Shown: piece by piece, positions 1 through 36,379 of the stretch
Layout of the letters: each line of letters opens with the position of its first letter
Numbering within the stretch: position 1 is the stretch's first letter
Source: a virus
Direction: 5' to 3' (one strand)
IMG/VR virus record: IMGVR_UViG_3300025666_000024
Location: 1 to 36,379 of that record
DNA: 36,379 nucleotides
Notes under the pieces: model-generated
Databases searched by the model: none
The model's input: only the letters and a program-made list of their open reading frames with translations
What the model was told of the DNA's origin: nothing
Translations under genes and position numbers: made by a program

Positions 1-3000
1 CCAAACCACTTCTTGAACGTAGGTGTCCTTACAGTATCGTACTGAACATCAGTTAGGTTAGACCTCTTTCCGTTAGGTGCTAACCTTTCTGTTCTCTGCT
101 CACGGGTTTGTGGGGTGTCTTGTTTCTGTTCCCTGGCTGATGGTTTCTTTGGGAGTCCATCAGCATCTTCGATTATCATCCCCATTGGATTTGTCTTTAT
201 TGTACCTACATCTCTGACAAAAAAGAATCCAATTTTTTGCCTACCCATTTTAATAGCATATTCCCCTTTATCTATTTTTGATTTTTTTGTTTCTAAATTT
301 TTATAAGAAATTCCTAACTTTTTTGTACTTAAGTTAGTATCTATATCATTTTTATTTATTTGTACAAAATATCTTAATATCCCATTTTTATCTTTTCCTT
401 GCTGAACAACAACACCTCCTGCTTTCTTCCAAAAACCTATTGCATCATCTTGAGTGTATGTCAAAATGTTTTCTATTTTTGGATTGTTTTTAAATATATC
501 TGATATTATAGATTTACCAAAGCCTTGACGCTGTACTCCTGTAAAAAATCCTCCATAAAAAAATACTGAATTTTCGTATACTTTTTCTATCCTCTGCTCA
601 CGGGTGGCGGGTTTGGAATCGGCTATTTCTCCACTAGCATATGACAACTTAGCAGTCCTTCCGTACTGAGACAATGCCATTTTTGTTGATGGATGTTTTT
701 CAGAATACTCTTCCCATGAGAAAGTTTTCCCTGATGCTTGAGTTAGCTTAGGGTATGTTGTTTCAATATTGTACGCTCCATCTAAAAAGAAAACCTCTAT
801 CTCTTGGTCAGAAGATATTTCAGAAGGATATGACTTATGATAGAATTCATCTGACTTAGGGGTAACCTTTGCTGATAAAGTTCCTTTTGTTCTCATTACC
901 ATAACAATATCCCAAAGTTTCTTCGCCTTCTTTGTTTTCTGTTCCTCAAACTTAGATGCCACTTCTGATATAGAACCTGCAGTTGGAAACTTTCTTTCTT
1001 CAGTAACCTTAGGGTCTCCTAATATAGCCTTAATTATTGCCTTTCTTTTTTCAAATGACAACCTTGATTCTTCAATAATTTTTTTAGGGTTATCTATTGA
1101 TTCAGGATTTGTCGAATCGTAATTAGGGTTATCCACTTCCTTACCTATCAAGACATTATTCAACTTAGTAATCATAGTCTCTATATTGTCAGACTTTTTT
1201 ATATCTAAGTCAGCCTCAGTTAAGTTTACAGATTTTAATGAAAGAGCTTTTTTGATATATTGACTGAATAATTGTTTAGTTACCTTACTAGACCTTGACC
1301 TTAAATCAAACTTCATAAACTCCCATACAGTCTCAAACATATCTTGGTTACTCATATGAGAATTTGGTTTCATTATGATTGGTGTAGCATAAATATATCC
1401 ATCACTGTCTCTATTGGCATTCATATTACTAGATATACTATTTGCCTTAGATAAGGTCCTAGATGCCCACCATTTTCCTGTTATTTGGGGGAAGTATATT
1501 CCACCAAAAAATTTAAAAACAGGGTTGTTATTAGGGTCAGATATATAAGCTCCTGTCATCCTGTCTGACTCAAGTAGGTTTGATTTTTTACGATTAAAAA
1601 TACTTAGACTTACATTATCCTCTACAATTGTATTTGGATTGTTTGGAAATCTTTTTAATTCTATATCTAATAAACCTAAATCTTCCCTTGGAGAAATTCC
1701 ATTAATCTCACCACTAACCTCTCCTTTTAATATAGAAACATCCTCCTCGGTTATCTCCTCCCCAGACTCAAACTTACGAGCCAATGTGTTCAACAGGTCA
1801 ATGACATCCTGGTCTGACTTACCAAAGTCCTCCTCAAACTTAAACCCTATCTTGTTTGCAAGTTTCTTTAACAGGTCAATAACCTTGTCTTTTGAACTCC
1901 TTGACAATGTCTTGTACTCGGATGATATCCTTCCAACCAGCTCGGCAAGTTTTTCCTCGTTCTGTATGCCCTCACCTTGGTCTTTATAGAGGGCGGAAAA
2001 TGCCTTTATGTCTTTAGCCAGTTGACTGTTTGGGTCCAGAACCTTTTCAACGGACTTTATCATTTCTATGGCGGCCCTTGCAGCGTTGCTGTCGGTCTTT
2101 AACTTATGTAAAAAAACCGCATGAAAAGCCTCATGTGCGAGTGTACTAGCCCTTGCCTTGCTTAGGTTTATATGGATAGTGCCTTTGCCGTCTTCTATTA
2201 TATAGGCCCCACCCCCAGACTTGCCAGTAATTCTTTTGTACTCGTCAGCGTTTTCGTGTAGAAGTATTCTAACCCCAGGAACCCTGCTCTTCAGGGAGTT
2301 TGCAACCTTCTCAACCCTAGACTTTATCTTGTTGACTATAGCCTCCTGCTTGTCACTCAGGACCTGAGACTTACCCCCACTGTTTGTGGCGAAGTTTGGA
2401 CCATCCTCACCCTCGGTACCCTCAAAGAAAGACTCTATGTCTGTGGCCTCCTGCTTGTCCGTCTCTGTTGACTTATCCTCCTCAATCTTAAGGTCATTCT
2501 CTAGCTCAGTAAGTTGTTTCTGTAGGCTGTCTTTTTCTTTCTTGGTTATCGATTTGTCTTCAAGCTTTTCCTTTACCTCTGATATTTTTTTATTTATACC
2601 CTCTATAACCTTGTTAGAAGCCTCAAAGTCTTTCTCCTTTTTGGTAGACCTTTTTATGGACTTTTCTTTTAGGGCCTCAATTTTTTTGTTTATCTCTCCT
2701 ATCTGCCCCTGCTCTTTCTTGGTAAGGGACTTATCCTTCCCTTCTATGCTACTCTCCAGAACCTGTCTTTCGTACAGCAGCTTAAACGCCTGTTTTTTTT
2801 CTGAGGTTCGCATGTCTGAGGGTATGGATTGAGCAATACCGCCAGCTATTTTAAATGTTTTTATTTTTTCATCAGCCTCTTCCCGTGTCAGGGAGCCATC
2901 AGCAACCTGTGCGTTTATTGACGATATATAGCCCTCCCTTATCTTGGGGTCACCGACAACAATATTGAATGCCTCATATACCATGTCTGGTAGGTCGTTA

Positions 3001-5216
3001 CTGAACTCATCGTATGTGTTGCTCAGGCCAGTAACTACAGCACCTGGTGAACCTAAAATAAAGCCACCAACAGCCTCCTGTGCGCCAGCCATAGCTATAT
3101 CCTGAATCCACTGCATTCCAGTGGCTGTCTCAAACTTCTCCTCGTCCTTTATGTAGTTATAAATCTTCTTCATACCCACCTCCGCAAACTCCTGTGCGGC
3201 ACCAGTCTCTGCCTCAGCTAATCCTGCACCAGTAAGCTTAAGTGCGCCCCTGGTAAACCCACTCTTGATGTCATCCCTTATTATCTTATCAAATGACTTG
3301 GCGGTTAACTGCTTCCCAGCTGACTTAGTGAAGGCCCTTCTAACCAATCGGTTCATTACACCACTTGTTGCCTTCATGTTTCTGATACCAAAAGCCTCTA
3401 ATGCTCCAGCTGCTATGGCTATGGGTGCTGATATTGCCATGCGCTCATTCTCTGACACATCGTCAAATTCTGGGTTGTTGGCCATCTCCTCCTTTATGGC
3501 TGCGTTTATTTGCGCCCCCATTAAAACCGTGGTCATTGAGCCACCAGTAGCATACCCAGCAACCATTGCTGGCAGGGACCTAGAAAGCCCCAGTAGTGAG
3601 CCACCTAAAAACGAATCCTGCTGCCCCTGTATATACTCGTCACTTACGTTTCCAGAGCCTATCAGCTCAACCAAACCATTCTGTATGGACTCCAGCTTTC
3701 CACCCTTCCACCTGCCGTCTTCTCCGTACTTTCTTTTTTTCTTTAGCTTATCCTTAACACTGGACTCCATGTCATCGTACACGCCCGAAGCTGTTGTAGT
3801 TATAACACCACCACCAAGAACCTCTTCCCCAGCCTCTTCTTTTAGTAATCCCTTTAACTCTTTAAGAATTAAATCAGAATTTTTATTTTCTTTTATTCTT
3901 TCTTTAGACTGCTTTTCACCCATTGATTTAGACTTCTTGGTTTCTTCGTAGTCACCGCTTGAAATCCTATTCAGTCTTTCCTGTTCCTCTTCAAAGGCAT
4001 CTAAGTTTAACTCCCTGTCTGTTGAGATGTTAGCCTCAGACTCTGCCATACCAGAAAGCCTGTCGTAATCCTCTTGGGATATCCTTTCGTCAGACAACGC
4101 CTGCTCAAGCATCATGTCTGTGTATACTCTTGGAGTGACTCCACCGTAATCACCCGTCCCGATTGATACGTCAATCATTATATCACCTCCAGTTGCGCCA
4201 ACGTCTCCGATACCCAGAAGAAACTGGTTGTACAGGGCAGAACTAAACTCACCCTGGTCCGTCTTCATGTCAAAGTAGGCACCAACACTCTGTGTCAGGT
4301 CCCATCTTCGGTCTATAAGGTCCCCCCTGTTGTTTTTTAATACGTCTGACATAGACTGAAACTCATCAACCCTGGCCTTATATGAATCGTAGTCAGCCTT
4401 TAGCTCTGGGTTGTCATCAAGGTCACCCTGGGTGAGTCCCTCAAACTTTTCACCGTAGGTACTAATCTCTTGGTATACGTTGTACAAGTCCTTTTCCTCT
4501 GAAACAAGTATATCCATGTCATCGTTTAAGGACTTTGTTGCCAACTCAACCTGTTCTTGGCTCATAAACCTTTTGGTCTCGTAAGCCTGTCTAGCCTCTA
4601 TTCTCTTCATGGACTCAACGTCCTCTGAACCCCTATTTTTTATTAAAAATGACTTTAATTTTAATGACTCTTCATTAGCATCTTCTGAGCTGTCCAAATT
4701 AAACTCACCTATCTCTCCATTGGGTGCTGTTACGGTAACCATGTCTCCTAGCCCCGACTCATCAAACTCAAACCCGTGGTCCTTAAACCTATATTTAAGC
4801 TCTGGGACAACAGTCTCCTCCTCCCTAAACATAAAGTCCTTGTCTATGTCGGCAATGGCTTGGCCAAAGAAGTCTATCTCACCCTCACGCTTACCAGTGT
4901 TAGGAATTAAAGGGCTAAGGGGTGTGTTCCTAAACCTCTCAGCCTCCTCTTTTTCTTTCTCCTTTTTTTCCATAAGCTCCTCAAAGCTCATCTTTTCAAG
5001 AACATCCTCCTTAGGTATATCTGCATTATTTAAGATAACATCTTGAAACTCAGTAACCGAGCCTGGTGTCTTTATGTTCTTAGTGCTTAGGTACTTCATA
5101 AATTGAGCTGCGGTGTCAGGGTTCTCTAGCCCCGACTGAAACTCCTCAAAGGAGTCAGGAACGGACACACCCTTTGACTTAACATACTCATAAAACTGTA
5201 AACCCTTGTCTTCCAT
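1..5216 (-). CDS. Giant polyvalent virion protein (HExxH, GNAT-like, polyvalent C-terminal motif), 3' end outside window
   Basis: An open frame of 1,738 codons runs off the left edge. The ATG at 5216 lies 4 bases after the stop of the previous gene and has an A/T leader. Visible parts: a twofold repeat at residues 6-62; a long charged region; hydrophobic Ala/Gly-rich stretches near 540-610 and 715-735 around an acidic segment (EAETGAAQEF, about 665); Lys/Glu coiled coils about 795-940; a zinc-peptidase motif HEAFH at 1028-1032; a GNAT-like segment with QRQGFG at 1562-1567 and DDAIGFWKKAG at 1590-1600; and RTPTFKKWF at the edge. The last motif resembles the opening of domains in the polyvalent proteins described by Iyer, Burroughs and Aravind. 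Such proteins are thought to enter the host with phage DNA. Its place after the tail and internal proteins supports an ejected protein. The enzymatic activities are inferred from motifs only. Confidence 0.85.
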   Translation of the reverse strand, partial: MEDKGLQFYEYVKSKGVSVPDSFEEFQSGLENPDTAAQFMKYLSTKNIKTPGSVTEFQDVILNNADIPKEDVLEKMSFEELMEKKEKEKEEAERFRNTPLSPLIPNTGKREGEIDFFGQAIADIDKDFMFREEETVVPELKYRFKDHGFEFDESGLGDMVTVTAPNGEIGEFNLDSSEDANEESLKLKSFLIKNRGSEDVESMKRIEARQAYETKRFMSQEQVELATKSLNDDMDILVSEEKDLYNVYQEISTYGEKFEGLTQGDLDDNPELKADYDSYKARVDEFQSMSDVLKNNRGDLIDRRWDLTQSVGAYFDMKTDQGEFSSALYNQFLLGIGDVGATGGDIMIDVSIGTGDYGGVTPRVYTDMMLEQALSDERISQEDYDRLSGMAESEANISTDRELNLDAFEEEQERLNRISSGDYEETKKSKSMGEKQSKERIKENKNSDLILKELKGLLKEEAGEEVLGGGVITTTASGVYDDMESSVKDKLKKKRKYGEDGRWKGGKLESIQNGLVELIGSGNVSDEYIQGQQDSFLGGSLLGLSRSLPAMVAGYATGGSMTTVLMGAQINAAIKEEMANNPEFDDVSENERMAISAPIAIAAGALEAFGIRNMKATSGVMNRLVRRAFTKSAGKQLTAKSFDKIIRDDIKSGFTRGALKLTGAGLAEAETGAAQEFAEVGMKKIYNYIKDEEKFETATGMQWIQDIAMAGAQEAVGGFILGSPGAVVTGLSNTYDEFSNDLPDMVYEAFNIVVGDPKIREGYISSINAQVADGSLTREEADEKIKTFKIAGGIAQSIPSDMRTSEKKQAFKLLYERQVLESSIEGKDKSLTKKEQGQIGEINKKIEALKEKSIKRSTKKEKDFEASNKVIEGINKKISEVKEKLEDKSITKKEKDSLQKQLTELENDLKIEEDKSTETDKQEATDIESFFEGTEGEDGPNFATNSGGKSQVLSDKQEAIVNKIKSRVEKVANSLKSRVPGVRILLHENADEYKRITGKSGGGAYIIEDGKGTIHINLSKARASTLAHEAFHAVFLHKLKTDSNAARAAIEMIKSVEKVLDPNSQLAKDIKAFSALYKDQGEGIQNEEKLAELVGRISSEYKTLSRSSKDKVIDLLKKLANKIGFKFEEDFGKSDQDVIDLLNTLARKFESGEEITEEDVSILKGEVSGEINGISPREDLGLLDIELKRFPNNPNTIVEDNVSLSIFNRKKSNLLESDRMTGAYISDPNNNPVFKFFGGIYFPQITGKWWASRTLSKANSISSNMNANRDSDGYIYATPIIMKPNSHMSNQDMFETVWEFMKFDLRSRSSKVTKQLFSQYIKKALSLKSVNLTEADLDIKKSDNIETMITKLNNVLIGKEVDNPNYDSTNPESIDNPKKIIEESRLSFEKRKAIIKAILGDPKVTEERKFPTAGSISEVASKFEEQKTKKAKKLWDIVMVMRTKGTLSAKVTPKSDEFYHKSYPSEISSDQEIEVFFLDGAYNIETTYPKLTQASGKTFSWEEYSEKHPSTKMALSQYGRTAKLSYASGEIADSKPATREQRIEKVYENSVFFYGGFFTGVQRQGFGKSIISDIFKNNPKIENILTYTQDDAIGFWKKAGGVVVQQGKDKNGILRYFVQINKNDIDTNLSTKKLGISYKNLETKKSKIDKGEYAIKMGRQKIGFFFVRDVGTIKTNPMGMIIEDADGLPKKPSAREQKQDTPQTREQRTERLAPNGKRSNLTDVQYDTVRTPTFKKWF

Positions 5217-5220
5217 ATTT

Positions 5221-6126
5221 TTATTTATCAGATACTATTTCGTAAGTAAACTCAGGCTTCCTGTTCTCAAGGTCTTTTATCCTTTCATTAAATGGTGTTA
5301 TTGTCGTTCCATCATATGAAGAAGAGGACTCAGCTATAAACCTGTCACCGTACTCATCAACAACAACAAACCCGATGTGGTCAATTTTTTTACCTTGGGT
5401 GTTCATTAATATCAGGTCCCCGTCCGATGATTTATCTACGGGTATATTTGTTTTCTTTGCCAGTGTTTTGAACTTAGCTGCGTTTGTCATTGTAAGGTCG
5501 TAACTCTTGCCCTGTGCGTTTCTTACTGTGCAAACAGTTCCAGAGCAGTCTATTTCATCGACTGATGTTTTTACAGATTTATCGTCCTTCGTTGTATAAT
5601 TACCAAGACCCTTTGCGCCTAAAACGTATGTCTTGTCCCTAACTAAATCCGCAAACTTTTTAGCGGTGTCAGAGCCTTTTATAATTCCCTCGTAGTTTTG
5701 TAGCTCTGGTATTGAGTCGCTGACACCCTTTACTGTGGGTATTTTTATTCCAGGGTATTTAACCACTTTTTTAGGTTTACCGATGGGTACATCCCCTGAC
5801 GGTTTCTTTGTCTTGTCTGTGGGTGCAACCATCGGGTCAGTGACATCTGTTGAGGAACCACTTGCCTCACTAATTGATGCGTCTGGCAATCCAAACTCTT
5901 TTACATAGTCAACCGATGGGGCCTCTTTTCCCTTTCCGATACCTCCAAAATACTCTTGGGTGAAACTGTCCTTATCTTTTTGTGTGAGGTTATTAGCTTT
6001 AAAGAAAGCATAGAGTTGCTCTTGCTTTTCGGGAGAATTGTTATACTCAGAATTAAACTCCTCTTCACTTTTTTGAGTAAGATTGTTTTGCTTTAGAAAT
6101 CTGTATATTTTTTTATCTTTTGGCAT
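5221..6126 (-). CDS. NlpC/P60-type cysteine peptidase, probable virion-associated cell-wall hydrolase
   Basis: The protein has 301 residues. The C-terminal half has the NlpC/P60 signature: DCSGTVC with candidate nucleophile Cys194, then DHIGFVVVD with candidate His250 and a following acidic/polar strand. Members of this family cut peptide bonds in peptidoglycan. Residues 5-61 hold two copies of a roughly 30-residue module (YRFLKQNNLTQ and YAFFKANNLTQ), followed by a Pro/Ser/Thr/Lys-rich linker to about 140. The same twofold module opens the next gene. The gene sits among internal virion proteins, 3 kb from the tail genes and 22 kb from the lysis cassette, so a role in local wall digestion during entry is more likely than lysis. 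There is no signal peptide or membrane segment. The fold call is good; the role is inferred from position. Confidence 0.75.
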   Translation of the reverse strand: MPKDKKIYRFLKQNNLTQKSEEEFNSEYNNSPEKQEQLYAFFKANNLTQKDKDSFTQEYFGGIGKGKEAPSVDYVKEFGLPDASISEASGSSTDVTDPMVAPTDKTKKPSGDVPIGKPKKVVKYPGIKIPTVKGVSDSIPELQNYEGIIKGSDTAKKFADLVRDKTYVLGAKGLGNYTTKDDKSVKTSVDEIDCSGTVCTVRNAQGKSYDLTMTNAAKFKTLAKKTNIPVDKSSDGDLILMNTQGKKIDHIGFVVVDEYGDRFIAESSSSYDGTTITPFNERIKDLENRKPEFTYEIVSDK

Positions 6127-6129
6127 ATC

Positions 6130-8343
6130 TTAAAACCCCCCCTCAGGAACCCCTATTAATTTACTAGCATTGATAACCGCCTCTTTTCTTTTTCTTTCAT
6201 TATCAGTCTCTATATTTTGGTCTTCCTGACTTGTACTAATTTTAGCGTCTTTTACTTCTTCTTTAGTATTTGTTGCACCCTGTGTCGTTAAATCAAAGGG
6301 GTTTGGAGGGTCATTGTCAGCCTCACTTGTCTCGGTTCCTGCGGCCAGTGTTATCTCCTTAAATACAGATTTTAACTCCTTTTGAAATTCATCTTTATCT
6401 AAACCGCCAAGACCCATTTTAATCTCTTTTTCAATCATGGTTCCGCTTGGGTCTTTGTAGGTTATCATTAAATTATCAAAGCTTTCTCCGCCCTTTACCG
6501 TTCCGTCCACCTTGTCCAGCAGCAAGGAAAGTGCCTTGTTGTCGTTTATCTGTTTTGCTGCAAACTCGTCATCACGTTCACCTTCAGCGTTATGCTGTAT
6601 CTTGGGTATTTCCTTAAGGTAGGCTGGGGTCTTGCTTGTCTTGAAGTCCCCTGCAACGTCCTTAACACCAAGCTGGTTGTAAACCTCCTGCGTAAGCTTA
6701 CCCCTCCAGTTGGGGTCGTTTGGATTGTACTTGATAACCGCCTCTTCTGCTGATTCCTCCAAAAGTTTTCCTGTTTCTTTATCAAACCTAGTCTTAACAT
6801 TATTAAACACAAACCCCTGTTTATCTTTATCCCAGCTTACACTTCCTCCCTTGCCTATGATTCCAGAAAGCATCCTTGCCGTATCTTCAGCCTCCCTCTC
6901 GTCTGTTATATCAATCTCACCAACGGTCTCAACAAACTGGTCCGCAAGGTTTTTCTTGTAGTTCTGGGTCTGCTTCCATTCTGGCATTGAGCCAGTCTCG
7001 TCTGTAAACTTGAGCTTCTCACCATAGGGCTTGACCACCTGTGGGTCATAAACACCAGACCTCTTCATAAACTCATTCTCTATAAGACCATAGACATCTT
7101 TATAGTCCCCCTCTGAAAGACCACCAAAAGATTCATTATCACTACTCATATCAAACTCCAGCTCACCATCCCCAAGGTATACTCTATTTCTTGTGTCACC
7201 ATCCTCATTGACGCTACCAAAGTCTACCTTACCGTTTGCCTTGTATATAATGTTTCCATTTCCATCTTTTCTCGGTGTATCGTAGTAGTAGTTGCCGTCC
7301 TCGTCTTGCTTTGCGTATGTGTTTATAAGTACACTTGTTGACACCATCCCCTTATCCAGGGTGGTCATAAGCTTAGACTTGATAGCCCCTGCCATGTTTT
7401 GTTTTATTACGGGATAGTTTACCTGACTCACGGTTGCCATTTGCTCCGTGCCAGTCAACTCATCTACTATTGGTTCTTCAGTCTTTACCTCTATCATATA
7501 ATCCGATGTAATCCTTCCGTCCTTTGGGTCTAGTATACCATTGGTAGCCGCTTTCTTCTCAAGCTCCGACACCGTGCTTGGGTTCTGATAAAACAATCCA
7601 AAGTTCTCTGGGTCGTTGTTACCCATCATAAGGTTTGTGACCTCCTCTGGCTTTATGGTGTATGTATCACCCTCGTTACCCATCTCTGCATTCAGCCTTC
7701 TTACAGCCTCACCCTTCATTACGATACCCATCCTGTGTCCAGACTTGTTGTCGTACTCCATGTCGTAAGACACCGAAACATCCTGACCAGATGCTGGGTT
7801 GGACGCAGCGTTTAATAAACCTAGGTATGGGCTGGTAAACTTTCTACTTGTCTCACCCTCTCCGTTACCACTAGGCATTTTCTTAAACTCCTCCTGTATG
7901 TATGCAACAGAACCAAAGTTAGTCTCAGAGTTCTTTATAAAGTCTGTGGCACTCTTTATATAAGCCTTATCTGTTTGTGTGTTGAACACAACATTACCCT
8001 CTGGGTCCATCTCCTCGTATGGTCCACTAGACTGCTTCAACCTAATCCTTGCGGCAGACAGTTGGCTTACCATGTTACTCATGGAGTCGTTGAGTGATGT
8101 GTAGTCAACATTGGTTTTGTTGGCAGCAGTTCTTATACCAGCCTGTAAATCAGCGGAATACAATGACTCCTCCTGCTCGATTCTCCAGTTAGATTCCTCA
8201 CGCTTCTTGTTTATCTCCGCTAATCTCTTTCGTTCAGCTTCACGCTTTTCGTTCTCAAGCAAGGCCCTATCCTGAAAGGTTGGACCCTTGTCTGAAACAT
8301 CTTTTACACCTGAAGCCGAAGTTGGTTGATTCCTATAACCCAT
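6130..8343 (-). CDS. Putative internal virion (ejection) protein, 737 aa, unknown family
   Basis: I do not recognise a named domain. Residues about 25-60 are rich in Glu, Lys and Arg and predict a coiled coil. The rest is acidic and soluble-looking, with many Asp/Asn/Gly turns and no membrane segment or signal peptide. The start at 8343 follows the previous stop by 17 bases, and the stop lies 3 bases before the next start, so it is co-transcribed with the NlpC/P60 gene and the giant protein. In short-tailed phages a row of large proteins after the tail genes usually encodes internal core or ejected proteins, and that is the basis for the call. A tail-associated structural role is the main alternative. 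Confidence 0.6.
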   Translation of the reverse strand: MGYRNQPTSASGVKDVSDKGPTFQDRALLENEKREAERKRLAEINKKREESNWRIEQEESLYSADLQAGIRTAANKTNVDYTSLNDSMSNMVSQLSAARIRLKQSSGPYEEMDPEGNVVFNTQTDKAYIKSATDFIKNSETNFGSVAYIQEEFKKMPSGNGEGETSRKFTSPYLGLLNAASNPASGQDVSVSYDMEYDNKSGHRMGIVMKGEAVRRLNAEMGNEGDTYTIKPEEVTNLMMGNNDPENFGLFYQNPSTVSELEKKAATNGILDPKDGRITSDYMIEVKTEEPIVDELTGTEQMATVSQVNYPVIKQNMAGAIKSKLMTTLDKGMVSTSVLINTYAKQDEDGNYYYDTPRKDGNGNIIYKANGKVDFGSVNEDGDTRNRVYLGDGELEFDMSSDNESFGGLSEGDYKDVYGLIENEFMKRSGVYDPQVVKPYGEKLKFTDETGSMPEWKQTQNYKKNLADQFVETVGEIDITDEREAEDTARMLSGIIGKGGSVSWDKDKQGFVFNNVKTRFDKETGKLLEESAEEAVIKYNPNDPNWRGKLTQEVYNQLGVKDVAGDFKTSKTPAYLKEIPKIQHNAEGERDDEFAAKQINDNKALSLLLDKVDGTVKGGESFDNLMITYKDPSGTMIEKEIKMGLGGLDKDEFQKELKSVFKEITLAAGTETSEADNDPPNPFDLTTQGATNTKEEVKDAKISTSQEDQNIETDNERKRKEAVINASKLIGVPEGGF

Positions 8344-8360
8344 CTTTATATATTTTTAAA

Positions 8361-9059
8361 TTATCCCCCTAAACGACTAACCAATCCTGTCTTATCTAAA
8401 CCAACCGCAGCAGCAGCACCTAAAAGTGAGGCATTGTTCTGCATAGATAAAATCTGCTGGTCCAGGTTGTATTCCTTCTGGTCTGACCTTGCCTCCTTGT
8501 TTGCCTCGTAGTCTAGGTCTGCGTTTGTTCTCTCCTCCTCAGCGTTGTAAACATACTCAATACCAGCCACTTTACCCTGCTGTATCCTTGTCTTTTCTGC
8601 CGCTATTTGTGTCTGTAGTTGTGCCTGACCCTGCGCCCTCATCTGTTGATTTGCTGCCTCTTGTTGTTCTATACTAGCGGTAACACCCTTCTTACTCTGT
8701 AGTGCGGCCTGTGCAAGTGCGGTAGCACCACCAGCACCTGAGCCTGTGGCCCTTAGTGTGTCTAGTGTGTTTGCCAATGCAGCGTCCGTCTGCTCCATCT
8801 GCATCTCAGCCGCCTTTGTTGCAACACCTAAGTTTGCATATGGGTTAGAGAATGTGCCACTCAGGTCCTCAAGGGCTGTGGACGGGTCAATAATTGCCTG
8901 TCTGTTTTCCTTTAACGCCTTTACCTCGTTAGCGGCCTCTTTTTCCTCTATCTGATATTTTTTTTGATTCTGTCTCGTCCTATTAAGGTCAAAGGCTTGG
9001 TCCAAAGCGGTACCGATAACTGGGAAAATACTATTTCCATATTGATTTATAATTTCCAT
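8361..9059 (-). CDS. Putative internal virion protein, Ala/Gln-rich helical
   Basis: The protein has 232 residues, mostly helical, with Ala, Gln and Glu repeats at about 35-60 and 120-190. A glycine-rich hinge (ATGSGAGGATALAQAAL, about 104-120) matches what I remember of a family of small internal proteins in marine podoviruses, analogous to the smallest T7 core protein. The N-terminus (about 8-22) and C-terminus (LLGAAAAVGL) are mildly hydrophobic, which fits a protein that contacts membrane during ejection. It lies between the tail block and the 737-residue protein, with gaps of 11 and 17 bases. The ATG at 9059 has an A/T leader and no Shine-Dalgarno sequence. No enzymatic motif is visible. 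Confidence 0.6.
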   Translation of the reverse strand: MEIINQYGNSIFPVIGTALDQAFDLNRTRQNQKKYQIEEKEAANEVKALKENRQAIIDPSTALEDLSGTFSNPYANLGVATKAAEMQMEQTDAALANTLDTLRATGSGAGGATALAQAALQSKKGVTASIEQQEAANQQMRAQGQAQLQTQIAAEKTRIQQGKVAGIEYVYNAEEERTNADLDYEANKEARSDQKEYNLDQQILSMQNNASLLGAAAAVGLDKTGLVSRLGG

Positions 9060-9070
9060 AACTTCTTATT

Positions 9071-10786
9071 TTATTGTGATGAAAAAACATTATTAGTGGA
9101 CACCGCAAATATTTGTTTTAAACCTCCAACGTCTGTTGTTGCGTCTGTCTTTACTTTTACTGTTGCGTAGTACCCCTTTATTCCTGACATGTCAACCCCG
9201 AATATAACCTCGTCAATTCTTGCGGTACTATTGTTAACAAGGTTGGAAACATACTTTCCTTCCTTCCTGTCAAACCCTGCTCGGTATGTAACCCCACCCT
9301 CTGTGTATGAACCCTCATCATAGCTATAGACGTTTGTAGTTATGTCTTGGTAGTCATTTAAACTAGGTGGACCAGAATAATTATTAAGGTCAATGCCCTG
9401 AGTGTCTGACTTAAAGCTTTCAACCTCCCAACCGTTTGTACCCTCGTATGATACGGTGTTAAAGTTCTTGGATACACTCACCTGAGGGTTAAACACAAAG
9501 GTTACGCTGGTGTCTGTCTGTACCCCGTAGAACTGACCCCTGTTCTTAGCCATACTAGCATCGTAGTGTCTCCATATACTACCACCCTTGCATGTGTAGT
9601 AGTTTGCGTTTAGCGTGTCAGCTAGGTTGGGTTTGTAGTCCCAGAAGCTAGTCCATCCGTTGTTGGCATCGTTAAATGATACCGTGTCGTATTCCCCGTC
9701 ACCAGCAGATAAGTCGTTTACAGAGGGCTGTATGGATACAACATATGAATCTGAGTAGTTATTAAACCCACCCACAACCTTGTCCTTAAGTAGCTTGTAC
9801 AGGTTTAGTGTACCAGTTCCAGTAGGTATAGACTGACTGAAGGTTATGTTTGCTGTAGTTGCTCCAGTTAAGGATATATCTGTAACATAAGCACCAGTGA
9901 CACCATTATAGTTTCCGTATATACTCATGCCAAGCTCTATCAGGCTTACATCACCAACCGATAATGCAACAGTTGTTGTACCATTGCTTACAACATTAAA
10001 ATTAAGTAGGTCACTTAACTTATAATTACTCGTTATTGGTGAAAATGTGTCCCTAAAGTGGTCCCTCATTCCATATTCACTAATTTCAGTCATTCCATCC
10101 CTAGACAACCTCATTACAGCGCCCCTTGACTGGTCAGTGAAGTATACCCTGTAACCCTTCTTTGCGAATGATTCTGGGTTCTTACTTATACCGTACTCAC
10201 CAGCATACGGTGTCACCTGACCTATAACCAGGTCGCTAGAGGTTACAGTTGCGTCACCCTGTGCTGAGTATATTGCGGACTTGTCTATCAATGCCCTACT
10301 TACCTTGTCCTCTTGGAACACCATCAGGTTACCATCGTTGGTGTATATCCTCTGTATACTTCCGTATGTTGGGTCCACACTCTTTGTAATGTTCTCACCA
10401 ATTGAGAATACGTTTGTCTCGTTGAAGTCTGTAAGTGCGTTGTATATACCAGAGTATGTAATAGAGTTTGATGATACTATTTCATCGTCATTCTCTTCTG
10501 TTATGTAAGCCCTTACACCATACCCAGCCTCTGTGTTGTTGTACCCACCCCTAATCCTAGACTCCTCTAAATACCACATGTAACCTGTAACTGTTGATGC
10601 TGTTTGAAGCGATGTTGTTGAGGTTTCTTTATTATTTGCAGGCCATAGTATAGGGTTTGGAGTAATACTATCTCCGTCATAAGGGTCCCAAGGTAAGCCA
10701 GGCCACATAGCAATAAAGTCTACGTCATCAAGAACCTTCTTTAGAATAAACGAATTAAAATACTTTACCTCTATTAATGCACTCAT
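9071..10786 (-). CDS. Tail/stabilization-type structural protein, 571 aa
   Basis: This is a beta-rich protein with many aromatic and Gly/Asn-turn segments. Segments such as RIRGGYNNTEAGYGVRAY, KVSRALIDK and TSFWDYKPN resemble a structural family I remember from marine and crAss-like phages, where it is placed in the tail or called a stabilization protein. The gene starts 1 base after the stop of the 1,229-residue protein, so the two are translated together and are probably partners in one tail complex. There is no signal peptide or catalytic motif. The exact position in the tail (tube, hub or appendage) cannot be told from sequence alone. Confidence 0.65.
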   Translation of the reverse strand: MSALIEVKYFNSFILKKVLDDVDFIAMWPGLPWDPYDGDSITPNPILWPANNKETSTTSLQTASTVTGYMWYLEESRIRGGYNNTEAGYGVRAYITEENDDEIVSSNSITYSGIYNALTDFNETNVFSIGENITKSVDPTYGSIQRIYTNDGNLMVFQEDKVSRALIDKSAIYSAQGDATVTSSDLVIGQVTPYAGEYGISKNPESFAKKGYRVYFTDQSRGAVMRLSRDGMTEISEYGMRDHFRDTFSPITSNYKLSDLLNFNVVSNGTTTVALSVGDVSLIELGMSIYGNYNGVTGAYVTDISLTGATTANITFSQSIPTGTGTLNLYKLLKDKVVGGFNNYSDSYVVSIQPSVNDLSAGDGEYDTVSFNDANNGWTSFWDYKPNLADTLNANYYTCKGGSIWRHYDASMAKNRGQFYGVQTDTSVTFVFNPQVSVSKNFNTVSYEGTNGWEVESFKSDTQGIDLNNYSGPPSLNDYQDITTNVYSYDEGSYTEGGVTYRAGFDRKEGKYVSNLVNNSTARIDEVIFGVDMSGIKGYYATVKVKTDATTDVGGLKQIFAVSTNNVFSSQ

Positions 10787-10787
10787 A

Positions 10788-13700
10788 TTAGTCTGTTCTA
10801 TTTATCACGATAGGTGGCGTATCGTAAGTTATTGTGTCACTTAATCCTGTTCCGCTTGCATCCGTTAATTTTAGTGTAACCCTCACAGATGTCGATGTCC
10901 TGTTTTGGTATGTGTAAAGAGCTGTAGTGTTTGTAGCGTTCACATCCAGACATATAAGCTGGTTGTTGTACTGTAAGGTTTCAGCCACGGACTGACCGCT
11001 ACCCTTTATGACCCTGAACATGTCTGTGGCAGGTGTCTGGTACTCTGTCCAAACGCTTCCGTTACCCACCCAAAGGAACTCTATTTTTGTTACCTCCCAT
11101 ACCAGTCCAGTTTTTTCATTAGATGTATCTGCCGAACCATTATCTCCATCTAATACTGCAAAGGTAGACCACGTTGATGGGGGTCTTATCTCTGGTAGTG
11201 GGTTAGAGCCAGTTACAGTTCCTGTGACAGGCACTACGTTTGCAAGATAGTTTCCGTACCCCGTTGATATTAAAGAAGTTCCTCCCCCAGAAAGTGGATT
11301 ATCAGCCTTAATAGTAAAGGTATAGTTATCCTTTATTGGGCTAAACTGTGTGTATGTAAAGTACGTTCCAGTGGATGTGGTGATATAAAACTCGTCAGTT
11401 CCACCATCCTTGTTTAGGGTAAACTTATTTGTGACTATGCCACCGTTTCCGTCCCTTACCTCTATAAGTTCAGCCGTAGTGGTTGAGTTGTTTAGCGTAA
11501 TGTTACTAGCCGATGCTAAGTCAAACCTAGCAATCTCAGATAATGGCGCATCATCCTCTGATAAACTCCATACAAAGTTAGTTAGCTTAACTGGTAGTAC
11601 AGAAAAGTTTTGTTCCAAGCTTGTGTTTAGGTCAGATATAAGACCTGATGTGCTAGACTCCCAGAATATATCTAGGTTAGACACGGTTGGGGCTGTCTCA
11701 TATACGTTAAGCCTTATCATTAAGTTTGTAACTGTTTCGTATGGTGGGTCTGTAGTTAAATCACCACCCCCTAAAGCACCTATCCTAGCCATCGTTGAAA
11801 CCCTTCCTATATATGGGTTTGCTCCCTTTAGGTCTGCACCATCACCTACAGTATCCCCAATTCCTTCGGTTGGTATACTATAGAACGGTGAGCTATAGTA
11901 CTCGTCACCTCTTTCGGTTTTATTTAAACCTATCTCATCCCTGTCACCTATAAGTATCACCTCGTCACCGATATTACTAGGAAAGTATTGAAGGTTAGTT
12001 CTTCCTGAGTTAGTTAAAAATCCTTGATTCCAAACCCTTCCGAATAACCTAACAGAGCTAGAAAACTGAACGTCTTGAGGGCCAACCTCTTGCAGGTCTC
12101 TAGGAACCTTGTTTATGTTGTCAGAGAAGAGGGTTATGTGTGCCTGGTCTGTGGATGTTTTGTATGTGTTTAAATCAGATGCCTGAAGGGTTATAATTAA
12201 ATTACCCGTAGTACCACCCAAAACACCACCAGACCCAGTAACCGTTATTGTATCACCATCATCAAACCCAGTACCACCGTCTACCACCGTTACGGTTTGT
12301 GCAGAATCAGAGGTAGCAGAAACTATTACCCTTATTATAAGCCCTGTGCCACTGCCGCTAGTAGAATAACCAGACGTTACCCCGACTGTTCCTGTATAGG
12401 TTCCTGCATTAAAATCTGTTTGATTAGTGGTTATACTGTCGGTTAGTGCGCCTGGTCCTTCGGAAAGTTCTGTTCCCGTGTACACATCCTGGGGGTACCC
12501 GTTTAGTATGGTTGGTAGGTATACGTTATAATAACTCTGCTCCTGCTGCTTAACAACAAACTTGTAGCTATACCAACCCAAGGGGTTTGTTGTTTCGTTA
12601 TATAAACCCACATATCCTATGTTTGAAGAATTGGTTGGTATTGGTGCGTCAAACTGAACCTGTAGTGAGTCACCAAGGTATTCTAAGTCCATTACAGCTG
12701 TCTTGTATGGGTGAAACACCGTTGAGTTAGGTGACAGTATAACGTCTGACTGCCTCCCGTACTTGTCAGATAAAACAACCCCCACCTGATATGTTCTGTT
12801 CTGCTTTAGTGTATGGTTTGGGTACTCCCTTTGTGATGTAGAGCTGTCTGTTCCGTATGAAACCTTACCAGCTGCTGTCACAGTGTAGTTTAAGGAATCT
12901 AGTGATGCGCTCCTTAGTGTTAGGTTACCATACATCACCCTGTTTCCTGCAACTGCCTGAGCCTTAGCCCTTAATGGCACCCTGTCACTGACCCTTATTG
13001 TCTCCTTTGATGGTAAAGCCTTTATTGGTTTTGAAGAGTCGTATGAGTATACATAGTCGATGCCAGTGGCTGTCTCTAACTCATCAAATGTTATTGTGTC
13101 TATTACCCTTATAGTTGTTCCGTCAGACTCCTTAAACAATACATCAATCTCTGTCACCTTGTACTTGTCATAAAGGTTGGTTGTGGCGTTACCCAGAGTC
13201 ACACCATCAGGCATTGGTATGCTTATATCAACCTTGTTCACCTTGTTCTCAAAGAAATCAACCACAGTGCTTTTGAGGGTATTTAACTCATCACTGTTAG
13301 CGTCATTGTCCAACACACTTGTAGGTATTGAGTCCTCTAAAAAATATCCGTCCTGCTTTGGTATAAATGCAGCCTGAGAGAATGGTGCTATCAAGGAGTA
13401 CTCGTTGTCCTCAAACTTAAACCTGTAGCTAAACCTTACAAACTTATCTGACAGGAACTGCTCGTCACCAGTAAACGTATCATCGTAGTATGGGTTTGAT
13501 GTTTCCCCATCGGGTAATTTTGGGCTTGTAACATCCCACATGGATGGAACCCTATTCATATCTTCTCTCCCTATGATGAATGAAGCTGCTCCAGACGCAC
13601 TTCCAGCTCCGTATACAAGGTTTAATGCACCTACAGGTACGGATATGGAGTCTCCAACCTCGTAGTTATCAAACCCAGAAGCATCTGTAATCGTAGCCGA

Positions 13701-14477
13701 AGATATTATATACTCATTAGTAACTCCAGTCGATATTATTGTTACCGAAAACTCAAGTCCATCGTCACCAGACCCGTCAGTCATAACGGAGTTAGTACCC
13801 ACTGTGAATACCGCAGACCCTGGGGAGGTTGTTGTTATTGTTGGATTGGTTTGTATTGTTAATACTGCTCCAAGAAATAAATCACCATCCCCTGTCAATG
13901 TAGTCAGGTCTGGGGACAAACAAGGGTAGTACTTAGCCACAGATATATGGTCCTCAGATGTGTAGTATGGGTTTGCGGAGCCGTATGGGTTTGCTAACGC
14001 TAGGTTTACGTTAATCTTTCTTGGCTGGTTTCTATTGTCAGTAAAGAACAGTAGGTTTTCTATAAGGTCGATACCTAGAACCTCGTGCGTGTCTGAAAAG
14101 TTTAGGAAACTGCCACCCACCAAGACTGTGTAATCGTTTGATATTGTGTTATATACAGCTATGTAGTGACCCGATGCAGCTGGTGCAGGGTTTGTTAGAC
14201 TCGTGGCAGATGAGTCCGTGTAGTTAGTTAAAAACGCAAACAACCTGTCGTTTGTGGTGTCCACATAGAAACCTATAATCTTTAGATTGGTATCTGATAA
14301 ACCAAAATCTGTCAGCTCTATATTACCAAGAACATTCTCCAACACCCCTGAGTCACCCCCAGCAGAGTCTGTAACCGAAGCGTTTCTGGCCTCTATGTAT
14401 TCTCTGTTTGAGACAAGCCTTGGGTCAAGGTCTTTGTTCATCTTAGCCCCAAGAAAAACATTTTTAGTTTCTGCCAT
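10788..14477 (-). CDS. Large tail structural protein with inserted beta domains, 1229 aa
   Basis: The N-terminus (FLGAKMNKDLDPRLV, then SGVLENVLGNIEL) is typical of a large tail or stabilization protein in marine and crAss-like phages that starts by listing a few conserved Asn/Asp residues. The rest is beta-rich, with Thr, Ser, Gly and Asn abundant and no membrane segment. Two segments look like inserted modules: about 198-300 (with YEVGDSISV) and about 682-769 (with GGTGFDDGDTITV and ending LQASDL). The second is closely related to an insert in the 342-residue protein four kilobases upstream. The gene sits 6 bases after the connector gene and 1 base before the 571-residue gene. Role as a tail component is fairly sure; the exact part is not. 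Confidence 0.7.
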   Translation of the reverse strand: MAETKNVFLGAKMNKDLDPRLVSNREYIEARNASVTDSAGGDSGVLENVLGNIELTDFGLSDTNLKIIGFYVDTTNDRLFAFLTNYTDSSATSLTNPAPAASGHYIAVYNTISNDYTVLVGGSFLNFSDTHEVLGIDLIENLLFFTDNRNQPRKINVNLALANPYGSANPYYTSEDHISVAKYYPCLSPDLTTLTGDGDLFLGAVLTIQTNPTITTTSPGSAVFTVGTNSVMTDGSGDDGLEFSVTIISTGVTNEYIISSATITDASGFDNYEVGDSISVPVGALNLVYGAGSASGAASFIIGREDMNRVPSMWDVTSPKLPDGETSNPYYDDTFTGDEQFLSDKFVRFSYRFKFEDNEYSLIAPFSQAAFIPKQDGYFLEDSIPTSVLDNDANSDELNTLKSTVVDFFENKVNKVDISIPMPDGVTLGNATTNLYDKYKVTEIDVLFKESDGTTIRVIDTITFDELETATGIDYVYSYDSSKPIKALPSKETIRVSDRVPLRAKAQAVAGNRVMYGNLTLRSASLDSLNYTVTAAGKVSYGTDSSTSQREYPNHTLKQNRTYQVGVVLSDKYGRQSDVILSPNSTVFHPYKTAVMDLEYLGDSLQVQFDAPIPTNSSNIGYVGLYNETTNPLGWYSYKFVVKQQEQSYYNVYLPTILNGYPQDVYTGTELSEGPGALTDSITTNQTDFNAGTYTGTVGVTSGYSTSGSGTGLIIRVIVSATSDSAQTVTVVDGGTGFDDGDTITVTGSGGVLGGTTGNLIITLQASDLNTYKTSTDQAHITLFSDNINKVPRDLQEVGPQDVQFSSSVRLFGRVWNQGFLTNSGRTNLQYFPSNIGDEVILIGDRDEIGLNKTERGDEYYSSPFYSIPTEGIGDTVGDGADLKGANPYIGRVSTMARIGALGGGDLTTDPPYETVTNLMIRLNVYETAPTVSNLDIFWESSTSGLISDLNTSLEQNFSVLPVKLTNFVWSLSEDDAPLSEIARFDLASASNITLNNSTTTAELIEVRDGNGGIVTNKFTLNKDGGTDEFYITTSTGTYFTYTQFSPIKDNYTFTIKADNPLSGGGTSLISTGYGNYLANVVPVTGTVTGSNPLPEIRPPSTWSTFAVLDGDNGSADTSNEKTGLVWEVTKIEFLWVGNGSVWTEYQTPATDMFRVIKGSGQSVAETLQYNNQLICLDVNATNTTALYTYQNRTSTSVRVTLKLTDASGTGLSDTITYDTPPIVINRTD

Positions 14478-14483
14478 TTAATT

Positions 14484-15689
14484 CTAGTTTTTAATCATCT
14501 TAGACTTACCCCTCATTGTCTGAGTCAGTTCGTCTATCTTGAGGTTAGAAAGCCTAATCTTAGCATTCCTTAATTTGGCATATCTGTCTTGTTTCCAGCG
14601 TCTTACAACATACTCTGGCTGGTTTACTCGTGTTGATAGTATACTGTAAACGAGGTGTGAGTACATTGCATCCTCTGCCATTTTAGGAACCCTAGAGTCC
14701 TCATGGTAAGCCAATCCGTCAGACACATACTCCACAACAACCAATTTATTAGCTAGGTCACTTGAAAAGCTAAACGAGCCAGTTCTTTCGTTTACAGTAA
14801 ACCACCCGTTGTTCTGTGCCAATGCTGGGTCTAATCCGTATCTCTGCCCAAAGTAGCCACCGTATCCCCAAGCGTAACCCTGACCGTATCCCCACCAGTC
14901 GTATCCTTGGTTTACTTGGTCTTGGTTAAATATACCCGTGATTTGGTTTGGGTTGTTTGTATTCCACCTTTCATCCGTCTGAGCCTCAAGCTGTACGTTG
15001 GTACCAAAACCATCCTGCACAATCCCACCCGTAGAGTCCTGCTCTGGGCTTTGTACTGGGTTAATTGTTAGGTTGTTAGCTGGATATATAATGTGCTTCA
15101 CACCTATGGAGTCTATCCAAGACAGCCGAACGTAGTTGACGTAGTCCTGTGGTAGTGGTATACTAAGGCTTGCTGGCACAGTTAGTTCTATTGAACTTAC
15201 ACTCTTTAGCGTGTCGTAGCTAAACTCTTGCAGACCTCTCTTTGCGTGGAATATAACATCGGTTCTCTTAACGCTGGGTATAAGCTTACCAGCCCCAACG
15301 TAAGCGATTAAAAAGTTGTTTATGATGTCCCCTAGCTTGATGTACGAGTAACCCCCGTAATTCGACTCTAATGCGGTCACGAACAAGGCTACCCTTACAA
15401 GTATACTTGGCCCTAATACTACTGGTACAGCGTTTGTACCGCTTACTATAGTCGTGCTTGTGTTTGTTTTAACCTCCGAAGCAACGGTAACCCATGTTAC
15501 CCCGTTATCGTTACTTGTCTGTAGGTAATAGTTTCTGTCATACTCCCCCACAACACCGTCAGTAAGCTCGGTGTCAAATGTTGTTACAAACTCACTTTGA
15601 GTTGACGCAGCACCAAGTGTGTAAACCTTTTGACCAACGTAATACTCTTCATTTGTTTCGGTAATTAAACCCCCGTTTGGTGTTGACAT
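14484..15689 (-). CDS. Head-tail connector / tail tubular protein A-like, 401 aa
   Basis: The central part (FHAKRGLQEFSYDTLKS, about 149-165, then LPQDYVNYVRLSW) and the C-terminal basic helix region (LRNAKIRLSNLKIDELTQ, about 374-391) resemble the connector or tail tubular A-like family common in marine podovirus-like and crAss-like phages. The C-terminal helices would pack against the ring above. A short stretch rich in Tyr, Trp, Gly and Gln (about 265-285) is unusual and may be a surface loop. The N-terminal 110 residues are beta-rich and may be a lineage-specific addition. The gene sits between the 342-residue and 1,229-residue proteins with gaps of 6 bases each. Confidence 0.65.
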   Translation of the reverse strand: MSTPNGGLITETNEEYYVGQKVYTLGAASTQSEFVTTFDTELTDGVVGEYDRNYYLQTSNDNGVTWVTVASEVKTNTSTTIVSGTNAVPVVLGPSILVRVALFVTALESNYGGYSYIKLGDIINNFLIAYVGAGKLIPSVKRTDVIFHAKRGLQEFSYDTLKSVSSIELTVPASLSIPLPQDYVNYVRLSWIDSIGVKHIIYPANNLTINPVQSPEQDSTGGIVQDGFGTNVQLEAQTDERWNTNNPNQITGIFNQDQVNQGYDWWGYGQGYAWGYGGYFGQRYGLDPALAQNNGWFTVNERTGSFSFSSDLANKLVVVEYVSDGLAYHEDSRVPKMAEDAMYSHLVYSILSTRVNQPEYVVRRWKQDRYAKLRNAKIRLSNLKIDELTQTMRGKSKMIKN

Positions 15690-15695
15690 ATTCTA

Positions 15696-16724
15696 TTAGC
15701 TTTTTTCGTTTATCTCCTCAGCCCTTGCTTCTTGCATGGCAACCTGAATTATTTGTGGGTCTCTAATCACTACACCGAAGTAGAACAACAGCTTGATTAT
15801 AAAGTCAACCCTCTCTGATACATGTAGTTCTATATCCGTTGAGCCGTATGTACTTGCGTTATTAAAATCAGATGCCTGAAGTGTTATTACAGGTCCAGTA
15901 CTACCAACACCAGTATTAGTCAGTTGACCATTATCAATTGTAATAACATCCCCAACCACATATCCTGTACCTGCTGTGGTTACGCTTAGTGTTACGTTTG
16001 TAGGTGTGGTTACGTTTGCAGATATTACAAGCCCAGTACCTGAACCTCCAGTGTATGTTGGTGTGTATGTATTGATATCACCCCCAGTAAGACCAGTGGT
16101 TATACTACTTGTTAGTGTGTTTGTGCCTGTGTTTAGTAGTGCCTCCCCGTAAACTGTGGGGTCGTATATGTACTGACCCAGTGTACCCACATTGTACCCC
16201 CATCTTGGGTCTGTAGGTTTTCTTAGGTAGTTTACAGAAACACCTGAATTTATACCGTTTGGCTTAACGTAAAGTCTTTCGTTTTCGTAAAGGTATGTCG
16301 GAAAGTATTTTGTCGATGCTGTTAGTAATGACTTCTGTATGTTATAAAAATCATTTCTCTGTAGCCTTTGTAGCTCCACTTCACTGTTATTTAAACCAGT
16401 GTAAACCACTGTACCTAAGCGATATAGGTCAGTTGGTAGTGTGTAATAAGGTGTGGTTGGGGTTGTGGTATTATCGTATGTTGCGTCACCGAAAGACTTG
16501 AATATAGAAAGCTTTTCATCGGTGTTCATTATCCTGTCCGAATAATCTGAGTCAGCCTGTGGGACACGAAGCTGTTGGTTTAGTTCCTCTGCATAGTTCT
16601 CAAACATCTGCAACTGAACCTGTGTGGCTATTTTATTAAACTCATTAGGGGTAACGTAACCCCTCTGCTCCTTGTTAAGAATCAGTAATGCGGTCTTATA
16701 TACCTCGTTAACATTTATAGCCAT
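15696..16724 (-). CDS. Conserved structural protein (head completion/neck candidate) with an inserted beta module, 342 aa
   Basis: The start (NEVYKTALLILNKEQRGYV, then FNKIATQVQLQMFENY) is a familiar opening of a structural family in marine Bacteroidota and crAss-like phages. It sits directly before the connector gene, which suggests a neck or head-completion role. Residues about 195-290 look like an extra beta module, with GTGYVVGDVITI and ending LQASDF, placed between the conserved core and the conserved C-terminal helices (FIIKLLFYFGVVIRDPQII). The same module type occurs in the 1,229-residue tail protein. The ATG at 16724 follows an A-rich leader and an RNA hairpin. The function is inferred from family and position. 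Confidence 0.6.
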   Translation of the reverse strand: MAINVNEVYKTALLILNKEQRGYVTPNEFNKIATQVQLQMFENYAEELNQQLRVPQADSDYSDRIMNTDEKLSIFKSFGDATYDNTTTPTTPYYTLPTDLYRLGTVVYTGLNNSEVELQRLQRNDFYNIQKSLLTASTKYFPTYLYENERLYVKPNGINSGVSVNYLRKPTDPRWGYNVGTLGQYIYDPTVYGEALLNTGTNTLTSSITTGLTGGDINTYTPTYTGGSGTGLVISANVTTPTNVTLSVTTAGTGYVVGDVITIDNGQLTNTGVGSTGPVITLQASDFNNASTYGSTDIELHVSERVDFIIKLLFYFGVVIRDPQIIQVAMQEARAEEINEKS

Positions 16725-16746
16725 ATTTATTTTTTATTAATTATAT

Positions 16747-16777
16747 GGGCTAGGCCAGTTTTGTTCTGACCTAACCC
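16747..16777 (-). other. RNA hairpin between capsid-adjacent gene and neck gene
   Basis: Two 12-base arms, 16747-16758 and 16766-16777, surround a 7-base loop. Ten pairs are Watson-Crick. The two remaining pairs are C:A mismatches on the plus strand but become G·U pairs in the minus-strand RNA, so the stem is continuous only in the transcript of these genes. There is no U-run after it; the following bases are A-rich. It may be a weak terminator, a processing site or a stabilising structure. Confidence 0.5.
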
Positions 16778-16796
16778 TATAATATATATTACGTTG

Positions 16797-17660
16797 TTAC
16801 ATTAATTTTTTCTCGATAGATGAAAATATTTCCATACCCTCGTCTGTCTTGAAAAATGAAGCCATAGCTGAGTATGGGTGTTCATCAAATGGAACGGTCA
16901 TTAACTTTCTACCATTACTGGCCCAAGTAAATGTGCGTTGGTCTTGAGATAGTTTAATGATACCCTGTTCAGCCGCTTTAATTGCAAAGTTTCTAAGCTG
17001 AATATTATCATCTAACGCTAAACTAATAAACAGTCTTGGATTACTCTTAGCCATTATCATAAGGTCTCTTCGTATTTCCTTACTTGTCATCTTAGAAACA
17101 CCTGAACCCTTTTCAGCTCTAAGTATAGCCTCTGCATGGTCGATGTCAATCTCCCTTGCGGCTGTCATTGCCTCAAGCTCAGTCTCCAAATCCTCTAGCC
17201 CATATTCAGCCTCCTGTACAGGGTCAAACTCTCTATAAAGTTTATCCTTGTGTGGGTGATATAAAGACAATAACCTTTGAAGTGACTGCTTCTCTTTAGG
17301 TACATTCAAAACACCATCCTTAAAAACAATGTGTTCCATTGTTGCAGAGCCGTTCTGCTCATCTACAAAACAGCTTTTCTGATTTGTTGCGTACCGTATC
17401 TCTCTCTGAGTGTTTGTCTCAGTGTCAAACCACAATAGTGGATGCCTTGGAGTGTGCTTACTTGCCAATGTATAAGTTAATGGTGACTTACCCCCTGTCA
17501 AATAGTATTGACGGGACTTAATCTCCCACTCATCTTTCTTCTTGGTTTCTTTTACTTCAACTGGCTCAGGAGCTACTGGAGCTTCAATTACAGTTTCAGT
17601 TTCTTGTACAACCTCTTCTACTTGAGGTGTTGTTGTTGTTGTTTTTCTTGGCCTTGCCAT
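16797..17660 (-). CDS. Conserved capsid-adjacent protein, 287 aa, unknown function
   Basis: Residues 1-40 are a low-complexity tail rich in Thr, Val, Glu and Pro. The core begins near WEIKSRQYYLTGG and includes PLLWFD and RYATNQ. The C-terminal half is helical (MTSKEIRRDLMIMAK, about 191-205; RNFAIKAAEQGIIKL) and ends in a basic helix. I recall this as a conserved protein next to the capsid gene in marine Bacteroidota phages, but I know no proven function. It is the first gene after the terminator that follows the capsid gene and begins 32 bases downstream of that hairpin, so its level should be lower than that of the capsid. Head decoration, vertex or assembly roles are possible; none is shown by motifs. 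Confidence 0.6.
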   Translation of the reverse strand: MARPRKTTTTTPQVEEVVQETETVIEAPVAPEPVEVKETKKKDEWEIKSRQYYLTGGKSPLTYTLASKHTPRHPLLWFDTETNTQREIRYATNQKSCFVDEQNGSATMEHIVFKDGVLNVPKEKQSLQRLLSLYHPHKDKLYREFDPVQEAEYGLEDLETELEAMTAAREIDIDHAEAILRAEKGSGVSKMTSKEIRRDLMIMAKSNPRLFISLALDDNIQLRNFAIKAAEQGIIKLSQDQRTFTWASNGRKLMTVPFDEHPYSAMASFFKTDEGMEIFSSIEKKLM

Positions 17661-17692
17661 GATATAATATAATTAAATAGTTTAAAAAAATA

Positions 17693-17725
17693 AAACTTGG
17701 GGCCACATAATGCAGCCCCAAGTTT
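17693..17725 (-). terminator. Intrinsic terminator after the major capsid gene
   Basis: A perfect 11-bp stem (arms 17693-17703 and 17715-17725) with a GC-rich core and an 11-base loop lies 13 bases past the capsid stop codon. In the minus-strand sense it is followed by a U-rich tract (17682-17692). This is a textbook Rho-independent terminator for the capsid transcript, and it probably lets only part of transcription through to the neck and tail genes. Confidence 0.85.
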
Positions 17726-17738
17726 ATAAGATTAATGC

Positions 17739-19253
17739 TTACGCCGCAGTAGCCTTGAACAACACGAAGTTGTTAGCAGCCTGAGTAACCAAGCAACGCT
17801 CAGAAAGGAAATGAACCTTCATTACGTCTTCTCCTGAGGTAGCAGCACCACCTACAGAACCTGTAATCCAAGACTTCATTCTTCGGTCATCAGCTTCAGA
17901 AGCACGATAACGAGCGTGAAGGAATGGTCTACGAATGTTAGTACCTAACATCTGGTCGTAAACGGTAGTTGTTCCAGCAGGAACCAATACACCCTCTATG
18001 TCTCCTGTAAGACCACGAGTAGAAGCATCGTTAAGATATTTCCAATCAGTCTTGTAGAAGTCGTAAGAACCTCTTCGGAATCCAGAGAATCCTAAGTTCA
18101 GAGCCATTTCAGAGCTGTTCTCGAATACTCCGTAAGAAGTACCACCAGCACCGTAAGAGTTCTGAGCAGCAAGCATATCATCCATGTCTAGTGACGTAGC
18201 ACGATTTAAGAAAAGCATGTTCTCCTCAATAGCACCCTGCTTGTCAAGGTTAGCTAGAATCTTGTCGAAGTCAGCTAAACCACTAGCAGCAGTGAAGTTG
18301 TTATACACGTTTCCTCGCTCCTCGATAGCAGCAAAAAGACCTTGTGTACCTTTCACGTTAGCACTAGCACTACCTCCAGCTAGTTGTCCGATAGCAGCAG
18401 AACCAGCAGCAGCAAGTTCACCTTCTACAGAAACCATCTCTAGGTAATCCTGAAAACGTAGACGAGTCTCGCCTTCAGCCTTCAAGTACCAAAGGTATCC
18501 AGAAAGTCCAGCCTCATCAGTAACTTCAACCCAACCAATTTGAGAAGCGTCAGAACCTGAAACCTCATACTGGTCTTTGATGATTACTGGGCTATTGTTG
18601 TACTGAGTGAATGATGGTGTAATAGAACCACTCATAGAGTCAGTACCCTTACCAAATTCAGAACCATATACGAAGATTTTAACCTCTCCACCTTCACCTG
18701 GCTGTCCAACAGCAGTAGAAACTGCGTTCAAGTTAGCAGCAGTGTAAGGAAAAGCGTTAACATCCCAGTTAGTAGCTCCAGCAGCAGGCTCGGCATCAAC
18801 AAAACACTTAACAGAGTTTAGGCTTACTGTGTTATAAACAACAATAGTAGAACCAGCTCGGATAATAGGTTGAATAGATTCTCCAGCAGAGTTTTCACCA
18901 GCTACGTTTGTGATTGCTGTTGCACCAGCGGCAATAGCAGGAGCAGAAACAGTAGTAGCTCCTCCACCACCCATACCACCTTCAAAAGAAAGGTGTAGAC
19001 GGTTTTGCTCAGACCAAATAACTTGGTCAGAAGTCATTGGCATCTCAGCCCCAACCATACGAAGAAAACCAGAGATTGTACGGTTACCGTAACGCTCTAC
19101 TTCAGCTTCATAGATTTCAGGTAGATACTGCTGTGCGAAGTCGTTTCCGCTTCCATCAGCAAAGTTTAAATAAGAACCTTGAGTAACACTCTTAAAAGGA
19201 GTAGGTACCAAGGAAAACGAACCCAACGGGTCGTTAGTTGCAAATGTTCCCAT
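17739..19253 (-). CDS. Major capsid protein
   Basis: The protein has 504 residues and is Ala/Gly-rich, with no signal peptide or membrane segment. It follows a scaffold-like gene by 6 bases, comes after terminase and portal, and is followed at once by a strong terminator, as expected for the most abundant virion protein. The N-terminal region (FAQQYLPEIYEAEVERYGN, about 38-56) and the glycine cluster near 91-98 fit an N-arm and flexible loop of an HK97-like capsid protein, but the fold is inferred. Codon use differs by eye from the neighbours: many Arg codons are CGT or CGA here, while surrounding genes favour AGA and AGG. That suggests selection for high expression. Confidence 0.8.
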   Translation of the reverse strand: MGTFATNDPLGSFSLVPTPFKSVTQGSYLNFADGSGNDFAQQYLPEIYEAEVERYGNRTISGFLRMVGAEMPMTSDQVIWSEQNRLHLSFEGGMGGGGATTVSAPAIAAGATAITNVAGENSAGESIQPIIRAGSTIVVYNTVSLNSVKCFVDAEPAAGATNWDVNAFPYTAANLNAVSTAVGQPGEGGEVKIFVYGSEFGKGTDSMSGSITPSFTQYNNSPVIIKDQYEVSGSDASQIGWVEVTDEAGLSGYLWYLKAEGETRLRFQDYLEMVSVEGELAAAGSAAIGQLAGGSASANVKGTQGLFAAIEERGNVYNNFTAASGLADFDKILANLDKQGAIEENMLFLNRATSLDMDDMLAAQNSYGAGGTSYGVFENSSEMALNLGFSGFRRGSYDFYKTDWKYLNDASTRGLTGDIEGVLVPAGTTTVYDQMLGTNIRRPFLHARYRASEADDRRMKSWITGSVGGAATSGEDVMKVHFLSERCLVTQAANNFVLFKATAA

Positions 19254-19259
19254 AATTTA

Positions 19260-20396
19260 TTAATTTTTAAATTTATTTTTATTTACTTTAAGTTTGGAGG
19301 AGTCAATACCGTTGACAGCCTTAACCTTTAAACCATTTATAAACAGACTGTCGTTTGACGTTTGTCTAGGAGCTTCACCTGTTATGTTTTTAGACTTAAC
19401 AGAAACATCCTTGATAGCGTCAGCCTTACCCTGCTCGTAAAAGTGTGAGGCAATTTTGTCAACATTTTGAGCTGCGTACATTGCCTTATGATACTCATCA
19501 AATTGTTTAACATTACCCTTGTCATCGAGAAACTTTCCCAATATGTTGTTAATGCTAGACTGATTATCAGCAATTGAGTCTGGATTGCTTACCCCGTATC
19601 TAAATTTCTTTTCTCCTAGATTGAAATCAAAACCTTTGAAATCGTTTTGGAAAAAGTCCTTAGTCTTAGATTTGAATAAACTTCTAGACTCCTCAGCTTG
19701 TTGTTCACCCTCCTTGTAGCGGTTAAAAAAGTCCATTGCCTTTCTTTGTTCGTTGGACTGCGTGGGCCTCGACTTGATTTCCTCGTAGTATTTATCCTTC
19801 AAATCATCTAGAAAAGAACGGGCCTTTGAAACCTCTTCTTTTTGAGCAAGTTTTTTTAACTTGATGTCTCGCTCATCATCAAGGTCTTCATCGTAATGAA
19901 AGTTTTCTTCCATCACAAAATCTATTTCCTCATCGTCAAGATGTGGTTTTGTTTTTTTATAGTACTCTTTCAATAAAGCCTTATCATCCACAGTAGAGTA
20001 GTCTGCGTTTAATCTTACATAGTCCTGTAAGTCCCCACCTGTCTCGTCAATAAACTTTACCAGCTTATCTACACCCTCTGGTAGGTTTACCTTAACCTTA
20101 TCCTCTGTCTCTTCAACAACAGGCTTTACCTCTTCTTCAGTAATTTCTTGTATTACTACTTCTTGCTCACCCCCATCATCTGAACTGGTGACTTCTTCGG
20201 TAGTGCCTTCAGGTTTTGATTCGGGTGTTCCTTTCTCCACTTCTCCGCTAGTTTCGGGTTGGTTGAGTACAGGTATTTCATCTGTGCTTGGCTCTTGAAC
20301 GGCATCTTCTTTTTTCTTTGAAAGGTCTAACTTAGTTACTGTTTCCTTAGCCTTCTTAGGCTTGACTTTCGATAAATTTACTTTTACTTCTGACAT
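19260..20396 (-). CDS. Putative capsid scaffolding protein
   Basis: The protein has 378 residues and is very rich in Glu, Lys and Asp. Residues 1-105 are low complexity and probably disordered. The middle (about 110-250) is charged and helical (for example DDLKDKYYEEIKS), and the C-terminus is basic (LKVNKNKFKN), as in many scaffolds whose basic end contacts the capsid protein. The place between portal and major capsid protein is the classic scaffold slot. No protease motif is visible, so I see no sign of a fused maturation protease. The leader before the ATG at 20396 is A/T only. The call rests on composition and position, not on sequence similarity I can name. Confidence 0.65.
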   Translation of the reverse strand: MSEVKVNLSKVKPKKAKETVTKLDLSKKKEDAVQEPSTDEIPVLNQPETSGEVEKGTPESKPEGTTEEVTSSDDGGEQEVVIQEITEEEVKPVVEETEDKVKVNLPEGVDKLVKFIDETGGDLQDYVRLNADYSTVDDKALLKEYYKKTKPHLDDEEIDFVMEENFHYDEDLDDERDIKLKKLAQKEEVSKARSFLDDLKDKYYEEIKSRPTQSNEQRKAMDFFNRYKEGEQQAEESRSLFKSKTKDFFQNDFKGFDFNLGEKKFRYGVSNPDSIADNQSSINNILGKFLDDKGNVKQFDEYHKAMYAAQNVDKIASHFYEQGKADAIKDVSVKSKNITGEAPRQTSNDSLFINGLKVKAVNGIDSSKLKVNKNKFKN

Positions 20397-20420
20397 AATA
20401 TAATATATAATTGTTTAAAA

Positions 20421-22826
20421 TCACTTCGGCTCAAACTGTTCTAAGCCAATACCACCCAATACATCGTTTCCAGAGGACTCAAAGTTTGTTGGTAGTAAGT
20501 TGTTTTTTCTTTGGTTGATGAGTTCACTCTGCTGAGTTCCCTGAATCTTAATTCTCTTGTCTTTTCGGTCCTCTATACTCTGTTCTTTCTGACCCTCTGC
20601 GTTAGCCCTTACCTGTGCCAACTGCATATTAAAGTCAAACTCAACCTGCATTAACTCTCGCTTAATCTCAGCCTCGGCCCTAAGTCTTTGTATTTCAAAC
20701 TGAGACTTGGCCTGCTCTATACTAACCTTTTCTTGTGTCAGCGCCTGTTGTTTCTGCACCTCAGCCATTGCAGCCTTTTCAGCAGCCTCAGCGTTTGCCT
20801 GTCCCTGTGCCTGAATGTTTTGCATTTGAGCCTGTCTTTCAGCTTCAGCCTTCTTCTTTCTCTTTTGCTTAAGTATTTCGTTGGCAAGCTTTATGTTCTG
20901 TATCTCTCTGATGTCTATAACATCCTCTATGTCTATGCCACCAGACTTTAACGCAATCTGTATGTTTTGCTCTAACTGAGCCTTATCCTCATCCTCTGGC
21001 TCAAGTTCAAGGTATATACCAAAGTCATGTAGGTGTAACTTACTTATCTCCTGAAGCGTACCCACATTGTATGCACTTATAGCCTCCTGTAGTGAGTTGT
21101 TTGTCAATGCAAACTCAATAGAGTCAGCTATTCTTAATGATATGTTTTCACACGTTCTGGCAGATAAATACAGGCTTGACTGTAGTATGTGTCGTGTCGC
21201 TACGTTTGATGCATTAGCGGCAAGCTTTTGCAGTCCCACGAGGGTGTCCTCCATTGGTGCGCTACCATCCCTAGCCTCATTGAGTCCAGTTACATCTCTA
21301 ATCATCTGTAAGTAGTACTGGTATGTATTTATCAACGCACCTATTTTAGCCTGACCGTTAGACGTACTCAGCTCTTGGATTGGAACCTTTCCCCTATTCA
21401 TATCACCCTCCTGAGTCAAAGACCTGCCAAGTATACTACCAGTTTGGAAGTACATGTTCAATGCCTCCTGTGGGTTGTAGTTTGTTCCGTTCCCTAAGTC
21501 AATCTCCGCAAGTCCGTCTATGTCTAAATAAACACCGTCAGGAACAAGCTTTGATATAACCTGCTGTATCTTCAGGTTTGTGATGTTTATCATGTCAGCA
21601 AACCCAGTAATTTTACTAACCGTAGATTCTATCCTTCCCTTGTACATACGAGGAGATGAAATAGCGTAGTTCATCTGAACCTTTGTAGTGTCAGCGTATG
21701 GTCGGGTCATGTTCTCAGAAAGCCTCCAATCAATCATCTGGTCGTAACCAAGAATCTTAGCCCCAGTATACAAAACCTCTATAGTTCTGGATACCTTTTT
21801 AAATGTGTCTGATTCTGGTGGGTTAAAAGAATCTGTTTTTTCTATAATCTTTTCAAGACCATTACCAGTTTGCTTTAACTTAAACACCTGGTTCATATAT
21901 GTCTTATACTCAAAGTACAAAACCTGTACCGTGTTCTCGTCATAGTCGTTCCAACCAACAACATAGTCAGTCCTGTTACCCATCTTGGATATCCTGTCTA
22001 GCTCCTCCTCAGAAATAAATGGGTACTGCTTCTTAAGTTCTGGTATTGTTATAGACCTTACCTCACCTACATAGTACACGTCCTCGAAGTTTGGGTCTTC
22101 TGTGTATGACCAAACCATTTTAGCTGGGTCACAGTAATTAATTACAACACCCTCAGCCTTGTTCCAATCAGTCTTTACCGCAGCAATACCAAGAACTGTG
22201 AGGTCGTAGTTCAACCTTCTTCTGATTAACTCAAACTTATTCTTGTCCAAGGTGTTGTTTATAACCTCCTCCTCAGCTATCTCTATAGACGGCTTGTACT
22301 TAAGCTGCATATGAATAGATATCTCCTCCTCAGTTTCTGGGAGGTTACTCTGGTCTGGTGTGCTGTATAGGTCAAGACCCATCGTTTGTTTTATCTGCTC
22401 TATCTCAGCCTTGGCTGTAATGTCCCTCAATAAACCAGATGCGTAGTTTGTTCTTTTCTTTATAGACTCTGGGTCTTGTGCATATGCATTAATCTTGTAC
22501 TTCTTTTCAGACATACCGTTGACCACGATGTCAACAAACTTAGATATCACTGGCACTGGCTTCCAGTCTAGGTTAAGGTATGAAAGGTCTCCGTTTATAG
22601 ACAACTCGTCCTTGTATTTCTGTATTGGCTGCTCACCTCTAGCGTACAACCTTAGATTGTGGTATCTGTTCCAGTTAGTGGCAAACCTGTTACCACTTCT
22701 CCCCCCATGAAACCACTCACCCTCTATAGCTCTTCCTACTTGAACGCCATACTCAAAGCTCTTTTTTTCCTCGTCACTAACGACTTGGCTTGGGAACGAA
22801 CTATTTGGATTTGTGCTTATATTCAT
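20421..22826 (-). CDS. Portal protein
   Basis: The protein has 801 residues, in the range of large portals of crAss-like and P22-like phages. It overlaps the large terminase gene by the 4-base ATGA junction and precedes the scaffold and capsid genes. The core is mixed alpha/beta (for example YDLTVLGIAAVKTDWNKAEG, about 206-225). Residues about 655-770 form a long coiled coil rich in Gln, Ala and Glu, which suits the barrel or crown region inside the head. It forms the dodecameric channel for DNA entry and exit and binds the terminase. Identification rests on length, order and overall character. Confidence 0.8.
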   Translation of the reverse strand: MNISTNPNSSFPSQVVSDEEKKSFEYGVQVGRAIEGEWFHGGRSGNRFATNWNRYHNLRLYARGEQPIQKYKDELSINGDLSYLNLDWKPVPVISKFVDIVVNGMSEKKYKINAYAQDPESIKKRTNYASGLLRDITAKAEIEQIKQTMGLDLYSTPDQSNLPETEEEISIHMQLKYKPSIEIAEEEVINNTLDKNKFELIRRRLNYDLTVLGIAAVKTDWNKAEGVVINYCDPAKMVWSYTEDPNFEDVYYVGEVRSITIPELKKQYPFISEEELDRISKMGNRTDYVVGWNDYDENTVQVLYFEYKTYMNQVFKLKQTGNGLEKIIEKTDSFNPPESDTFKKVSRTIEVLYTGAKILGYDQMIDWRLSENMTRPYADTTKVQMNYAISSPRMYKGRIESTVSKITGFADMINITNLKIQQVISKLVPDGVYLDIDGLAEIDLGNGTNYNPQEALNMYFQTGSILGRSLTQEGDMNRGKVPIQELSTSNGQAKIGALINTYQYYLQMIRDVTGLNEARDGSAPMEDTLVGLQKLAANASNVATRHILQSSLYLSARTCENISLRIADSIEFALTNNSLQEAISAYNVGTLQEISKLHLHDFGIYLELEPEDEDKAQLEQNIQIALKSGGIDIEDVIDIREIQNIKLANEILKQKRKKKAEAERQAQMQNIQAQGQANAEAAEKAAMAEVQKQQALTQEKVSIEQAKSQFEIQRLRAEAEIKRELMQVEFDFNMQLAQVRANAEGQKEQSIEDRKDKRIKIQGTQQSELINQRKNNLLPTNFESSGNDVLGGIGLEQFEPK

Positions 22827-25039
22827 CTATCTATTATTTTAGAAATACTACCAGTATTGTCATATCTTTTAAAGCCAAGGCTGATGTTATTTCTAACCAC
22901 TTTGTTTATAGGTGCGTATCTATTTTTGTTACAGGCCATTACCGCCAGTCCTGAACTAATAGACGCATCAAACTTCGTTCTGTTGTTTATATCAAACCTT
23001 GCCCAGTCATTTAATGTTCTGTCGAAATACATATCCCCGTACTGGTCATCGCCTATGACACCAACACACTCGTCTATGTAAGTTTCTATTGCGGCTGCAT
23101 GAGCCTGCTTAATGTCTTCACTTGAGTTAGGTATACCGCCTATCTCTTTTTCTGTCTGTGAAAGGTTGTTCCAAACCCTGTCTGGTCTGTTCATAGAGTA
23201 TCCCCTGTAACCCCTTCTCTTAATGTGGTATAAAAGTCTTGGCTTGTTATTCTCACAAAGTATTGGCATACCGTAAAAAATAATAGCCATTAATATATCC
23301 TCAAAAAATATCTCAGCGGTCTGTGGTCTGGATATATACTCCAGAAAAAAGTGGTTTGCTGGTGCCTCCTCCATAGAGAACTTTGTCAGTCCGTGTAGAG
23401 AACCATTTGAACCTACGCCACTTACGGTTCCTGATATGTCGTAACTGTCACAACCAAATGCTCCTACATGCTCGTTTCCAGGATACTTAACCCCATTCTT
23501 TAGTATTACTCTATTTTGCAGATTTATTGGGGGAACCCATGAAATTAAAAACCTTCCGTTGTTACTAGGTAGGAATATTACCCTTGTATCTTTTATACCA
23601 TTCTCCCACTGAAAGTTACCCTTACTGAGTATGTTAGTGTTTCTAAGGTCCTGATTATAATCTATCTGCTGGTATATTCTGGTGAGGTTAAACAAAGAGT
23701 TCTTAGCCTCATCCCTAAATGCATGCTCCACTGTTCTAGGGAACTGCCTGTAAAATTCATTAAGACCATCCTGGTCGTTCTTTAAGCCCTCTACCTCGTT
23801 CTGCCAGTAGTCAATGACACCCATTTGTATTTCATTACCAAACGTGTCAAGCACCTTGTCTTCTGGTGTTTCAAACACAGGGTATCCATACTCGTCTATG
23901 TATCCCTCGTAGTTCCACTCCATTGGTATAAACAACCCGTAAAGACCAGATGCCGTCTGCCCGTTGGCATTTCTTTTTGATACGTCAGAGTTCTCGTACA
24001 GCTTCTTAAAGTTTTCACCACCCTTGTCCAAAGAGTTTGATGTGCTACCCATCATGCACTTCCCAATCACCCTGCTACCCAGCCTCAGACATGTCTTAGT
24101 AACCCTCCAGTTGTTTAGTATGTTTGTGGGTTTTTCCCACTTACCACTCTCATCATGCACCAACAGGGATAGCTTCTCACCATCATATGAGTTGTCTCCC
24201 GTGTTCTTCCAGTCTATCGTAGTGTCAAGACCCGTGATTTCCTCAACCTTGTTGTTACTGTCCAGCTTCTTTCTAGTGAACTTAGATGCTGGCACACGAT
24301 ACGCAAGCTCTGTCTTAGGTCTGTCCATACCATCCTGTATGGGTTTAAAAAAGAACGGGTAGTTTACCGATATCGGTACCACCTTATCTGTGAACATTTT
24401 CTTGGCATCGGGTCCTGTCTTAGACAGTATACCAAACCTTGAGTCGCTGGATAGTGTTGCTAAGTTTACAGTTTCTGCCGATGACATAAAAGAAAAGCCA
24501 GAGCGTCTATTCTTTAAGTAGCACATCCCGTAGCTTCTGTGGTCTGCCTTACACGCCTCCCAGAATATAAAGAACAGCCTGTTAGACTCCCTGAAGTCTG
24601 GCTTACCAATATCTATCTTAGACCACTGTAGGTAGTTGTAGTGAGAACCAGTTATGTATGTTGGCTTCTTGTTGTTCACAAACCAAAAACCCTCTTCCCT
24701 TCTGGTAAACTCTGTGTCTATGTAGTCAAACCACTTGTTCTTAAACTCATCTGGTGCCTCGTTCCAATCAAAAACACTCTTAAACCTAGACAACTCCTTT
24801 GGGTATGTTGTATACTCCCACTTACTTTCACTAAACCTAGTCACATTTGACTCAGTTGGTAACGCTATCTTAAGTCCCTGTATTTCGTATATGTCCCCAA
24901 CCTGTCCAGTCTTACTTATAACCACAACATCGTGGTCCTTGTTATAACCATACACCCACTTCTTACCCTTGTTCATCCTCTTCAGAACGTGTGGCTTTAT
25001 GTGGTCATCAACTATATTTACTAGCGTCTGTTCGTACAT
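22823..25039 (-). CDS. terL: Terminase large subunit (packaging ATPase and nuclease)
   Basis: The protein has 738 residues. The ATPase part has a Walker A-like KNRRSGFS (176-183), in which basic residues replace part of the usual P-loop, as in several terminases, and a Walker B with catalytic glutamate (LLVHDE, 292-297). A following strand (GKCMMGSTSN) fits the coupling motif. The C-terminal RNase H-like nuclease shows candidate acidic residues at Asp531 (GCDSYD), Glu580/Asp581, Glu596 and Asp691. It pumps DNA into the head through the portal and cuts the concatemer. The start overlaps the previous stop (TAATG) and the end overlaps the portal start, so the three genes form a tight packaging unit. 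Confidence 0.9.
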   Translation of the reverse strand: MYEQTLVNIVDDHIKPHVLKRMNKGKKWVYGYNKDHDVVVISKTGQVGDIYEIQGLKIALPTESNVTRFSESKWEYTTYPKELSRFKSVFDWNEAPDEFKNKWFDYIDTEFTRREEGFWFVNNKKPTYITGSHYNYLQWSKIDIGKPDFRESNRLFFIFWEACKADHRSYGMCYLKNRRSGFSFMSSAETVNLATLSSDSRFGILSKTGPDAKKMFTDKVVPISVNYPFFFKPIQDGMDRPKTELAYRVPASKFTRKKLDSNNKVEEITGLDTTIDWKNTGDNSYDGEKLSLLVHDESGKWEKPTNILNNWRVTKTCLRLGSRVIGKCMMGSTSNSLDKGGENFKKLYENSDVSKRNANGQTASGLYGLFIPMEWNYEGYIDEYGYPVFETPEDKVLDTFGNEIQMGVIDYWQNEVEGLKNDQDGLNEFYRQFPRTVEHAFRDEAKNSLFNLTRIYQQIDYNQDLRNTNILSKGNFQWENGIKDTRVIFLPSNNGRFLISWVPPINLQNRVILKNGVKYPGNEHVGAFGCDSYDISGTVSGVGSNGSLHGLTKFSMEEAPANHFFLEYISRPQTAEIFFEDILMAIIFYGMPILCENNKPRLLYHIKRRGYRGYSMNRPDRVWNNLSQTEKEIGGIPNSSEDIKQAHAAAIETYIDECVGVIGDDQYGDMYFDRTLNDWARFDINNRTKFDASISSGLAVMACNKNRYAPINKVVRNNISLGFKRYDNTGSISKIIDR

Positions 25040-25320
25040 TACTTCTTAGACCTGTTTTCAGCAAAACCAGAGAACACCTTTTTTGGTGCCTCAACCTTTT
25101 CTACGTTGTTCAGCATATTCTCCTCCTCGTTAATCCTGTTTAGGATTTCAAAGGCATCAAATATTGCAAGCTTTTTAGTGGCCGCAGCGTTCTTTAATCT
25201 GTCCGCTGATACATCATCCTCACCACCAGTAACTATCGGCTCCCTAGCCACCTTAATTAGTTCCTCAACCGCTGTTCGTCCAGCTTGGATTATACTTAGT
25301 TTCGCTTCCTTCGTCTCCAT
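25039..25320 (-). CDS. Small protein before terL, small-terminase candidate
   Basis: The protein has 93 residues and is helical and charged (RLKNAAATKKLAIFDAFEIL, about 41-60), ending in a basic tail. It sits immediately before the large terminase (TAATG overlap), where a DNA-recognising small subunit is expected, but no helix-turn-helix is obvious. I remember similar small proteins at this place in marine phages without a proven role. The first 56 bases overlap the end of the GroES-like gene in another frame. The start at 25320 is kept because the N-terminal segment (SIIQAGRTAVEELIKVA) looks like conserved protein. Confidence 0.5.
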   Translation of the reverse strand: METKEAKLSIIQAGRTAVEELIKVAREPIVTGGEDDVSADRLKNAAATKKLAIFDAFEILNRINEEENMLNNVEKVEAPKKVFSGFAENRSKK

Positions 25321-25861
25321 AGGTCAAAGCAATATTTTTAGATTTCATACAATATAATAGTTCACCGTCCACCACAAACTCAAACTCTGACTCTGGGGTA
25401 AACCCCACAACCATTCCTGGGTGTACATCGTGTTCTTCAAGCGTCTTGTTGCCATACCTAAGTATACCAGTAAGTGGCTTCTCCTTCTGAGATGACCAAT
25501 CATCGTCATTAACAACTGGCTGTACAAAGCAGTAGTCAAGGTGTGATTCATTGTCACCATAAAGATATATCTGCTCTGGTGAACAAGCGTACATATCTTC
25601 TTTTATATGGCTACGACTATTCTTTTCATTACCCCTTATGTCGTAAAACCTCCTAAACACATTATGGTGGACAATAACCTTGTCACCAACCTTAATATCT
25701 GTTACAATGGATAGTGGTGTGGCTATTACCTCTGCCTCGTTACTAACGCTCTTGTAACTCTCAATCTTTGTGTTGGTCACAAAACTAACCCCACCAATCT
25801 CCTTGGTATTGTTGTACCTTCCAGATACAGGCTTTATAATAAAGTCATACACACTCCTCAT
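25265..25861 (-). CDS. Double GroES-like (Cpn10-fold) protein
   Basis: The protein has 198 residues and looks like two GroES folds in tandem. Domain 1 (about 6-102) has FIIKPVSGRYNN, IKVGDKVIVHHNVFR and a closing EQIYLY. Domain 2 (about 109-182) has FVQPV, TGILRYG, then GMVVGFTPESEFEFVVDGEL followed by YCMKSKNIALTY. The last part aligns by eye with the end of this phage's own GroES (GDTVYYDRHAGFDMEIKGVV then YKVIKEF). I recall similar proteins in marine phages. It may be a co-chaperonin for the phage or host GroEL, or a GroES fold adapted as a structural protein. It lies just before the terminase genes. The last 20 residues are polar and overlap the next gene. The fold is fairly convincing; the function is inferred. 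Confidence 0.6.
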   Translation of the reverse strand: MRSVYDFIIKPVSGRYNNTKEIGGVSFVTNTKIESYKSVSNEAEVIATPLSIVTDIKVGDKVIVHHNVFRRFYDIRGNEKNSRSHIKEDMYACSPEQIYLYGDNESHLDYCFVQPVVNDDDWSSQKEKPLTGILRYGNKTLEEHDVHPGMVVGFTPESEFEFVVDGELLYCMKSKNIALTYGDEGSETKYNPSWTNSG

Positions 25862-25866
25862 GCGTG

Positions 25867-26091
25867 TTAGTATTTTAGGTCGTACTCCACAGATATACCC
25901 ATGTTCTTGTTGAAGTCCTTCCAGGGCATAATCTCATCGTTCTTGGTTATGTATATCCTGTACACATTATCCTTTTCGATGTCCTCTATGTTTGCCACGC
26001 AATGACCACCATATACCTCCTGTCCTACAGCGTAGTGCATGGCATTGTCCTTGTACTCCTTACCTATGGTTATCTTCCTTATAATAGACAC
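25867..26091 (-). CDS. Small conserved hypothetical protein, 74 aa
   Basis: The start is GTG at 26091 (the next in-frame Met is residue 18), two bases after the previous stop. The protein is small, mixed alpha/beta and soluble, with MHYAVGQEVYGG and a C-terminal MGISVEYDL strand. I remember similar short proteins in marine Bacteroidota phages but know no function. It is co-transcribed with the GroES-like and packaging genes. No metal-binding or DNA-binding motif is visible. Confidence 0.55.
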   Translation of the reverse strand: MSIIRKITIGKEYKDNAMHYAVGQEVYGGHCVANIEDIEKDNVYRIYITKNDEIMPWKDFNKNMGISVEYDLKY

Positions 26092-26093
26092 AA

Positions 26094-26321
26094 CTACTCA
26101 GTTTCAACCTTAGTGTACGAACCGTCTGATAGGTCTATGTTGATAGCACCGTACTTTTCCTCAAGCTCCTTCTTGCTAGTATTAGAGTCACCTAGTACCT
26201 CAATGTATGCCTTTAAAAGACCATCCTTTTCGGTCTCTATAAAACCTATTCTCTTAAGTAGGTTGTTTAACTCTACCTGCTGCTCAACAATCTTGTCAAG
26301 CTCTTCTTTTTCTATTTTCAT
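26094..26321 (-). CDS. Small coiled-coil protein, 75 aa, unknown function
   Basis: The protein is Glu/Lys-rich, with a likely coiled coil through residues 1-60 (EELDKIVEQQVELNNLLKRI) and no membrane segment. It is the first gene of the block leading to terminase, portal and capsid. Upstream, the 73 bases 26322-26394 hold no gene. They contain an A/T palindrome (26325-26336) next to the start. A small assembly factor or regulator is possible, but nothing in the sequence decides it. Confidence 0.5.
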   Translation of the reverse strand: MKIEKEELDKIVEQQVELNNLLKRIGFIETEKDGLLKAYIEVLGDSNTSKKELEEKYGAINIDLSDGSYTKVETE

Positions 26322-26324
26322 TTT

Positions 26325-26336
26325 ATTAAATTTAAT
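26325..26336. promoter_or_regulatory. A/T palindrome before the packaging gene block
   Basis: A 12-base perfect palindrome (attaaatttaat) lies 3 bases upstream of the ATG at 26321. A 14-base version of the same palindrome precedes groEL (32642-32655). This could be part of a promoter or operator shared by two blocks, or simply the A-rich leader seen before many starts here. No clear Bacteroidota promoter (TTTG with TAnnTTTG) was found nearby. Confidence 0.25.
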
Positions 26337-26394
26337 TATACCCTAACTCTTCTTACTTAACCCCTACAATGTCTGACTTTGTTCTTATTAATTA

Positions 26395-26736
26395 TTAAAC
26401 GGGTATTTTACCAAAAGGTACCCCACCTTTTTTATACGCCTCTTTTTCCCAAGGCTCTTTACCTGTACCCATCATGTTTAATGAACGGGAGTATTTTTTA
26501 CCCTTCCAATAAAAGTTAGGACCGTCCCAATCTAGGTCACCCCTCTCGATTTGGTCAACGTGGACCTTTTCGTGTTTGATGACCGCATCGTGATATTTTG
26601 GGTCTACGTCTTTGTTTATGAGGATGGTTCCGTTCTTGTTTGTTCTACCAAGAACAGACCCCTCTTCCTTAAAGTCATTCAAGTATACCGCAGGTCCGTC
26701 AAGATTGTATGGGGGTTTGTCTAGCTTAAAGCCCAT
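26395..26736 (-). CDS. Short HExxH metallopeptidase-like protein
   Basis: The protein has 113 residues. KHEKVHVDQ carries HEKVH at 55-59, the zinc-binding and catalytic motif of gluzincin-type metallopeptidases. A downstream PWEKEAYK (95-102) offers Glu97 or Glu99 as a third ligand. It is soluble, with no signal peptide. It contains LNMMGTG (87-93), which resembles the GANMMG motif repeated in the preceding gene. Start and previous stop overlap (TAATG), so the two are translationally coupled. It could process phage structural proteins or act on a cell-wall peptide. The motif is seen; activity and substrate are inferred. Confidence 0.6.
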   Translation of the reverse strand: MGFKLDKPPYNLDGPAVYLNDFKEEGSVLGRTNKNGTILINKDVDPKYHDAVIKHEKVHVDQIERGDLDWDGPNFYWKGKKYSRSLNMMGTGKEPWEKEAYKKGGVPFGKIPV

Positions 26737-27791
26737 TACTTTCCTCGCTTGTTGTATTGATTTTTTCCACCAGACTTAGCGTCTCTGACGATTACGTTTT
26801 CACCTTTCATCATAGGCTTCTTGCCTTTCATGTTGGCTCCTTTTATTTTACCTACTCGTCTTTCTTGTCTAGCTTCACGTCTTTCTTCACGTCTTTCTTG
26901 TCTAGCTTCTTTAGGAGTTTGTGGGTCACCACCACTTACAATATTAGCTGCTTTTGCGACAACCCTACCAGGTGCCATAGCTATGTCTTTTAGGTTTTCT
27001 GAGTGTTCATAAGCATCTTTCCTATTAGCTTTTTGCATTTTAGCTTTTGAGATAACCCTACCAGGTGCCATTCGCATCGTACCAATACCCATCATGTTTG
27101 CACCATCTCCGTACATGTTAGCTCCTCGACCACCCATATGCTTAGAGATTGAGTTACCCATCATGTTAGCACCTGCACCCTCTTCAGCTTCCTTTCTATC
27201 TCTTCCTTTGCCAAAAGCCTTTCCAGCTAATCCACCAGCTACTGCCCCTAAAGGTCCGAATGCTAACATACCAAGGCCAGCCCCAATGCCAGCACCTTTT
27301 GTTTCTTTTTTACCCATACCTAATAAATCTGGGCCTTTTTCTTTTACCATTTTTTTATTAATTGCATCTAATCCTTTTTGCATAATATTCTTACCCGTTT
27401 CTGTTTTACTAAAATCATTAGCAGCCTGTGATATCTTCTTAAACTCTCCAGAACCCTTCATTTTGAATCCCTTTCCTTCACCAAGGCTTTCAATACCTTT
27501 AATTACCTTTTTTCCAACGGAAATTAATGGTGGTAATACAGTAGCAGCAATACCCGTAGCAGCACCAATCTGGGCAAGAGTTAGACCTCCAGCAGCAGCA
27601 GTAGCAGCAGCAGCAGCATTTGGTCCCTTCCCGTACATACTAGCACCATCCTTGTCAGCTCTTTCGTTTTCTATGTAGTGTAGCCTAGCCTCTGGGCTTA
27701 GGTTTTTGTTGTACGCCATAGATTCATCGTACTTTCTTTCAGCTCTCTTTGATTTTTTTTCAGCCTTTTTGGCTTGTCTCTTTGCTCTCAT
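26736..27791 (-). CDS. Basic glycine-zipper protein with repeated GANM motifs, 351 aa
   Basis: The order is: a Lys/Arg-rich helix (1-25); an Ala-rich run with GPNAAAAATAAAGG near 57-70; a hydrophobic segment up to about 90; a glycine zipper (GAGIGAGLGMLAFGPLGAVA, about 167-186); a cluster of GANMMGN, GRGANMY and GDGANMMGIG (about 203-235); two copies of APGRV[IV][SA]KA; a charged Arg/Glu helix (about 293-310); and a basic tail with GANMKG. Glycine zippers often pack in membranes or oligomers, so a membrane-active or internal virion protein is plausible. I do not recognise a family. A second glycine-zipper protein lies on the far side of the lysis genes. Function unknown. Confidence 0.6.
   Translation of the reverse strand: MRAKRQAKKAEKKSKRAERKYDESMAYNKNLSPEARLHYIENERADKDGASMYGKGPNAAAAATAAAGGLTLAQIGAATGIAATVLPPLISVGKKVIKGIESLGEGKGFKMKGSGEFKKISQAANDFSKTETGKNIMQKGLDAINKKMVKEKGPDLLGMGKKETKGAGIGAGLGMLAFGPLGAVAGGLAGKAFGKGRDRKEAEEGAGANMMGNSISKHMGGRGANMYGDGANMMGIGTMRMAPGRVISKAKMQKANRKDAYEHSENLKDIAMAPGRVVAKAANIVSGGDPQTPKEARQERREERREARQERRVGKIKGANMKGKKPMMKGENVIVRDAKSGGKNQYNKRGK
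26857..26909. repeat. Direct repeat inside the glycine-zipper gene
   Basis: A 20-base unit at 26857-26876 recurs exactly at 26890-26909, with a partial copy between. It encodes the Arg/Glu-rich helix of the 351-residue protein (repeats of RQERRE type). Such a repeat could expand or contract by slippage. Confidence 0.8.
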
Positions 27792-27809
27792 TTTTTGTAA
27801 TTAAATATC

Positions 27810-28301
27810 TTAAAACGGTTTTATAAATTTCCACCCAATCTTAACCAAGACTACGATTGATGCTATTAGTATAATCCAGAACAGATACCTCTTTAGGTAC
27901 CTCTTCATTTGGTCTAGTATTCCTTCCTCCCTTACAACTACCCTTTCAAACGGTATCTCCACCGTGCGTATGATTGTATCGCTTTTGCACTCGCCCTGTA
28001 TGTATGTCGTGTCACCGACCCTAACATACTTAACTCTAAGCTTGTCCTTATATAGATATGTAGTATCTCCAGGTATATCAACAAACGAAGTGTCATATTC
28101 AATCCTGTCCGATATAATGTTGAATGTGTCATGTAGTGTGTCCTTGTTTAAAAGTCTAGGGTATTTAATTGTAAGTTTTTCTATCCTACGTTCAGCCCTC
28201 CTAAATTTATTTTCTAACCTCTGTTCGACAGAACACGAGTTAAATAAAAATACAATTAGGAGTATAAAGAATATACCGTATTTCCTTTTACTCTTTTGCA
28301 T
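27810..28301 (-). CDS. Unimolecular spanin (u-spanin) candidate
   Basis: The protein has 163 residues. The N-terminus is a lipoprotein signal: basic KSKRK, a hydrophobic core (GIFFILLIVFLF) and a lipobox-like FNSC with Cys23. A charged periplasmic part follows (about 25-135). The C-terminus carries one membrane segment (FWIILIASIVVLVKIGW, about 141-157) with a short basic end. A lipidated N-terminus in the outer membrane plus a C-terminal inner-membrane anchor is the design of u-spanins such as T1 gp11, which disrupt or fuse the outer membrane in the last lysis step. The first 46 bases overlap the end of the endolysin gene in another frame, as spanin genes often do. This also says that the host is Gram-negative. 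Confidence 0.75.
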   Translation of the reverse strand: MQKSKRKYGIFFILLIVFLFNSCSVEQRLENKFRRAERRIEKLTIKYPRLLNKDTLHDTFNIISDRIEYDTSFVDIPGDTTYLYKDKLRVKYVRVGDTTYIQGECKSDTIIRTVEIPFERVVVREEGILDQMKRYLKRYLFWIILIASIVVLVKIGWKFIKPF

Positions 28302-28720
28302 TTCAATACTTGATTTCTATTATCCCTTTCTTTGTAAGAAACATGAACCCAGTCTGGGTTATCTTCGTTTCCGTACTCCCAGATAAGCTGGTCAAAGTCC
28401 AAGTTGTCTTTTATAAAGTTAAACATCTCAGCGTTTGACATTCGTCCAAGTGTGTCATCAATGTCCATAGCTGCACCATTAATAGCGCAGTGCTGCGAAC
28501 TTGACGAACCCCCGATAGCTCTATTTAACTCTACACTTCTGAACAGACTGTTGATAGCTATTGGTCCACCAACATGCTCTCTAAGAGGCTCAAACACCTT
28601 CTCACACAGTAGCTTTATGTTTTCCATCTGCTCACCGCTGGGTATGTTTTCTATACCCTTCCTTGTTGCTGTGTTGCTTTTAATTACCTCCTTGTAAGAA
28701 ACGTGTTCAGTTACCTTCAT
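28256..28720 (-). CDS. Endolysin, M15-type peptidase
   Basis: The protein has 154 residues. SLFRSVELNRAIGGSSSSQH leads into His77, followed by AAMDID with Asp86 and later DWVHVSY with His126. These are the three expected zinc ligands of the M15 (D-Ala-D-Ala carboxypeptidase-like) family, which cuts peptide cross-links in the wall. The spacing His77 to Asp86 has 8 residues between, two more than the usual HxxGxxxD. There is no signal peptide, so it needs a holin for release. The ATG overlaps the stop of the small membrane protein (ATGA), and the end overlaps the spanin gene. The lysis role is well supported by context. Confidence 0.8.
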   Translation of the reverse strand: MKVTEHVSYKEVIKSNTATRKGIENIPSGEQMENIKLLCEKVFEPLREHVGGPIAINSLFRSVELNRAIGGSSSSQHCAINGAAMDIDDTLGRMSNAEMFNFIKDNLDFDQLIWEYGNEDNPDWVHVSYKERDNRNQVLKCKRVKGNTVYSLYS

Positions 28721-28884
28721 TTTTTACTTTTAATGGTTATCCATTTATGGAGTGTGTACCCTATGGTCACAGACAGTAGTATTATCTTTAAAGACATCTC
28801 TAGGCTGCTAAAAGATATTCCGAGTGTTGTTATATTAATCAACACGACTTTCATTTCGTTATACATTAACTTAATTAAAGGCAT
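28717..28884 (-). CDS. Small membrane protein in the lysis cassette, 55 aa
   Basis: This short gene starts 2 bases after the stop of the holin-like gene and ends in an ATGA overlap with the endolysin start. It begins MPLIKLMYNEMK and has one hydrophobic helix near residues 31-45 (IILLSVTIGYTLHKW) and a Lys-rich end. I remember similar short proteins in marine Bacteroidota phages. It could be the holin, a pinholin partner or an antiholin. The tight coupling on both sides makes it very likely to be a real gene. Confidence 0.7.
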   Translation of the reverse strand: MPLIKLMYNEMKVVLINITTLGISFSSLEMSLKIILLSVTIGYTLHKWITIKSKK

Positions 28885-28886
28885 TA

Positions 28887-29126
28887 CTATCCCTCTTCTT
28901 TATCCTTCTTGCCAAAAATCTTTCCTGCCTCAGCAATACCAAAAGCACCAAGAGTGACTATAACAAAAGAGTTAAATATAATGTCATTAATAACAAGTTC
29001 TTTTTCCCATAACCCAGTTACAATGTCTGTGACTGCAAAAAGTGTCATCATAGCAAACGAAAGGAAACCCACTATGTTCTTTTCGTTGTACTTATTTCTG
29101 TTTTCAAATATTTTCCAGAAAGACAT
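28887..29126 (-). CDS. Holin candidate, two membrane segments
   Basis: The protein has 79 residues, with two predicted membrane helices (about 17-39 and 48-70), a charged N-terminus and a Lys/Asp/Glu C-terminal tail, the plan of a class II holin. It is directly upstream of the small membrane protein, the endolysin and the spanin. The ATG at 29126 follows the previous stop by one base; an AAGGA about 9 bases upstream is one of the few Shine-Dalgarno-like sites here. Holins are too diverse for a sequence match, so the call rests on topology and position. Confidence 0.6.
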   Translation of the reverse strand: MSFWKIFENRNKYNEKNIVGFLSFAMMTLFAVTDIVTGLWEKELVINDIIFNSFVIVTLGAFGIAEAGKIFGKKDKEEG

Positions 29127-29127
29127 A

Positions 29128-29295
29128 CTAAAATCCTTTTGCTCGTTCAGTTATAGGACCCATCTTGCATGGTGGCTGATTCTTAGCTAAAAGACGAATA
29201 CCGTCAATACCATTACTATCACCCTTTTTGGTTGGAAACTGACTCATATCTAACGGCCCGTCCCATATTGCGTTTATACCTAAATCTTTCTTCAT
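29128..29295 (-). CDS. Small hypothetical protein, 55 aa
   Basis: A complete 55-codon frame fills the gap between two real genes. It starts at ATG 29295 with an A-rich leader and its stop is one base before the holin start. It begins MKKDLGINAIWDGPLD and ends CKMGPITERAKGF. There is no membrane segment. It carries short Gly-Pro motifs like its neighbours. I recognise no family. The close packing supports a real gene. Confidence 0.55.
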   Translation of the reverse strand: MKKDLGINAIWDGPLDMSQFPTKKGDSNGIDGIRLLAKNQPPCKMGPITERAKGF

Positions 29296-29312
29296 TTTCT
29301 TGTTATTTATTT

Positions 29313-29882
29313 TTATACAATTCCCCTTGACTTTTGAGACCCGTAAAGGTCACCAAACAAATTATCAAGATTATCGTTCTGTCTGTTAGACACAGGATTT
29401 ACCGTAGCACCTACTCTAGTTGACTGGGATACAGATTCTGCACCAGTCCTTTCTTTTTGAGTGTATAGACCTTCGTTTTGCTGCTTGAAATATTCAGCCT
29501 GTGCTGGGTTAACATTACCCATCCTAACCTCCTTGGCTTGTCTAGCTAACTCAGATTGTTGTGGGTCAATCGCTGGTGCTGGTGTAGTTGGTGGTGGTAC
29601 TGGTGTAGAATTATCGACTTTTGCTTCCTGTTCTGCCAAAGCTGAGGCAAAGCTAGTCTGAGAGGCCATATTAGTCAAATTAACAATACTCTGGCTGTTA
29701 TTTTCTTTTTTGCTTCCAGAAATACCACCAATAACTGCTCCAGAAACACCACCAATAATTGCTCCACCAGCCCCACCTGCAGAACCAGCGGCACCACCCG
29801 TTAATGCACCCTTTAATGCACCCTTTAATGCACCACGAATAGCATTAGGACCATCACCCCTACTATGCTTAATTTTTTTCAT
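29313..29882 (-). CDS. Glycine-zipper protein, 189 aa
   Basis: Residues 1-16 are basic, with RGDGPNAIRG. Then come three GALK/GALT repeats and a long glycine zipper (GAIIGGVSGAVIGGISG, about 40-56), which looks able to insert in or associate with a membrane. The rest is polar and Gln/Pro-rich (PVPPPTTPAPA near 95) with no motif. Its start overlaps the previous stop (ATGA). Together with the 351-residue protein it makes two glycine-zipper proteins around the lysis cassette. Ejection, membrane damage or virion-internal roles are possible; none is shown. Confidence 0.55.
   Translation of the reverse strand: MKKIKHSRGDGPNAIRGALKGALKGALTGGAAGSAGGAGGAIIGGVSGAVIGGISGSKKENNSQSIVNLTNMASQTSFASALAEQEAKVDNSTPVPPPTTPAPAIDPQQSELARQAKEVRMGNVNPAQAEYFKQQNEGLYTQKERTGAESVSQSTRVGATVNPVSNRQNDNLDNLFGDLYGSQKSRGIV
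29801..29836. repeat. Three tandem 12-base repeats
   Basis: Three consecutive 12-base units (ttaatgcaccct, ttaatgcaccct, ttaatgcaccac) encode the GAL-x repeats at the start of the glycine zipper in the 189-residue protein. The first two copies are identical, which suggests recent or ongoing slippage. Confidence 0.85.
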
Positions 29883-30376
29883 AAGTCCCCCCTCATTTTT
29901 TTAGGTCCAACATTTTTTTTAGCTCTGCTTAAGGCTCTGTCTATAGCCATCATGTTTGCCCCGTCACCGTCTGAGCCGTAACCCATATCCTCAAGTCTAT
30001 CCATTCTATCCTTTCCAGGACCCCTAAGCTTGCCAGCAGCTTCCCTTGACTTAAGTTTAGCTAACTTCTTTTCTTGTCTTCCCTCAAATTTACCAGCCCT
30101 CTTTTCCTGGTTGTATTTCATTTTCTTTTCTCGGTACTCTAGTCTAGCTACCTGGGCAGTGTGGCCCCTCTCCTTTGCTATTCCTTTTCTTATGTCTATC
30201 TCGTCCTGACTTGGTAGTAGTGTCCTGATAGGATACGTTTGCATACCAGATGAGCCGTAGTTTGTTTTAAGTGTGTTGTCACCAGTGCTTGTGTCTAATG
30301 ATGCATTAGTGTTGTACATGTTTGTAACATCCAAACCTGAGTCCACATCCCCTACATATTTCTTATTGTTTGCCAT
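29879..30376 (-). CDS. Basic helical protein with a GANMM motif, 165 aa
   Basis: The N-terminal 60 residues are polar and low complexity (Asn, Thr, Ser, Gly). Residues about 65-125 are a long Lys/Arg/Glu helix (YREKKMKYNQEKRAGKF). Then comes GYGSDGDGANMMAIDRAL and a basic end. The motif GDGANMM also occurs in the 351-residue protein. I recognise no family. The basic helix could bind nucleic acid or another protein, and a virion-internal role is possible given the composition. It is tightly linked to the glycine-zipper gene that follows. Confidence 0.55.
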   Translation of the reverse strand: MANNKKYVGDVDSGLDVTNMYNTNASLDTSTGDNTLKTNYGSSGMQTYPIRTLLPSQDEIDIRKGIAKERGHTAQVARLEYREKKMKYNQEKRAGKFEGRQEKKLAKLKSREAAGKLRGPGKDRMDRLEDMGYGSDGDGANMMAIDRALSRAKKNVGPKKMRGDL

Positions 30377-30400
30377 CTTTAAGTTCTCTTGTAATATATA

Positions 30401-30841
30401 TTACCTGTTTTTGTCATTATTAACTGAAATAATTGATTTAGATAAAACTTTGTCCATGTAAGTCCTACCCAACATAATCTTGTTGTGAGTGCTGGTGGGT
30501 AAATCCTCCTGTCCGAGCATTATCTTATACATCCTGTTAATTAACTGCTTAGTTCTAAGGGCCACCTCGTACACATGGTACCTCTGTGTTGTGTGGTTCC
30601 TTTTTCTCCAGACCACAATCCACCCGTTCTTTAGCAGCCTGTCCCAACGCCTCTTGTCCCAGCTGTAGGAAAACACACCCGTCTCGTAGTCCTTCCTGGT
30701 GAACCTACCCTCACAGTCCAGGTATATTAAAAGCTCTAGGTCAGAGTCTGAAAGGCCATTAACCTTACACGCCCACTTCCTTATTGTCCTGTAATGCTTT
30801 AATAGGTTTATATCTTTTAGAGTCTGTGGCTCTAGCCTCAT
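30401..30841 (-). CDS. Putative winged-helix DNA-binding protein
   Basis: The protein has 146 residues. The order of helices and a small sheet looks like a winged helix of MarR type: LSDSDLELLIYLD, then GRFTRKDYE, then WDKRRWDRLLKNGWIVVWRK (about 62-81), with the wing near RNHTTQRYHVYEV, and a C-terminal helix (LINRMYKIMLGQ). I remember related small proteins in marine phages. It follows groES with an ATGA overlap, so it is translated with the chaperonins. It may regulate phage genes or the chaperonin unit, but no operator is known. Fold call is moderate; role is inferred. Confidence 0.55.
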   Translation of the reverse strand: MRLEPQTLKDINLLKHYRTIRKWACKVNGLSDSDLELLIYLDCEGRFTRKDYETGVFSYSWDKRRWDRLLKNGWIVVWRKRNHTTQRYHVYEVALRTKQLINRMYKIMLGQEDLPTSTHNKIMLGRTYMDKVLSKSIISVNNDKNR

Positions 30842-31098
30842 AACACAACGACAACGTCAAACTCTTTTATCACCTTGTATACCACACCCTTTATCTCCAT
30901 ATCGAAGCCAGCGTGTCTGTCGTAATAAACCGTGTCACCCTCAGTGATACCCTCAACAAGGTTACCAACCTTAGATACTGTAGCCTCTCTGTACCTTATG
31001 TCTTCTTTATGAGCGTCAGACAAGATTAGACCACTCTCGTTCTTAGTGCTTCCCTCCTTTACTGGTTGGATGAGCATGTACTTACCTATAGTCCTCAT
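30838..31098 (-). CDS. groES: Phage co-chaperonin GroES
   Basis: The protein has 86 residues, about 10 fewer than usual GroES. The first strand (IGKYMLIQPV), a Ser/Asn/Lys-rich mobile loop with GLIL (23-26) in place of the usual GIVL, and the closing strands (GDTVYYDRHAGFDMEIKG then YKVIKEFDVVVVL) are clear. The loop tripeptide LIL should bind the apical domain of GroEL. It starts in an ATGA overlap with the end of groEL, so the order groEL-groES is reversed compared with bacterial operons. It likely forms the lid for the phage GroEL. Confidence 0.85.
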   Translation of the reverse strand: MRTIGKYMLIQPVKEGSTKNESGLILSDAHKEDIRYREATVSKVGNLVEGITEGDTVYYDRHAGFDMEIKGVVYKVIKEFDVVVVL

Positions 31099-32636
31099 TT
31101 CTGTCTAAGGTTATTGATTACACAGTTTGTGGACATAATAGTCGTGGACACAGACACAGCGTTCTTTAATGCACTCTTTGTAACGAGTAGTGGGTCAATG
31201 ATTCCAGCCTTTATCATGTCAACTGTTTTTCCAGTCTTTACATCGACCCCATATCCCGTCCTCTTATCGTAGATAATCTCATCGTACTCACCATTTGTCA
31301 TAATAACCTCGTAAGGCTTTCTAATGGCCCTTAAAAGGGCTTGTTCGACCTCATTCGATGTCTTTACCTTGTTGGATGCGTTGAGTAGTGCTACGCCACC
31401 ACCTGGGAGTATTCCCTCCTTTATGGCGGCCCTTGTTGCACAAATAGCATCCTCAACCCTGTCGCTCTTCTCTTTAAGTTCTACCTCAGAGTTGGCCCCA
31501 ACCTTTATGACTGATACCTTACACGATAGTATGGCAAGTCTTTTTTCTAGTTGTAACTTCTTGCCTGGGAACTTTGTTTCCTCCATCTGAGACTTAACTA
31601 GTTCTACAAGCTCTTTTACTTCGTCATTTAATTCATCCACCTCAAGGATTGTCTCCTCCTTGTTGCTTATAGCCTTTGAGCATTCGCCCAAGTGTTCTGG
31701 CTGTATGAGGTCCATGTCATCACCCAGGTCTTCGTTGATTACCGTTGCACCTGTGATAACAGCTAGGTCCTGCATTCTTTCCTTCCTGTTGATACCGTAG
31801 TCTGGTGCGTCAACAACATTGACCTTTATGTTACCCTTTATCTTGTTCATAGCTAAAGCAGAAACAACCTGCTCGTCAGCGTCCCCGATTATAAGTAGCT
31901 CCTTGTTATTCTTTATAACGTATGCTAGTATCGGCTCTATCTTTCTTATGTTATCTATCTTATTCTCTACGATAAGAACCAGGGGGTTGTTTAACACACA
32001 AGACCCACTATCCTTGTCTGTGATAAAGTGAAAGTTCTTCAGTGGCTTATCTAGTGTTGCACCATTAACAACCTCAAACGATGTCTTCTCGTCCCTTGAT
32101 ATCTCCATTGTCACCACACCACCCTTTCCAGATGCGTTGAACGCAGATGATATTATATCACCCAGCTCCTCGTCATTGTTAGATGAAATGGTGGCAACGT
32201 GCTTGAGCATCTCACCACTCACATCCTTGGCCCTGTCTTCTAGGTATTTAATTACTTTTAACGTTGCTGAGTTTATACCAGCCTTAATTTCTCTTTCACT
32301 GAAACCCTCAATCTTTTGGGCCTCATTTATTATTGAGTGGGCTAGTATGGTTGCCGTTGTAGTTCCGTCACCAGCTTCCTCCACTGTCTTTCTTGCCGCC
32401 TGCTTTAACAGTGTGGCACCCATGTTTTCTATTGGGTCTATTAGCGTAACTGCGTTAGCTACCGTCACACCGTCCTTTGTTACCACAGGGTTTCCAGAGC
32501 CGTCCTCTAGAAGCACACACTTACCACTTGCTCCAAGGGTTGAACTTACCGCTAGGTATAGCTTATCTATACCGTTAAACACATTCTCCCTAGCCTCACT
32601 ACCAAAGCTAAGGTGTTTGATTATTTCGTTTGACAT
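31095..32636 (-). CDS. groEL: Phage chaperonin GroEL
   Basis: The protein has 513 residues and the whole GroEL architecture. TKDGVTVA (53-60) gives Asp55, and GDGTTTATIL (89-98) gives Asp90, matching the ATP-site aspartates of E. coli GroEL (52 and 87). EGILPGGGVALLN marks the second half of the equatorial domain and IIDPLLVTKSALKNA the final helices. The usual GPKG near the start is GASGK here, and the protein ends at NLRQK without the Gly-Gly-Met tail. It should fold proteins inside a double ring with GroES. GroEL genes are known from a few phages (such as Pseudomonas phage EL) but are not common. The ATG at 32636 has an A/T leader with a palindrome; no Shine-Dalgarno. Confidence 0.92.
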   Translation of the reverse strand: MSNEIIKHLSFGSEARENVFNGIDKLYLAVSSTLGASGKCVLLEDGSGNPVVTKDGVTVANAVTLIDPIENMGATLLKQAARKTVEEAGDGTTTATILAHSIINEAQKIEGFSEREIKAGINSATLKVIKYLEDRAKDVSGEMLKHVATISSNNDEELGDIISSAFNASGKGGVVTMEISRDEKTSFEVVNGATLDKPLKNFHFITDKDSGSCVLNNPLVLIVENKIDNIRKIEPILAYVIKNNKELLIIGDADEQVVSALAMNKIKGNIKVNVVDAPDYGINRKERMQDLAVITGATVINEDLGDDMDLIQPEHLGECSKAISNKEETILEVDELNDEVKELVELVKSQMEETKFPGKKLQLEKRLAILSCKVSVIKVGANSEVELKEKSDRVEDAICATRAAIKEGILPGGGVALLNASNKVKTSNEVEQALLRAIRKPYEVIMTNGEYDEIIYDKRTGYGVDVKTGKTVDMIKAGIIDPLLVTKSALKNAVSVSTTIMSTNCVINNLRQK

Positions 32637-32641
32637 TACTT

Positions 32642-32655
32642 AATTAAATTTAATT
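32642..32655. promoter_or_regulatory. A/T palindrome in the groEL leader
   Basis: A 14-base perfect palindrome (aattaaatttaatt) lies 5 bases before the groEL start. Its core recurs at 26325-26336 before another gene block. It may be part of a promoter, an operator or just an unstructured A/T leader for ribosome access. Evidence is position and sequence only. Confidence 0.3.
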
Positions 32656-32675
32656 GAACTTGTTATGTTTCGTGT

Positions 32676-32699
32676 TAAGGACGAGTGTAGGGGTCCTTA
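32676..32699 (-). other. Small hairpin upstream of groEL
   Basis: Seven-base arms (32676-32682 and 32693-32699) around a 10-base loop form a perfect stem that includes the stop codon of the previous gene. No U-run follows in the minus sense, so it is not a clear terminator. It might mark the 5' end of the groEL message or slow transcription. Confidence 0.4.
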
Positions 32700-32990
32700 G
32701 ATGTCTGTTTTTTTCTTAACCCTGTTCTTTGCGGTCAGTAGTACCCTCTCCTCTAGCCTAGCCAGACTACTTTTTAGTTTTCCGTTGTCCTCTATCAACT
32801 CCTCTATTCTTTTGTACAGACCCTCTATCCTCTTCTCCAGCTCTCCTATCCTGTTTTTATTGTCTTCCCTGATGCTAGATTTAAAGGAGTTAGAGGTTTC
32901 TATTTTTTTCTTCCATATGTTCCAACCCTCCTTCAAGCCCAAGGCACCAATCAAAGCAACTAACATTGGTATAATAGTCCCTTCGTCCAT
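32697..32990 (-). CDS. Small membrane protein with a coiled coil, 97 aa
   Basis: One membrane helix (about 6-22, IIPMLVALIGALGLKEGW) is followed by a charged linker and a long coiled coil (about 45-85, IGELEKRIEGLYKRIEEL) with a basic end. This plan suits an inner-membrane spanin-like or holin-like accessory protein, or a membrane anchor. It lies upstream of groEL and 3.6 kb from the main lysis genes. With no lipoprotein partner next to it, and a u-spanin already present, its role is open. Confidence 0.5.
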   Translation of the reverse strand: MDEGTIIPMLVALIGALGLKEGWNIWKKKIETSNSFKSSIREDNKNRIGELEKRIEGLYKRIEELIEDNGKLKSSLARLEERVLLTAKNRVKKKTDI

Positions 32991-32992
32991 AT

Positions 32993-33205
32993 TTATATTC
33001 CTTCGTTATTAAATTCGTATCTCCAAGCGTTGAATGCTGAAGCTGATTCAAACATTTTGACTTTTGCGGAATCAATCGAAACCGTGCTTTCAATTCCAAC
33101 GTGTTCAGTTGTGCTTTCGTCCTCGTTGTAATAAACGAAATCCCAAGTTATAGCCGTGTCGGCTACTTCATAGGTATTGTCTGTTATGTATCCGTAGTGT
33201 GTCAT
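32993..33205 (-). CDS. Small protein after the LamG gene, 70 aa
   Basis: The frame can be opened upstream from a TTG at 33223, but the ATG at 33205 overlaps the previous stop as TAATG, the usual junction here, so that start is chosen. The protein is small and soluble (MTHYGYITDNTYEVADTAI, then a beta-like middle) and ends AFNAWRYEFNNEGI. It could be a fibre-tip or fibre-assembly partner because of its place next to the fibre genes. I recognise no family. Confidence 0.5.
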   Translation of the reverse strand: MTHYGYITDNTYEVADTAITWDFVYYNEDESTTEHVGIESTVSIDSAKVKMFESASAFNAWRYEFNNEGI

Positions 33206-33894
33206 TAGTGTGCTACCCAACAAGTGGATGTGTCAAAGTTATTCAAAGCCATATCTGACCCGTTTTGAGCGGTTGCTGTTGAATCAGGACTGCTTTGATT
33301 GAAGTTAATGTATTGCTTAGGCGTTCCGCTAATAACTGTGGTTGGATTATTTCCTGCACCACCGTTGTATATGTCTTGGACTTCAGTAAGCGTAACCGTT
33401 TCTTCGCTTACAAACCAATCGTCAATCGTACCATCTAACATGAGCGATACTGAGTTACCCCGCCTGCCCATATATCGATAGGAAAAGATGTTTGTATTTG
33501 TTCCCACCGTACCGTAATCAACTCCATCAATTACTAACTTGATTACGCCTGAAACTCTATAATAGCAGTAGTGATGCCAATCGCTGTTCGCGCTCCAATT
33601 ATAGTTGGTGTCGTAATTTGCTCCGTTTACCCTGATTCGGAGACGATTTATGGCAGCGTTTAAAATGTAGTCTGATTCAGTGGCAGATGTTACAATGAAT
33701 TGAGTCGCAGCACCACCTCCTGTTAAGGTACTTTTAAACCACCAAGAAATAATGAAGTCACCTGTTACATCTACGTCAACAGCAGGGTCGGTAAGTAGAT
33801 AATCATTAACACCGTCAAATAACAAAGCGTTTTCAAAGTCATATGCACCACCACCACCACTCGAACTTGTTGCCCCAAAGTTTAATCCTAACAT
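33205..33894 (-). CDS. LamG-like (concanavalin A-type) lectin protein, probable receptor-binding part
   Basis: The protein has 229 residues. After a Gly/Ser-rich start, residues about 20-175 form a concanavalin A-like beta-sandwich: ALLFDGVNDYLLTD, then FIISWWFKS, then WHHYCYYRVSG, LVIDGVDYG and LDGTIDDWFVSEETVTLTEV, the usual LamG ending. Such domains bind sugars. It follows the tail fibre gene by 3 bases and an A/T leader, which suggests it is a tip or accessory to the fibre that touches host surface glycans. There is no signal peptide. Fold call is good; ligand is unknown. Confidence 0.75.
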   Translation of the reverse strand: MLGLNFGATSSSGGGGAYDFENALLFDGVNDYLLTDPAVDVDVTGDFIISWWFKSTLTGGGAATQFIVTSATESDYILNAAINRLRIRVNGANYDTNYNWSANSDWHHYCYYRVSGVIKLVIDGVDYGTVGTNTNIFSYRYMGRRGNSVSLMLDGTIDDWFVSEETVTLTEVQDIYNGGAGNNPTTVISGTPKQYINFNQSSPDSTATAQNGSDMALNNFDTSTCWVAH

Positions 33895-33897
33895 ATA

Positions 33898-36006
33898 TTA
33901 TATTTTACCAACAATTATCCAGTTGTTTACTGTTATTTGTTTCAATGTTGCCCCACCCCATTGTGCTGTAATTGGAATGGCAGTGTTTGCACCATTTAAG
34001 TTAACCCCTAACGCTGGGGTTATTGTTACCACACCTGCACCTGCTTGAATTATGTCAATCTCTGTACCTACAGGAAATGCTTGTGCTGTATTTAATAGAA
34101 TATTTACAGTTACCGCTAAAGCACTATCAGAGTATATAAAAGTACCCTCGTGTGTGCCTAGTGTTAGGTCTATAGTTGCAGTTGTGTCAGTAACTATTGG
34201 TCTTTTACCTGTTATGTCTTGATTGCCTGTTATAGCTCCAGTCATTGCTCCACCTGCTAATGGTAATGCTGTTGCCCCAAGTGCTGCCCCTGCTGTAACT
34301 GTTGCAACTGCCACCGAATTTATAGTGGCTACCGTTGTTACTCCTGTGTTGTCAATTGTAACATCCCCTGACATTGCAACCGATGCTGCTTGATTTGAGG
34401 CGTTACCTAAAAACATCTTAGCCGAATCAAGGTTTGGCGTTGCGTTTGCCCTGCCTGCGCCACCTACTCTGATGATGCCAGCACTTGGGTGACTTCTGAT
34501 GACTCTACCGATGTTCTGAATGGCTGCTAACTCTCCGCTTGGTGGTGTGTCTGTCAACTCACCTGGTGATGTTGAAACGTATAGTGTATCGCCTTCACTA
34601 AACGCTGATGTGTTTAGACCTGTCAAGTTTCCTAAAGTCACTACTTCACAAGCTGCATTGTTATTTGAGTCCGCATAGACTAAACCAAATGCTGGTCTTG
34701 CAGTAGCATCATCCGCGTCTGCTAAATCGACAAGCGCTACTTCACCGCTTACTCCTGTAATTGAAACAACCTTGCCTTTTAGTAAGGTCGCTCCGCTTTC
34801 GTTTTTTGCCTCAAATCTAACCGCGCCATTCAAGTCACCGATAAAATCATCTGACGTTACTGTGCCTGTGATGTTTATATCACCTGTGCCTGTTATATCG
34901 TAGGTATTTAAATCTAAGTCACCGCCCAACTGTGGAGTAGTGTCATCGACTACCGCAGCAATACCACCACCTACTGTAGCGAATGATAACTGCCCAGCAC
35001 CATCTGTTTTTAGTACTTGGTCTATTGTTCCATCTGCTTGTGGGTAGCTGATGCCATCTAATATAACACTACCTGTAGTATCAGGTGTTATTGAAATATT
35101 TCCACCAGCCCCTGACACAATACTGTTACCATTGACATCTAGGTTTCCACTAAGTACTGGTAAAGCATCACCCGAAACACTACTTAATTTATTGTTAAAT
35201 GTGTTCCAATCAGTTGAAGTTAAGTACCCATCTACTGACGTTGTTGCTTGTGTTATTGTCAAGTCAGGGGTTGTAGTGCCGTTTGTAACCGATAAAGGTG
35301 CATTAGTTGTCACTTCAGTTACTGTTCCACTACCACCTACTGTAGCGAATGATAACTGCCCTGCTCCGTTGGTCTGAAGCACTTGTCCTCCTGTTCCATC
35401 TGCTTGTGGGTACTTAATACCATCTAATACAACATTACCCGCAGCATCAGGCGTTATCTTTATGTCTTGTCCACCATTTGAAACAATACTGTTAGTGTTG
35501 ACATCTAGGTTTCCACTAAGCACAGGTAGAGGGTCACCCGAAACACTAGTTAATTTGTTGTTGAACGTGGTCCAATCAGTTGAAGTTAAATAACCATTTA
35601 CTGATGTAGTTGCTGCTGCCATCGATATATCTGGTGTTGTTCCACCTGAAGAAACTACTGGTGATGTACCTGTAACGCTTGTTACTCCACCACCACCACC
35701 AGCGTATTCTGGAATATTTAGGGTACTACCCACTAAGGTAGCCGCGCCCGATGTACCAGTTGTTGTTAATGTTAACGTGTCTTGTTTTGCGTCTAATGCA
35801 CTCTGTAAATCGGTCTGGGTAGACAGCGTTCCAGTAATACTACCCCACGTTGTACCACCGCCACCACCTGAAGCTAGGTTGACGATGCTCTGGATTGTTA
35901 CAGTTTTAGTAGCCCTTGGGTTCGTTGTGTCCTCGTTGTCTATAATCAGGACATTGTCAGATACCGTTGGTACAGCCTTTACTGGATATGTGTAATTAAT
36001 TGCCAT
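33898..36006 (-). CDS. Tail fibre protein with an internal duplication
   Basis: The protein has 702 residues and is rich in Thr, Gly, Val, Asn and Asp, with many collagen-like or beta-helix-type Gly turns (SGGGGGTTWG, YAGGGGGV). Residues 108-225 and 228-347 are two copies of one module, sharing for example GYLTSTDW, LPVLSGNLDVN, YPQADGT and GAGQLSFATVGG. The rest (about 350-702) is beta-rich and ends in a segment that could be a trimerisation end (LNGANTAIPITAQWGGATLK). The N-terminus (YTYPVKAVPTVSDNVLIID) may attach to the tail. It is the likely receptor-binding fibre. The base composition and codon choice look different by eye from the neighbouring tail genes. Confidence 0.75.
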   Translation of the reverse strand: MAINYTYPVKAVPTVSDNVLIIDNEDTTNPRATKTVTIQSIVNLASGGGGGTTWGSITGTLSTQTDLQSALDAKQDTLTLTTTGTSGAATLVGSTLNIPEYAGGGGGVTSVTGTSPVVSSGGTTPDISMAAATTSVNGYLTSTDWTTFNNKLTSVSGDPLPVLSGNLDVNTNSIVSNGGQDIKITPDAAGNVVLDGIKYPQADGTGGQVLQTNGAGQLSFATVGGSGTVTEVTTNAPLSVTNGTTTPDLTITQATTSVDGYLTSTDWNTFNNKLSSVSGDALPVLSGNLDVNGNSIVSGAGGNISITPDTTGSVILDGISYPQADGTIDQVLKTDGAGQLSFATVGGGIAAVVDDTTPQLGGDLDLNTYDITGTGDINITGTVTSDDFIGDLNGAVRFEAKNESGATLLKGKVVSITGVSGEVALVDLADADDATARPAFGLVYADSNNNAACEVVTLGNLTGLNTSAFSEGDTLYVSTSPGELTDTPPSGELAAIQNIGRVIRSHPSAGIIRVGGAGRANATPNLDSAKMFLGNASNQAASVAMSGDVTIDNTGVTTVATINSVAVATVTAGAALGATALPLAGGAMTGAITGNQDITGKRPIVTDTTATIDLTLGTHEGTFIYSDSALAVTVNILLNTAQAFPVGTEIDIIQAGAGVVTITPALGVNLNGANTAIPITAQWGGATLKQITVNNWIIVGKI
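34966..35604. repeat. Duplicated module in the tail fibre gene
   Basis: Two units of about 273 bases, 35332-35604 and 34966-35238, are 366 bases apart and encode residues 135-225 and 257-347. They share long identical tracts (for example tagcgaatgataactgccc near 34978 and 35344), so the copies may recombine with each other. Confidence 0.8.
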
Positions 36007-36026
36007 TTTTTTTCTTTATATTTTTT

Positions 36027-36365
36027 TTAGTACTTACCCCTCTTGCTTTTTGGGGAAGATTTAGTGGAGCCACCCTTGCCAGCCCATAGATTTTTACATG
36101 CCCAGTACCTTGCTGACAGCTTATCGTTGGCTGAACCGCATTTATGTCGTGCCTTGAAGCTTTTCCTAGCCGCATCACTGTAATTATGCCCATATCCAGA
36201 GGCTCCGAAGTGTATTATCTTCTCTTTACCACCAGAACAGGCTTTAACCATTTTTTTCTTGCCAGGTCTGGAGGACTTTGTGGGTTTATTGCAGGACATT
36301 TTGGATTTGTCCACCATGTTTGGACCTACACCCTGGACTTTTCTACTAAGCCATGTACTGTTCAT
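36027..36365 (-). CDS. Small basic Cys/His-rich protein, 112 aa
   Basis: The ATG at 36365 is chosen; a GTG one codon earlier is also open. The protein is rich in Lys, Ser and Gly, with Cys25, Cys43, Cys76 and Cys90 and several His residues, which could bind a metal ion. The conserved core is ACSGGKEKIIHFGASGYGHN, then KSFKARHKC and ARYWACKNLW. I remember this core in small proteins of many marine phages, with no known function. The N-terminal GVGPNM matches the motif seen in other proteins here. Upstream only 14 bases are visible. Confidence 0.6.
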   Translation of the reverse strand: MNSTWLSRKVQGVGPNMVDKSKMSCNKPTKSSRPGKKKMVKACSGGKEKIIHFGASGYGHNYSDAARKSFKARHKCGSANDKLSARYWACKNLWAGKGGSTKSSPKSKRGKY

Positions 36366-36379
36366 CACTTTTTCTCTGA

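Follow-up and report, generated by a model that had tools for sequence, protein, structure and literature searches.

A 36,379-base virus record (hereafter the window, meaning the whole stretch of DNA that was analyzed) encodes a 113-amino-acid protein whose identification as a single-domain gluzincin-type zinc peptidase, with predicted activity, is well supported by alignments and structure models. The protein belongs to a real, strongly constrained family under purifying selection, and it is encoded by a near-core gene in a single podovirus lineage. Comparison of sequences and models brings out the family, its candidate zinc-site pattern, the constraint on it, the location of the gene and its absence from a sister lineage. 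In the reading that we prefer, to which we give about an even chance, the protein is an endopeptidase of this type that would most likely cut proteins made in, or delivered by, the variable gene cassette in which it is encoded, rather than the capsid. The features of the window that bear on this reading are as follows.

26395-26736, minus strand: gene for the minimal zincin-like peptidase, 113 amino acids, ATG start (from ORF, alignment and model).
26560-26574, minus strand: HEKVH, residues 55-59, with candidate zinc ligands H55 and H59 and candidate general base E56.
26446-26448, minus strand: Glu97, candidate third zinc ligand (PWE-x-x-A-Y), from conservation and the offset of the IrrE alignment.
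26725-26736, minus strand: N-terminal leader MGFK (family consensus MAFK), of a type common to unrelated cassette proteins.
26736-27791, minus strand: glycine-zipper protein, 351 amino acids, with motifs ANMMG, ANMYG and KHMGG.
27810-28301, minus strand: lipoprotein-like, spanin-like protein of 163 amino acids, assigned from sequence only (best family match only E 0.26).
28256-28720, minus strand: M15 peptidase/endolysin (Pfam PF08291, 6.8e-16; phrog_894, endolysin).
26094-26321, minus strand: conserved 75-amino-acid protein at the terminase-side end of the cassette.
22823-25039, minus strand: terminase large subunit (phrog_6681, 1.1e-165).
25265-25861, 30838-31098 and 31095-32636: the group of GroEL, GroES and a second GroES-like protein, near the terminase and conserved across the lineage.
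17739-19253, minus strand: capsid-slot virion protein (phrog_13704), colinear with homologues in peptidase-less phages.
3-5216, minus strand: giant ORF of at least 1738 amino acids that runs off the window, with HEAFH at 2121-2135.

The first-pass annotation had pointed to a tiny HExxH protein, and such a protein is indeed encoded: its 113 residues include HEKVH at positions 55-59, and Glu56 is the residue that had been named for mutation. HExxH arises in 0.28% of 20,000 shuffles of the protein and is present in 2 of the 85 window ORFs of at least 40 amino acids (ATG to stop, both strands), and the real evidence for the peptidase is conservation rather than this motif count. Two further details of that annotation stand in part. 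The downstream helix, described as Glu-rich, holds just two glutamates in residues 95-104 (PWEKEAYKKG), but one of these, E97, is invariant. Coupling to the glycine-zipper gene does exist, in that the minus-strand junction reads GTAATGGG, with the glycine-zipper TAA and the peptidase ATG overlapping by one base (TAATG), but it is confined to close loci, and distant ones have other upstream genes. In 11 close loci (L001-L007 and L009-L012), the upstream ORF stops exactly at the peptidase start codon, as it does in three loci that carry a different upstream gene. Since the glycine-zipper partnership is shared by close loci only, it was rejected as a general feature. The glycine-zipper gene falls within a loose neighbor cluster of 24 upstream genes, which low-complexity sequence may link. 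At one locus (L014:6610-6936), the N terminus of the peptidase ORF has given way to residues resembling those with which the glycine-zipper protein ends, as though a deletion had removed the junction.

Relatives of the peptidase are encoded by 209 stretches in viral contigs, the best 80 of which were analyzed. These 80 of 209 stretches yielded 56 distinct complete sequences, including the window protein and the L014 protein with its altered N terminus; H55, E56, H59, Q62, W96 and E97 are kept in all of them (56/56) and E99 in 55/56. Two alignments were used: A1, of 54 rows, and A2, of 57 rows from chosen representatives, which adds MAG contigs (12 loci) and large-phage relatives. The A2 rows are 24-93% identical to the window protein, and eight columns (H55, E56, H59, L68, W96, E97, A100 and Y101) are invariant in 57/57. 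Because E97 is invariant across the 57 rows of A2, it is most likely the third zinc ligand. As the patterns used to fetch relatives favor conserved stretches, loci were also fetched by terminase alone, and 31 of the 80 loci selected in this way had a peptidase match. HExxH is present in 29 of these 31, the other two being contig-edge fragments that start after the motif, and the downstream Glu is present in 31/31, 29 times as WExxA and twice with a changed neighbor (YExxA and WExxP, both read by eye). The loop from HExxH to this Glu varies in length from 38 to 54 residues in the terminase-selected loci. In the close clade, dN/dS could be computed for 11 pairs and lies at 0.025-0.062 for 10 of them; the eleventh, with L005, has only 4 differences, and two further pairs are saturated.

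The window protein matches PHROG 10499 (1.2e-6) and PHROG 16532 (7e-6), as do 55/57 and 56/57 of the A2 members, respectively. On large phage contigs, most members of these PHROGs have 136-157 amino acids and an added N-terminal part, whereas those of the window lineage are mostly 103-116 amino acids, with the short MAFK leader replacing that part. For the family as a whole, no Pfam or NCBIfam model scored above its cut-off. Peptidase_M78 (PF06114) gave weak matches in 18 of 54 members, the best at 0.0023 and all short of the gathering score, and gave none to the window protein at E 1; the SprT-like Pfam model was absent from the 13 families found for the 54 members at E 1. A PDB sequence search with the 113-amino-acid protein returned nothing useful, and no report on it was found by title or abstract in the open-licence literature.

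AlphaFold2 models of the protein, which contain no metal, reached a pLDDT of 74.1 with 54 sequences and 81.6 with 57 divergent sequences, the latter model having ∼91 over the HExxH block and active-site helix. In order, the model consists of three short strands, a helix (residues 46-65) that carries HExxH, a beta hairpin region (68-83) and a helix (95-104) that carries E97, while residues 1-16 are without secondary structure. An HExxH helix followed by a Glu on a second helix is the gluzincin pattern. With VIA-align, the best match was IrrE (3dte; Z 6.0, rmsd 4.0 over 82 residues), and others were 8sln (Z 5.8), SPRTN (6mdx, Z 4.9), abylysin (4jiu; Z 4.5, rmsd 3.1 over 73 residues) and Wss1 (5xbn, Z 3.9); such scores are middling, a Z near 6 may reflect only a common arrangement, and the absence of a family from these lists does not exclude that family. 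Foldseek found no match below E 0.5 in the PDB (an IrrE-like fold scored 0.58) and eight at or below 0.001 among predicted viral proteins, three of them labeled SprT-like (1.2e-5 to 4.3e-4).

In the IrrE alignment, for which only the range ends are given, residues 12-107 of the window protein are placed onto 39-123, with end offsets of 27 and 16. If these offsets hold at H55, H59 and E97, as we infer, the three residues would map onto IrrE positions 82, 86 and 113, which correspond to the zinc ligands His82, His86 and Glu113 named in PMC5552922. The earlier suggestion that the protein is close to a minimal metallopeptidase is borne out by the invariant HExxH and downstream Glu, by a fairly confident zincin-like model and by best matches to IrrE/PprI, SPRTN, abylysin and Wss1. 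Judged from alignment and model, the protein is very probably a zinc peptidase, for which both zinc binding and peptidase activity are predicted. Zinc would be held by His55, His59 and Glu97, Glu56 would act as the base that activates water, and the substrate would lie along the short sheet adjoining the active-site helix.

Which phages carry the gene? The window terminase matches 87 phage records; the closest, at 64%, is podovirus ctfjg026 (MW202828, Manatee Spring), and the other 86 are below 60% and are mostly Flavobacterium elemoviruses and Cellulophaga phages. Also recognized in the window are a portal, the capsid-slot protein, GroEL, two GroES-like proteins and the M15 endolysin. The lineage that carries the gene consists of uncultivated marine podoviruses and is related to phages that infect Bacteroidetes. 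Among window-lineage contigs chosen by terminase, 18 of the 19 that span the slot contain the peptidase gene, a figure that became 22 of 23 once the fetch had been widened and duplicates removed. The contig that is without it (L241:372-5108) keeps a holin-type gene. For the sister lineage, that of ctfjg026, the peptidase was found in 0/10 slot-spanning loci and 0/80 loci of any kind. Whole-record searches of 10 sister contigs, ctfjg026 and elemoF also gave no peptidase, an empty answer that alone shows little; other genes occupy the peptidase slot in ctfjg026 and elemoF.

This distribution bears on the role first proposed for the protein, the processing of structural proteins as a head-maturation protease, which had been suggested partly on the ground that no other such protease was visible. 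The protein is a plausible protease, and three structural proteins of the window, w287 (N-terminal ∼40 amino acids), w342 and w401, have extra stretches when compared with peptidase-less phages. A parallel proposal of the head-maturation type has been published for another jumbo-phage zincin (PMC7824862). However, the peptidase is missing from sister phages whose terminase, portal and capsid genes are homologous to those of the window, among them two phages with whole records that share these head genes, and the N termini of the capsid, portal and scaffold-slot proteins are about colinear between the window, ctfjg026 and elemoF. Because these proteins start alike, there is no capsid propeptide confined to peptidase-bearing phages. 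The gene also lies outside the head module, among lysis and adhesin genes, and a relative on a large phage contig lies near a gene for an ssDNA-binding protein. We note that the neck-slot protein w342 (15696-16724) is longer than its counterparts in ctfjg026 and elemoF and that a stretch in its interior includes TGYVVGDVITID; an L017 cassette protein contains comparable stretches of the form TGYxxGDxITI.

Moreover, the giant ORF at 3-5216 carries a second HExxH domain (HEAFH), so the assumption of no other visible protease fails once the whole window is considered. This domain has matches at 34% in 68 elemovirus records, where the gene is annotated as a structural protein, and the ORF has a weak metallo-protease match (phrog_87, 0.0028). 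It has no detectable relation to the 113-amino-acid protein. The ORF resembles the polyvalent proteins described in PMC5512222.

The peptidase gene lies in a variable cassette between GroEL/GroES and the terminase. In the best 80 of the 209 loci, the terminase is downstream of the peptidase in 80/80, and GroEL, GroES and w146 are upstream wherever the contig reaches. The contents of the cassette include M15 endolysin, holin, adhesin (phrog_24280), DUF6321 proteins, long fiber-like proteins and small basic proteins; relatives of the DUF6321 protein of L216 were found in other marine phages only, and over its C-terminal part only. The commonest downstream neighbor, at 25 of 81 distinct loci and with a spacing of -7 to +4 bases, belongs to one loose cluster. 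Proteins of this kind were recognized as holin in L030 (Pfam and PHROGs), L017 (Pfam) and L241 (PHROGs), the Pfam model in the first two being GTA holin; 10 of the 81 distinct loci match the L030 holin directly, and the L020 neighbor has no family match. A cluster of small proteins (∼60 amino acids, ...WDGPL...GSSSG; L051 and 17 further lineage loci) is present in 18/18 peptidase-bearing loci and 0/12 sister loci. On large contigs, relatives of the peptidase sit among small ORFs, and the L100 copy is ∼2 kb before the ssDNA-binding-protein gene.

In 17 loci of the lineage (L095 and L190-L205), the same slot is held by fused forms of ∼460-680 amino acids. Those read full length begin with the peptidase domain, with HEDHH and the Glu kept; the L192 form was fetched by its later part only. 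Searches of Pfam and PHROGs with the L191 fused protein gave no family match, and tblastn against phages with a fused variant and a leader protein as queries gave nothing useful. Enzyme and substrate that travel together would be expected to yield a protease on a motif-bearing tail, although such a fusion is no proof of this.

The peptidase (MAFKLxxPPY) has unrelated neighbors that start in a similar way (MAYKQSP, MGYKQHNNPF, MAFKIKRFISPL and MAYTQPSSPF). In terminase-chosen loci, a start of the form M[AGSP][FY][KTIR] is found in 34 of 234 cassette proteins from 18 peptidase-bearing loci versus 1 of 233 from 12 loci without the gene. The peptidase itself supplies 14 of the 34, leaving 20/216, and is one of the 15 clusters that leader-start proteins form. 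The motif SP[LFM]x(0,2)K, which was fixed from other loci and tested on 17 gene-bearing loci plus L241, with L051 left out, occurs 18 times in these 18 lineage loci versus 2.7 expected (maximum 8 in 200 shuffles) and once versus 2.0 expected in 12 sister loci; the stricter SP[LFM]xK is present in 11 of the 18 test loci. Within the first 30 residues, [SN]P[LFM] is found in 27 lineage proteins versus 4.2 expected, and the sister lineage is also above expectation (11 versus 3.6, maximum 10, in three clusters). Four of the 22 peptidase-bearing loci have no leader or SPL-type protein besides the peptidase, and L241, the sole lineage contig without the peptidase, is also without every leader or SPL-type protein. 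Other motifs (ANMMG, ANMYG and GPNA) take their place in the clade to which the window itself belongs. In the cassettes of L211, L216, L217, L260, L266 and L380, unrelated small proteins have MA[FY]K or MAYKQ leaders and SPLxK-type motifs, sometimes several per protein.

Since these motifs were chosen after viewing the data and the lineages differ by descent, the contrast between them being phylogenetically one event, we take the counts as the source of a hypothesis only. That the shared leader is a DNA recombination seam is not favored, as codons and upstream bases differ. The hypothesis, which we consider unlikely as it stands, is that the cassette encodes a system of tags along with an enzyme that processes the tagged proteins, the tags being the MA[FY]K or MAYKQ leader together with SPLxK or GPNM-like motifs. 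Leader and motifs would route unrelated small proteins to one place, such as the virion interior, the tail or the cell envelope, and the peptidase, bearing the same leader, would be routed along with them and would trim or release the tagged proteins.

In the preferred reading of a gluzincin-type endopeptidase, the protein may process some virion or cassette protein, and its likeliest targets would be proteins made or delivered by the cassette and not the capsid. That cassette proteins are its substrates is a tentative proposal that draws on location and on shared motifs, the latter picked post hoc and within one lineage.

If the substrates lie elsewhere, one possibility, although a somewhat unlikely one, is that the protein is a host-directed regulator protease of the ImmA/IrrE kind, which would be made inside the host and would cut a host repressor or defense protein. 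This idea draws on IrrE/PprI as the best structural match, on the weak Peptidase_M78 matches, on a relative in Ochrobactrum phage OC that is annotated ImmA/IrrE and on the small-ORF surroundings of the large-phage relatives. In addition, where the jumbo-phage review discusses SprT-like copies, it argues in favor of host targets (PMC7824862). It fits less well with a gene that is a fixed part of the stretch from the lysis and adhesin genes to the terminase, with the fusion of variants in the same slot to long C-terminal regions or with the surroundings of the gene, where no helix-turn-helix partner was noticed.

A role as a lysis accessory, in which the protein would help to release progeny by cleaving an envelope protein or by switching on a lysis protein, is quite unlikely. 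In the window, the M15 endolysin and the lipoprotein are just upstream, and three proteins of the downstream cluster found at 25/81 loci are recognized as holin; yet holin matches cover part of the cluster only, L241 keeps the holin without the peptidase, and no signal peptide is visible in the MAFK leader. It is improbable that the protein binds zinc as a catalytically silent structural or adhesion protein: its small size, the adhesin neighbor at some loci (phrog_24280 in L013) and a leader common to proteins without an enzyme motif would all suit such a role, but Glu56 is invariant alongside the ligands, and a purely structural zinc site would not require it. Finally, head maturation by the 113-amino-acid protein is highly improbable, and we rejected it in view of the gene's phyletic distribution, its position and the colinearity of the capsid N terminus.

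With these results, an uncharacterized phage protein family gains a probable catalytic site, and a reduced form of the family is seen to be close to fixation in this lineage of uncultivated marine podoviruses. The set of leader-tagged proteins could reveal cargo sorting or processing in such phages; should the idea of tagging prove wrong, we are left with a very small zincin-like domain.

Among known systems, IrrE/PprI (M78, ImmA/IrrE) resembles the window protein in its HExxH and downstream Glu, gives the best fold match and has ligand positions that would coincide by offset. IrrE carries HTH and GAF-like parts, whereas the window protein is without either and has a beta hairpin (68-83) before the Glu helix. 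In size and in having one domain, it is like the minigluzincins (abylysin, jannalysin and selecase), which are single domains of ∼100 residues, although identity in structural alignments is 14-19% and there is no PDB sequence match. SPRTN matches in fold (Z 4.9), and related viral proteins are labeled SprT-like. The third zinc ligand of SPRTN is a His, whereas the invariant downstream candidate ligand here is Glu97. If the tag system exists, it would be comparable to T4-like phages, in which capsid-targeting sequences are trimmed, but with an unrelated zinc enzyme. The zincin-like MPTases of polyvalent proteins, described in PMC5512222, have an HExxH helix and a Glu helix within phage proteins, as does the window protein, and fused variants also occur in the window lineage. 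The 113-amino-acid protein differs from that group in being a single small domain without the group's N-terminal helix, and the giant ORF at 3-5216 is the better fit to it (PMC5512222).
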